Source: Bacteroidales bacterium
GTDB taxonomy: Bacteria > Bacteroidota > Bacteroidia > Bacteroidales > P3
Direction of reading: 5' to 3'
Length of the DNA: 47,730 bases
Assembly: GCA_024400545.1 (NCBI GenBank)
Contig: JAKSMO010000012.1
Location: forward strand, 1-47,730
Positions 1-47,730 of this stretch are shown in pieces (within the stretch, counting starts at the first letter, position 1; each line of letters opens with the position of its first letter). The notes beneath the pieces were generated by a model. It saw nothing but the letters and a program-made list of their open reading frames with translations. It searched no databases and was not told where the DNA came from. The translations under genes were made by a program, and so were the position numbers.

Positions 1-42
1 GGCGAGAACGTCAGCATGGTCAAGAAACTTGTTGTTCGCTAA
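1..42 (+). CDS. C-terminal tail of a T9SS-sorted secreted protein (partial)
   Basis: Only the last 13 codons and the TAA stop are inside the window; they read GENVSMVKKLVVR. A short glycine-containing strand followed by KKLVVR and the stop is the usual end of a type IX secretion C-terminal sorting domain in Bacteroidota. The complete surface protein at 17526-20882 ends almost the same way (RRVVVR). The product would therefore be exported and released or anchored at the cell surface. Nothing can be said about its main domain. A strong terminator follows 23 nt after the stop. Confidence 0.55.
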   Translation, partial: GENVSMVKKLVVR

Positions 43-64
43 TAGCTGACCAACAATTATACAG

Positions 65-96
65 AAAAGGGCTTCCTTTGGGGAGCCCTTTTTGTT
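65..96 (+). terminator. Intrinsic terminator after the partial T9SS gene
   Basis: The arms AAGGGCTTCC (67-76) and GGGAGCCCTT (81-90) pair around a TTTG loop with one G-T wobble, and are followed by TTTTTG. Confidence 0.8.
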
Positions 97-153
97 TTCT
101 ACTGCAGTGGAATTTTGGTTCGATTAATGCTGGCGTACCGCTATATTCCATTC

Positions 154-285
154 AGTCATCACATCTGCGTCTCTTCATATCCATCCTCTGGAGTATGGAT
201 AATGTGGATTCGCGCCATTAGTAATACGATGAGAAAAGGAAACATATGGGATGGATAAGGGATTTGATATGGAGCTTCGGTAGGG
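154..285. repeat. Dispersed intergenic repeat, copy A
   Basis: This stretch aligns without gaps, at a constant offset of 39592, with 39746-39877. The best part is 219-268 against 39811-39860, at roughly 85% identity, including the exact 18-mer at 241-258. The left part matches more weakly (TTCATAT at 174-180 is exact). The minus-strand frame open through copy A has a stop in copy B, so the conservation is at DNA or RNA level, or reflects a decayed gene. Confidence 0.65.
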
Positions 286-327
286 TCTCACTGGAACTTC
301 ATTGGAATAGAGATGGTGAAGTTTTTT

Positions 328-358
328 TTTGATTATTCGACAAATGTTTGTATCTTTG
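328..358 (+). promoter_or_regulatory. Bacteroidota-type promoter of yhhQ-queF
   Basis: The -7 element TATCTTTG (351-358) matches TAnnTTTG, and TTTG at 328-331 lies 19 nt upstream as the -33 element. Transcription would start near 365, just ahead of the riboswitch. Confidence 0.75.
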
Positions 359-370
359 CAATCCAAAATG

Positions 371-423
371 GCGGTGATTATTCCGCTTAGTGTACTTGCT
401 AACCACTTAAAAAACAAGAAACA
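371..423 (+). promoter_or_regulatory. Candidate preQ1 (class I-like) riboswitch
   Basis: An H-type pseudoknot can be drawn. P1 pairs AGTG (389-392) with CACT (404-407). P2 pairs CTTG in the loop (395-398) with CAAG (415-418). The strand between them is the A-rich TAAAAAA (408-414). The C after the loop strand (399) corresponds to the ligand-pairing C of the known class I aptamer. A separate GCGG/CCGC hairpin (371-374 with 383-386) precedes it. The aptamer ends 5 nt before the yhhQ start codon, so control of translation is likely. Seen: the pairings and location. Inferred: ligand and mechanism. P1 is short (4 bp), which keeps confidence moderate. Confidence 0.62.
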
Positions 424-1128
424 ATGACAAACGGTAAACTTCACTCGCAGGGGCGAGTTTCTTTTTCCCCGATATTCCTTTTCATGGCTGTGCTTTTCTG
501 CACATGTCTTATTGTGTCAAATCTCATTGCCTCCAAGGTGTTTGTTGTGTTGGGGGTGACTTTGCCGGCTGCTGTTATTGTGTTTCCGGTTTCGTATATC
601 CTTAACGATTGTTTGTGCGAGGTTTATGGCTATCGTCGTGCCCGATTGGTCATTTGTCTGGGCTTCCTTATGAATTTTTTCATGGTCATTGTCACTCAGC
701 TGGCCATATTGCTGCCCGGTGCGGTGTTTTGGCAGGGCGACGAGGCTTTCCGCTCTATCTTTGGTGCCACGCCACGCGCCACTATTGCTTCATTGCTTGC
801 CTTTTGGGCAGGCTCCACCCTCAACGCATGGGTTATGAGCCGAATGAAAGTGTTCCAACAAGGGCGGCATTTCTGGTTGCGTGCCATTCTCTCGTCGGTG
901 GTGGGCGAATGTGCCGACTCGCTCATCTTTATTCCCATCATGTTTTGGGCTATGGGCTGGCAGGCTGTGGGCATCATGATGTTGTGCCAGGTATCGGCCA
1001 AAGTGCTGTATGAGATAGTTATTCTGCCCGTTACAAAATGGGTGGTGCAGCGAGTAAAACAACTCGAACAACTTGATACCTTCGATAATAATATTTCGTA
1101 CAATCCATTCAAAATTCTTGACTTATGA
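424..1128 (+). CDS. yhhQ: Queuosine precursor transporter (YhhQ/VUT family)
   Basis: This 234-residue inner-membrane protein has about six hydrophobic segments. It carries the family signature around [15 protein letters not shown], where the CEVYG core is typical, and a second conserved stretch [13 protein letters not shown]. YhhQ/QPTR proteins take up the 7-deazaguanine precursors preQ0 or preQ1 for queuosine modification of tRNA. The ATG at 424 was chosen because it lies 66 nt after the -7 element and directly after the riboswitch-like leader. The stop codon overlaps the start of queF (ATGA), so the two are translationally coupled. No preQ0 biosynthesis genes (queC, queD, queE) are nearby, which fits a salvage role, although they could lie elsewhere in the genome. 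Confidence 0.92.
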
Positions 1129-1583
1129 GCAACCGTGAAAGCGAGGGCCTGCAGCAGTTGGGCCAGAAAACCACCTACCGCGATGATTATGCACCCGAGG
1201 TGCTGGAATCTTTTGAGAATAAGCATCCCGACAACGACTATTGGGTGCGTTTTAATTGTCCGGAGTTTACTAGTCTTTGCCCTATCACGGGTCAGCCTGA
1301 TTTTGCCGAAATCCGCATCAGCTATATCCCCGATCGTCGCATGGTGGAGAGCAAGAGTTTGAAATTGTATCTCTTTAGTTTTCGCAATCATGGCGATTTT
1401 CATGAAGACTGCGTTAATATCATCATGAAAGATCTTATCAAATTGATGGATCCCAAGTATATCGAAGTTACCGGCTTGTTTGTCCCCCGTGGAGGTATTA
1501 GCATCTATCCCTATGCCAATTATGGGCGTCCCGGCACCCGCTACGAACAATTGGCCCAACAGCGTTTTGCTGCGCATGAGTAG
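1125..1583 (+). CDS. queF: NADPH-dependent 7-cyano-7-deazaguanine reductase QueF
   Basis: This 152-residue protein reduces preQ0 (a nitrile) to preQ1 (an amine) with NADPH in the cytosol, the step before insertion into tRNA by Tgt. The catalytic cysteine is Cys52 in [10 protein letters not shown], and the NADPH-binding motif ESKSLKLY is at residues 75-82. The length fits the short, unimodular type I QueF (T-fold). It starts inside the stop of yhhQ, so uptake and reduction of the precursor form one unit, probably under the upstream riboswitch. A perfect inverted repeat follows the stop. Confidence 0.96.
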
Positions 1584-1621
1584 TAAAGAATTAATGGCCA
1601 AATAGAAAATGTAATAAAAGC

Positions 1622-1653
1622 AATAAGGCGGAGCCAGTCGGCTCCGCCTTATT
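1622..1653. terminator. Bidirectional terminator between queF and the UDG-like gene
   Basis: A perfect 14-bp stem (1622-1635 with 1640-1653) closes on an AGTC loop. Its arms begin AATAAGGCGG and end CCGCCTTATT, so T-rich tracts arise on both strands. It lies between convergent genes. Confidence 0.85.
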
Positions 1654-1658
1654 ATCTT

Positions 1659-2231
1659 TTATAATATTCCGATGTTGGAAAACATAGCTTTGTAGTATTG
1701 GGCTTTGTCGGCTATTTTCATGGGGTAGGCCCGAGAGGAAGAGGGCATACGCCAAAGACGCATTTCGCGCTGGCCTATATAAAAAGTGTGACTTTCGCCC
1801 ATTGCGGGTACTTTTGCACCATAGTCCTCGCAAAGTGTTTCGGCCGATTTCTGACCAGTGCACACTATGTCGTGGCAGTAGGGTATTTGCTCAAGAAGGT
1901 CAGGTATGTCGGTTTTTTCTACTACTTGTAGGTATTTGTCGGAGGCGTTGCCCTGTAGTCGGATAACTGCCGACGCGGTATCGTAGATGGCTATACCTCG
2001 TTGGCGGAGCAGCTGTTCAATTTCGCATTGGCGGAAGGTCTTGTTTTCGGCATCCACCAGGTGGTTGGCATCGTTGAAGAACACGGCACCGAATATCTCC
2101 CACATCATATTGGTGCGGTTGGGGTAGAAGAATTCCATGCACCATCGGTTGTGAGGTGGCGGAAAACTGCCCAACATCAGCAATCGTGCGTTGGGGGGCA
2201 GGAAAGGGGCGAGTGGGTGGCGCTCAATCAT
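1659..2231 (-). CDS. Uracil-DNA glycosylase superfamily protein
   Basis: The protein has 190 residues. The N-terminal part reads LLMLGSFPPP, then FFYPNRTNMMWEIFG, the pattern of the UDG/mismatch-glycosylase fold (motif 1 strand followed by the substrate pocket). A later stretch, DIVCTGQKSAETL, fits the central strand of that fold. By family knowledge such proteins remove uracil or mismatched bases, or are relatives of unknown activity. The exact subfamily cannot be assigned, and I do not identify a classical HPSPLS-type motif 2. It is the second gene of a two-gene unit, and its ATG overlaps the stop of the small gene upstream by 4 nt. Confidence 0.75.
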   Translation of the reverse strand: MIERHPLAPFLPPNARLLMLGSFPPPHNRWCMEFFYPNRTNMMWEIFGAVFFNDANHLVDAENKTFRQCEIEQLLRQRGIAIYDTASAVIRLQGNASDKYLQVVEKTDIPDLLEQIPYCHDIVCTGQKSAETLCEDYGAKVPAMGESHTFYIGQREMRLWRMPSSSRAYPMKIADKAQYYKAMFSNIGIL

Positions 2232-2476
2232 TCGTAGCGGCTGGCAACGTAGCTGATTTCCGACATGTCGAGGTCGGCTTCACCATCTTCGTTCACCACC
2301 AAGAAGGTGGATAGAGGGTAGGTGTCATATTCTTTGTTGAAGCCAGCGGCTTCGGCAATATTCACGGCATGGGTGTGCTTGTGAATGCCCAGCACGCAGT
2401 CGTCATAAACTTCGGGTTCGTCCAGTACATCGCACAATTCGTCGGCAATGATATCTTCGAGTTTCTTAGCTTCCAT
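2228..2476 (-). CDS. Small acidic hypothetical protein, 82 aa
   Basis: I do not recognise this protein. It has 82 residues, is rich in Asp and Glu, and has no signal peptide or membrane segment, so it should be cytosolic. A small histidine-containing patch (GIHKHTHAVNIAEAAGF) sits in the middle. The gene is real rather than a shadow: it has its own well-formed promoter 26 nt upstream of the ATG, and its stop overlaps the start of the UDG-like gene by 4 nt. That coupling suggests a shared function, which cannot be named from sequence. Confidence 0.7.
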   Translation of the reverse strand: MEAKKLEDIIADELCDVLDEPEVYDDCVLGIHKHTHAVNIAEAAGFNKEYDTYPLSTFLVVNEDGEADLDMSEISYVASRYE

Positions 2477-2501
2477 GGTTTTGAGTTTTGTAATGATTTT
2501 G

Positions 2502-2532
2502 CAAAATTACGATTATTTTTTGATATATCAAA
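2502..2532 (-). promoter_or_regulatory. Promoter of the 82-aa/UDG-like pair
   Basis: On the minus strand TTTG (2529-2532) and TAATTTTG (2502-2509) are separated by 19 nt, matching the -33 and -7 elements of Bacteroidota. Confidence 0.7.
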
Positions 2533-2600
2533 ATTTGTGAAGAGGCAGTCTATTTTTGCTTTTTGAAAAAGGACTGATACACTAGATGTTGGGTGGTGCA

Positions 2601-3938
2601 TTATTTGGAGGCTACGGCGAATCGGCGGCGGTTGCGCAGTGTGTGGCGCATGAGGGGGAGGCTTACGGCAAGGGTAAGCACCTCGGCAATGGGCATGCTT
2701 AGCCAAATGCCTAGTGGGCCGATGACAGGGGTGAGCAAGAATAAGGGCAGGAGTACAAATACAATGCTACGGCATAGGGCTATAGCGGCCGACTCGATAG
2801 GCCTTTCGACTGCGGTGTGGAAACTGCTGCCTATGATATTGACAAATGACACCAGGTAGTGGAGGCTCACAAAGGTGGTGGCTGTGGTGGCTATGGCTAG
2901 CAACTGATGGTCGTTGGCGGCAAAAGCCTCCACAATGGGATGCTTAAAAATGGCCACGAGTATATATACACCCACTCCTATGCATGCACTGAAAAATAGT
3001 GAGGCTAAGAGCAGGGTGCGTATGCCGCGGTGGTTGCGGGCTCCAAGCTGGTAGGTCATAAGGGGGTAGAGGGCTTGTGAAAGTCCGAAAATGGACATGT
3101 TGACAATGAAGTTGAGGTAGCAAACGATGGTGAGGGCGGCCACACCTGTCGGCCCTATTTGGCGCATGAGCACAAGGTTGAAAACAAAAGTGGTGATGGC
3201 GGCCGACACGGAGGTGAGCATCTCGGACGACCCATTATAGAATATCTTGCCTACCTCGCGCCATGATCCGCGCATAGGGCCAAAAGGAACAAGAGGCGCT
3301 AGCACAATGGTGGCAGTGGTGTTGGCTGCGCAGGTGGCTATGGCGGCACCCGACACGCCCCAGCCCCAGCGTAGGACAAAGAAGTAGTCGAGTACTACGT
3401 TGACCACACAGCAAATGGTGCCCGAAATGAACACCCAGTTAGGTCGCCCAGATAATCGCGTGAAGGCTTCGGTGAAGTTGGGTATGCAGTAAAAGATAAA
3501 ACCACAGCCGATGATGCCTAGGTATCGTTGCACATAGGGGAATACTTCGTCGTTGGCTCCTAGAAAATAACAGAGTCGTCGCAGATTGAGGGCCACAAGC
3601 AATGATAAGAATAGTATGGTGGCTACGAGCACTACAAGGGTGAGCGTGGTGTAGCCTTTGACCAGCTGTTGGTTACCCTTGCCCTGTGCGATGCCGGCAA
3701 TGACGATACCTCCTGATACTATCATGATAGACACACTGAGCATCACGTTGATGAGCGGCATGGAGAGGTTGACTGCCGCAAGCCCCAAGGTGCCGACTCC
3801 TTTGGAAACAAAAAGGCCGTCGATGATGGTCTGCAACCCTACGATAAGCATGCCTACCACGCTGGGCAGGGCATAGCGAAATAGTTGGCGAAACAGTCCG
3901 TTGGGCGAAGGTTTGTGGAGTTGTGGCATATTTCTCAT
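2601..3938 (-). CDS. MATE family efflux transporter
   Basis: A polytopic inner-membrane protein of about 445 residues with roughly twelve hydrophobic segments in two similar halves, as in the MATE family of Na+/H+-coupled multidrug exporters. The start of each half has the usual form (ALPSVVGMLIVGLQTIIDGLF), with the Asp of TM1. The frame opens further upstream at 3959, but the ATG at 3938 overlaps the stop of the preceding esterase gene as ATGA, so that start is preferred. It is the last gene of a minus-strand run of four (secreted protein, EamA transporter, esterase, MATE). The substrate is unknown. Confidence 0.92.
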   Translation of the reverse strand: MRNMPQLHKPSPNGLFRQLFRYALPSVVGMLIVGLQTIIDGLFVSKGVGTLGLAAVNLSMPLINVMLSVSIMIVSGGIVIAGIAQGKGNQQLVKGYTTLTLVVLVATILFLSLLVALNLRRLCYFLGANDEVFPYVQRYLGIIGCGFIFYCIPNFTEAFTRLSGRPNWVFISGTICCVVNVVLDYFFVLRWGWGVSGAAIATCAANTTATIVLAPLVPFGPMRGSWREVGKIFYNGSSEMLTSVSAAITTFVFNLVLMRQIGPTGVAALTIVCYLNFIVNMSIFGLSQALYPLMTYQLGARNHRGIRTLLLASLFFSACIGVGVYILVAIFKHPIVEAFAANDHQLLAIATTATTFVSLHYLVSFVNIIGSSFHTAVERPIESAAIALCRSIVFVLLPLFLLTPVIGPLGIWLSMPIAEVLTLAVSLPLMRHTLRNRRRFAVASK

Positions 3939-4579
3939 GGTAGCAGATGGTTGATGCACCAGGCAAAACCTTTGGCTTTGCGCATCTCAATATCGTTAAA
4001 ATGGCCACCTGTGTTCCATTCGAGTGTGCAACGCTGGGTTGAGAGTTGGGCAAGGTGTAGTTGGTGCTGGTTGCGCAGGGCATCGCCCATGTGGCAGAAT
4101 GGTTCTTTGCGGGTGCGCTCTTCGGTATCGCCCACGCTAAGATATACATATTGTGCCAGAGGAGGATGTGTTTGGGCATATTCGGCCCACCAACCGGCCC
4201 ACAACGAGGGTGAGCAGGCGGCCACTGCCGAGAATAGAGAGCATTGGGTGCTACACCATAAGGCAAAGAGTCCGCCCAAAGAATATCCCCCTAGCACTAG
4301 AGGCAAGTTCCCGTAGTGCTGTTGGAGATAAGGGATGAGGTGATATCGAAGATAGTCGAGGCTGGGAATATCGGGTTGGCGGAAAGTATCCATATCTTCG
4401 ACATCGAAGGCGCACATGGCAAATGGTGCCTGCACCATAGTGGCAAGCAGGTGACATTCGTCATTGAGGCAGCGCCACTCGAAACTGCCCAGAGGTTTTA
4501 CTACAATTACCTGTGGCGTTTGGTCGCCAGTAATGAGGTGGCAGTTTCGGCCTGATATTTCGATGATTTCCTCGGTCAT
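3935..4579 (-). CDS. Alpha/beta hydrolase (esterase family)
   Basis: This 214-residue cytosolic protein has the nucleophile elbow GGYSLGGLFAL (Ser in GYSLG), an acid-loop candidate in YLSVGDTEER, and a C-terminal catalytic-His candidate in TGGHFNDIE. These resemble the esterase D/feruloyl-esterase-like hydrolases (COG2819 type). No signal peptide is visible. It starts 6 nt after the EamA gene and ends overlapping the MATE start, so it is co-transcribed with two exporters. The substrate is not predictable; a role in modifying or hydrolysing an exported small molecule is only a guess. Confidence 0.82.
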   Translation of the reverse strand: MTEEIIEISGRNCHLITGDQTPQVIVVKPLGSFEWRCLNDECHLLATMVQAPFAMCAFDVEDMDTFRQPDIPSLDYLRYHLIPYLQQHYGNLPLVLGGYSLGGLFALWCSTQCSLFSAVAACSPSLWAGWWAEYAQTHPPLAQYVYLSVGDTEERTRKEPFCHMGDALRNQHQLHLAQLSTQRCTLEWNTGGHFNDIEMRKAKGFAWCINHLLP

Positions 4580-4585
4580 GATAGA

Positions 4586-5572
4586 TTATAAGAAGAATAG
4601 GCAAACACCGGCCACGCTGATGATGGCACCTAGCACCTCGCGAAGAGTGACTCGCTGATGGAACATAAGTGCGGCAGGGGCAATGATGAGGATGGGGGTG
4701 AGCGACATGATGGTTTGTGCTATGCCGGTGCTAGTGTAGAGTGTGGCCATAAGTGAAAGGCTCACGCCTACGCAAGGACCGAAAAACGATGAGCATAGCG
4801 CACAGGCCATTGATTTTTTGTCCTTAACAGCATTCACCAGCTGTTGTCCGCCTTTGGGACTGAAACATAGCAGGGCAATGCTGAAACCCAGGATGCCGAT
4901 AAGTCCGCGTATCATGGTGGATGCAAATGGCATGGTAGTGGATAGGGGCAAGGGGATGAGCGCTCCGGGTGCATAGTAGGTGGTGAGGTCGGCAATACCT
5001 GCTGCGGCGATCGACTGGTCGTAATATTCCATACCCACTTTGCTCAGCACCAGTCCGCATCCTTGTCCGACACCTGCACCGATACCGAAGAGAATGCCTT
5101 TGAGTGGGAGTCGCAGTTTGAGCCCTTTCTGGTCAGTTCCATCCTTTTTAGCCAGAATGGTGAAACCGATACCGAAGAGTGTGACAAACATGCCGGCAAA
5201 ACCCATGGCACTCATCTGCTCGCCAAGCAATAGTCGGCCTACGAGTGCGGCTGTAGGTGCCGATAGAGTCATGAACAGTTGGCCGAATCGTGACCCCATT
5301 TGGATGTAACTATTGAAAAGACAGTAGTCGCCAAACACATATCCCACCACACCCGAAAGGCAGAGCCATAGCCATGTTCGCCCATCGGTGAACTGGGGGT
5401 AGGGCAGACCTGTAGTGGCCCAAAGGATGATAGCCAATAATGCCAGCGAAATAGCCATACGTGTGACATTGAGCGGTAGTGAACCGATGCGTTTGGACGC
5501 AATTTCGGCAAAAAGGGCCGTAATTGTCCATGAGAGAGCTACTCCGAGTGATATTAATTCGCCAGTGTACAT
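4586..5572 (-). CDS. DMT-superfamily (EamA) transporter
   Basis: A protein of about 328 residues with ten hydrophobic segments arranged as two EamA repeats. The second repeat begins near the stretch KGILFGIGAGVGQGCGL. EamA proteins typically export metabolites or amino acids across the inner membrane. The frame extends to 5587, but the ATG at 5572 lies 2 nt beyond the stop of the upstream gene and leads directly into TM1 (MYTGELISLGVALSW), so it was chosen. It belongs to the four-gene run 6543-2601. The substrate is unknown. Confidence 0.88.
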   Translation of the reverse strand: MYTGELISLGVALSWTITALFAEIASKRIGSLPLNVTRMAISLALLAIILWATTGLPYPQFTDGRTWLWLCLSGVVGYVFGDYCLFNSYIQMGSRFGQLFMTLSAPTAALVGRLLLGEQMSAMGFAGMFVTLFGIGFTILAKKDGTDQKGLKLRLPLKGILFGIGAGVGQGCGLVLSKVGMEYYDQSIAAAGIADLTTYYAPGALIPLPLSTTMPFASTMIRGLIGILGFSIALLCFSPKGGQQLVNAVKDKKSMACALCSSFFGPCVGVSLSLMATLYTSTGIAQTIMSLTPILIIAPAALMFHQRVTLREVLGAIISVAGVCLFFL

Positions 5573-5574
5573 AA

Positions 5575-6543
5575 TTATTCGTCCCAATAAATGTAGTCAA
5601 ATTCCTTAATAGGTTCGTCGGGCACTTCGCGACGGCTGATGTTGCCTTTGTGGTCAAAATAGACATTGTAGGTGGATTGCACTTCCATCCACTGTTGGGC
5701 AATATCGTCAAATTGAGTAATATGATAGATGGTGGTTCGCCTAACGGGTACGCGTTTGGGGGTGCAACTAAAAATGAAATCCCATGCCTCTTCTTCGTCG
5801 TTACCTTTGCCTGATCCGCCTATCATTTCTGACATGATGTTATACTGGAAGCTAGTTGAGTCGTAATAGGTTCCGGCCAGATGTTTCTTGGCTGAGATAT
5901 GGCCGTTGGCATCGTAGTAGTAATAATTCTGCTCATCGTGAATGCGGTCGGGCCAGGACCCTTCGATGTAGTCTTGTATGAGTCGGCTCTTGGCATCGAA
6001 TACTCGTTCAACGACTAGTGTGTCGTATTCGGTTGGCGGAATGCTGTCGTTATATACTCGGGAGTGCGCGCCACGATATGCGGCTCGGGTGATGCCTATT
6101 TGCGGATGGCGGACGAAATTGATGAGTCGATATGTGTGCACAATTGTGTCGGGGGCTACGCCTGCGTGGAGGAAATTTTGGTTGGAACGATAGTAACGAA
6201 CAACACCTTCGGCATTGTATTCCACGTGCTCTATGGTCTGCATTTCTTCAAATGTCACCTCTCTATCGGTGATGCGCCCTAGGGTATCGAAGGCCACTCG
6301 GATATTGTGCGAAACTTCATATCCGTGATGGCCATAGCGAAGGGTGTCGATGGGGGTGCGTTTTCCCATTATCACGTCGGATAGCTCGTATTGAATGCGA
6401 GCGCGGATATGCGTAGTGTCGCGTTTGGGCATAAAGGGCAGAATGTGGTTTGGCCACACTTGCTGAGCCGTTGCTCCGCTGCTGCAAAATATGAGCATCG
6501 CTATGACTGGTGCGCAGGTGCGTATCGTTTTGAGTAATTGCAT
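5575..6543 (-). CDS. Secreted hypothetical protein with YD-like repeats
   Basis: A protein of about 322 residues. The chosen start MQLLKTIRTC leads into a hydrophobic stretch and a signal-peptidase-like site (SGATA/QQ), so it is exported. A promoter element at 6577-6584 lies downstream of the alternative 6609 start, which excludes that start. The body holds several short beta-rich segments of the form Y-(N/D)-x-x-G-x-(I/V) (EYNAEGVVRYY, YYYDANGHISAKKH, YFDHKGNISRRE), resembling YD/RHS or toxin_15-type repeats found in Bacteroidales surface proteins. No enzymatic motif is evident. It is first in a run with EamA, esterase and MATE genes. Confidence 0.72.
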   Translation of the reverse strand: MQLLKTIRTCAPVIAMLIFCSSGATAQQVWPNHILPFMPKRDTTHIRARIQYELSDVIMGKRTPIDTLRYGHHGYEVSHNIRVAFDTLGRITDREVTFEEMQTIEHVEYNAEGVVRYYRSNQNFLHAGVAPDTIVHTYRLINFVRHPQIGITRAAYRGAHSRVYNDSIPPTEYDTLVVERVFDAKSRLIQDYIEGSWPDRIHDEQNYYYYDANGHISAKKHLAGTYYDSTSFQYNIMSEMIGGSGKGNDEEEAWDFIFSCTPKRVPVRRTTIYHITQFDDIAQQWMEVQSTYNVYFDHKGNISRREVPDEPIKEFDYIYWDE

Positions 6544-6576
6544 TTTGTACGTGAATGCCTTTTCTTGTCGGCATTG

Positions 6577-6584
6577 CAAAAATA
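6577..6584 (-). promoter_or_regulatory. -7 element for the 6543-2601 run
   Basis: The minus strand reads TATTTTTG, matching TAnnTTTG, 34 nt before the chosen ATG. Confidence 0.55.
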
Positions 6585-6636
6585 CGATTAATTTCTCAAT
6601 TGCCCACATTTTTTCTTTTATTACAAAAATAATTCA

Positions 6637-6644
6637 TATCTTTG
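6637..6644 (+). promoter_or_regulatory. -7 element for the 6664-8152 pair
   Basis: TATCTTTG, a perfect TAnnTTTG match, lies 20 nt before the ATG at 6664, so the leader is very short. The two promoters at 6577 and 6637 are divergent. Confidence 0.65.
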
Positions 6645-6663
6645 CATAAAAATAATAGTTGCT

Positions 6664-7200
6664 ATGATCGATCCAAAATTTGAAGATAGAGTTAAAAAAG
6701 ACCTTCACCAATACCTATTGTCGTGCCACGAGATCGACGAACGCCTGCCCGAGGCTTATGACATAGAAGAACTCTGGCCCAAGATTGGCGAATCGTATTT
6801 GGCCGATGGTGTGCGAGAATTCCAAAATTATCCTACCGTAAGTCTGGGTTGGGTGATGTATATTGGCATGGCACTTGCCAAAATGTGGGATGAGGACTGG
6901 CCGACATATTCACAAATCCCCGATTTATATGTGTTTATGCGCGATAAAAGCGGCTACGATCTTTTGGATGAATATATTCGTGGTCCGCTGTTGGGATTAA
7001 TGCAAGAGGATTTTGATAAAACGGAAGAGTTGGTGCAGGAATGTGCCGAGCGTACCTATAGAACGCTGATGCGCGAGAACTTGGAGTATGGCACCGAGGA
7101 TGCCTTCAGAGGCTATGTGGCCTGCATCCATCAGCTGTATCTGATGGGGGCTTATGTGCAACTTCATCGAATGGGTTACCACATGGTAGGATTGAGCTAA
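6664..7200 (+). CDS. Conserved-looking hypothetical protein, 178 aa
   Basis: I do not recognise the family. It is a soluble, mostly helical, acidic protein without a signal peptide. Several aromatic/acidic helices are visible (MIDPKFEDRVKKDLHQYLL near the N-terminus, then WVMYIGMALAKMWDEDW at about 60-80). The start follows a perfect -7 element by 20 nt. The next gene begins 13 nt after its stop, so the two are co-transcribed. Nothing in the sequence gives a function. Confidence 0.72.
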   Translation: MIDPKFEDRVKKDLHQYLLSCHEIDERLPEAYDIEELWPKIGESYLADGVREFQNYPTVSLGWVMYIGMALAKMWDEDWPTYSQIPDLYVFMRDKSGYDLLDEYIRGPLLGLMQEDFDKTEELVQECAERTYRTLMRENLEYGTEDAFRGYVACIHQLYLMGAYVQLHRMGYHMVGLS

Positions 7201-7213
7201 TTAATCAATAGAT

Positions 7214-8152
7214 ATGAAAAAGTTTACACATGCTTATCTGGCTTTTATGGCCATAAAACGACTGCAATACGGTCCTATTCCAGAGGAAAATAAGGCTGAT
7301 GCTAAGGCGTTGGTGAAATGGTTCCATTCCTATCGCGATTTTGTGATAGAGGGGTCGTGGTATCCCGATGAGGTGATAAAGGATATGGCCACAAGCCATG
7401 TGATTAAGTACCGACCCAATGATGACGGAATTCCTCGTGCTTTCAAGAAACTGCCCAAGACAATGCAGTTGCAGATATTGGGTAAGAAGTCGCCACTGTT
7501 TGGAAAGAATTTTGAGATAGTGTCGGGCAATTTGGCCGACCGTTGTGAGTCGATAGCCCATAGCATTGTGGATGACTTTAAGGTGTTGACCGTTGAGGAC
7601 AAGGGGTGCCCCATTGCTCCGACAAATAACCATATCGCATTGCGATTCTTTATGCTAAGCCATTATATTGCCGACTGCCACATGCCATTGCATTGTGACG
7701 ACCGGCCCTTCTCGTCGGGCGAGAATATTCATGGATATTTGGAAACCCAATGGGATAATCAGGTAAAGAAGTCGTATAAGGTGGATACTGCCAACGAACG
7801 TTTCTTTTACGATCCGGATGGCTACCCGATGCCCGATAAGGTAACTGCTCTGATGCAGGCGGTGGAAGATGATGCCATCAATCGTGAGTTTGTGTATGGT
7901 TGGGGAACCGGCAACGGCAATACTTGGGATTACATGAGTGCCATTTCGGAATATTCCTATCTTATGGCGCATGAGTTAATACCAACTCATTACGATCAGA
8001 CTCTGACCAAGGCACAATACAAAGCAACAGAATCGTGGGCAAAGTTTGAGGACTACAGCAAGGTGATACTGTGCGATACGGTGGATTCTATTGCCCGTGT
8101 ATGGCTTCATGTGTGGGCCCGTTATCGCGATTGGGCTGGTAAGAAGAAATAG
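7214..8152 (+). CDS. Zinc-dependent phospholipase C / S1-P1 nuclease-like protein
   Basis: This 312-residue protein contains FMLSHYIADCHMPLHCDD (about 149-166), the HxxxD...H metal-binding pattern of the S1/P1 nuclease and zinc-dependent phospholipase C fold. An early His (FTHAYLAF) and a later His in ENIHGYLETQWD fit the remaining zinc ligands. Relatives cleave phosphodiester bonds in nucleic acids or phospholipids and are normally secreted. Here no signal peptide is visible, so the protein may act in the cytosol. That is unusual and leaves the substrate open. It is co-transcribed with the hypothetical gene upstream. Confidence 0.72.
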   Translation: MKKFTHAYLAFMAIKRLQYGPIPEENKADAKALVKWFHSYRDFVIEGSWYPDEVIKDMATSHVIKYRPNDDGIPRAFKKLPKTMQLQILGKKSPLFGKNFEIVSGNLADRCESIAHSIVDDFKVLTVEDKGCPIAPTNNHIALRFFMLSHYIADCHMPLHCDDRPFSSGENIHGYLETQWDNQVKKSYKVDTANERFFYDPDGYPMPDKVTALMQAVEDDAINREFVYGWGTGNGNTWDYMSAISEYSYLMAHELIPTHYDQTLTKAQYKATESWAKFEDYSKVILCDTVDSIARVWLHVWARYRDWAGKKK

Positions 8153-8178
8153 TTTCCTGTATATCACCAAAGGAATGG

Positions 8179-8219
8179 CAAGGCTAGGGTGAACCCTGAT
8201 GGAGTTCGGTCTAGCCTTG
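8179..8219. terminator. Hairpin between convergent genes
   Basis: A 9-bp stem pairs CAAGGCTAG (8179-8187) with CTAGCCTTG (8211-8219). An inner GAAC/GTTC stem (8191-8194 with 8204-8207) extends it. It includes the stop codon of the S4 gene. No long T-tract follows on either strand, so termination is probable rather than certain. Confidence 0.5.
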
Positions 8220-8432
8220 AATTGTGATGCGGAATTGGTCGAACTCGATCACGTCGCCAGGTACACATTTGGCACGCTTGCGGAGTTCTATTTCGCCATT
8301 GCGTTTCACCAGGCCTTCCACTACCACATCCTGCGCTTCGCCACCTGTCATCACACAGTTGGTAGCTTTGAGCAGTTGGATAAGTTGGATGTATTCATCG
8401 CCGGCGTAAAGTGTAAAATTGATTTCGGTCAT
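8211..8432 (-). CDS. S4-domain RNA-binding protein (YaaA/YbcJ-like)
   Basis: A stand-alone S4 domain of 73 residues. The pattern is the familiar one: YIQLIQLLKATNCVMTGGEA, then VVEGLVKRNGEIELRKRAKC, then a closing PGDVIEF. Proteins of this type bind structured RNA such as rRNA and are linked to ribosome assembly in relatives; the specific target here is unknown. A terminator hairpin (8447-8490) separates it from the AT-hook gene upstream, so it is probably transcribed on its own, but no promoter was recognised. Confidence 0.88.
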   Translation of the reverse strand: MTEINFTLYAGDEYIQLIQLLKATNCVMTGGEAQDVVVEGLVKRNGEIELRKRAKCVPGDVIEFDQFRITIQG

Positions 8433-8446
8433 TGTGAGGGGTGTTT

Positions 8447-8490
8447 TAAAAAGTAAGATTTATGAGTAGGTGTACTCATAAATCTTACAG
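8447..8490 (-). terminator. Intrinsic terminator of the AT-hook gene
   Basis: A perfect 16-bp stem (8453-8468 with 8473-8488) closes on a 4-nt loop, and on the minus strand TTTTTAAAA follows. It lies 25 nt after the stop at 8513. Confidence 0.85.
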
Positions 8491-8512
8491 GTGTATGTTT
8501 TATATAGAAAGA

Positions 8513-9232
8513 TTACTCGATGGGATTTTTGCGAGGACGGCCTTTCTTCTTGGGAGCTGCGGGTTCGGGCGCAGGAGCGTTTTTGCGGGGACGGCCGCGT
8601 TTGGGTTTTTCCGGGGCCTGCATGGCATCCAGTTTGGCCTGCTCTTCAGGGGGAATGGCTGCATTCTTGAGGTAGAACTCACTATCGATGTCCATAAGGT
8701 CGGCATCGGTGGGTTCGTATTCTGCATCGGGGTTTTCGTCATCTTCGATGTCAAGATCGTCGTTGTCTTCGTCGTCTTCATCATCAAAGTCGTCAAAGGC
8801 CTCTTCGAGTTCTTTGCCCAAATCGCCCAAAGCACCATGATTTTTGGAGCGCTTTTTAGGAGCGTCGTCTTCATAGTTGCCATGGCGGATGGTGCCCAAA
8901 GAATGAGAGTCTTCGTTCTCTTCTTTGTCGATGGCTTCCTGTAGGGGAGCGAATTCTTCGTCGGCCTTCTCAACGGCTTCGTCAAAGAAGTCTTTCTCTA
9001 CATCTTCATCGGTAAGCGTGGTATCAATTTTAACGTCGAATTTGACCATATATACGGAGTCTTCGGTTTCCATGGGGACTACAAAAAATGGTTCCCCATT
9101 AGGCTTGTCGAAGCGTTGAAGATAGTCTTTATATCCCTCTGGATACTTTTCTTTGAAGAGTTCTTTCAACTCGTCGGATAGGTTTTTGTAGCTGACTATC
9201 AAGTTCTTTTTATGAGTTCTGCGTGGATTCAT
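8513..9232 (-). CDS. Acidic hypothetical protein with two C-terminal AT-hooks
   Basis: A 239-residue protein with three parts: a basic/mixed N-terminal region (1-60), a long Asp/Glu-rich middle (about 75-200, densest at 143-170), and a Pro/Ala/Lys-rich tail. The tail holds two AT-hook cores, KRGRPRKN (211-218) and KGRPRKN (230-236). AT-hooks bind the minor groove of AT-rich DNA, so a nucleoid-associated or transcription-related role is plausible. The strong charge separation also fits an RNA polymerase- or histone-like accessory factor. I do not recognise a named family. On the minus strand TATACTTG (9251-9258) may be a degenerate -7 element. Confidence 0.75.
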   Translation of the reverse strand: MNPRRTHKKNLIVSYKNLSDELKELFKEKYPEGYKDYLQRFDKPNGEPFFVVPMETEDSVYMVKFDVKIDTTLTDEDVEKDFFDEAVEKADEEFAPLQEAIDKEENEDSHSLGTIRHGNYEDDAPKKRSKNHGALGDLGKELEEAFDDFDDEDDEDNDDLDIEDDENPDAEYEPTDADLMDIDSEFYLKNAAIPPEEQAKLDAMQAPEKPKRGRPRKNAPAPEPAAPKKKGRPRKNPIE

Positions 9233-9345
9233 GGAGTATTAAATTTTGTGCAAGTATAACAACTTTATTTTAAACAATGGCTTTTTGAAGAAAAAAAAGT
9301 TTTCAACATGTGATGATAGCCATTGCTTGGTGTGGCGGAAACTGG

Positions 9346-11994
9346 TTATTCTTGCGAAAAGTTGGATGCTTCCAACCGGCCACTATCGGGATTGAAAGTA
9401 TAGAATGTGAACATGGGCGCAATGGTTCTCAGGAAGGGGGTAGGGCGTGAAGGATAGTTGCGCGAGTTGATGGCTGCATAGGTGATGCACAAATGTTTTT
9501 TGGCTCTAGAAAGGGCCACATAAAAGCGGCGGGCATCCTCGCGTATGCGTTCCTCGTTGTTTTCTTTGATATTGTTGTAAAAAGGATAGCTGCCCTCGGT
9601 GGCGTTGAAGATGACGACGCTTTCAAATTCCAGGCCTTTGGCTTTGTGGGCGGTGGCGATAAAGAATCGTTCGCGTGACATTTGCCGCATACTGCTGCTG
9701 TCGCAAAGGTCAGATTCGCGTAAGGTGTTTATCTCGACTAGATATTTGTCGAGTTGTTCGCGCAATGTGGGTGCGGCAGCGGCATCCACAACATCAATGG
9801 ATAGAAAATCTACAATATGTTTCCATTTCTCCACAGGGGCAACACTTCCTTTGGCCAGGAGTTGTAGATAAATATATTGTATCTCATCCACAATGGCAGG
9901 TCGTTTGTTAGTGCCGTTTGGCAATGCGTAAAGGCGGTTGCTGGTATGGAGGAATATGCTGCGGTAGGCTTCGGAAAATCGCATTACGATGCCTCGCATA
10001 TTGGGCATGGATAGCAATTCCTTTTGTTGGGGTATAAACTGTTCGGCTTTCTGGCGGCAATACGTGAGGAGTGAAAGGGTGGCCATCACATCGTCGATGG
10101 CATTGTGTGAGTTGCACCCTTCCAAGTGCAATGTTTCAAGTAACTTTTCGAGCTTGTAGATGCGTAGTCGGGGTTCAACGAGGCGGCTTAGTTTAAGTGT
10201 GTCGAACCGTTGGCGATGTCCCAATTCAATACCCAGTGTTCGCCGCACGTTGTGGTCCAGAATATTGAAGTCGTATTCCACATTATGACCTACAAGAACA
10301 TGCCCCTGACAGTAGTCGAGGAATTTCTGTAGTCCATCGGTGCGGGAGTATCGTTCAGATTCGAGATAGACGGAAAGCATTGGGTTGTCGTGTCCGCCTA
10401 CGATAGGGGGTATCTCTTTGTTGGTCTCAATAATGATGTTGAATTCCGAACCCTCCACCAATTTGCCATTGCGCACTTTGATGGCAGCTATCTGGATAAT
10501 ATCGTCGTGGAAGATGTCCAGGCCGGTGGTTTCGGTATCGAATAGCACAATTTCCTCGTTGTCGAGCACTTCAACAAATTGTTGCAGATATGTGCTGTTG
10601 TCGTAGATGAGTAGGTCGGTTGGCGTGATGGCCCTGCTGCGGAGTTCGCGCATGAGGTTTCTGGCGGCAGCATATTCGGGCACGATATGTAGGTGGTAGA
10701 ATAGTCGGGCCCAAGCAATAAAGCAGGTCTCGTTGGCAATAATGTTCAGGTGGGAGAACAGCAGTTGCATGGTGGGCGTGGCGAACAAATCGCGGCCCGA
10801 TATTTTGAAATGGGGAATGTCGCCGAACTCTCGACTAATACGGTCGGCTTCGGCATTGGTCGATACGATAATGGCCACACGTCCGTCGGGCTCGATTTCG
10901 GCATATCGTTTGGCCAACGACACCGTGGTGCGATATTCGTTGGCGATGGAGCGCTGGCACAAGGTGCATGCGGCTCCGTCGGCACGACAACGAAGGTTCT
11001 CTTTGTTGTAAATGGCCGATAGGTCTTGAAAGCAGGCGCGAAATACGCAGCAGTCTTGAGGCTGGGCTTGTTGTGTATTGTCGGTTGTGGGCAGTAGTTG
11101 GGGATCGATGCCGAGTTGTTGGGCTGCGTATGTGTTATATACGTCGAGCAAATATTTGGGTGAGCGGTGGTTTTTACCGAGATGATGGATGTTGGGAAAA
11201 CATTTATTTTTCACCTCTTCTAATGCGGCAAGTTTGGCACCGACGAATGAGAAGATGGCTTGCTGCTCGTCGCCTAGGAACACGATGGTGGCATCATCGG
11301 TGGCAAAGAGGTCAATCAGTGCGAATTGTAAGAAGTTCAAATCCTGCACCTCATCCACCTGAATCCATTTGTAGCGCTTCCTATTGGGGTCTGCAATGGC
11401 GTTGAGATATGCTTTCTCGAGCAGGTCTTCGAAATCAAGTAGATTGTCAGTCTCTTTGTATTCGGCATACAATTTGGCCAACTCTCTGCGTCGCTGCATG
11501 GTGGGCAGCTCATATTGGTTGAGTTGGTCGTTGTGGACAATGAGTTGATGGGGCATGCCTGCCTCGTGCTGGGCTATGGCGTGCTGCAGATTTACGATGT
11601 CGGCGGCAAAGCGCGAATGGTCCTCTGTGAGGTCTAATTTGCCCAGATAAGTGATGATGCTTTCGGCATCAAGATCGTCGATAACGGCCGAGTTCTGCGG
11701 TATCTTGTTTTGCTCAAATAGGTAGTTGGAGCAGAACCGATGCACATTGCCAACAAAAAGGTCGGGTGGGACGGGGCTGTTGGTGGCCTGGCTGATGCGG
11801 TCACGCATACCTCTGCTGGCTCGATTGGTAAATGTAAGGCATACCATATCGCTATAATCAACCCCATGGTTGTGGGCTTGAATTACGCGTTCGGCCAAGA
11901 TGAAGGTCTTGCCACAGCCTGGAGGTGCCAACACAAGGTGGCGTCCAGAATTGATATCGATGATTTTTTGTTGGTCGGGATCGGGAGTGGGCAT
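9346..11994 (-). CDS. UvrD/Rep helicase with internal DnaQ-type 3'-5' exonuclease
   Basis: An 882-residue protein with two fused activities. Superfamily 1 helicase motifs are Walker A APPGCGKT (23-30), motif II VDEVQDLN (213-220), motif V region TAHKAKGLEFE (781-791) and motif VI RRFYVALSRAKK (822-833). Between them lies a complete DEDDh exonuclease: FDTETTGLD (485-493, Exo I), GHNVEYDFNIL (569-579, Exo II) and SHNAIDDV (629-636, Exo III with the His). Before the exonuclease, six Cys between 315 and 346 include CRADGAACTLC (336-346) and may bind metal. The likely role is unwinding coupled to 3' end trimming in DNA repair. It lies downstream of glmS, separated from it by an inverted repeat. 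Confidence 0.88.
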   Translation of the reverse strand: MPTPDPDQQKIIDINSGRHLVLAPPGCGKTFILAERVIQAHNHGVDYSDMVCLTFTNRASRGMRDRISQATNSPVPPDLFVGNVHRFCSNYLFEQNKIPQNSAVIDDLDAESIITYLGKLDLTEDHSRFAADIVNLQHAIAQHEAGMPHQLIVHNDQLNQYELPTMQRRRELAKLYAEYKETDNLLDFEDLLEKAYLNAIADPNRKRYKWIQVDEVQDLNFLQFALIDLFATDDATIVFLGDEQQAIFSFVGAKLAALEEVKNKCFPNIHHLGKNHRSPKYLLDVYNTYAAQQLGIDPQLLPTTDNTQQAQPQDCCVFRACFQDLSAIYNKENLRCRADGAACTLCQRSIANEYRTTVSLAKRYAEIEPDGRVAIIVSTNAEADRISREFGDIPHFKISGRDLFATPTMQLLFSHLNIIANETCFIAWARLFYHLHIVPEYAAARNLMRELRSRAITPTDLLIYDNSTYLQQFVEVLDNEEIVLFDTETTGLDIFHDDIIQIAAIKVRNGKLVEGSEFNIIIETNKEIPPIVGGHDNPMLSVYLESERYSRTDGLQKFLDYCQGHVLVGHNVEYDFNILDHNVRRTLGIELGHRQRFDTLKLSRLVEPRLRIYKLEKLLETLHLEGCNSHNAIDDVMATLSLLTYCRQKAEQFIPQQKELLSMPNMRGIVMRFSEAYRSIFLHTSNRLYALPNGTNKRPAIVDEIQYIYLQLLAKGSVAPVEKWKHIVDFLSIDVVDAAAAPTLREQLDKYLVEINTLRESDLCDSSSMRQMSRERFFIATAHKAKGLEFESVVIFNATEGSYPFYNNIKENNEERIREDARRFYVALSRAKKHLCITYAAINSRNYPSRPTPFLRTIAPMFTFYTFNPDSGRLEASNFSQE

Positions 11995-12013
11995 GGGTAA
12001 TTAGATAAAATGT

Positions 12014-12045
12014 GGAAGCTCTAGATGAGAGGATCTAGAGCTTCC
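12014..12045 (-). terminator. Terminator after glmS
   Basis: A perfect 13-bp stem (12014-12026 with 12033-12045) closes on a GAGAGG loop. The minus strand continues ACATTTTATC, a weak T-tract, so some read-through into the helicase gene is possible. Confidence 0.65.
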
Positions 12046-12064
12046 ATAAATATTGTTGGTGTGA

Positions 12065-13924
12065 TTATTCTACGGTGACGCTCTTGGCCAAATTGCGGGG
12101 CTGGTCAACATTGCGACCTTTGGCGGTGGCCACATAGTACGACAGCAGCTGCAATGGGATTACTGCCAGCATAGGCACAAAGCAGTCGCGAGTGTCAGGA
12201 ATAACAAAGCTGTAGTCACTCATCTCCTTAACGATAGTGTCGCCTTCTGTTACAACCGAGATGATCTTACCGTTGCGGGATTTGATCTCCTGTATGTTGC
12301 TCACCACTTTGTCGTACATGCCTTGGCGAGGTGCAATAACAACAACAGGCATCTCTTCGTCAATCAAGGCAATGGGGCCATGCTTCATTTCGGCAGCGGG
12401 ATAACCCTCGGCATGGATGTAGCTGATTTCTTTCAGTTTCAATGCGCCTTCGAGTGCCACGGGGTAGTTGTAACCGCGACCCAGATAGATGAAGTTTTTG
12501 CAGTAGGTGAATTTTTGTGCAAACTCATCAATATTCTTGTTGTTCTCCAAGGTCCACTGCATCTTGTCGGGGATCATAAAGAGCTCGTCAACAAGCATGT
12601 TGTACATGTCGTCGGACAGGGTGTTGCGCACTTTGGCAATGACCAAACCCAGAAGCGACAAGGTGATTACCTGGCCGGTGAAAGCCTTGGTGGAAGCCAC
12701 GCCGATTTCGGCACCCACATGCAGATAGGTGCCGCTGTCGGTGGCGCGGGCAATGGACGAACCAATCACATTGCAGATGCCATAAAGGAATGCGCCTTTG
12801 CTCTTGGCCAACTGAATGGCGGCAAGGGTATCGGCTGTTTCGCCCGACTGTGACACGGCAATTACCACATCGTCTTCGAAAATGACGGGATTGCGGTAAC
12901 GGAATTCCGAAGCATATTCAACCTCTACGGGAATCTGGCAGGCTTCCTCGATGAAGTATTTGCCAATCAAAGCCGAGTGCCAAGAGGTGCCGCAAGCGCA
13001 TATGATGATACGTCGGCAGTTCTTGAATTTCTCTTTATTATCGATAATGCCACTCAAGATGACATCTTTCTGCTCTTTGTTCAGTCGGCCACGAATGCAG
13101 GTGCGCAGGGCGTTGGGCTGTTCCCAGATCTCTTTGAGCATGAAATGGGGGAATCCGCCTTTCTCCAATTGGTCAAGATTCATCTGCAAGGTGTGCAGGT
13201 GAGGAGTCTGTTGCACATTCTGCAAATTTACAATGTCTAAGCGGCCTTTGCGGTCCATGATGGCAATCTCCTCGTCGTTGAGGTAGATAACCTGGTTGGT
13301 GTATTCAACAATAGGAGTGGCATCGGAACCAAGGTAATACTCTGCATTGCCATTCTCGTTTTTGCCAACACCAATAATCAGCGGACTGCCTTTGCGGGCA
13401 CAGATTAGTTGGTCGGGATTGCTTTTCTCTAAGATAGCAATAGCGTATGCACCAACAACGCTCTTCAGTGCAAACTGAACGGCAGTGAAAAGATCGGATT
13501 TGTGGGTGTCCATCATACATTCAACCAACTGAACCAACACCTCGGTGTCGGTCTCGCTGCAGAATGTGTAGCCACGCGATTCCAACTCTGTGCGGAGCGT
13601 TTTGTAGTTCTCGATAATTCCGTTGTGGACCAACGAGAGGTTTTTGGATTGAGAATAATGGGGGTGGGCATTGGTTGCGTTAGGCTCGCCGTGGGTGGCC
13701 CAACGGGTGTGAGCAATACCAATGGTGCCACTGATGTCGTCGTTTTTCACGCTCTCTTCCAGCGCAACCACCTTGCCTTTGGCCTTATATACATTCAGTT
13801 CGCCGCTCTGGCTGATCATCGATACGCCGGCACTATCGTAGCCGCGATATTCCAAACGATGCAGACCTTTGATCAAGATGGGGTAAGCCTGCTGGTCCCC
13901 GAGATATCCTACAATTCCACACAT
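12065..13924 (-). CDS. glmS: Glutamine-fructose-6-phosphate aminotransferase (isomerizing)
   Basis: This 619-residue cytosolic enzyme makes glucosamine-6-phosphate from fructose-6-phosphate and glutamine, the entry to peptidoglycan and LPS amino sugars. The N-terminal glutaminase domain begins MCGIVGYLG, with Cys2 as nucleophile after removal of Met. Two SIS sugar-isomerase domains follow; the first contains CGTSWHSALIGKYF and the second the region around KLKEISYIHAEGYPA. The C-terminus NLAKSVTVE is the conserved GlmS tail, so the gene is full length. A -7 element (TACTTTTG, 13981-13988) lies 57 nt upstream of the start. No glmS ribozyme-like structure was recognised in the leader. Confidence 0.98.
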   Translation of the reverse strand: MCGIVGYLGDQQAYPILIKGLHRLEYRGYDSAGVSMISQSGELNVYKAKGKVVALEESVKNDDISGTIGIAHTRWATHGEPNATNAHPHYSQSKNLSLVHNGIIENYKTLRTELESRGYTFCSETDTEVLVQLVECMMDTHKSDLFTAVQFALKSVVGAYAIAILEKSNPDQLICARKGSPLIIGVGKNENGNAEYYLGSDATPIVEYTNQVIYLNDEEIAIMDRKGRLDIVNLQNVQQTPHLHTLQMNLDQLEKGGFPHFMLKEIWEQPNALRTCIRGRLNKEQKDVILSGIIDNKEKFKNCRRIIICACGTSWHSALIGKYFIEEACQIPVEVEYASEFRYRNPVIFEDDVVIAVSQSGETADTLAAIQLAKSKGAFLYGICNVIGSSIARATDSGTYLHVGAEIGVASTKAFTGQVITLSLLGLVIAKVRNTLSDDMYNMLVDELFMIPDKMQWTLENNKNIDEFAQKFTYCKNFIYLGRGYNYPVALEGALKLKEISYIHAEGYPAAEMKHGPIALIDEEMPVVVIAPRQGMYDKVVSNIQEIKSRNGKIISVVTEGDTIVKEMSDYSFVIPDTRDCFVPMLAVIPLQLLSYYVATAKGRNVDQPRNLAKSVTVE

Positions 13925-13980
13925 AGTTTTCTTTTGTTTTTTTGTGAAAAATATTAGTGTAACTTATATATTAATTTTTG

Positions 13981-13988
13981 CAAAAGTA
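13981..13988 (-). promoter_or_regulatory. -7 element of glmS
   Basis: The minus strand reads TACTTTTG, matching TAnnTTTG. No clear -33 element was found. Confidence 0.5.
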
Positions 13989-14141
13989 CAAAAAAAATCG
14001 CATTCTTTCAATTTTTTGTCAAAGAATTATAATTTTTTATTATTCTTCCAAGTGCGGGCGATTTTTTGTGGGGATGTAATATGGTTGATATTCAGCTTTG
14101 TGAGTGTTTCGATGTATTGTAGCGGGTTGTGTACAAAAAGT

Positions 14142-14173
14142 AAAAAGGCAGATGCACATGCATCTGCCTTTTT
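14142..14173 (-). terminator. Terminator of the kor operon
   Basis: A perfect 14-bp stem (14142-14155 with 14160-14173) closes on a 4-nt loop, with A- and T-runs at its ends, 23 nt beyond the korC stop. On the minus strand it ends TTTTTACTTTTTG. Confidence 0.88.
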
Positions 14174-14195
14174 ATATTGATACCTTATAATATAA

Positions 14196-14747
14196 TTACA
14201 GGGTATGAACAGCCTCGATGAGGTTCTTGCCGAGCTCGATAGCTTCCTCGTTCTGGGGAATGAGGTTGTGGTGACGAGCGGGGAGAGATTTCTCAAGACC
14301 TTTGTGGATGAACTCGGAACCAACGATGGGTTTCAGTTTCAGGAAACCACCAAGGACGATCATGTTGAACACCTTGCTGATGCCTTGCTCCTGAGCCTTA
14401 GCGGTAGCGGGGATCTTGTAGATGTTGATGTCCTTACGTTCGGGCTCGCGGGTGATTCCGTTGGGGTCGTAAATCAGCAAACCGCCGGGCTTCACGCTAT
14501 TCTCGAATTTGTCGAGAGACTGCTGGTTGAGCACGATAGCGGTGTCGTACTTGCTGATGATGGGGGAGCAGATGCGCTCGTCGCTGACGATAACGGTAAC
14601 ATTGGAGGTACCGCCACGCTGCTCGGGACCATAAGAGGGCATCCAGCTGACTTCTTTATCTTCCATAACGCCAGAATAGGCAAGGATCTTACCCATGGAG
14701 AGGACACCCTGGCCACCGAAACCGGCGATGATAATTTCTTCTGTCAT
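14196..14747 (-). CDS. korC: 2-oxoacid:ferredoxin oxidoreductase, gamma subunit
   Basis: This 183-residue protein matches the gamma subunit of four-subunit 2-oxoacid:ferredoxin oxidoreductases (KorC/VorC/PorG family). It opens with EIIIAGFGGQGVLSMG, the conserved N-terminal strand-loop, and contains WMPSYGPEQRGGTSNVTV, the signature stretch near residues 35-52. It binds no cofactor itself but completes the CoA/TPP active complex in the cytosol. It is the last gene of the operon, separated from korB by 106 nt that hold a heptad-repeat element. Confidence 0.9.
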   Translation of the reverse strand: MTEEIIIAGFGGQGVLSMGKILAYSGVMEDKEVSWMPSYGPEQRGGTSNVTVIVSDERICSPIISKYDTAIVLNQQSLDKFENSVKPGGLLIYDPNGITREPERKDINIYKIPATAKAQEQGISKVFNMIVLGGFLKLKPIVGSEFIHKGLEKSLPARHHNLIPQNEEAIELGKNLIEAVHTL

Positions 14748-14777
14748 GTTATTCTATGATTTAGATTTTGTTGTATC

Positions 14778-14855
14778 AGTGAACTGTTGTTAGTGAACTG
14801 TGATTGGTGACTGTTGGCTGCTGCCCCACTATTCACCATTCACTGTTAACTGATT
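14778..14855 (-). repeat. Heptad (7-nt period) inverted array inside the kor operon
   Basis: The left arm steps in 7-nt units: AGTGAAC, TGTTGTT, AGTGAAC, TGTGATT, GGTGACT, GTTGGCT (14778-14819). After a GC-rich spacer the right arm continues ACTATTC, ACCATTC, ACTGTTA, ACTGATT (14828-14855), which is roughly the inverse of the left units. In the korB-korC transcript the arms could form a long imperfect hairpin. It has the same architecture as 33534-33638 and 38224-38314 but a different unit sequence. Confidence 0.7.
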
Positions 14856-15681
14856 ATTTAGTGACAACGGTGAGGGGTTCGGAAACCACGAGGCGATCAG
14901 CGGTGATGCCTTCGCAGAGTTTGCCGTCAACCTTGATGTCGCCGAGAGGATAGTTGGGGAACATGTTCTCTTCCATCCACTTGTTGGCCTGTACGGGGGT
15001 CATCTTCCAACCGCTGTTGCAAGAGGAAACGATCTCAACAAAGGAGAGGCCCTTCTTCTCTTTCTGGTTCTCGAAAGCCTTGCGGATAGCAGCCTTAGCC
15101 TTGCGAACGTTGGCGGGAGTGTGAACACTCTGGCGGGTTACGAAAGTGGTGCCGGGCAGGGTGGCAAGAAGCTCGGTGATACGCAGGGGGAAGCCATTGA
15201 GGTCAACGCGACGGCCATAAGGAGTGGTGGCGGACTTCATACCAACGAGGGTGGTAGGAGCCATCTGGCCACCGGTCATACCGTAGATACCGTTGTTGAT
15301 GAACACCATGGTGATGTTCTCACCGCGGTTGGCAGCGTGGAGGGTCTCAGCAGTACCGATAGCAGCCAAGTCGCCATCACCCTGATAGGTGAATACGAAG
15401 CTGTCGGGGTTGAGGCGCTTGATAGCAGTAGCAACTGCTGGTGCACGGCCGTGAGCGGCTTCCTGGAAGTCGACATCAAAATAGTTGTAGGCCAGCACGG
15501 AGCAACCGACGGGGGATACACCGATGGTCTTATCTTGGATACCCATTTCTTCGATAACCTCAGCGATCAGGCGGTGAGCAGTACCGTGGCCGCAACCGGG
15601 GCAATAGTGCATAACGTTATCGGTCAGCACGGGGGTCTTTCTGTAAAACAGATTTTCAGGTTTTACTATATCGTTATTCAT
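14854..15681 (-). CDS. korB: 2-oxoacid:ferredoxin oxidoreductase, TPP-binding beta subunit
   Basis: This 275-residue protein is the thiamine-pyrophosphate subunit. CPGCGHGTAHRL near residue 28 is the conserved cysteine/substrate motif of the beta subunit. GDGDLAAIGTAETLHAANRG with the following NNGIYGMTGGQ forms the TPP/Mg binding motif (GDG...NN). With the other three subunits it interconverts an acyl-CoA plus CO2 with a 2-oxoacid using reduced ferredoxin. Family knowledge allows 2-oxoglutarate or branched-chain 2-oxoacids as substrate; sequence reading alone does not decide. It starts 20 nt after the alpha subunit gene. Confidence 0.92.
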   Translation of the reverse strand: MNNDIVKPENLFYRKTPVLTDNVMHYCPGCGHGTAHRLIAEVIEEMGIQDKTIGVSPVGCSVLAYNYFDVDFQEAAHGRAPAVATAIKRLNPDSFVFTYQGDGDLAAIGTAETLHAANRGENITMVFINNGIYGMTGGQMAPTTLVGMKSATTPYGRRVDLNGFPLRITELLATLPGTTFVTRQSVHTPANVRKAKAAIRKAFENQKEKKGLSFVEIVSSCNSGWKMTPVQANKWMEENMFPNYPLGDIKVDGKLCEGITADRLVVSEPLTVVTK

Positions 15682-15701
15682 TATAGGTTCAATTTAGAAT
15701 G

Positions 15702-16784
15702 TTATTTGATGATTTTCTGTTCGAGAGCCTCGAGAACCTCTTCGGGAGTGGGGATGATACCACCGAAGCGGCCGTAATGCTCGATGGGGATCTGGCAGTT
15801 AGCGGCGAGCTTCACGTCCTCGATCATCTGACCGGCGCTCATCTCTACGCAGAGCATACCTTTCACCTTGCCAGCGAGTTCGGCAATCTGTTTTTTGGGG
15901 AAGGGGTAGAGGGTGATCAGGCGGAGCAGACCAACCTTCAGACCCTTGGCGCGAGCCAGTTCCATGCTCTTCATGCAGATACGAGCAGAAGTACCATAAG
16001 CAACGAAGATATAGTCGGCGTCCTCGCAGTCGATAGCCTCATAGCGAACCTCGTTGGCCTCCATCTCGCGATATTTAGCCTGGAGCTTCTGGTTGAAGAT
16101 CTCCTGACGGGAGCTTTCGAGCTCGAGGGAGGTAACGATGTTGTGCTCGCGGTTAGCGGGCTTGCCCCAGGTTGCCCAAGGAGCGTTAGCGCGGCGCTCT
16201 TCCTCAGTCCAGCGAGGAATATAGTCGCGGGTGTAGCACTTCTCCATGCACTGGCCGATAGCACCGTCGGTGAGGATCAGAACAGGGTTGCGATATTTGA
16301 AAGCGATGTCCCAAGCGTCAAACACAAAGTCATACATCTCCTGAACGCTGGCGGGAGCCATAACATAAAGCTGATAGTCGCCGTGACCACCACCCTTAAC
16401 GCTCTGGAAATAGTCGGACTGTGCGGGCTGAATGGTACCCAGGCCGGGGCCGCCACGCATAGCGTTCATAATCACGCAGGGGATCTCAGCGCCGGCGAGG
16501 TAGGTGAGACCTTCGCACATCAGCGAGATTCCGGGGGAAGAAGAAGAGGTGGCAACTTTCTTACCAGTACCGGCACCACCGTAAACCATGTTGATGGAAG
16601 CAAGCTCAGATTCGGCCTGGAGCACAACCATACCGGTGGTCTCCCAAGGTTTCTCGGCCATCAGAGTTTCCATAACTTCCGACTGCGGAGTGATAGGATA
16701 GCCAAAGTAGCCGTCCGTACCGCTGGCAATCATAGCGCGAGCAATAGCTTCATTGCCCTTCATTAATTTCAATTCTTTTGCCAT
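15702..16784 (-). CDS. korA: 2-oxoacid:ferredoxin oxidoreductase, alpha subunit (VorB/KorA type)
   Basis: This 360-residue protein is the pyrimidine-binding/transketolase-like alpha subunit, close to what is annotated as VorB (3-methyl-2-oxobutanoate dehydrogenase) or KorA. Visible signatures are GNEAIARAMIASGTDGYFGYPITPQSE at the N-terminus (given here as separate conserved pieces GNEAIARA and GYPITPQSE), ESELASINMVYGGAGTGKK, and GGPGLGTIQPAQSDYFQ. Substrate choice (2-oxoglutarate versus branched-chain 2-oxoacids) is uncertain. In fermenting Bacteroidales such a complex can run in the carboxylating direction to make 2-oxoacids for amino acids. Confidence 0.92.
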   Translation of the reverse strand: MAKELKLMKGNEAIARAMIASGTDGYFGYPITPQSEVMETLMAEKPWETTGMVVLQAESELASINMVYGGAGTGKKVATSSSSPGISLMCEGLTYLAGAEIPCVIMNAMRGGPGLGTIQPAQSDYFQSVKGGGHGDYQLYVMAPASVQEMYDFVFDAWDIAFKYRNPVLILTDGAIGQCMEKCYTRDYIPRWTEEERRANAPWATWGKPANREHNIVTSLELESSRQEIFNQKLQAKYREMEANEVRYEAIDCEDADYIFVAYGTSARICMKSMELARAKGLKVGLLRLITLYPFPKKQIAELAGKVKGMLCVEMSAGQMIEDVKLAANCQIPIEHYGRFGGIIPTPEEVLEALEQKIIK

Positions 16785-16805
16785 GTTTATCTTTCTTTTT
16801 CTAGT

Positions 16806-17024
16806 TTAACATTTGACTTTATAGACGGAGATCACACCGTCAGGGCAAACGATTGCGCAGCTGGCGCAACCGATGCAGTTGTCGTTTACGACGTGGGTGT
16901 AGTTGTAACCCTTGCCGTTTACATTCTTCGATAACTCGATGCACTTCATTGGGCAAGCTTCAAGGCATACGCCGCAGCCTTTGCAATGCTCGGTATCGAT
17001 AACGATTTGTCCTTTAAATGCCAT
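16806..17024 (-). CDS. korD: 2-oxoacid:ferredoxin oxidoreductase, 2[4Fe-4S] delta subunit
   Basis: A 72-residue ferredoxin-like protein with two cluster motifs, CKGCGVCLEACP (about 14-25) and CIGCASCAIVCP (about 50-61), each CxxCxxCxxxCP, so it binds two [4Fe-4S] clusters. It passes electrons between the TPP site of the beta subunit and soluble ferredoxin. It is the first gene of the operon korD-korA-korB-korC, and the gap to korA is 21 nt. Confidence 0.93.
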   Translation of the reverse strand: MAFKGQIVIDTEHCKGCGVCLEACPMKCIELSKNVNGKGYNYTHVVNDNCIGCASCAIVCPDGVISVYKVKC

Positions 17025-17081
17025 AATATTAGATTTATGTGATTAATAATTGTTATTTGTTTCTATCCAATAATTGATTTG

Positions 17082-17089
17082 CAAAGATA
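17082..17089 (-). promoter_or_regulatory. -7 element of the kor operon
   Basis: The minus strand reads TATCTTTG, a perfect match, 58 nt before korD. The -33 element is not obvious. Confidence 0.65.
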
Positions 17090-17280
17090 CATTTTTTTTT
17101 TGATATAATAAAATTATTTTATTAACGTGATGTTAAACTGTTTTCCAACCCCTCTCTCCAATGCTCAAAAACAGCCTTTTGGCAGCGCTCTTATCGGCGT
17201 TTCCACCATCTCAAAAACCTTAAATTCCCACCCTGAGTAGATCCGATATGGCTCACCCATTCTCCTGCCCCAGTTCCAGT

Positions 17281-17374
17281 GATCCTACGGTGATTCTACG
17301 GTAATCCTACGGAGTTGCTACGTGGAGCCTCCATGGCCTAATTCCGTAGGATAACCGTAAGATGACCGTAGAAT
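17281..17374. repeat. 11-nt-period inverted array, copy 1
   Basis: The left arm has four 11-mers: GATCCTACGGT, GATTCTACGGT, AATCCTACGGA, GTTGCTACGTG (17281-17324). After a 17-nt centre, the right arm has TTCCGTAGGAT, AACCGTAAGAT, GACCGTAGAAT (17342-17374). The core CTACGGT of the left is the inverse of ACCGTAG on the right. Confidence 0.8.
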
Positions 17375-17463
17375 GAGCGGGACAGCAGTGGAGGCAGTGT
17401 GGTTTGTGGGCGATGATTGATGTATAGTGGGGCTGAGTTTTCTTGATGTCTGCAATCAAAAAT

Positions 17464-17493
17464 CTTGTTATCTGAGTTTTTTTCGTATCTTTG
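17464..17493 (+). promoter_or_regulatory. Promoter of the BspA-like gene
   Basis: TATCTTTG (17486-17493) is a perfect -7 element. CTTG at 17464-17467 is 18 nt upstream, near the expected -33 position. The ATG at 17526 follows 32 nt later. Confidence 0.7.
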
Positions 17494-17525
17494 CAATTTC
17501 AAATTTGCAATTTAAATTAGTAGAA

Positions 17526-20500
17526 ATGAAGAAGATTTTGTTTTTTATTGCCCTGATTCTATGCGTGAATGCTTCGTGGGCTTACGATTTCAGCGCCGTG
17601 TCACCCAGCGGACATACATTGTATTATAAAATTGAAAGCGCCGGAGCCGTGGTGACATTTCCGGGTTCTTCAACGAGCTCGTGTTACTCGGGGTTTGACC
17701 GTCCGACCGGAGCAGTGACAATACCGGACTCTGTGTTGCGAGACTCCACTATGTATCCTGTAGTGGGCATTGGAAATAACGCATTCTACGCCTGCACGGG
17801 GCTGACGCAAGTGACGCTTCCCGAATCGGTAACGAGCGTTGGGGCTTATGCTTTCTACAATTGTACGGGGCTGGTAAACATTTCGTTGCCTTCTCGACTA
17901 ACCCAACTCGGAAATTTTGTGTTCACCGGCTGTTCGTCGCTGCAGAAGATTGTTCTTCCGGCCTCGTTGACGGCTATTCCTCTCCAGGCTTTTTCCAGTT
18001 GCTCGGCTTTGGACAGTGTGGCGTTTCCCGCAGGGCTTACCTCGATAGGAGAGCAGGCTTTTTTCCGCTGTTTGTCATTAGACAGTGTGGTGCTGCCTAA
18101 TTCGTTGACGACTATTGGGACTAAGGCGTTTCGTAACTGCACCACATTGGTGTCTGTGACGTTTCCCAATGCGTTGGTCAGCATTGGCAACGAGGCTTTC
18201 TATGGCTGCACCAGTTTGGCCAGCGCGCTGCTGTCCAATTCGTTAACGGCTATTGGCAATTCGGCCTTCTATGGGTGCACGTCGCTCGATACGGTGAGTT
18301 TAGGCAGTTCGCTGACATCTATTGGCACTTCGGCTTTCTATGGATGTAGCGCATTGGTCGGCATTGTGTTGCCCAATACTGTTTCCAGTTTGCCTTCAAA
18401 TGCTTTTCGTGATTGTACAAGTCTTACTAGCGTCACGCTGCCGGATGGGCTGACCACAATGGGTACGGAGGTTTTTCGAGGCTGCAGCAGTTTGACCCAT
18501 GTGGTGCTGCCTTCAACGTTGACAAGCGTGGACGCATCCGCTTTCTATGGCTGCACGGGATTGGTAAGCGTGGTATTTCCTAGCAGTCTGACCAGTGTTG
18601 GAAATAAGGCTTTCTTTTATTGCAGCAGTCTGCAAAGCGCGGTTCTTCCAAACTCTGTGACCAGCCTCGGAACAGCGGCATTCCAATTGTGTTCAAGTCT
18701 GACCAGCGTCGTGTTGCCCGACTCTTTGACTCAATTGCCGGATTGGATTTTTAGTGGATGCAGCAGCTTGTCAAGTATCGCAATCCCCAATACGCTGGCG
18801 GTGATTGGCCAACAAGCTTTTGCCTACTGCAGCGCGCTGCGCCATGTGGATTTTCCTGCGTCGGTGGTGCGCATAAAAGAAAAAGCCTTTTTGGACTGTA
18901 CTGCTATGGACAGCGTGGTAGTGCCTTCGGGAGTGACCTTTTTAGGCAACGGTGTTTTTCGCGGTTGCACTTCGTTGGTAAGCGCCACTCTGCCTAACAC
19001 ACTGACATCCATCTCGGAAGAATTGTTTTATAACTGCCGTTCTCTTGCAAGTTTTGTTTTTCCTGACTCGTTGACTTCCATAGGTTTTCAAGCGTTTTAT
19101 TGTTGCAGGAATTTGTCGGATGTTGTGGTTCCCGACAGGGTTCAAGCCATTGGGATGAGCGCATTCTATAGGCTGAAAAATATTGAGTATGGTGGCAGTG
19201 CTACGGGCTCGCCTTGGGGAGCGTTGTCGGTAAATGGTCATGTGGATGGAGATTTGGTGTATGCCGACAGCACTAGGACCACTGTGCTGGCTTGCCGTAT
19301 TTCGGCCACCCGCGTGACGATTCCTAATACCGTCAGCACGATAGCTCGATACGCATTTGAGGAATGTCGTAGTTTGCTGAGTGTGGATATGTCTTCGTCC
19401 ATTGACAGCATTGGCCCGTATGCTTTTCTGAATTGTTCGGCATTGGATAGTGTTGTAGTGCCCGATGCTGTTCGCCAATTCAGCGTTTCTGTTTTTCAAG
19501 GCTGCAGCAGTCTGTCGTCAATAACTTTTTCCGACTCCTTGACGGCCATCAATACCTCTGCTTTCTACGGTTGCTCAAGCCTCACTTCGTTTGCGATGCC
19601 CAATACTGTGACAACTTTGGGGGCGTCCGTATTCTATGGTTGCTCGGCACTGGAATCGGTGGTGCTGCCCGATGCCATTACATCCATTCCACTCAGCACT
19701 TTCTACGGCTGCGCTTCGCTGGCGCAAGTGAATATTCCCACCCGACTGGTCGATTTGGGCAATTATGTTTTCAGTGGTTGCAGCAGTCTCGACAGCCTGT
19801 CTTTCCCGGCCACGCTTGCGAACATTCCCCTCTATGCATTTTCCGGTTGCAGCAATCTTCGCACGCTTACCTTTGCTTCGGCAACACCTTGCGATGCAAG
19901 TTCATCCTCTTTCTATGGATGGGCCGATTCTAGCAGGACCGTCTGGGTGCCTTGCGGAAGTGCTTCGGCTTACAGGCAGAAATATTATTGGCCAAATAAT
20001 TGCAGTTACGAGACCTTTGGTTCGCTGCCAGCTTATTCGGTCGTGAGCGAAAATGGGGCTATGGGCAGTGTTGACGTAACCGTGGTTCCCAGTTGCGATG
20101 ATTTGCATATTACTGTTGCGGCCACAAGCAGCGATTCTTGCCGATTTGACCATTGGAGTGATGGCTCGCGCGACAATCCTTATACTTTTGTCCTATCGCA
20201 CGACACGACGATTGCTGCCATCTTCGCTTTCAGTATGTTGGATTCTGTACCAGATCCTGATACTGTGATTGTTCGAGACACCATTGTTTTGATTGATACG
20301 TTGGTTGTGGTTGATTCTATTCCGTACTTTGTGCATGATACGGTGACGGTTGTAGATTCCGTTCCATATATTGTTTATGTTCATGATACCGCATATTTAG
20401 ATTTGTGGCATTACGATACTGTCACAATCCAGCCAGAGTTGGTCTATTATTCGCTGGATGTAGTGTCGGCGAATGTTGGGCTAGGCTATGTGGTAGGCCG

Positions 20501-20882
20501 GGGCCGTTTTGTTGAAGGGACTGAGGTTGAGGTGGCTGCGGTGCCTAAGGCCGGGGCAAGATTTGTGATGTGGAGCGATGGTGTTACGGAAAATGTTCGC
20601 ACTGTTGAGGTTGAGTCGGATAGTGTGCTGGTGGCAACATTTGAATCTGAGACACAGGGTGTGGAGGATGTGAATTTGTATGGTTTCCAAATAGATGTGG
20701 ACGGACTGCGAATAGTGGTGAGCAACGTTGTAGGCCAACGGATAAAAATATTCGATGAAGTTGGCAGATGCCTGATTTCGTCATATTGTGCAGAAAACGT
20801 TGTTGCTTATAATATGTCTCACGCCGGTGTGTATCTTGTGCAAGTGGGTGATTATCACTCAAGAAGAGTTGTTGTCCGCTAG
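17526..20882 (+). CDS. BspA-like leucine-rich-repeat surface protein with T9SS sorting domain
   Basis: A protein of 1118 residues from the chosen ATG, which is followed by a clear signal peptide (MKKILFFIALILCVNASWA). The frame is open further upstream, but that part overlaps the promoter. Residues about 60-830 are some thirty LRR_5 (BspA/Treponema pallidum type) repeats of about 23 residues with the pattern LTSIGxxAFYGCSSLxSVxLPxS. Next come an InlB-B-like repeat (about 850-905, ending HWSDGSRDNPYTF...IAAIF), a DT/V-rich linker, a second InlB-like repeat (MWSDGVTENV), and a type IX sorting tail ending DYHSRRVVVR. It is probably a surface adhesin. One insert (GGSATGSPWGAL region) interrupts the LRR array. 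Confidence 0.92.
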   Translation: MKKILFFIALILCVNASWAYDFSAVSPSGHTLYYKIESAGAVVTFPGSSTSSCYSGFDRPTGAVTIPDSVLRDSTMYPVVGIGNNAFYACTGLTQVTLPESVTSVGAYAFYNCTGLVNISLPSRLTQLGNFVFTGCSSLQKIVLPASLTAIPLQAFSSCSALDSVAFPAGLTSIGEQAFFRCLSLDSVVLPNSLTTIGTKAFRNCTTLVSVTFPNALVSIGNEAFYGCTSLASALLSNSLTAIGNSAFYGCTSLDTVSLGSSLTSIGTSAFYGCSALVGIVLPNTVSSLPSNAFRDCTSLTSVTLPDGLTTMGTEVFRGCSSLTHVVLPSTLTSVDASAFYGCTGLVSVVFPSSLTSVGNKAFFYCSSLQSAVLPNSVTSLGTAAFQLCSSLTSVVLPDSLTQLPDWIFSGCSSLSSIAIPNTLAVIGQQAFAYCSALRHVDFPASVVRIKEKAFLDCTAMDSVVVPSGVTFLGNGVFRGCTSLVSATLPNTLTSISEELFYNCRSLASFVFPDSLTSIGFQAFYCCRNLSDVVVPDRVQAIGMSAFYRLKNIEYGGSATGSPWGALSVNGHVDGDLVYADSTRTTVLACRISATRVTIPNTVSTIARYAFEECRSLLSVDMSSSIDSIGPYAFLNCSALDSVVVPDAVRQFSVSVFQGCSSLSSITFSDSLTAINTSAFYGCSSLTSFAMPNTVTTLGASVFYGCSALESVVLPDAITSIPLSTFYGCASLAQVNIPTRLVDLGNYVFSGCSSLDSLSFPATLANIPLYAFSGCSNLRTLTFASATPCDASSSSFYGWADSSRTVWVPCGSASAYRQKYYWPNNCSYETFGSLPAYSVVSENGAMGSVDVTVVPSCDDLHITVAATSSDSCRFDHWSDGSRDNPYTFVLSHDTTIAAIFAFSMLDSVPDPDTVIVRDTIVLIDTLVVVDSIPYFVHDTVTVVDSVPYIVYVHDTAYLDLWHYDTVTIQPELVYYSLDVVSANVGLGYVVGRGRFVEGTEVEVAAVPKAGARFVMWSDGVTENVRTVEVESDSVLVATFESETQGVEDVNLYGFQIDVDGLRIVVSNVVGQRIKIFDEVGRCLISSYCAENVVAYNMSHAGVYLVQVGDYHSRRVVVR

Positions 20883-20893
20883 TGATGTTGAAT

Positions 20894-20932
20894 GCTATTT
20901 GGCCGGACTCGAATTGCGAGTCCGGCAATAGC
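20894..20932 (+). terminator. Hairpin after the BspA-like gene
   Basis: A 10-bp GC-rich stem (20902-20911 with 20917-20926, loop AATTG) is extended by GCTATT/AATAGC outer arms. No immediate T-tract follows; TTTTT comes about 10 nt later. Confidence 0.6.
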
Positions 20933-20980
20933 TTGCATGGCTAATTTTTCTGGGAATTCTTATTATTTTAAAAAAAATCG

Positions 20981-20988
20981 TAATTTTG
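20981..20988 (+). promoter_or_regulatory. -7 element of parE
   Basis: TAATTTTG matches TAnnTTTG, 28 nt before the ATG at 21017. Confidence 0.6.
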
Positions 20989-21016
20989 CATTCGCAAATT
21001 ATATGTATCTAGCATC

Positions 21017-22936
21017 ATGGAAGACCTCAACGAACTGCCTCTGAATAAGCCTGTTGAATATGGCGACGACAGCATTATCCATCTCGAAGACATGGACCAC
21101 ATCCGTCTTCGTCCCGGCATGTATATCGGCAAGCTGGGCGACGGATCATCTCACGACGACGGCATCTATGTGCTCATCAAGGAGGTGATAGACAATGCTA
21201 TCGATGAGTTTACCGCAGGCTTCGGCAAGCGTGTGGATGTGTCGATCAACTTTGCCGAGCGCAAGGTGACCATTCGCGACTATGGCCGCGGCATCCCCCT
21301 GGGCAAGATGGTGGAGGCTGTGAGCAAGCTGAATACTGGCGCTAAGTACGACAGCAAGGTGTTTCAGAAGTCGGTGGGCTTGAACGGCGTGGGTACCAAG
21401 GCCGTGAACGCCCTCTCGTCGTACTTCCGTGTGCAGGCTTTCCGCGAGGGTAAGACTCGTTCGGCCGAATTTGCCCAGGGCAAGCTTACTGCCGACTCGG
21501 GCATACAGCCCTATGTGGCTGATGATCCCTTCATGGCCACAGGCACGTTGGTGGAGTTTGTCCCCGACCCTAAATTATTTGGTAATTACCATTTTATTAA
21601 TGAATATGTGGAGCGTCGCGTGTGGAACTATTGCTACCTGAACCGCGGCCTCACCTTTTACTACAACGACAAGCGATACTACTCCAAAAACGGTCTGCTC
21701 GACCTGCTTGAGCACAACATGGAGAGTCAGGGTCTATACCCCGTTATCCATATTAAAGACGACGATTTTGAGGCTGCCTTCACCCATGTCAACGGTCAGA
21801 ACAGCGACTACTATTATAGTTTTGTGAACGGCCAGCACACCACCGAGGGCGGCACTCACCAGAGTGCTTTCCGCGAGGGCTATGCCCGTGTGGTGAAGGA
21901 GTTCTATAATAAGAAGGAATTTGCGCCCGAAGATATCCGCCAGGGCTTGGTGTGTGCCTTGTGCATCCGCATTCAGGAGCCTGTGTTTGAGGCACAAACT
22001 AAAACCAAACTCGGCTCCACCCACCTGGAGCCCAACAAGGAGGACGGCACCAACGATAGCCCCGTGCTGAAGACCTATATCCTTGATATCCTAAAGCGCC
22101 ATTTGGATAATTATCTGCACATGCACTCCGAGACGGCAGAGATACTTCTCGACAAGATCCAGCGCAACGAGAAAGAGCGCAAGGATATTGCCGGCATCAA
22201 GAAGTTGGCCAAGGAGAGCTCGAAGAAGGCTAGCTTGAATAACAGCAAGTTGCGCGACTGCAGGGTTCATTACAACAGCAATCATGCTCGCCGACTGGAG
22301 AGCACTATCTTCATTACCGAGGGTCTTTCGGCTTCGGGTTCCATTACCAAGAGTCGCGATGTGGAAACACAGGCTGTATTCTCTCTTCGAGGCAAGCCGC
22401 TGAATACGGTGTCGGTAGGCAAGGCCGAAGTGTACAAGAATGAGGAATTGAACCTGTTGCACAACGCACTGGATATCGACGACGGCATGGAGAATCTCCG
22501 CTACAACAATGTGGTTATCGCTACCGATGCCGATGTTGATGGTATGCACATCCGCCTGTTGTTGCTGACATTCTTCCTTAAGTTCTATCCCGACCTCGTC
22601 CGTCAGGGGCATGTCTATATCTTGCAAACTCCGCTTTTCCGCGTCCGCAACAAGCAGAAAACTACATATTGTTACACTGATGAGGAGCGTATTGCCGCCA
22701 TCAATAGCACTTCAAATGCCGAGATCACCCGATTCAAAGGTCTTGGTGAAATCTCGCCCGACGAGTTCAAAGGCTTTATTGATCAGGATATGCGCCTAGA
22801 TCCTGTGCTGCTGCACAAGGATTTCGACACCCAGGGCGTGCTCCGCTTCTACATGGGCCAGAACACCTCCGAACGCCGCGAATTTATTATGCAGAATCTT
22901 CGTGTTGAGGATGATGAGAGTATCGTGGTGGGTTAG
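21017..22936 (+). CDS. parE: DNA topoisomerase IV subunit B (ParE-type)
   Basis: This 639-residue protein is the ATPase subunit of a type IIA topoisomerase that decatenates or relaxes DNA with a ParC-type partner. The GHKL ATPase motifs are [10 protein letters not shown] (Asn60 region), DYGRGIPLG (89-97) and [14 protein letters not shown] (121-134). The TOPRIM domain has [11 protein letters not shown] (433-442) and [10 protein letters not shown] (502-511). FKGLGEI (573-579) is the conserved C-terminal motif. The length fits ParE rather than the longer GyrB of gamma-proteobacteria. The TOPRIM box reads EGLSA instead of the usual EGDSA (Leu437 for Asp). parC is not adjacent in this window. The stop overlaps that of the convergent lipoprotein gene. 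Confidence 0.93.
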
Positions 22937-23697
22937 TCTAAGTGACACCCCTTCACATCTTTAATCGCAATTCCGATAGTCTGTTGTCCGTAGCAGTAGG
23001 GAGCAATCTCGTAAGGATTGTAGGTGTAGTAAATTGAATCGTTGGCAAAATAGAAATTGTTGTTGGGTCCAAGGTTGTCAATCATGAACTCTCCCATATC
23101 GATGTTGTTCGCGTTGGCATACCGGGTCAGGGCCTTCACTAGCATCTCCTTCGTTTCACTTTTAGTTACATTTCCCCAAATGTCATTGTCGGTTAGTTGG
23201 AGTCCTGTGCGTCGGTCGAAAACAAGGTAATAGTTTTCGTGGGAGCCATGTGCGCCACCATAATATCCCTCAGTTGACAGTACAAAGGTTATCATGATGT
23301 CGGTGATAGACGTCATCGATAATGATATCGACTCGGAATAGTCGGGCATAGCTTCGCCTGAGGCCTGTTGTGTATGGACGGTGTTTGTGTGGTTCACATA
23401 CATCTCCATGGCCTGCTGAGGATCGTCGGTATTGGCAATGTGGCCCTCATACGAGAATACTCTTTTGATGAGTTGTTGGCGTATGAGGTCTGTGGCGACA
23501 TCTTGTCCGGCTTTTGGGATAGCCGCGCGGATGTTCCAGATAATATTGAAATGTGGGGCTATTTCGGTCGTGCTGTAGTAGAACTCCTCTAATAGGCATT
23601 CTGGTGCAGTCGATTCTTCCTCTTGTTGGGGAACATTGTTGCACGCACAAAAAAATGTCAGACATGCTATTGCGAGTAATACGAGGCGGTTTTTCAT
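22933..23697 (-). CDS. Lipoprotein, DUF3298/DUF4163-like
   Basis: This 254-residue protein has a lipoprotein signal ([19 protein letters not shown]), where Cys19 would be lipidated. The body resembles the DUF4163-DUF3298 pair common in Bacteroidales lipoproteins: a central [20 protein letters not shown], then [12 protein letters not shown], and a C-terminal [19 protein letters not shown]. The YNPYEIAPY motif is typical of DUF3298. The biochemical role is unknown; it is likely attached to the inner or outer membrane. It lies 16 nt downstream of bcp and is probably co-transcribed. Its TAA overlaps the parE TAG on the other strand. Confidence 0.82.
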
Positions 23698-23713
23698 TGG
23701 GGTATAGAATTGG

Positions 23714-24163
23714 TTAATCTTTGAGAATTTGAGCGGTGTGTTCTTTGGTTTTTACCTTGCCAATGGCATCAATGATGATTCCTTGCTCGTCAATTACATA
23801 GGTGGTGCGGAGGGTGCCCATGGTCACCTTGCCGTAGTTTTTCTTCTCGCCCCATGCCTCGTAAGCCTTAAGTATTTCGCAATCGGGGTCGGAGATGAGA
23901 TGAAAGGGCAGCTCGTACTTGGCGATGAAACGCTGGTGCGAAGCTGCCGAGTCCTTGCTCACACCCAGCACCTCATATCCGAGGTGGAGGAAACGGTGAT
24001 AATTGTCGCGCAGGTCGCAGGCCTCGGCGGTGCAGCCGGGGGTGCTGTCCTTGGGGTAGAAATAGAGGACCAGTTTCTTGCCGGCAAAGTCGGCCAAGCG
24101 GACGGTGTTGCCATTCTCGTCCTTGCCCTCGAAAGCGGGTGCGGGTGTGCCTATTTGTAACAT
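23714..24163 (-). CDS. bcp: Thioredoxin-dependent thiol peroxidase (BCP-type peroxiredoxin)
   Basis: A 149-residue peroxiredoxin of the PrxQ/BCP group. The peroxidatic Cys44 and resolving Cys49 lie in PGCTAEACDLRD, preceded by the YFYPKDSTPG loop that carries the conserved Thr. A conserved arginine follows in TLRTTYVID. It reduces hydrogen peroxide and organic hydroperoxides with thioredoxin as donor in the cytosol. The full family length is present. It is probably the first gene of a two-gene unit with the lipoprotein downstream. Confidence 0.95.
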   Translation of the reverse strand: MLQIGTPAPAFEGKDENGNTVRLADFAGKKLVLYFYPKDSTPGCTAEACDLRDNYHRFLHLGYEVLGVSKDSAASHQRFIAKYELPFHLISDPDCEILKAYEAWGEKKNYGKVTMGTLRTTYVIDEQGIIIDAIGKVKTKEHTAQILKD

Positions 24164-24207
24164 AACAATTCTATATGATGTGCGAGGTGTTCCTAGTCTT
24201 GAAAGCT

Positions 24208-25422
24208 TTATTTCAGACCCAGTTTCTTCTTCATGTCCTTGCTGAGTGCATCTTTGTGGATCATGATGGTGATGGTTTTATAGCGGAAGAAGGCCTTGCT
24301 GCAGAAGAACATACCATGATGGGTGTTGTAGTCGCCCCAGCTGTTCTTGACCATGTAGTATTCGTTGCCAATCTGGTCTTTGGCGGTGCCGTAGATGAGC
24401 ATAAGGTGGTCGTCGTTGGTCTCGTGGTTGTCCCAGCCCAGCTGACGCTCCTCGGGGGTGACCCAGCGCTGCGGAGTGGGGCGGTTAGCGGCCTCGTCCT
24501 GAATGGCTTTGGCATCCATGCCAATCCAGTGAGCCATGTCGGAACCCTGGGCCGATGCGGCGTCGGCAGCAGTGGCGGGCAGCACGGCAAATCCTTTCTT
24601 GGAGCCCATGCGGAAGCCCTGCTCGCTCACATCGCTATCCCAACCCACGGGGAAACCGTGCGCAATGGCGTAGTCGGTGATTTCCAGCAGTTCGTCGAGG
24701 GTGACGTTGTAGCTGGGGTCGTGACGCCAGTTGTCGGGACTTTCAACAGCAAAGGTCTTGTATAAGGGTTCGTGCAAGAATGCGGTAATCTGCACATAGT
24801 CGTCGGCTTTGAGTCCGGTGGATTCGTAGAACGACTTGGGGGTATATTCCTTGCCTTTGTAGGTGAACTTCTCGGGTGGCACGCCCAGATAGACGTCGTG
24901 GACTGCCTTGATGGCCTTGAGTGCGAGGAGCTGATAGTTCTCATCGCTCTGGAGCGAGGAACTGCTGGCGGCGGCCTTGACCATGGGGTTGGTCATGGCG
25001 CTGAGCTCGCTGTGGTTGGAGAGGCTGTCGCGGTACATCACACCGGGGCGCATCTGTTCTTCAGGCACCAGGCCGTAGCGCTCCATCACGTGCAGCAGGT
25101 CGCCGAAGCAGCCGCCTTGCGAGAAGGATATGTCGCCGTGGGTGCGGATGGCAGCCATGGCGCGGTCCTGATAGTCGCAATAGGCGTTGTACATCTCGCT
25201 GAAATCATATTCGCCCTTGCCCATGCGGAGCAGTTCGGCCTCGATGAAGGCGGTGCTGGCATAGTCCCAGCAGGTGCCGGCCTTGCTCTGGTTCTTTACC
25301 GGAGTGACAGGCAGTTCTTTCACGATGGTGAACTTGTAGCCCTCATCGTTGTTCCTTGCCTCTTGAGCGAAAACAGGCGCACTCAGCAGTGCAGCAGCTA
25401 ATAAAACAGATATTTTCTTCAT
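24208..25422 (-). CDS. Secreted C1B (bleomycin hydrolase-like) cysteine peptidase
   Basis: This 404-residue protein has a signal peptide (MKKISVLLAAALLSAPVFA/QEA). The papain-like catalytic set of family C1B is complete: Gln45 and Cys51 in KNQSKAGTCWDYAS, His339 in NDDHLMLIYG, and Asn360 in MVKNSWGD. Classical PepC/BLH enzymes are cytosolic aminopeptidases; this one is exported to the periplasm or beyond. A -7 element (25453-25460) gives it its own promoter. A second C1B gene, membrane-anchored, lies 1.3 kb upstream on the same strand, beyond a nitroreductase-like gene. The natural substrate is unknown. Confidence 0.9.
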   Translation of the reverse strand: MKKISVLLAAALLSAPVFAQEARNNDEGYKFTIVKELPVTPVKNQSKAGTCWDYASTAFIEAELLRMGKGEYDFSEMYNAYCDYQDRAMAAIRTHGDISFSQGGCFGDLLHVMERYGLVPEEQMRPGVMYRDSLSNHSELSAMTNPMVKAAASSSSLQSDENYQLLALKAIKAVHDVYLGVPPEKFTYKGKEYTPKSFYESTGLKADDYVQITAFLHEPLYKTFAVESPDNWRHDPSYNVTLDELLEITDYAIAHGFPVGWDSDVSEQGFRMGSKKGFAVLPATAADAASAQGSDMAHWIGMDAKAIQDEAANRPTPQRWVTPEERQLGWDNHETNDDHLMLIYGTAKDQIGNEYYMVKNSWGDYNTHHGMFFCSKAFFRYKTITIMIHKDALSKDMKKKLGLK

Positions 25423-25452
25423 ATATTATTCAATACTTTATTCTAATTTGAA

Positions 25453-25460
25453 CAAATTTA
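25453..25460 (-). promoter_or_regulatory. -7 element of the secreted C1B peptidase
   Basis: The minus strand reads TAAATTTG, matching TAnnTTTG, 30 nt before the ATG. Confidence 0.5.
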
Positions 25461-25488
25461 TTCAAGGTCTAAAATGGTAGTACGAGCA

Positions 25489-25512
25489 TTGACTGCAAAT
25501 GCTAGCAGTCAA
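25489..25512 (-). terminator. Hairpin after the nitroreductase-like gene
   Basis: A perfect 8-bp stem (TTGACTGC 25489-25496 with GCAGTCAA 25505-25512) lies 3 nt after the stop. The T-tract is weak. Confidence 0.45.
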
Positions 25513-25515
25513 CGA

Positions 25516-26679
25516 CTATTTACCCTTCTTCATAGCCTTCACCACTTTGCCGATGTACATGGAGTGGAGGCCGGCGTCGAAGTTGGCGTAGAACTGGGTG
25601 GGGACGTCCTTGAAGCCTTGGCGGCCGAGCTGGTCGGCATACATGAGTTCGCACTCAATCACCACGCTGGCTTCCTCGTAGTAGGGTGTGCCGTTCTCAG
25701 TGTAGAGGGTGTGGAGACCGAGGGCGGCAGCCTTGTCGCCATCACGGCCACTCTTGGTGCCCATGTACTTGATTACGTTCTCGTAACCTTGTCCGAACTG
25801 CATGATGGTGAAATATTTGCACTTGTCCATAAACTGCTTGGTGTAGCGGGCCTCGGCCACATAGACGGTGACTGCAGGTTTGCGCCAAAGGGTGCCCATA
25901 CCGCCCCAGCCGATGGTCATGGCATTGCTCTTCACCTTGTCGCCAGCGCAGACAAGCCAGCCATTCTCGAAGGTGGCAAAGGGATTCTCACCATATTCAT
26001 CAACCACGTCGAACTCGCGGAATTCGGTCTTCACCGACTCGGGTTTAGCCTTGCGCTCCTGCTGAGGTGCGCCGCCGAAATGGTTGTAGGAGATATTCTC
26101 CTCGCTGTACTTGTTCTTGGGCGTGGGATGCTCGCCAGGGTAGCCGATAATGATGATGTTGAAGGCTACAAGGTATTCAGGAAGTTGCAGAATACGACCC
26201 ACTTCGGCCACACGTTCCTGCATGGGATAAATGCCAGTCCATACGGCACCAAGACCCATAGCGTGGGCGGCAAGTAGGATGTTCTCGGTGGCAGCGGAGA
26301 CGTCCTGCACCCAGAACTCGCCGCACATGCCCTCAGCCTTGCGCATATCGCCGCAGACCACAATGGCCAACGGTGCTTCGGCAGCCATGCTGGAGTATTG
26401 GTTGGCTTTAGAAAGCTGTAGGAGGATATCGGGGTCGTCAACGGCCACAAAGTGCCAGGGCTGTTGGTTGCAGGCGGTGGGAGCTGCCATACCGGCGCGA
26501 AGCAGTGTGTCAACTTTTTCGGGTTCGATGGCTTTGTCTTCATACATACGCACCGAGGTACGGGTAAGAATTGCCTCCACGGTAGAACAGTTGGTTTTCA
26601 TCTCATTGTCGTTTTTTTGGGTGCCACAACTCATCATGAGAAATGCCATGGCAATACCCAGCAGGATTTGTTTATACAT
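25516..26679 (-). CDS. Lipoprotein: nitroreductase fused to a flavin-reductase-like domain
   Basis: A 387-residue protein with two enzyme domains behind a lipoprotein signal (MYKQILLGIAMAFLMMSCG, Cys18). Residues about 35-195 are a nitroreductase-family FMN domain: RTSVRMYEDKAI, then APTACNQQPWHFVAV, then the C-terminal MGLGAVWTGIYP. Residues about 235-385 resemble the flavin reductase-like (DIM6/NTAB) FMN-binding domain: NGWLVCAGDKVKSNAMTIGWGGMG and a later TENGTPYYEEASVVIECEL. Both domains normally use FMN and NAD(P)H, and finding them tethered outside the cytosol is unusual. It lies 22 nt after the membrane-anchored C1B gene, so the two are probably co-transcribed. Confidence 0.85.
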   Translation of the reverse strand: MYKQILLGIAMAFLMMSCGTQKNDNEMKTNCSTVEAILTRTSVRMYEDKAIEPEKVDTLLRAGMAAPTACNQQPWHFVAVDDPDILLQLSKANQYSSMAAEAPLAIVVCGDMRKAEGMCGEFWVQDVSAATENILLAAHAMGLGAVWTGIYPMQERVAEVGRILQLPEYLVAFNIIIIGYPGEHPTPKNKYSEENISYNHFGGAPQQERKAKPESVKTEFREFDVVDEYGENPFATFENGWLVCAGDKVKSNAMTIGWGGMGTLWRKPAVTVYVAEARYTKQFMDKCKYFTIMQFGQGYENVIKYMGTKSGRDGDKAAALGLHTLYTENGTPYYEEASVVIECELMYADQLGRQGFKDVPTQFYANFDAGLHSMYIGKVVKAMKKGK

Positions 26680-26701
26680 AATAGTGTTATTTTGTAGGGT
26701 G

Positions 26702-27829
26702 TTATTTTAGCACATCTTTATGGAAGGTCAGCATGATGGTTTTGTAGCGCAGATAAGCGCGGCTCATCATCAGCATACCACCATTGGGAAGCAGTTTGCC
26801 CCAGCTGTTCTTCATCACATAATAAACATCGCCATTCTCGTCAACAGCCGTGCCGCAGATCAGCATGGTGTGGTCGTCCCAGGTTTTCTTTTTGTCGATG
26901 GCTTTCTGGCGTACTGAGGGCGAAACCCAGCGTTCTTTTTTGCCAAACAGTCGGGCAAAACCATTCTGGAAATGCCAAGCAAATGTTCTATCGCTGATGT
27001 CGCCGTCCCAAGCAACGGTATATCCCATTTCAATCGATTTGTCAACCAGCTCCATCATCTTGTCAAGCTCCACATTCAAGGTGGGCACTTTTCTCCAATG
27101 GTCGGGATAGGTCATCACGCACTCTTTGCCATAAGGAACACCCGTAACCGAGGTCACCTGGATATAATCGTTGATATCCAAGCCCATCGACTCCCAATAT
27201 TGCTGAGGGGTGACAGAGTCGCCATTGATGGCAATCATAGCAGGAGGCTCGTTGAAGCAACGGTTGTGTGCAACTTGAATGTTGGTTTTGCACATTTTTT
27301 CGCCTTCTTTATCGTCCTTGCCCACTGCCCAACGGGCTTGAGCCACCAAACCGTCGTCGCCGCTAATCTCGGTTCGGAGCAGGTTGTACTTTCTATCGTC
27401 AGGATAGCGCATAAGGCTGTCGGGCACAATACCATGCTTCTTGATGGTCTCCCAAACGTCGGCCAGGCATCCGCCCAAATTCCATTTCTCATCAGGATTG
27501 TTGATGCCGTACTGGCAGCGGTCCAATGAATTGTAATATGTGATATAACCTTCGCTCAAGTCAAACTCGCCTTTGCCCGTTCTGAGCAATTCGGCCTCAA
27601 TCATTGCCAGTCCGGTGTAGGCCCAACAGGTACGTGCCGAACCTTGGTCAAGCATACCTTTCTTCGGGATAAGTATCTTGGTTACATTGAATTGGTGTTC
27701 CTGGCTTAAGATCAACTTTTTGATGCCATAATATCCGCCACCCACCAACACTACCACAGCGGCACCAATCAACATCAGGCGGAGCAATACTTGGCCAAAA
27801 CTTTTCTTTTTTCTTCTTTTTCTTTCCAT
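26702..27829 (-). CDS. Membrane-anchored C1B (bleomycin hydrolase-like) cysteine peptidase
   Basis: A protein of 375 residues from the chosen ATG (MERKRRKKKS). The frame extends 11 codons upstream, but this start puts a basic cytosolic tail directly before the single transmembrane segment (LRLMLIGAAVVVLVGGGYY), giving an N-in, C-out anchor. The C1B catalytic set is visible: Gln62 and Cys68 in DQGSARTCWAYTG, His in WDDHTMLICG, Asn in VMKNSWGK. It is clearly a paralogue of the secreted peptidase at 24208-25422 (shared MIEAELLRTGKGEFDLSE, and similar C-terminal RYKTIMLTFHKD). The catalytic domain should face the periplasm. Confidence 0.88.
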   Translation of the reverse strand: MERKRRKKKSFGQVLLRLMLIGAAVVVLVGGGYYGIKKLILSQEHQFNVTKILIPKKGMLDQGSARTCWAYTGLAMIEAELLRTGKGEFDLSEGYITYYNSLDRCQYGINNPDEKWNLGGCLADVWETIKKHGIVPDSLMRYPDDRKYNLLRTEISGDDGLVAQARWAVGKDDKEGEKMCKTNIQVAHNRCFNEPPAMIAINGDSVTPQQYWESMGLDINDYIQVTSVTGVPYGKECVMTYPDHWRKVPTLNVELDKMMELVDKSIEMGYTVAWDGDISDRTFAWHFQNGFARLFGKKERWVSPSVRQKAIDKKKTWDDHTMLICGTAVDENGDVYYVMKNSWGKLLPNGGMLMMSRAYLRYKTIMLTFHKDVLK

Positions 27830-27879
27830 AACGAAATTGTTTGTATTTAATGTTATATTCAAATAATTAATAATCGGTT

Positions 27880-30135
27880 TTATTCAACTCTCACCAGTCG
27901 CATAGCGTCGATCACCGCCTTGTTGGTGCCTTTGGCGCTCATGTTTTCGTTTTCGGGTTCGAGCGAAAGAACAAGAGTGTTACGACCAGCTATCAGTTTC
28001 ACAGTGATGGCGTTGGTTGTTGCCCAGTCGTCCCACACGTTCTCGCCTCTCTGCGGCATGACAATAACGCCGAGGGGAATGTTGGTGGGCGAATCTTTGC
28101 TGTATAAGGTTCGGCTGGCGCATTCTTCCGATCCAACGCGTTTGCCGCTGCCGTTGGCGTAACGGAAATCAATGCGGTACATACCAGTTTGCTTCACGTC
28201 GAAAGTCATCTCGATTTTGTTGTTCGTGACATTGCTCACTTCCACAGCGCCGGCACCGGTCCAGCCGCCACAGCCCTCTATGCTTGTGGCCTTGCCCCAC
28301 TGGGTCATATCGTACCAGTGTTCGTTGGCACGGTCGTAGCTCAGCAGAGGCTCGCTGGCAAAACTTTCCAGACCATTGCTGTCGATGGCAATTATTTGGT
28401 ATTCGGTGTAGTAAGGGTTTTTCTTGATGGCATAACGATTGCCGAGCGACCCACGTTCGGGAACGGTCTTCAGCACTTTGCCGTTGCAGATGATCTTATA
28501 TTCTTTGGCGTTGCTCACTTGGTTCCAACCCAAAGTGGTGCGGCTGTCAAAAAACACCTTCTGCACCATTTCAGGACTGGTGGCGAGCTTTCCAAATTTG
28601 GCCAAAGACTGATGCTTGAAGTCGTCGGCCATGGTCACGGTAACCTTGTGCTTGCCTGTCAAAGTGGCGGGTATTATGTTGCCTTTCTGCGATTTGCCGT
28701 CAATATAGATGCCACTCACTTTATCGCCAAAACCTTTTACCTCAATCTGAAGTACCGATTTGCGATAACGGATGTTCATCCGCAATTCGCCAGCCCAATC
28801 TCTGGGAATAAAAGGACGAATGGCCAGTCCGCTCTCTTCGGGGTGCAAACCCATCAGCACACGTTGGGCTATGCTCAGGTTGCCTGCCACGCTCCACAGC
28901 ATAGATGCGTTGCCGTCTTCTTTGGAGAATTCGCCGGTGGTGGCATTGCAGTATTCGATGCTGGAAACATTAAGAGCGGCAGCGCGATACATACTCGTCA
29001 TGCCATGCATCACAGCCTGCTGGTTGCCGGCGATGGCCGAAGCCCAAAGCCAGTAGGCCTGCACCATGGGCATGATGGCATTGTTATATCTCGAAGCGCC
29101 GTTCGGAATCTGGGGGCTGAAGCAGGGCATACCATATTCGGGCAAAGTGATTTCTTTTACAATGCGCTGCGCTTTAGCCTCGTCGGCAATGCCGAAAATG
29201 ATGCACAGCGCTTCGCCCAAAGTTTCGCTGCGGGGCGATACAATGGGGAACTCTCTACCATAAAGGTATTCGCCGTAATAGCCTCTGTCCTCAAGCCACA
29301 AATATTCGTTGATGCCTTTTTTTATAGCCTCGGCTTTGGTGGAAAATTGAGTTGCAAATCGCTTGTCGCCCATGATGTTGGCCATGCGAGCCGCAATCTC
29401 ATAGGCACGATAGAACAAAGCGTTGGTGCTCAATCCCTCCGACATGGCCACATCGGTGGCGTCCATCCATTGGGGATAAACGTTCTCGCGCCAGTCCATC
29501 GCTGCGCATTCGCCTCTCACCAGCCCGGTTTTGGGGTCTATCAGCGCCTCGCCGTCCTGCATCAGTGTGGCACGAGTTATGTCGTAACTTCTTTTCAGCC
29601 AATTGTTATCGCCAGTAATCAGATACACCTGCCATGCGCCCAGAATCCACGACACACGGTCGGTGGAAATAGGCCACGAATTGCCGTTGCCGGTGTCCTG
29701 TTTGATGCGCCATCCGTTCACTCTGTTGGCCAGACTGTTCTTTGTGGAAGTGGGAGTGGTCAGGGCCGTAGCCAGCAGCGCACTGAAACCCAAATCCTTG
29801 GTGCGGACATTAGGATTGTCCTTGCCGCCCATCAGGGTGCTGTCCTTGGTGATAAGGTTGTTCAGCTCATCCATAGCCAGGTTGTAAAGCGTGTTGCTGA
29901 ACGGAATATTACATTCAAAAGTGGGAAACTTCGACAGGTCGGCCTTCTGCAGCCAGTCGTGGTGGTCTAAAGTGCTCGTCATGGCGTTGTTTGCCAGCAC
30001 AGAAGCATGTTGCTGATCTTGCACGATTTTATTTGCAAAAAACATGAAAGCATCGTTTTCAAACAGCGGTTGAATCTGGGCTTTCAGGGACAATGAGCCC
30101 CAAAGCATCACAAATATAATAATATACCTTTTCAT
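27880..30135 (-). CDS. Secreted glycoside hydrolase ((alpha/alpha)6-barrel, trehalase/GH63-like) with C-terminal carbohydrate-binding domain
   Basis: A protein of 751 residues from the ATG after the promoter; MKRYIIIFVMLWGSLSLKAQ is a signal peptide. The upstream extension in the same frame crosses the -7 element and is excluded. The central (alpha/alpha)6-barrel part shows DRVSWILGAWQVYLITGDNNWLKR in pieces typical of trehalase/GH63 or glycogen-debranching-like hydrolases (SWILGAWQVYLITGD; GLVRGECAAMDWRENVYPQW; EYLWLEDRGYYGEY). The C-terminal part has a fibronectin-like segment and a CBM35-like lectin domain (GGWTGAGAVEVSNV, then MYRIDFRYANGSG). It probably degrades an external glycan in the periplasm or outside the cell. 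No SusC/SusD pair is near. Confidence 0.8.
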   Translation of the reverse strand: MKRYIIIFVMLWGSLSLKAQIQPLFENDAFMFFANKIVQDQQHASVLANNAMTSTLDHHDWLQKADLSKFPTFECNIPFSNTLYNLAMDELNNLITKDSTLMGGKDNPNVRTKDLGFSALLATALTTPTSTKNSLANRVNGWRIKQDTGNGNSWPISTDRVSWILGAWQVYLITGDNNWLKRSYDITRATLMQDGEALIDPKTGLVRGECAAMDWRENVYPQWMDATDVAMSEGLSTNALFYRAYEIAARMANIMGDKRFATQFSTKAEAIKKGINEYLWLEDRGYYGEYLYGREFPIVSPRSETLGEALCIIFGIADEAKAQRIVKEITLPEYGMPCFSPQIPNGASRYNNAIMPMVQAYWLWASAIAGNQQAVMHGMTSMYRAAALNVSSIEYCNATTGEFSKEDGNASMLWSVAGNLSIAQRVLMGLHPEESGLAIRPFIPRDWAGELRMNIRYRKSVLQIEVKGFGDKVSGIYIDGKSQKGNIIPATLTGKHKVTVTMADDFKHQSLAKFGKLATSPEMVQKVFFDSRTTLGWNQVSNAKEYKIICNGKVLKTVPERGSLGNRYAIKKNPYYTEYQIIAIDSNGLESFASEPLLSYDRANEHWYDMTQWGKATSIEGCGGWTGAGAVEVSNVTNNKIEMTFDVKQTGMYRIDFRYANGSGKRVGSEECASRTLYSKDSPTNIPLGVIVMPQRGENVWDDWATTNAITVKLIAGRNTLVLSLEPENENMSAKGTNKAVIDAMRLVRVE

Positions 30136-30156
30136 TTTATCTAATATTTCAAATTG

Positions 30157-30164
30157 CAAAGATA
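30157..30164 (-). promoter_or_regulatory. -7 element of the glycoside hydrolase gene
   Basis: The minus strand reads TATCTTTG, a perfect match, 21 nt before the chosen ATG; it fixes the start at 30135. Confidence 0.65.
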
Positions 30165-30264
30165 CGAAATTTACTTTAAAGAAAGAGAAATATACAAAAA
30201 TTAACTTTTTCATAACGGCCACAGTGTTCAATTCATAGGGTAGGAGAGAGGGCTTTCTGCGTCG

Positions 30265-30308
30265 GAGTAGCTTCGTCGAAGCTCCGTCGAAGCTCCGCTG
30301 TAGCTCCG
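30265..30308. repeat. 11-nt-period array, copy 2
   Basis: Four consecutive 11-mers: GAGTAGCTTCG, TCGAAGCTCCG, TCGAAGCTCCG, CTGTAGCTCCG. The period equals that of the arrays at 17281 and 40122, but the unit differs and the array is shorter. Confidence 0.7.
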
Positions 30309-30631
30309 TCCGCCGAATCGGTTTTTTGCGAACATAAAAATGAGCAATCTCGGTGGGTTTCCGAAGCTGTAAAAACGGCTTAAAATTGATAAAATAACAC
30401 GGTGATTTTAACTTTTGGGTGCCCTATATATTAAATTGTACATAATAGCATAGTGCCTTTCGCCGCAGCAGGCAAAGAATAGTTGGTTGTAGTGCCGCCT
30501 ATGGCTAAAAACGCTGTTCGTTTATGGTTCTGTTGGGCGGGTTGGAGCCACTTTGGTGGGGCTTTCGCTACTTTTTCGGTTCTTCAGGTTGAAGTTCATA
30601 TTTTGTTGAAAAAAATATTTTTTACAAAACG

Positions 30632-30662
30632 TTGGTTAATTGAAAATAAAGGCTTATCTTTG
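30632..30662 (+). promoter_or_regulatory. Promoter of the cit-acn-icd cluster
   Basis: TATCTTTG (30655-30662) is a perfect -7 element, and TTGG at 30632-30635 lies 19 nt upstream as -33. Transcription would start near 30669, leaving a leader of about 130 nt ahead of citD. Confidence 0.75.
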
Positions 30663-30801
30663 TGGGTGAAGAAAATCGGATAGGGGGCGTCGTTAAGACG
30701 TTGTCTGTCAATTTTCTGCACACCTTTGCAATTGATTTTTTTATTAAAGAAAAATAGAAAAATAAAAAAATATAATAAAATAAAATAAAAAAACAACACC
30801 A

Positions 30802-31083
30802 ATGACAATCAACAAAGCATTCGCCGGCACCCTGGAGTCTGGCGACATTATGATTCAGATTGAACCCTCTACCAATGAGGGTCTGAACATCGAGCTGGAC
30901 AGCACCGTTGCCTACCAGTTTGGTGAGCAGATCAAGAAGGTGATCGCCGAAACTCTTAAGGAAAATGGCGTCACCAGCGCTAACGTTGTGGCTACCGACA
31001 AGGGCGCCCTCGATTGCACTATCAAAGCTCGTGTAACTTGCGCTGCCGTACGTGCAACTGGCAAAGATGTTTGGAACGCTTAA
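30802..31083 (+). CDS. citD: Citrate lyase acyl carrier protein (gamma subunit)
   Basis: A 93-residue acyl carrier protein of citrate lyase. Ser13 in GTLESGDIMI is the expected attachment site of the 2'-(5''-phosphoribosyl)-3'-dephospho-CoA prosthetic group. The acetylated group exchanges acetyl for citryl during the lyase cycle. It is the first gene of the cluster and starts after a very A-rich leader; the gap to citE is 12 nt. Codons are strongly biased to C-ending forms. Confidence 0.96.
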   Translation: MTINKAFAGTLESGDIMIQIEPSTNEGLNIELDSTVAYQFGEQIKKVIAETLKENGVTSANVVATDKGALDCTIKARVTCAAVRATGKDVWNA

Positions 31084-31095
31084 ATTGGAGGAACT

Positions 31096-31986
31096 ATGAA
31101 AGACCGTCTTAGAAGAACAATGATGTTCGTGCCGGGCAACAACCCCAGCATGATGACTGATGCTTATCTCTATGGTCCCGATTCGATTATGCTCGACCTC
31201 GAGGACTCTGTAACTATGGCCGAAAAGGATGCTGCCCGCCTTCTGGTGCACAACGCCCTTAAGACCATCGACTACGGCAACACCGAAATGGTGGTTCGTA
31301 TCAACCCCCTCAACACTCCTTATGGTAAGAAGGACGTCGAGGCCGTTGTTTCCGCCGGCGTTAACGTAATCCGTATGCCCAAGACCGAGACCGCAGAAGA
31401 GGTCAAGGAACTTGAGGCCGAAATCATCAAAGTGGAAGAGCGCCTGGGCTGCGTTGGCCGCACCCAGATCATGGCAGCTATCGAGAGCGCCCTCGGCGTT
31501 ATCAATGCTTATGCCATCGCCACCGCTTCCAAGCGTATGATGGGTATCGCCCTCGGTGCTGAGGACTACACCGCATCGCTGAAGACCCCCCGCACCGACG
31601 CTGGCACCGAGCTCCTCATGGCTCGCCAGACCATCGTTGTTGCTAGCCGTGCCGCAGGCATCAACTGCTTCGACACCGTTTACTCCAACCTCAACGATAT
31701 GGACGCTTTCCGTCGCGAGGTCGAAGCCATCAAGGCTCTCGGTTTCGATGGCAAGTCCATCATCAACCCCCGTCAGATCGAGGTGGTCAACGAGGTATTC
31801 GCTCCCAAGCAGAAAGATATCGAGAAAGCTCTCCGTATCAAGGCTGCCATCAAGGAGGCCGCAGCCAAGGGTAGCGGCGTTATCAGCCTCAACGGCAAGA
31901 TGGTTGACAAGCCCGTCGTTATCCGCGCCGAGCACACCATCGAACTCGCAATTGCATCTGGTATTTTAAGAGAGGAGGACTTGTAA
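31096..31986 (+). CDS. citE: Citrate lyase beta subunit (citryl-ACP lyase)
   Basis: A 296-residue TIM-barrel protein of the CitE/HpcH family. It starts RRTMMFVPGNNPSMM, the family opening that binds the thioester, and has SIMLDLEDSV with the Mg-binding acidic residues, then VVRINPLNTPYG and the catalytic GAEDYT. It cleaves citryl-ACP to oxaloacetate and acetyl-ACP in the cytosol. citF starts 1 nt after its stop codon. Full length. Confidence 0.96.
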   Translation: MKDRLRRTMMFVPGNNPSMMTDAYLYGPDSIMLDLEDSVTMAEKDAARLLVHNALKTIDYGNTEMVVRINPLNTPYGKKDVEAVVSAGVNVIRMPKTETAEEVKELEAEIIKVEERLGCVGRTQIMAAIESALGVINAYAIATASKRMMGIALGAEDYTASLKTPRTDAGTELLMARQTIVVASRAAGINCFDTVYSNLNDMDAFRREVEAIKALGFDGKSIINPRQIEVVNEVFAPKQKDIEKALRIKAAIKEAAAKGSGVISLNGKMVDKPVVIRAEHTIELAIASGILREEDL

Positions 31987-31987
31987 T

Positions 31988-33526
31988 ATGAACGCAACTA
32001 AAGACAGACAAGCTTTGATCGCAGCCGAAGCTGCAAAGATGAATAAAGAGGTTTTCGACGAGAAGAACCTCGTAAAAGACGGTACCGAGAAACAGGAAGC
32101 TCTCAAGAAGAGCCCCAAGATCGTCACCCTCGAAGAGGCCATCAAGAAATCCGGCCTCAAGGACGGTATGACCATCAGCTTCCACCACCATTTTCGTGGC
32201 GGCGACAAGGTGGTCAACATGGTTGTTGACAAGCTGGCCGAGATGGGCTTCAAAAACCTCAGCCTCGCAGCTTCCTCCCTCCAGGACGTTCACGAACCCC
32301 TGATCGAGCACATCAAGAACGGTGTCATCACCAGCATCTCCACCTCCGGTCTCCGTGGCAAATTGGCCGACGAGATCTCCCGTGGCCTCATGGACACCCC
32401 CGTCGTGTTCCGCTCTCATGGTGCCCGCGGTAGCGCCATCGCTACTGGCGAACTCCACATCGATGTGGCCTTCATCGGCGCTTCTTCTTCCGACCCCATG
32501 GGCAACGCTTGCGGTTTCAGCCGTAGCGAGAACGCCAAGAGCATCTGCGGTTCCCTCGGTTATGCTCTGCCCGACGCACAGTATGCCGACAAGGTGGTCA
32601 TCCTCACCGACGACCTCGTGGCCTACCCCAACACCCCCAACTCCATCTCCGAGCGCAACGTTGACTTCGTTGTTGAGGTTGAGAGCGTAGGCGACAGCAG
32701 CAAGATTGCCAGCGGCGCCATCCGCGACACCAAGAACCCCCGCGATATCCTCCTTGCCCAGCAGGCTGCCAAGGTTATCGTCAACAGCGGCTATTTCAAA
32801 GAAGGTTTCTCCATCCAGACCGGTTCTGGTGGTGCTTCCCTCGCTGCCGTTAAATACATCCGCCAGAGCATGATCGACCAGAATGTTCACGCCAGCTTCG
32901 CACTGGGTGGCATCACCGCTCACATGGTCAAGCTGCACGAAGAGGGCCTCATCGACCGCCTCATCGACGTACAGTCCTTCGACCGCGTTGCCGCAGAGTC
33001 CATCATGAACGATCCCAAGCACAAAGAGGCTTCCGCTAACGAGTACGCTAGTGCCGACGAGCCTGGTAGCGCCACCCACGCTCTCGACATCGTCATCCTC
33101 TCCGCTCTTGAGGTCGATACCGACTTCAACGTCAACGTTCTCGTTGGTTCCGACGGTATCATCCGTGGTGCTATCGGTGGTCACCAGGACACCGCTGCCG
33201 ACTCCGCACTCAGCATCATCGTATGCCCCTTGCTCCGCGGCCGCATCCCCTGCGTGGTTGACAAGGTCACCACCCTCATCACCCCCGGTAAGAGTGTCGA
33301 TGTGGTTGTTACCGAATACGGTATCGCCGTCAACCCCAACCGTCCCGAGATTGCTGAGCGCCTGAAGAAAGCCGGTCTCAACATCGTTGACATCAACTGG
33401 CTCAAGGATCGTGCACTCAAGGTCATCGGCACCCCCGCACCTCTGCCCTTCGGCGACAAGGTAGTCGGCGTTGTGATGAACCGCGACGGCAGCGTCCTCG
33501 ATGTCATCAAGAATATCAATGCTTAA
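31988..33526 (+). CDS. citF: Citrate lyase alpha subunit (citrate:acetyl-ACP transferase)
   Basis: This 512-residue protein has the full length of CitF, which swaps acetyl for citryl on the acyl carrier protein. Typical stretches are GMTISFHHHFRGGDKV near residue 60, SHGARGSAIATGEL, and FKEGFSIQTGSGGASLA. The order D-E-F is the classical one. After citF there is a 112-nt gap holding a heptad-repeat element before citX. Strong C-ending codon bias continues through this gene. Confidence 0.96.
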   Translation: MNATKDRQALIAAEAAKMNKEVFDEKNLVKDGTEKQEALKKSPKIVTLEEAIKKSGLKDGMTISFHHHFRGGDKVVNMVVDKLAEMGFKNLSLAASSLQDVHEPLIEHIKNGVITSISTSGLRGKLADEISRGLMDTPVVFRSHGARGSAIATGELHIDVAFIGASSSDPMGNACGFSRSENAKSICGSLGYALPDAQYADKVVILTDDLVAYPNTPNSISERNVDFVVEVESVGDSSKIASGAIRDTKNPRDILLAQQAAKVIVNSGYFKEGFSIQTGSGGASLAAVKYIRQSMIDQNVHASFALGGITAHMVKLHEEGLIDRLIDVQSFDRVAAESIMNDPKHKEASANEYASADEPGSATHALDIVILSALEVDTDFNVNVLVGSDGIIRGAIGGHQDTAADSALSIIVCPLLRGRIPCVVDKVTTLITPGKSVDVVVTEYGIAVNPNRPEIAERLKKAGLNIVDINWLKDRALKVIGTPAPLPFGDKVVGVVMNRDGSVLDVIKNINA

Positions 33527-33533
33527 AGAATTT

Positions 33534-33638
33534 TAGAATGTAGAGTGTAGAATGTAGAATGTAGAGTTCCGGGTGCGGGTATTTTCCGCGTCAGCCACTC
33601 TACATTCTACAACCTACAATCTACCATCTACCATCATC
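33534..33638 (+). repeat. Heptad (7-nt period) inverted array with conserved core, citF-citX
   Basis: The left arm is TAGAATG, TAGAGTG, TAGAATG, TAGAATG, TAGAGTT (33534-33568). A core, CCGGGTGCGGGTATTTTCCG and a few more bases (33569-33596), holds a GCGG/CCGC hairpin. The right arm is ACTCTAC, ATTCTAC, AACCTAC, AATCTAC, CATCTAC, CATCATC (33597-33638). The array ends exactly at the citX ATG. The arms are inverse and would form a long hairpin in the mRNA. Confidence 0.85.
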
Positions 33639-34172
33639 ATGGAAGTTACTCTCGACGAACTCCTGCAAAGCCGCGACAACCGTCACCAGCGTCATCTGGA
33701 ATTGCTAGCGCAATATCCCGATGCCACCCTCGTGTCGGTCACCATGGTCATGCCGGGTCCCGTAAAGAGCAACCATATCTCAATGGCATTGGCCGACAAA
33801 GCCGAAGCCTTCCTGCAGCAAAACCAGTTCCTGCAGATTGGCTTCATCCAACGTCGCGACCTCCACACCGGGTCCGAAATCTACTTTGTCAGCCGCTTGC
33901 CCCTTTTGGAAGCCAAGCGGTTGTGCTGTCTTATTGAAGACCGCTATCCGCTGGGCCGCCTGTGGGATTTCGATGTCATCCGTCCCGACTCCACCCCCCT
34001 GTCGCGCACCGAGATAGGCTTCGAACCCCGCCGCTGCATCATCTGCGAAAACCAACCCTCCATCACCTGCATCCGAGCCCGCCGCCATTCCAAGCCCGAC
34101 CTCTATGCCCGTGTGGAGGAAATATTTAATCAATATAAGGACACCCCCGTAGAATATGATCTCGGAATTTGA
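33639..34172 (+). CDS. citX: Citrate lyase holo-ACP synthase CitX
   Basis: A 177-residue protein from MEVTLDELLQ. The frame is open upstream (33573), but that part runs through the heptad array, so the ATG directly after the array is preferred. CitX transfers the phosphoribosyl-dephospho-CoA prosthetic group from its triphosphate precursor to apo-CitD. Signatures are GRLWDFDV, in the middle, and RRCIIC near the C-terminus, both typical of the family. It overlaps the next gene by 17 nt, implying coupled translation with the enzyme that makes its substrate. Confidence 0.9.
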   Translation: MEVTLDELLQSRDNRHQRHLELLAQYPDATLVSVTMVMPGPVKSNHISMALADKAEAFLQQNQFLQIGFIQRRDLHTGSEIYFVSRLPLLEAKRLCCLIEDRYPLGRLWDFDVIRPDSTPLSRTEIGFEPRRCIICENQPSITCIRARRHSKPDLYARVEEIFNQYKDTPVEYDLGI

Positions 34173-35892
34173 AATACGCCAGCTGAGCACCCACGACCGA
34201 CGCACCCGTCAGAAGGTCGAGGATTTCCTCGCCCTCAACGAGCTGCGCCTCGACGACGTGGACGCCTACTTTGGCGTTTTCCGTCTCGACGAAGAAGACA
34301 TCCTTGCGGGCGGTGGACTGAAAAACGACATCATCAAGTGTGTCGCCGTGCGCGAAGACCTCCGCGACGAACACCTGTTCAACATGTTGGTGTCGCACCT
34401 CATGAGCGTGGCCCGCGAAAACGGCCATTTCTCCTGCAAAGTATATACCAAGCCCAAAAACTTGGCCATCTTCCAGTCGCTGGGCTTCAAGCTTATCGCC
34501 CAGTCGCCCCAGGCCCTCTTCATGGAAAACTCCTTGTCCGAGCTCAATCGCTACAAGGCCCATCTGGCCCAGGAAGCCGACCGTTACCCAGGCACCAGCC
34601 GCGGCCTCATCATCATGAATGCCAACCCCTTCACCAAGGGCCATCGCTACCTGGTCCAAACAGCCGCACAGCAAGTCGATCAACTGTTTGTAGTAGTCGT
34701 GAAGGAAAATAAATCCATGTTCGACTACAAATACCGCCTGCCCATGGTCGAGGCCGGATGCCGCGATCTTGCCAACGTCCATGTGCTCCAAGGCAGCGAC
34801 TATCAGATCTCCGAGGCCACCTTCCCCACCTACTTCCTCAAGCAGGTCACCGACTCCACCGACGAGCACATCCTCCTCGACCTCGACGTCTGCCTGCGCC
34901 ACATCATCCCCTCCTTGGGCATCACCCATCGCTTTGTGGGCAGCGAGCCCACCGATAGGCTCACCGCCCGCTACAACCAGCTGATGCACCAAGTGCTCGA
35001 AGCCCAAGGCGTAAAAGTTGTGGAGGTTGAACGTCTTACGCTGAAAGATGTAGTTATCAATGCCAGCCGAGTGCGCCAGGTGGGCGACCTCTCGCTCCTG
35101 GCCCACACCAGCGTGCCCTATGTGCTGGGCGTGCTGGCCGCCGAGGCTATGCGCGATGAGCTCAACCTCAAAGGCAAGCCTGGACTCATTGGTCCCGACG
35201 ACAACGGCTCGCACAGCGATATGAACTACCAGCTCATGATGCGTAGCATCAATGCCATCGAGCCCTATCTCGTCCAATTGGCCCAAGTGTGCTACTCCTC
35301 GGAAAAACCTTCCGCCCAAACCGTCACGGCTATTGGTCTCCAGGCCGAGGCCGCCATGCTCCAAGCCACCGGAGGGGTCAACACCCACAAAGGAGCCATC
35401 TTCGCACTGGGCATGATGGTGGCCGGCATAGCCCACACCGTTTATTGCCTGCGCCAAGTGGATGCGGCCAAAATCAGAGAGGTCATCATGCAGCTGGCCA
35501 ACGATATCCCCTCCACCCACAACACCCATGGCGCCGCCGTGCGCCAAAAGCACCATGTCAAAGGAGCCCTGGATATGGCCCGCGAGGGCTATGCCCAACT
35601 CTTCAACGACTGGATGCCCTACCTCCAGCAAGTCAAAGACGACCAGCAGGCCCGCCTGCGATTGCTGCTCCACATCGTCGCCACCCTCGACGACAACAAC
35701 CTCTACCACCGTGGCGGAGCCGAGCTCACCCACGAGTCGCAGCGGCGCTGCGCCCAGGTGGCCGAACATTTTAGCAAAGAAGACAACGAGGCACTCGCCG
35801 AGTGGATGAAAAACCACCACATGTCGCCCGGAGGCTCGGCCGATATGTTGGCACAGACACTCTTCGCTGCCCACATCATAAATAATATATAG
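34156..35892 (+). CDS. citC-citG: Fused citrate lyase ligase (CitC) and triphosphoribosyl-dephospho-CoA synthase (CitG)
   Basis: This 578-residue protein joins two maturation enzymes. Residues 1-130 are a GNAT-like domain; about 145-310 form the nucleotidyltransferase part of CitC, with NPFTKGH (157-163, the T/HxGH site) and INASRVR (301-307). CitC acetylates the prosthetic group with ATP and acetate, switching the lyase on. From about 309 the protein continues as CitG: GLIGPDDNGSHSDM (344-357), GGVNTHKGAIFALG (406-419), LDDNNLYHRGG (511-521) and SPGGSADMLAQT (557-568). CitG makes the prosthetic group precursor from dephospho-CoA and ATP. I know CitX-CitG fusions, but not this pairing as a common one. 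Confidence 0.92.
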   Translation: MISEFEIRQLSTHDRRTRQKVEDFLALNELRLDDVDAYFGVFRLDEEDILAGGGLKNDIIKCVAVREDLRDEHLFNMLVSHLMSVARENGHFSCKVYTKPKNLAIFQSLGFKLIAQSPQALFMENSLSELNRYKAHLAQEADRYPGTSRGLIIMNANPFTKGHRYLVQTAAQQVDQLFVVVVKENKSMFDYKYRLPMVEAGCRDLANVHVLQGSDYQISEATFPTYFLKQVTDSTDEHILLDLDVCLRHIIPSLGITHRFVGSEPTDRLTARYNQLMHQVLEAQGVKVVEVERLTLKDVVINASRVRQVGDLSLLAHTSVPYVLGVLAAEAMRDELNLKGKPGLIGPDDNGSHSDMNYQLMMRSINAIEPYLVQLAQVCYSSEKPSAQTVTAIGLQAEAAMLQATGGVNTHKGAIFALGMMVAGIAHTVYCLRQVDAAKIREVIMQLANDIPSTHNTHGAAVRQKHHVKGALDMAREGYAQLFNDWMPYLQQVKDDQQARLRLLLHIVATLDDNNLYHRGGAELTHESQRRCAQVAEHFSKEDNEALAEWMKNHHMSPGGSADMLAQTLFAAHIINNI

Positions 35893-35961
35893 TATCATTT
35901 ACTTATATAAAGCAAACCGATTAAAAGCAACAATAACAATAATAATTAAAAAAAACACAAC

Positions 35962-38205
35962 ATGGTAGAATTATTCAATCAAGGAGTATATCTCCTGAAT
36001 GGTAAGGAAATCAAGATGGATGCCGCTGGCATGCCCGCAGCCGACGAAGCTCGCGAAAACACTATCGCCTACAAGATCCTCCGTGCTCACGACGTGGATG
36101 GTTCCAAAGGCAAGAAAATGCGCATCCGCTTTGATGCAATGGTTTCTCACGATATCACTTACGTAGGTATCATCCAGACCGCTCGTGCTTCCGGTCTCGA
36201 GAAATTCCCCCTGCCCTATGCTCTCACCAACTGCCACAACTCCCTCTGCGCAGTAGGCGGCACCATCAACGAGGACGACCACATCTTCGGTCTCTCCGCA
36301 GCCAAGAAATACGGTGGTATCTACGTTCCTGCCAACCAGGCCGTTATCCACCAGTATGCTCGCGAGGCTCTCGCCCAGTGCGGCAACATGATCCTCGGTT
36401 CCGACTCCCACACCCGCTACGGTTCGCTCGGTAACATGGGTGTTGGCGAAGGTGGTGGCGAGCTTGCCAAGCAGCTCCTCAAAAACACCTGGGATATCAA
36501 CGCTCCCGAAGTGGTCCTCGTATGGCTCGAAGGCGCTCCCCGCAAGGGTGTCGGCCCCCACGATGTAGCCATCTCCCTTGTTAAGGCTACCTTCGAAAAC
36601 GGTTTCGTCAACAACAAGGTCCTCGAATTCGCAGGTCCTGGCGTTGCCGCTCTCGACACCGACTTCCGCAATGGTATCGATGTTATGACCACCGAGACCA
36701 CCTGCCTCTCCTCCATCTGGATCACCGACGAGAAAGTGGAAGAGTACTACAAGATGCACGGCCGTCCCGAGGCTTACAAACAGCTCATGCCCGGCGACGT
36801 AGCTTACTACGACCGCATGATCAAGATCGACCTCTCCAAGCAGGAGTGTATGATCGCTCTGCCCTATCACCCCTCCAACGCTTTCACCATCCACGAGCTG
36901 CAGGAAAACCCCGAGGCTATCCTCCGCGCTGTCGAGGAAGACACCCACAAGCGTTATGGCAACAAGGTTGAGATCGACCTCGTTAGCAAAATCCGCAACG
37001 GTAAGGTTTGTGCCGACCAGGCTCTTATCGCTGGTTGCTCCGGTGGTACCTACGACAACCTCGCCGAGGCTGCTGCCATCATGAAAGGCAAGACCATTGG
37101 CAACGACTACTTCACCATGAGCGCCTATCCCCAGTCCTCCCCCGTATATCTGGCTGCCACCCGCAGCGGTATCACCGAGGAACTCATCGAGGCAGGCGTA
37201 GTCATCAAGCCCGCATTCTGCGGTCCTTGCTTCGGCGCTGGCGATGTTCCCGCCAACAACGGCTTCTCCATCCGCCACACCACCCGCAACTTCCCCAACC
37301 GTGAAGGTTCCAAGCCCAGCGACGGTCAGATCGCCCTCGTCAGCCTTATGGATGCTCGCTCCATCGCAGCCACCGCAGCCAATGGCGGCGTGATCACTGC
37401 AGCTACCGATATCGACTACACCAACGACCACAAGTCCTACGAGTACGACGGTGCCCTCTACAAGACCCGCATCTACGACGGTTACGGCAAGGCCGACGCT
37501 AACGAGGCCCTCCGTTATGGCCCCAATATCAAAGACTGGCCCAAGATGTACGCCATGCAGGACAACATGCTCGTCGAGCTCGCTGCTGTCATCCACGATG
37601 CAGTTACCACCACCGACGAACTCATCCCCTCTGGCGAGACTTCCTCTTACCGTTCCAACCCCCTCAAGCTCTCCGAGTTCGCTCTCAGCCGCCGCTGCCC
37701 CGACTATGTTGGCCACAGCAAGCGCATCCAGAGCCAGGATCTCGAGCGTCGTGCCGGTAATACTCCCGCCAATGTTGCCGAGGCTCTCGCCAAGGTAGGT
37801 GCCAGCGCCGACAACACCAGCTTCGGTTCCTGCGTATTCGCCAACCGTCCTGGCGACGGCTCCGCTCGCGAGCAGGCTGCCAGCTGCCAGAAAGTGCTCG
37901 GCGGCGATGCCAACATCTGCTACGAGTACGCCACCAAGCGCTATCGCTCCAACTGCATCAACTGGGGTATCATGCCCTTCACCATCTCTCAGGACACTCC
38001 CTTCGAGTACGAGGTTGGCGATATGGTCTTCATCCCCGGCATCCGTCAGGCTGTCCTCGATGGCAAAGAAGAGATCGACGCTAAGGTTATCAGCAAAAAC
38101 GGTGTCAAAGACATCCACCTCTTCTTCCAAAACCTCACCAAGGACGAGCGCACCATCCTCACCGATGGCTGCTTGATGAACTACTACGCAAATCAAAATA
38201 AATAA
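35962..38205 (+). CDS. acn: Aconitate hydratase
   Basis: This 747-residue [4Fe-4S] enzyme interconverts citrate and isocitrate. Cluster ligands are Cys359 in AGCSGGTYDN and Cys420/Cys423 in FCGPCFGAG. LGSDSHTRYGSLG (145-157) is the conserved substrate motif, and NREGSKPSDGQIALVS near 446-461 corresponds to the C-terminal substrate loop. The length is between AcnA and AcnB and fits the Bacteroidota aconitase/hydratase group. The leader (35893-35961) is A-rich, like that of citD, and no clear promoter is visible in it, so the gene is probably transcribed from the cit promoter. Codons are strongly C-ending. Confidence 0.92.
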   Translation: MVELFNQGVYLLNGKEIKMDAAGMPAADEARENTIAYKILRAHDVDGSKGKKMRIRFDAMVSHDITYVGIIQTARASGLEKFPLPYALTNCHNSLCAVGGTINEDDHIFGLSAAKKYGGIYVPANQAVIHQYAREALAQCGNMILGSDSHTRYGSLGNMGVGEGGGELAKQLLKNTWDINAPEVVLVWLEGAPRKGVGPHDVAISLVKATFENGFVNNKVLEFAGPGVAALDTDFRNGIDVMTTETTCLSSIWITDEKVEEYYKMHGRPEAYKQLMPGDVAYYDRMIKIDLSKQECMIALPYHPSNAFTIHELQENPEAILRAVEEDTHKRYGNKVEIDLVSKIRNGKVCADQALIAGCSGGTYDNLAEAAAIMKGKTIGNDYFTMSAYPQSSPVYLAATRSGITEELIEAGVVIKPAFCGPCFGAGDVPANNGFSIRHTTRNFPNREGSKPSDGQIALVSLMDARSIAATAANGGVITAATDIDYTNDHKSYEYDGALYKTRIYDGYGKADANEALRYGPNIKDWPKMYAMQDNMLVELAAVIHDAVTTTDELIPSGETSSYRSNPLKLSEFALSRRCPDYVGHSKRIQSQDLERRAGNTPANVAEALAKVGASADNTSFGSCVFANRPGDGSAREQAASCQKVLGGDANICYEYATKRYRSNCINWGIMPFTISQDTPFEYEVGDMVFIPGIRQAVLDGKEEIDAKVISKNGVKDIHLFFQNLTKDERTILTDGCLMNYYANQNK

Positions 38206-38223
38206 AAAAAATAATGAAGATGT

Positions 38224-38318
38224 TAGGTCGTAGATTGTAGAGTTCCGGGTGCGGATATTTTCCGCTCAGCCCACTCTACATTCTACCATCTACCATCTGC
38301 AATCTAAAATCTCTAATT
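38224..38318 (+). repeat. Heptad (7-nt period) inverted array with the same core, acn-icd
   Basis: The left arm is TAGGTCG, TAGATTG, TAGAGTT (38224-38244). The core CCGGGTGCGGATATTTTCCG (38245-38264) plus CTCAGCCC matches the citF-citX core almost exactly. The right arm is ACTCTAC, ATTCTAC, CATCTAC, CATCTGC, AATCTAA, AATCTCT (38273-38314), 4 nt before the icd ATG. The location, immediately before a start codon inside the cluster, is the same. Confidence 0.85.
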
Positions 38319-39530
38319 ATGGCAAAAATTCAGATGACTACTCCCCTCGTGGAGATGGACGGCGACGAAATGACCCGCGTACTTTGGAAAATGATCAAAG
38401 ACGATCTTATCCACCCCTTCGTTGACCTCAAGAGCGAATACTACGACCTCGGTCTCGTAAAACGCGACGAAACCAACGACCAGATCACCATCGACTCCGC
38501 CGAGGCTGCTAAAAAATATGGTGTTGCCGTCAAGTGCGCCACCATCACCCCCAACCTCAAACGTATGGATGAGTACAAACTCCACGAGATGTGGAAGAGC
38601 CCCAACGGCACCATCCGTTCCATCCTCGATGGCACCGTGTTCCGCACCCCCATTACCATCCCCAGCATCAAGCCCGTTGTCAAAAACTGGGAAAAACCCA
38701 TCACCATCGCTCGTCACGCTTATGGCGATGTTTACAAGAGCGTTGAGATCCGCGCCAACGAGCCCGGTGTTGCCAAGCTCGTCTTCGACGGTGAGAACGG
38801 TCAGCACGAAGAGGTTGTTATCCACAACTTCAAGGGCGCTGGTGTCCTCCAGGGCATGCACAACCTCGACAAGAGCATCCGCTCCTTCGCTCACAGCTGC
38901 TTCAAGTATGCTATCGATATGAAACAGGACCTCTGGTTCTCCACCAAAGACACCATCTCCAAGAAATACGATGCTCAGTTCCGCATCATCTTCGAGGAAG
39001 TTTTCGAGGAATACAAAGCTAAGTTCGAAGAGCTCGGTCTCGAGTACTTCTACACCCTTATCGACGATGCAGTTGCTCGCGTAATCCGCAGCAAGGGCGG
39101 CTACATCTGGGCTTGCAAAAACTACGATGGCGACGTAATGTCCGACATGGTTTCCACCGCTTTCGGTTCCCTCGCCATGATGACCTCCGTACTCGTCAGC
39201 CCCGACGGCAAATACGAGTTCGAAGCTGCTCACGGCACCGTTACCCGCCACTGGTACAAATACCAGGAAACTGGCGAGATGACCTCCACCAACCCCATGG
39301 CTACCATCTTTGCATGGAGCGGCGCACTGCGCAAACGTGGTGAGATGGACGGCCTCAAAGACCTCATGAACTTTGCCGACCAGCTCGAAGGCGCTTGCTT
39401 CGATACCCTCAACGAAGGAATCTGCACCAAGGACCTCGCTGCCCTTATGGAAGGCATCACCCCCAAGACCTGCAACTCCGACGAGTTCATCAAAGCTATC
39501 CGCACCCGTCTCGAGAAACGTCTTGCTTAA
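38319..39530 (+). CDS. icd: NADP-dependent isocitrate dehydrogenase (eukaryotic-type)
   Basis: A 403-residue enzyme of the mitochondrial/eukaryotic-like IDH group, shown by VEMDGDEMTRVLWKMIKD at the N-terminus, SPNGTIRSILDGTVFR, and NYDGDVMSDMVSTAFGSL. It converts isocitrate to 2-oxoglutarate plus CO2 and NADPH, reversibly. In this cluster it links citrate lyase and aconitase to 2-oxoglutarate. A strong intrinsic terminator follows, so it is the last gene. The start follows the heptad array by 4 nt. Confidence 0.96.
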   Translation: MAKIQMTTPLVEMDGDEMTRVLWKMIKDDLIHPFVDLKSEYYDLGLVKRDETNDQITIDSAEAAKKYGVAVKCATITPNLKRMDEYKLHEMWKSPNGTIRSILDGTVFRTPITIPSIKPVVKNWEKPITIARHAYGDVYKSVEIRANEPGVAKLVFDGENGQHEEVVIHNFKGAGVLQGMHNLDKSIRSFAHSCFKYAIDMKQDLWFSTKDTISKKYDAQFRIIFEEVFEEYKAKFEELGLEYFYTLIDDAVARVIRSKGGYIWACKNYDGDVMSDMVSTAFGSLAMMTSVLVSPDGKYEFEAAHGTVTRHWYKYQETGEMTSTNPMATIFAWSGALRKRGEMDGLKDLMNFADQLEGACFDTLNEGICTKDLAALMEGITPKTCNSDEFIKAIRTRLEKRLA

Positions 39531-39554
39531 TCCCGCATAAAGGAAAAACACACC

Positions 39555-39587
39555 AAAAGGAGCCACCCCCGGGCGGCTCCTTTTTTT
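39555..39587 (+). terminator. Intrinsic terminator of the cit-acn-icd cluster
   Basis: AAAAGGAGCC (39555-39564) pairs with GGCTCC plus Ts (39575-39587). An inner CCC/GGG extends the stem, and seven T follow. It ends the cluster 25 nt after icd. Confidence 0.9.
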
Positions 39588-39745
39588 ACTTTTCCAATCA
39601 ATCAAAAAACAATCGCGTTCCACCCTCCTCCAAACATTGCACGCACAAGCTATTCGGTTAGGCAATGAGCTGAAATATGACAAGTTGACGGAGCTTTATC
39701 AAGACAACACCAGTAGAGAGGTCTGAGAAGTGTCGAATACCGACT

Positions 39746-39877
39746 TATCACCACCAAAGCATCACTTCATATTCGTTTCCTAGTCTTTGGAAATGACCTA
39801 TAGATCCTATGCGTAATACAACGAGAAAACTAAACATATGGGATGGATAAAGGAGTTGATGTGGTGGCTCTATGGTG
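39746..39877. repeat. Dispersed intergenic repeat, copy B
   Basis: The match to 154-285 is ungapped, best at 39811-39860, with the exact 18-mer at 39833-39850. See copy A. Confidence 0.65.
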
Positions 39878-39956
39878 CCATAGCGAATGCAGAAAGGGTA
39901 GTTGCATTTTGCACGCAATCCATTGATGGTATTATATCTATAGCATATGCACAAGA

Positions 39957-40037
39957 GGTGAAGGCAATGCTCCAGTGGAGCATTGCCGATAGCGAAGCGG
40001 AGAAGCGCACCCCCGCGGTGCGTATGCCGTAAGGCAT
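39957..40037. repeat. Three-hairpin element, copy 1
   Basis: Hairpin I is GGCAATGCTCC / GGAGCATTGCC (39963-39973 with 39977-39987, 11 bp). Hairpin II is CGCACC / GGTGCG (40006-40011 with 40017-40022). Hairpin III is ATGCC / GGCAT (40024-40028 with 40033-40037). About 254 nt further on a diverged copy keeps all three stems. Confidence 0.75.
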
Positions 40038-40121
40038 TAAGTAAAAGTTCACACTCTTTCCACAGATGTATGAAACGTAGAAACAACTGAGCAAAAATCT
40101 TACTCCCAAACTATTAGCGGA

Positions 40122-40209
40122 CATGCTGCAGTCGTACTACAGTCATGCTACGGTCCTATAACCGTAGCTACAACGTAGAATGACCGTAGTATATCCGTAG
40201 GATGAGCGA
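40122..40209. repeat. 11-nt-period inverted array, copy 3
   Basis: Eight consecutive 11-mers: CATGCTGCAGT, CGTACTACAGT, CATGCTACGGT, CCTATAACCGT, AGCTACAACGT, AGAATGACCGT, AGTATATCCGT, AGGATGAGCGA. The first units carry CTACRGT and the later ones the inverse, ACCGTAG. Its right end (CCGTAGGATGAGCG) closely resembles the right end of copy 1. Confidence 0.8.
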
Positions 40210-40210
40210 A

Positions 40211-40290
40211 GGTGAAGGCAAGCCTCCTTGGAAGTTTGCCGCTAGCCTAGCGGAGAAGTGCGCTCCCGCTTTGCACATGCCACAAGGTAT
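40211..40290. repeat. Three-hairpin element, copy 2
   Basis: The opening GGTGAAGGCAA is identical to copy 1. Stem I (40217-40227 with 40230-40240) is kept with one mismatch although several bases differ. Stem II is GTGCG / TGCAC (40258-40262 with 40272-40276). Stem III is ATGCC / GGTAT (40277-40281 with 40286-40290). Several changes are paired or G-T compatible. Confidence 0.75.
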
Positions 40291-40390
40291 TTAGAAATGT
40301 CACAATTTATTCCAACTCACTGTCGTTGATTGTTGGGGCGCACGAAAATTCCAACACAAAGGACGATGATCTTTATGGTTATTAAACAAA

Positions 40391-41827
40391 TCATAAACCT
40401 TTCACTTTGTATTCTGGAATCGGTTTGGAGAATGATGCTTCAGCATCGATATTGCTACATTGCTGGCGCACGATATCACGCCTTTTGACCGCAGGACGCA
40501 AGCAAAGCATATTAAAATCATTTAACTCAACCTGTTCCACACTCGTAATGTGTGGAAAAAGGAGTTTCAAGTATGCAGTGGCAATACGCTTTACAGCCTT
40601 GGTATGACGCATATCCGCACCCTGTGGGACTACAATGAGCTCTTCTACGATGTTAGAATAGACAGATTCAGTTCTCATCTGATGAAGAACTTCAGAAAAA
40701 AACTCTACATTTAGAGTCCAATCTTGAAGAGCCATATCCACATTGACACGAGGAAGCAACCACCCTTCAATCATACCGTGGAATCGGTCTAATAATGCTG
40801 ATTCTTTGAATACCTCAGGAAGAGCATTGAAATACTTGTAGTTTTGAGGTTCATTATTCTCTGATAGCTGGATATTACCCAAAAGCATCAATCCGCACTC
40901 TGACATGAATTCATAGTTATCAATTGTGGCACGACCAAACTCCAAATAATTCTTCAGGAAAGATTGCATTTCAGAGTTATCCGAAAATGTGATTGTCTGA
41001 ATCTCATCAAATGCAACCATATCATAGTAGCGCATGATGCCTGGTGCTTTTGTTGACTTATCATAAACCAACTTCGCACGCGATACCTTGCCGCCACTCA
41101 CTAACCAGACAAACTTTGACAGATTTCCGAAGACATAGCTCTTTCCAGTACCTTTGGGAGCAAGTTCAATGAGGTTCAAACGAGGCTCTATGAAAGGAAG
41201 CAGTCGTGTTAAGAATTCAAGTTTTTGTGTCAAATTCGAGAAAGCTGAAGGTGTGTATTCCATCGCAGAAATAAGCACATCAATCCATTCTTCAAGTGTA
41301 AACTGAGCCCGGCAATTCCGAATATAGTTGATGTCTAGCTTCTGCATTGGTCGGAAAGGTTTGAAATTCACCATTTCCACATGGCCTCGTTCATTATCTA
41401 CAGGAGCTAAATATACAATCTTCATTATTCCCCATTTCTCACCATCAATAAGATCGTCTGGATATTCATCAATCAGGTAGTCAGGTATCAAGGTGTCTGA
41501 AGCTTTGATACCCATATCAGGAATCTGAAAACTTGTCTTATTCTGAGCGAGACTTGTAGTAACTACAAATCGTGTAAGCAGAGTTAGAGTCTCACCACGA
41601 CGCAAACGTGCGAGAATTGCACTATTATCCTTTGGGATATGTGCATCTAGAAACTGCGACAGAGCCTCACGTTTGAATGAACCATCTGCTGCTATATGTG
41701 TTGAAATAAGGTAATCCTTTACGAAGGAGGGCAGGTTTCTACCATTGAACACCTCATAGTTTGCTGGATTTTTGTAAACAGCTGCACTACCAAATACTTG
41801 TTTTATTTTATCGCCTATTGTACTCAT
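40391..41827 (-). CDS. brxL: BREX protein BrxL (short form, AAA+ ATPase)
   Basis: A 478-residue AAA+ protein with Walker A APKGTGKS (223-230), Walker B MVAFDEIQ (270-277), and a sensor/arginine region LLDRFHGMIEGW (346-357). The N-terminal part (SFVKDYLIST, then RGETLTLLTRFVV) matches BrxL-type proteins. Type 1 BrxL proteins have about 680 residues with a C-terminal Lon-like protease domain; here the protein ends after the AAA+ part, so no protease is encoded. This fits the shorter BrxL group. BrxL is needed for phage defence and binds DNA in characterised systems. It starts 6 nt after pglZ and is the last gene of the unit. Confidence 0.85.
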   Translation of the reverse strand: MSTIGDKIKQVFGSAAVYKNPANYEVFNGRNLPSFVKDYLISTHIAADGSFKREALSQFLDAHIPKDNSAILARLRRGETLTLLTRFVVTTSLAQNKTSFQIPDMGIKASDTLIPDYLIDEYPDDLIDGEKWGIMKIVYLAPVDNERGHVEMVNFKPFRPMQKLDINYIRNCRAQFTLEEWIDVLISAMEYTPSAFSNLTQKLEFLTRLLPFIEPRLNLIELAPKGTGKSYVFGNLSKFVWLVSGGKVSRAKLVYDKSTKAPGIMRYYDMVAFDEIQTITFSDNSEMQSFLKNYLEFGRATIDNYEFMSECGLMLLGNIQLSENNEPQNYKYFNALPEVFKESALLDRFHGMIEGWLLPRVNVDMALQDWTLNVEFFSEVLHQMRTESVYSNIVEELIVVPQGADMRHTKAVKRIATAYLKLLFPHITSVEQVELNDFNMLCLRPAVKRRDIVRQQCSNIDAEASFSKPIPEYKVKGL

Positions 41828-41833
41828 GTTAAT

Positions 41834-44284
41834 TTACAAATCGAACATATCATTTATATCTGTATTGGCTCCTACGCCAACAACATTTATTGGTATATTG
41901 GAAATACTATTTGCACCATCAGGTTTCACTTCGACAATATGACAACCTTCCGAAACACCGTCAAGAACAACAGTCCAGGTTGTACCACATCTATTCATTC
42001 TATACGACTTTCCTTCACATAATAAAGTTGCGCCTTTCGGTTCTGGGATAATAGTAAGTGAAACCACAGGATTAGACAGCATTATATCCTCGGATGTTAT
42101 TTTTACCTGATGATTCACAATACTTTTAGTTATATCTTTGTTAGACAGTAAGATAAATGGAACAAGCACCTCTTCTGGAGTACAACCGCCATGCACCTGA
42201 TGCGTAGGAACCTTTGAAAGTGAAGAGTGAGTTAGGGCCACCTTGTACTTCTGACCTTCGGCCTTGTTCTCATGAACCAAATAATCAGGGTCGGTAATAG
42301 CATCATCACTTGTCTTGATGTAACGGCCTTCATGTTCAAACTTACCATCGTATTTCTTGGATGGAGCTTTTCTTGATAAACAACTTAATCCGTGGTCAGA
42401 TACAATGGCAATAGTGCACTTTTGGGTCTTTGAAATAGCAAGAATATCCTTAATGATTTTCTTTATGACTTTCAATTCTTCTATAAGTGTATCAAAATGC
42501 TTATAGCCATGCGAATCATGGCCGAGTTCATCAAGTGCTCCATATTTCTTTACGATGTCACCTTCAAATCGGTTATGATGTGTAGATGATGGCAAATATG
42601 AGCGAGTGATCTGAGAACGGACTACCTTCATTCCGGAGTTCTCCTGCCCTATTAAGAAAAGTATGTAAGAAAGAAACTCAGCACCAAGTCCATCAATCCA
42701 AAATACTCTATCCGGACGATAAAGTACATTAGAGTTTACCTCTGCCAATACCCCACGAGTCTCTTCAAACTCAAAATACCATTTGTAAAAGTTGGCAGCT
42801 GTGTTATTCTTGGTCTTGATAAAATTGGCAATCTCATCCAAATACCTATCTTCCACCTTGGCTCGCTTATATGCCTTGATGTAATCAGTAAACCATTGGT
42901 TTTCAATTTTGAAATGAGAAGGCTTGTTTGTAATGATGTAATTTGCATAATCTGGATAGAACTTTCCGACAGCTTCTGCCAGTTTCTTATGATTAGGATT
43001 GTGTACCGACCAACCAATAAGCAGTTTTTTCTCAAAATCAAATACGCCCGTACACAATTCAATTGCTGAGTTCAAATCACCTCTCCCTTGAAATATCTCC
43101 CTTATCCTTTCATACAACCAATTTTGATCAGCATCAGATAATTGCTCAAAAAGATGGCTATTATCTACAATAATATCACGTCGCTCTGCAGCATACTCGG
43201 AGAACTTATTTGCAGGAATATCGTTGTAAAGTATGCGATTTGCAATCATACTTATTAACTGATTCTCGTCAGATAGAGAAGAGACGGAACCCATACAAGT
43301 ATAAATGTATGGGTATAGGTCTGCAAAGCCAGTGTATATCACATAGTTTCTGAGCAGCCATCGGTCGTAGGACGAAGCTGTTGCATCTGTCCACTCTGCA
43401 ATTACGTCAGCGGCATCAAACTTCACCTTATTAAAAGATGTACGTACAAATGCCTCAAAAGAGAAATTATCAAGCTTTGTCTTGTCTAGGTTCTTTAGCA
43501 ACTGTTCCCAATTTGCCTTGTCATCCTCGTCATATTCGAATGGGAATTGTAGTTCAAGGAATTGTGTCATAAACTCGTATGCATTGGCAATACGAGTAAA
43601 GTTGAAGATATTGTCAGGCTTTGAGTATTTGTATTTAGCCGCAATAGGTGCTGATGTACAAACTATTCGCTCTTGTGGCGCTTGTTTCTTCCAAAACATC
43701 AACCAGTCACGGAGTGAATCAAGTTGACATTGCACGGATTCATTAGGCAGCACAAAATCCTTATACTTTGCGAAGAACACTTCTACCGATTGAGCCTCCG
43801 CATCATAACGCCAGATAGGAGCACTCTCCTGAATACGGGCAAAATGATTGAGGAAGTCGGTAAAACGATTCTGCAAACCTATTAGAGGAATATAGATGCG
43901 CTTGTTTGGGTTGTGAATATCCTCCAAAAGCATAATCTCGTTGAAGAAGCCTCTGAAGTCATCATCGTTATAGAAGCGTGCAACCTCAGAGAACGGAGTT
44001 ACAAAGGTAGACTTCTTACATGCTTTGATAGCATCTTTCAGCATATCTTTTGTGATCCATGTATCATCTTCGCCGGCATCGATAAGCGTTTCAAGGTCAA
44101 GTGTGTCCACACCTATATTGGTCATAAACTTGGCCAGTTCCTTGAATTCATTGAAATTATTGAGCATGATAAAACGGACAGCATAGCGTTGTGCCAGCAT
44201 ATCACGAGTATCTTTGTCTCGAACAATTTCCTTATTCAGTTCATCAAATGAACTGAATATCTTTACTTTTTCTGACGTATCCAT
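41834..44284 (-). CDS. pglZ: BREX phosphatase-like protein PglZ
   Basis: An 816-residue protein with a C-terminal PglZ (alkaline-phosphatase superfamily) domain. Likely metal ligands are Asp531 in VFWIDGLGAEF, Ser567-Thr568 in SSTHHN, Asp630-His631 in VSDHG, and His695/His698 in PTHQVHGGCTPEE. The length and layout match the PglZ type A proteins of BREX. A small beta-rich C-terminal domain (about 720-816) follows. PglZ is essential in all known BREX systems, where it pairs with the BrxC/PglY ATPase; its enzyme activity is still unclear. It starts 18 nt after brxC and ends 6 nt before brxL, in an AT-rich region. Confidence 0.93.
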   Translation of the reverse strand: MDTSEKVKIFSSFDELNKEIVRDKDTRDMLAQRYAVRFIMLNNFNEFKELAKFMTNIGVDTLDLETLIDAGEDDTWITKDMLKDAIKACKKSTFVTPFSEVARFYNDDDFRGFFNEIMLLEDIHNPNKRIYIPLIGLQNRFTDFLNHFARIQESAPIWRYDAEAQSVEVFFAKYKDFVLPNESVQCQLDSLRDWLMFWKKQAPQERIVCTSAPIAAKYKYSKPDNIFNFTRIANAYEFMTQFLELQFPFEYDEDDKANWEQLLKNLDKTKLDNFSFEAFVRTSFNKVKFDAADVIAEWTDATASSYDRWLLRNYVIYTGFADLYPYIYTCMGSVSSLSDENQLISMIANRILYNDIPANKFSEYAAERRDIIVDNSHLFEQLSDADQNWLYERIREIFQGRGDLNSAIELCTGVFDFEKKLLIGWSVHNPNHKKLAEAVGKFYPDYANYIITNKPSHFKIENQWFTDYIKAYKRAKVEDRYLDEIANFIKTKNNTAANFYKWYFEFEETRGVLAEVNSNVLYRPDRVFWIDGLGAEFLSYILFLIGQENSGMKVVRSQITRSYLPSSTHHNRFEGDIVKKYGALDELGHDSHGYKHFDTLIEELKVIKKIIKDILAISKTQKCTIAIVSDHGLSCLSRKAPSKKYDGKFEHEGRYIKTSDDAITDPDYLVHENKAEGQKYKVALTHSSLSKVPTHQVHGGCTPEEVLVPFILLSNKDITKSIVNHQVKITSEDIMLSNPVVSLTIIPEPKGATLLCEGKSYRMNRCGTTWTVVLDGVSEGCHIVEVKPDGANSISNIPINVVGVGANTDINDMFDL

Positions 44285-44302
44285 AATTAATTGGGGACAT
44301 AA

Positions 44303-47300
44303 TTAGCTACCAAGATAACCTGATATGAAACTTGAAATCTCTGGGTGCTCTTCTAATATCTCAAGTACAAACATCTTCCACATTGAGGTTGGCATATTAG
44401 ATTCTTTGACAAGATTCTTGGCCTCTCTTATGGCATCTGAAGTCGGTGGAGTATGCGGAACAGGTTCGCTAACTATTGATGGCTTATCAGGATCTTTTAG
44501 CTCATTTGTAGTAGATGTCGGCTTCTTAATCTTATTGATATAGAATGACATCACGCAAGACTTAACATCTTCCTCTCTGCGGAAAGCAATCTCTGACTGC
44601 AAATGCGAAAGTTCCTCTTCAAGTTCATCCCACCATTCTGGTTGAAGTTCAACTTCTTCGATAGCATTGATGAAATTTTCGAAACCCTCTCGATAGTTAT
44701 CAGCTTTTGCAAGGAGTTTGTACAGGTCTATCTGATCATTCTTAATCTCGTGGAGTAATTCTTTAATCTTTGGCAATTGATAACTATCTTGGTTAAAAAG
44801 TGTGATGAGATCGACAATTGCCTTCTTGCAATTGGGTTTTGATTTAATTGCTTTACAATAGATAAGAGACCACAATGGATACTTGGCTATCTGCTTACAG
44901 AACTCCGTAATACACCATTTGGCGTATGTAAGACTTTTTAAGTCTGATATGTTTACGCCCTTAACATGACTTAGATTAAATACTTCTCCAAGGATGTTGG
45001 TAAGGTTGCGCTCTTCAACCGAACCAAAACGAAGCAATAGTTTATTGCTTGTTTCGCTTATACCATTATCCCACATCTTAAGAAGAATCTCAATCATATC
45101 GTTGAGCTTCTCGTCTCCAACTGGCTGAGAGGTACTTGGATTGAAGAGGTCATCCTTATGCTTGCGGAGTGCATAACCAAGGATGGCATAGTTTGCAGGG
45201 TTAGCAAACATACCGTATGGTGGTCGCAAAAGAGGCGCAAGGATGTCACTTAATGAGAAACGATCAGTATATTTTTTTCGTGCTGCCTCAACAAGTAAAT
45301 CAACTTCTTTGCAGATGGTGTTGATCCATGAGTTCCCGTTTGATGCAGCTTCAGTCAACTCACATGTATCGTTAATCAGATTGTTTTCGCCCTCCATAAA
45401 GATAAACCTGGTTGGACGCACCGAACCGCCAAAACTAAGAAGTTCATCGCGATTGCGTTTCTGCAACATCTGCAATGATAGTGCCTTGTAATTCTTGTTG
45501 TGGAAATAGGTCATAGCTTCATTCTGGAGTGCCTTGACACTCTCCATACCAGCAGGAAATATCTGTGCGCTGAACTTCTTATTGATTACATTATAGATAT
45601 TGCTGAAGATTCCATCGCTGGAACGTTTGCCATTAAAGTACATAGCGTATGTTCCACCATTCATGCGGTTCTTCCACTTTACGACATACTCTTTGGCTGC
45701 ATTCTCAAACTGACTTGCATCGTCTGTATTAAAGTGTGATCGGCTTACGTTCGCCTGAGCCACAGCATCAATAAATTGATTCTGAGATGTTAGAGTGAAT
45801 ACCTCATTAGGTATGATGAACATAGTATTTTCAAACTCTTCAGAGAATCCCTTGACGCGATTTTCCATCATATCACGTGCTTCGTCTGTAATAGAAAAGA
45901 ACAAGGCAACATGTAGGAAATTTGGCTTTTCACGCGTATATTTGTTCAGTTTGCTACGGAGTCTTGCTTCATCATCTTCACAAGCATAAAATTGTGGCTC
46001 ACATTTACGCATTAGTCGCTCGCCTACAAGAAAGATTCTCTCAATATCCTGCTTACTCTTTTCGCTATATTTTAAATATTCGATGGCGGTTGGGAACTGT
46101 CTGCGAACATCATTCTTCTCCTTTGTAATCTCAGCAGGATTGTATGATGACACTGATATCTTGAACTCACCAAAGATGTCTCGAGCAATAATCGTGCTCT
46201 CATCAAGCCAGGTCAAAATCTTATCCATTTTGTCAGAACAACGGTCTCCCGAGAAAATATATTTCAAGTTTTTGTCGTTTGGAGCATACTTCTCAGGAGA
46301 GCTCTTAAACTTAACACTAAGAGCATTGAGCAGTAGAATGACTTTAAACACTCGTAAGAAATCGTCACCCATCTTCTCAACTTTACTTATGTGAGTTGAA
46401 TAAACATTTGTAAAAGCTGCACACAAGGGTTCGTTAATAAACTCAGAATAAAAGAAATCCCAAAGCCAATCAGCTGTGAGCATCATCTTGTGGTCAAAGT
46501 TTGTGGGGCTTTTGATAAACTGCTTAAAACCGAATTTCTCATCGTTCATAAACTTCAGAACGCTTCGGTTAGCTGAACCCATGATGTTGGCCATTTTCGA
46601 ACAGAGGAATGCTGTATATGGATGGAGAGGAAAAAGGTTCTGAATGTGGTCTTTTTCCTCCATATTATTGCTTTCGCATAGGTAGTCGTAAAGATTCCGA
46701 TCAATATTTTCTTTCGCTAAATGTGAAGCAAATGCAAAATCTCTTTCCTTTTTCACACTAAATGTATGACGCAGAATAAGGTAAGTCGAGATTTCGTCCA
46801 TTTGATAATCAACGCTATCGTAGCGGTCGCTCATCTTGGTGATGTCCTTGCCTTTTGCGTCAAGGCTTGAACTCTCAGTCCTGTGAGAGATAAGGTAAAG
46901 GAAGACGTTGTTGTTCTGTGATTTCTCTGCAATATTCTGAAGCACGTTGATTCGGTCGCTCTTCAAGGTATCCATAACACTGGTGAACTCATCCCAGAAG
47001 ATGATCAGTCCATTAGCGATTCCTGCTTCTTCGATTGCCTTTTCTACTTCTACAAGCCAATTGCTAATACTATCGCTTGTCAGATAGGTTTTGTCTGCTG
47101 CTAACGCCTCTTCCAAATGGGTAAATACATCAATATCATTGACCTTCAGTTTTGCAATCAACTTATCATAGTTTGGAGCTTCAGAGGCCAATTCGTCGTT
47201 GTTCTCAAGAAGTTCTGGAATACGAGACTGATGGCTTTCAACCCACTTGATAGCCTCGTCAAAGTCAGAACGGACCACTAGGTCAGGATAACCTGCTGCC

Positions 47301-47725
47301 ACCAATGCCTTCTTTGTCTCGCGCTGAATAGAAAGTGAAAAACGCGGAATATTGTATGCGCCCTCAACACCCTTCAATACAACAGGAAAGTAACGTTTTT
47401 GTTTTCTTATAGCAGATAATTGAGCTTTGATTGCATCATTTGGTATATTCTGAATATAAGAGTCAATCTTTTTTGCATCATCACAAAGAAGGTGACGAAC
47501 CACACTACTTGCATGACTCTTTCCTGTACCGAAAGTTCCACGAACCCACATAGAGCGACGTTTGCTGATTTCGGTAGATGTGATGGCCGTGATACTGCGT
47601 TGCAACAGGTCACAGAATTGTTTTGTTGGAATGAAGGTGCGCCACATATCGGGCGTCTCATCCGTCATATCATATACTGGCAGGAAATCCTGCATTTTGA
47701 TATAGTCAGAATACTTTGTTGCCAT
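44303..47725 (-). CDS. brxC: BREX P-loop ATPase BrxC/PglY
   Basis: A 1140-residue protein, complete at the right edge of the window (start ATG at 47725, MATKYSDYIK). Walker A is GTFGTGKSH (63-71) and Walker B is IIFWDEF (241-247). The N-terminal opening, FLPVYDMTDETPDMWRTFIPTKQF, and the stretch HPYTAFLCSKMANIMGSANRS are characteristic of BrxC/PglY. It is the large ATPase of BREX, thought to organise the complex. It is the first gene seen in the unit; the gene upstream, which in type 4 BREX would be brxP, is outside the window. The C-terminal 50 residues include a Pro/Ser/Thr-rich linker. Confidence 0.92.
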   Translation of the reverse strand: MATKYSDYIKMQDFLPVYDMTDETPDMWRTFIPTKQFCDLLQRSITAITSTEISKRRSMWVRGTFGTGKSHASSVVRHLLCDDAKKIDSYIQNIPNDAIKAQLSAIRKQKRYFPVVLKGVEGAYNIPRFSLSIQRETKKALVAAGYPDLVVRSDFDEAIKWVESHQSRIPELLENNDELASEAPNYDKLIAKLKVNDIDVFTHLEEALAADKTYLTSDSISNWLVEVEKAIEEAGIANGLIIFWDEFTSVMDTLKSDRINVLQNIAEKSQNNNVFLYLISHRTESSSLDAKGKDITKMSDRYDSVDYQMDEISTYLILRHTFSVKKERDFAFASHLAKENIDRNLYDYLCESNNMEEKDHIQNLFPLHPYTAFLCSKMANIMGSANRSVLKFMNDEKFGFKQFIKSPTNFDHKMMLTADWLWDFFYSEFINEPLCAAFTNVYSTHISKVEKMGDDFLRVFKVILLLNALSVKFKSSPEKYAPNDKNLKYIFSGDRCSDKMDKILTWLDESTIIARDIFGEFKISVSSYNPAEITKEKNDVRRQFPTAIEYLKYSEKSKQDIERIFLVGERLMRKCEPQFYACEDDEARLRSKLNKYTREKPNFLHVALFFSITDEARDMMENRVKGFSEEFENTMFIIPNEVFTLTSQNQFIDAVAQANVSRSHFNTDDASQFENAAKEYVVKWKNRMNGGTYAMYFNGKRSSDGIFSNIYNVINKKFSAQIFPAGMESVKALQNEAMTYFHNKNYKALSLQMLQKRNRDELLSFGGSVRPTRFIFMEGENNLINDTCELTEAASNGNSWINTICKEVDLLVEAARKKYTDRFSLSDILAPLLRPPYGMFANPANYAILGYALRKHKDDLFNPSTSQPVGDEKLNDMIEILLKMWDNGISETSNKLLLRFGSVEERNLTNILGEVFNLSHVKGVNISDLKSLTYAKWCITEFCKQIAKYPLWSLIYCKAIKSKPNCKKAIVDLITLFNQDSYQLPKIKELLHEIKNDQIDLYKLLAKADNYREGFENFINAIEEVELQPEWWDELEEELSHLQSEIAFRREEDVKSCVMSFYINKIKKPTSTTNELKDPDKPSIVSEPVPHTPPTSDAIREAKNLVKESNMPTSMWKMFVLEILEEHPEISSFISGYLGS

Positions 47726-47730
47726 AGTCG

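Follow-up and report, generated by a model that had tools for sequence, protein, structure and literature searches.

The window analysed here, a stretch of 47,730 nucleotides, is the whole of one contig (C10) of its source assembly and ends 5 nt upstream of the start of brxC. Next to this end, brxC, pglZ and brxL follow each other head to tail with gaps of 18 and 6 nt. They had been described as one tight unit before, and both the coordinates and the model matches agree with this. The features considered in this work are:

44303..47725, minus strand: brxC, 1140 aa, BrxC/PglY-type ATPase of type 4 BREX, P-loop GTFGTGKS at residue 63
41834..44284, minus strand: pglZ, type 4 form, 816 aa, NF033445
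40391..41827, minus strand: brxL, short form, 478 aa, BrxL_N and BrxL_ATPase, GTGKS at residue 226
47726..47730, no strand: contig end; the end of brxP and the brxP-brxC junction are absent from the assembly
G000:C26:2-2020, minus strand, outside the window: brxP (L037), 673 aa, frame open at the left end of the contig, PDLC02510 at 674 bits

BrxC matched the model PDLC02472 with 458.3 bits over residues 4-1138, as compared to 17-79 bits for SspC models. PglZ scored 559.1 bits against NF033445 (BREX_PglZ_4, cut-off 140) and 14-15 bits against the PglZ models of types 1 and 2, and a methylase-bearing BREX type was rejected on the basis of these scores. For BrxL, 647.6 bits were obtained with PDLC02505 and 437.9 bits with TIGR02688 (cut-off 329.3). 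At an E-value of 0.01, Pfam returned matches for BrxL alone among the three window genes and none for BrxC and PglZ; NCBIfam returned no match for BrxC at the same threshold. PglZ contains the stretches WIDGLG, SDHG and HQVHGGCTPEE, which we take to be its active-site motifs. As the preliminary description had stated, there is no PglX-type methyltransferase, brxA or brxB among the three genes.

The G+C content of the operon is about 40%, in contrast to 50-58% in the 8 kb to its left, which suits acquired DNA. No tRNA or Rfam element was found at the left edge of the operon, and no shared insertion site was recognised, as the 891 nt to the left of brxL matched nothing in the sequence that follows brxL in the congener G006. 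Between icd and brxL lie two similar short stretches (window 39957-40050 and 40210-40300) that appear palindromic by eye. Many of the 119 genomes of the genus that were searched also contain sequence of the first stretch; no tRNA and no Rfam family was matched here.

The missing brxP and the assignment to type 4 BREX

The source assembly (G000) consists of 105 contigs with a total of 2.64 Mb and is 96.3% complete and 8.27% contaminated. A search with the PAPS-reductase profile gave four places, the best on contig C26 (115.6 bits), followed by a DndC-like one on C95 (39.6 bits) and two others (22 and 20.6 bits). The C26 protein matches the BrxP model over positions 1-597 of 779 and is cut inside its SspB-like DUF4007 tail. 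Besides the PAPS_reduct match it contains a PP-loop motif at residue 198 and two ferredoxin-like cysteine clusters. A search with the Pfam family DUF4007 was uninformative, as it gave zero matches in G000 and in 14 control genomes alike. The tail of a homologue with the same cassette, i.e. the same version of the downstream part of BrxP, matched only C26 in G000 (residues 1-90 of 268). Absent from the assembly is the brxP-brxC junction, which comprises about 180 codons and a short gap.

In the congener G006 the four genes brxP-brxC-pglZ-brxL are intact and form one operon with gaps of 12, 12 and 6 nt. The N-terminal 185 residues of the C26 BrxP are 95% identical to those of G006. Upstream of brxP the two genomes share 82% identity across 395 nt, and they do not differ in the ten bases around the brxC start. 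We infer that brxP very likely adjoins brxC in G000 as well. The preliminary description had placed brxP just to the right of the window; a BrxP at the edge of a contig of the same assembly goes with this, and its adjacency to brxC is deduced across the absent junction. As far as visible, neither a pglX gene nor a truncated or unrelated gene lies upstream of brxC, and the likely upstream gene is brxP.

Two alternatives bear on the reconstructed operon itself. With 8.27% contamination, and with C26 and C10 not meeting so that the join is absent, the C26 BrxP might belong to another strain or organism and the brxC of the window might have another partner. However, only C26 scores high among the four PAPS-reductase places, the BrxP N-terminus and the upstream DNA (unless this is a dispersed repeat) match the same congener as brxC does, and the wider mosaic result described below is independent of G000. 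We regard such an artefact as very unlikely. A decayed remnant, for which the incomplete brxP in the assembly might be taken to speak, is more improbable still and was rejected: the frame is open at the contig edge, the protein is 86% identical to a complete homologue right up to this edge, and the other three genes are full-length.

A type 4 PglZ, BrxC, BrxL, a BrxP with its DUF4007 part cut by the contig end and no PglX in the operon support the assignment of the locus to a type 4 BREX operon (brxP-brxC-pglZ-brxL), of which it forms the downstream portion. Type 4 had been proposed from the window alone, and the fit to the BREX-4 PglZ model, the BrxP in the assembly and the intact operon in the congener bear this out. 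This type is indeed less studied than type 1, though already described; the primary paper is said to be that of Yuan et al. 2024. In the accessible parts of PMC12839542, PMC11931770 and PMC12707154, type 4 BREX (brxPCZL) is presented as phosphorothioate-based, and the earlier suggestion that self-marking may bypass adenine methylation agrees with the sulphur marking described in the first two of these. The present operon is predicted to carry out phosphorothioation and phage defence. There is no cysteine desulfurase among the four operon genes. One of the seven aminotransferase class V matches in G000 (the best with 497 bits) might supply the sulphur step; according to the available text of PMC12839542, housekeeping enzymes probably stand in for the absent cysteine desulfurase.

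The same assembly contains a second phosphorothioate-type operon on contig C95 (L047, G000:C95:1-14000; 1612-7730, minus strand, and 9936-12292). It encodes DndC, a PbeC/DndD-like protein, a protein with PD-Lambda-5_A matches and a 542-aa protein with a weakly DndE-like start and a DndH/HerA-like remainder, and a type II methyltransferase/restriction enzyme pair lies next to it. Unless this operon is contamination, one genome contains two phosphorothioate systems. Another congener (L046, G028:C35:22000-33163; 5547-10831) carries a 247-aa ORF, matching the C-terminal part of PglX and a type IIG enzyme equally, followed by a PglZ-like and then a BrxL-like gene. This is perhaps another BREX type with a split methyltransferase.

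Divergence within BrxP

BrxP loci were collected from the best 80 of 149 relatives and from a family search, which gave 9 matches above the cut-off in 190 genomes, that of G000 among them; most of the compared loci are MAGs. Before pairwise comparison the duplicates L064, L071, L073 and L089 (equal to L044, L042, L038 and L041, respectively) were removed, and BrxP pieces below 600 aa and BrxC pieces below 900 aa were left out of the pairwise table. The near-identical loci L086, L126 and L115 were left out of the divergence profiles and later counts. Pair counts were taken from the whole pairwise table or recomputed.

Between G000 and G006, BrxC, PglZ and BrxL are 89, 82 and 92% identical overall. 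In BrxP, compared in stretches of 50 residues, identity amounts to 92-96% over residues 1-150 and 84% over residues 151-200, and beyond this it is 26-70%. At the DNA level identity is about 90% at first and falls sharply, to values mostly of 40-80%, near nucleotide 540 of brxP. The genes were then compared across the loci drawn from the best 80 of 149 relatives. In 55 pairs with BrxC identity of at least 80%, identity over BrxP residues 401-520 is below 50% in 33, 50-59% in 2 and at least 70% in 20; in the 28 pairs with BrxC identity of at least 85% it is below 50% in 11 and at least 70% in 17, with none in between. Residues 401-520 and the DUF4007 part drop together (r 0.96 in 124 pairs with BrxC identity of at least 70%), and by the set limits 0 pairs were uncoupled.

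In stretches of 20 residues, 21 discordant pairs showed BrxP identities of 73-93% over residues 1-280, 58-73% over 281-380, 22-42% over 401-520, 54-66% over 521-580, 12-53% over 581-820 and 89% over 821-840. In 25 concordant pairs the values were 77-98% throughout. When 33 discordant pairs were compared with 26 concordant ones (mean BrxC identity 84 and 86%, respectively), BrxC, PglZ and BrxL differed by at most about 7 points in each stretch of 40 residues; in BrxP, residues 281-800 differed by 23-56 points. In two pairs with BrxC identity of at least 80%, the N-terminal part of BrxP is merely 63% identical.

For BrxP region 400-521, no PDB sequence matched at an E-value of up to 1 and no Pfam family was found in more than 2 of 60 members. 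In the available part of PMC12839542 an extra domain of BrxP is likened to the Mog1p/PsbP-like fold, and the fold of this region is predicted from a whole-chain model together with this likeness. The PDB-derived list gave none for region 400-521, which does not in itself speak for a new fold. The same text calls the roles of the extra domain and of the cysteine-rich region of BrxP unclear. In the SspB-like domain, position 788 is acidic in every row of the alignment with a letter there, an observation of conservation only.

The cassette might vary as a means of escape from phage-encoded inhibitors or other partners binding BrxP, and not as a means of changing the marked motif. In favour of this, the variable part is extensive and does not include the PP-loop motif, and the phage protein Ocr binds the type 1 counterpart BrxX at its target-recognition domain (PMC11842806, accessible part). 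However, the same source describes Ocr binding as independent of the variable recognition site, and the variable block of BrxP includes the SspB-like domain, changes as one unit and shows the two-peaked divergence that is the pattern expected of alternative specificities. We consider escape an unlikely, though not negligible, explanation of the cassette.

Single-linkage clustering of residues 400-820 at 60% identity divided the 72 loci into 41 cassette classes (from the best 80 of 149 relatives; L100 was left out of this count). On the BrxC tree 44 cassette changes are counted for the 41 classes, a number that is uninformative because most classes are single.

Natural replacement pairs, gene trees and conflict counts

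The loci L081 and L072 are collinear over 17.4 kb and differ mainly by one replaced stretch of about 2.3 kb, which begins at about nucleotide 250 of brxP and extends almost to the end of this gene. In windows of 250 nt, the 59 outside the variable part are on average 96.4% identical (lowest 83) and the 8 inside 57.6%; two edge windows (71 and 88%) were excluded from both means. According to the record titles, one of the two loci comes from a Bacteroidia MAG of a rumen collection (RUG) and the other from an Oscillospiraceae MAG named Lapin, a label that may be a binning error. Two further pairs come from records not titled as MAGs: Bacteroides heparinolyticus (L079) and Prevotella vespertina (L106) with 89% identity in BrxC and 38% in BrxP 401-520, and Prevotella sp. 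P5-50 (L104) and P. pectinovora (L125) with 86 and 27%.

The breakpoints vary by pair. On the left they lie near codon 70-85, 185 or 285-315; those on the right fall either in the final 50 codons of brxP or beyond the gene. Two pairs show divergence that continues past the brxP stop into the brxP-brxC gap. This gap measures 300-520 nt in 32 of 77 same-strand type 4 loci (from the best 80 of 149 relatives), e.g. L040:4807-5244 and L039:14793-15272. All 32 of these gaps contain an ORF of at least 80 aa (139-150 aa in 12 that were listed); the two ORFs that were searched gave no Pfam or PADLOC match, and the ORF may represent an additional component in one branch of type 4. The congener L039 has in addition an AAA_14/DUF4143 ATPase between brxP and brxC (L039:13489-14715; PADLOC candidate PDC-S01, 501 bits) that is absent in the near relative L040.

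A search for silent brxP pieces for switching by inversion (E 1e-10, at most about 10 kb of flank) gave a BrxP in two pieces only in L042 (and its duplicate L071) and in L068, and these look like broken genes. BrxP was found (E 1e-30) in 2 of 72,556 plasmid records, both versions of one Methanosphaera record with 34.9% identity. Two WGS projects hold two BrxP loci each (L056 and L127; L077 and L100); the BrxPs of L056 and L127 differ, with about 90 and 41% identity to that of L058. A resident second brxP copy could serve as a cassette donor.

Quick trees and AU tests were performed for 20 loci, with the groups named after identity tables of the same sequences had been seen. The trees of BrxC, PglZ and BrxL join G000 with G006 (support 100, 97 and 96, respectively) and reject a grouping of G000 with L055-L058. 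The tree of the BrxP N-terminus also joins G000 and G006, weakly (support 63; rival p 0.02). In the tree of BrxP residues 290-820, to which G000 contributes only up to about residue 664, G000 groups with L055-L058 with a support of 100 and the pair of G000 and G006 is rejected (AU p 1.4e-6). In the cassette, G000 shares 86% identity with L055 and 46% with G006. For L072 and L081, whose BrxL rows are identical, a pairing is rejected in the cassette tree (p 8e-66), which groups L081 with L066. This latter grouping is rejected by PglZ (p 0.006) and not by BrxC (p 0.14), and the N-terminal tree is undecided.

With BrxC as the yardstick, loci having a BrxC relative at 70% identity or above were examined, and a conflict was counted where the identity of a gene part to some more distant operon was higher by more than 15 points. 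L042 and loci without PglZ or BrxL were left out, which reduced the 72 loci to 65. At this strict setting conflict was found for the cassette in 11 of 47 loci and for PglZ, BrxL and the BrxP N-terminus in 0 of 47 each (47 of the 65, from the best 80 of 149 relatives); 36 of the 47 loci showed no conflict. A looser setting of 8 points gave 18 for the cassette versus 0, 1 and 0 for the controls. When BrxL or PglZ took the place of BrxC, the strict setting gave 13 of 64 and 11 of 39, respectively, and 0 for the controls.

Recombination is common in gut Bacteroidales and the breakpoints are not fixed, and the operon may accordingly be a canonical type 4 BREX whose BrxP mosaicism reflects general recombination without functional meaning. 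Against this stand the conflict counts, in which the cassette differs from PglZ, BrxL and the BrxP N-terminus, and the absence from BrxC, PglZ and BrxL of any stretch with cassette-like behaviour. We hold this explanation to be improbable, slightly more so than escape from inhibitors. At the level of sequence, block exchange of the BrxP cassette among related operons could be shown, and the exchange of a block appears confined to one part of the modification subunit. There is no mention of it in the accessible parts of PMC12839542, PMC10853773, PMC11931770, PMC12707154, PMC8092258 and PMC11842806, and the primary paper on type 4 was outside our reach. The mosaicism of BrxP is new to us; we do not claim that it is unpublished.

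Proposed function of the cassette and comparison with known systems

We propose that BrxP together with BrxC would place phosphorothioate at a short motif in host DNA (phosphorothioation by type 4 being taken from the papers cited above) and that BrxC, PglZ and BrxL would serve as general machinery directed against DNA that lacks the marks of the host. In BrxP, a conserved N-terminal part carrying the PP-loop is followed by an exchangeable cassette of about residues 290-820, comprising the end of the PAPS-reductase domain, the hypervariable region, the ferredoxin-like stretch and the SspB-like DUF4007 domain. Recombination within or beside brxP replaces this cassette as a block and leaves the other three genes unchanged. 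If the cassette reads the target site, one swap would re-target both marking and self-recognition.

That the locus belongs to a type 4 BREX operon with a block-exchanged, target-reading BrxP cassette is, in our view, fairly probable. Somewhat better than an even chance is given to the more far-reaching proposal that the whole target choice resides in one exchangeable BrxP cassette, made up of the hypervariable region and the SspB-like domain, and that gut bacteria trade these blocks between operons so that the phosphorothioate epigenome and self-recognition switch together with BrxC, PglZ and BrxL untouched. The cassette would in this case set the phosphorothioate motif; we know of no such motif for any BrxP cassette. 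It is an argument against target reading that the cassette also covers the terminal portion of the catalytic PAPS domain as well as the ferredoxin-like stretch, more than a recognition domain needs. Further points against the overall reading are the differing breakpoints, the two pairs with a divergent N-terminal part, the 36 loci free of conflict, the trees of L072 and L081, the predominance of MAGs, the naming of the test groups after sight of the identity tables and, for G000, a BrxP on a separate contig of a contaminated assembly and DNA beyond brxL unlike that of G006. If the cassette does read the target, the 41 classes in 72 loci imply that the number of type 4 specificities would be large. 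It would also explain how the remainder of the operon stays near-constant while specificity turns over, and the cassette sequence could then be used to predict which strains have a sulphur-based barrier to DNA exchange in common. No account of site choice by type 4 BREX was found in the available part of PMC12839542; the cassette boundaries and the natural pairs differing chiefly in the cassette make it testable.

When compared to known systems, the operon shares with type 4 BREX the four core proteins, the PAPS-reductase/ferredoxin/DUF4007 fusion, the gene order of its relatives and the lack of a methyltransferase in the operon; the cassette exchange among otherwise equal operons is not mentioned in the accessible parts of PMC12839542 and PMC11931770. 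In the SspBCD system SspB and SspD are separate proteins (PMC8092258, as far as available), whereas SspB-like and SspD-like parts are fused in BrxP, and the ATPase scores 458 bits as BrxC as compared to 79 bits at most as SspC. Dnd (DndCDE) also employs a PAPS-reductase-type sulphur enzyme, and in the accessible text of PMC10853773 the variability of the DNA-binding face of DndE is proposed to set its target specificity; here no DndD or DndE is found among the four genes and the variable part sits inside BrxP. Type 1 BREX has PglX, brxA and brxB in the operon, of which none occurs among the genes read here, and our PglZ is of the type 4 class. A likeness to the type 1 protein PglX/BrxX (PMC11842806, accessible part) is nevertheless proposed, in that one subunit would combine modification and target choice and the other proteins would be general, although the modification is methylation there and sulphur here and no PglX model is among the PADLOC matches of BrxP. 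In restriction-modification systems the exchange of a target-recognition domain re-targets the enzyme, and we propose that a swap of the BrxP cassette would act alike.
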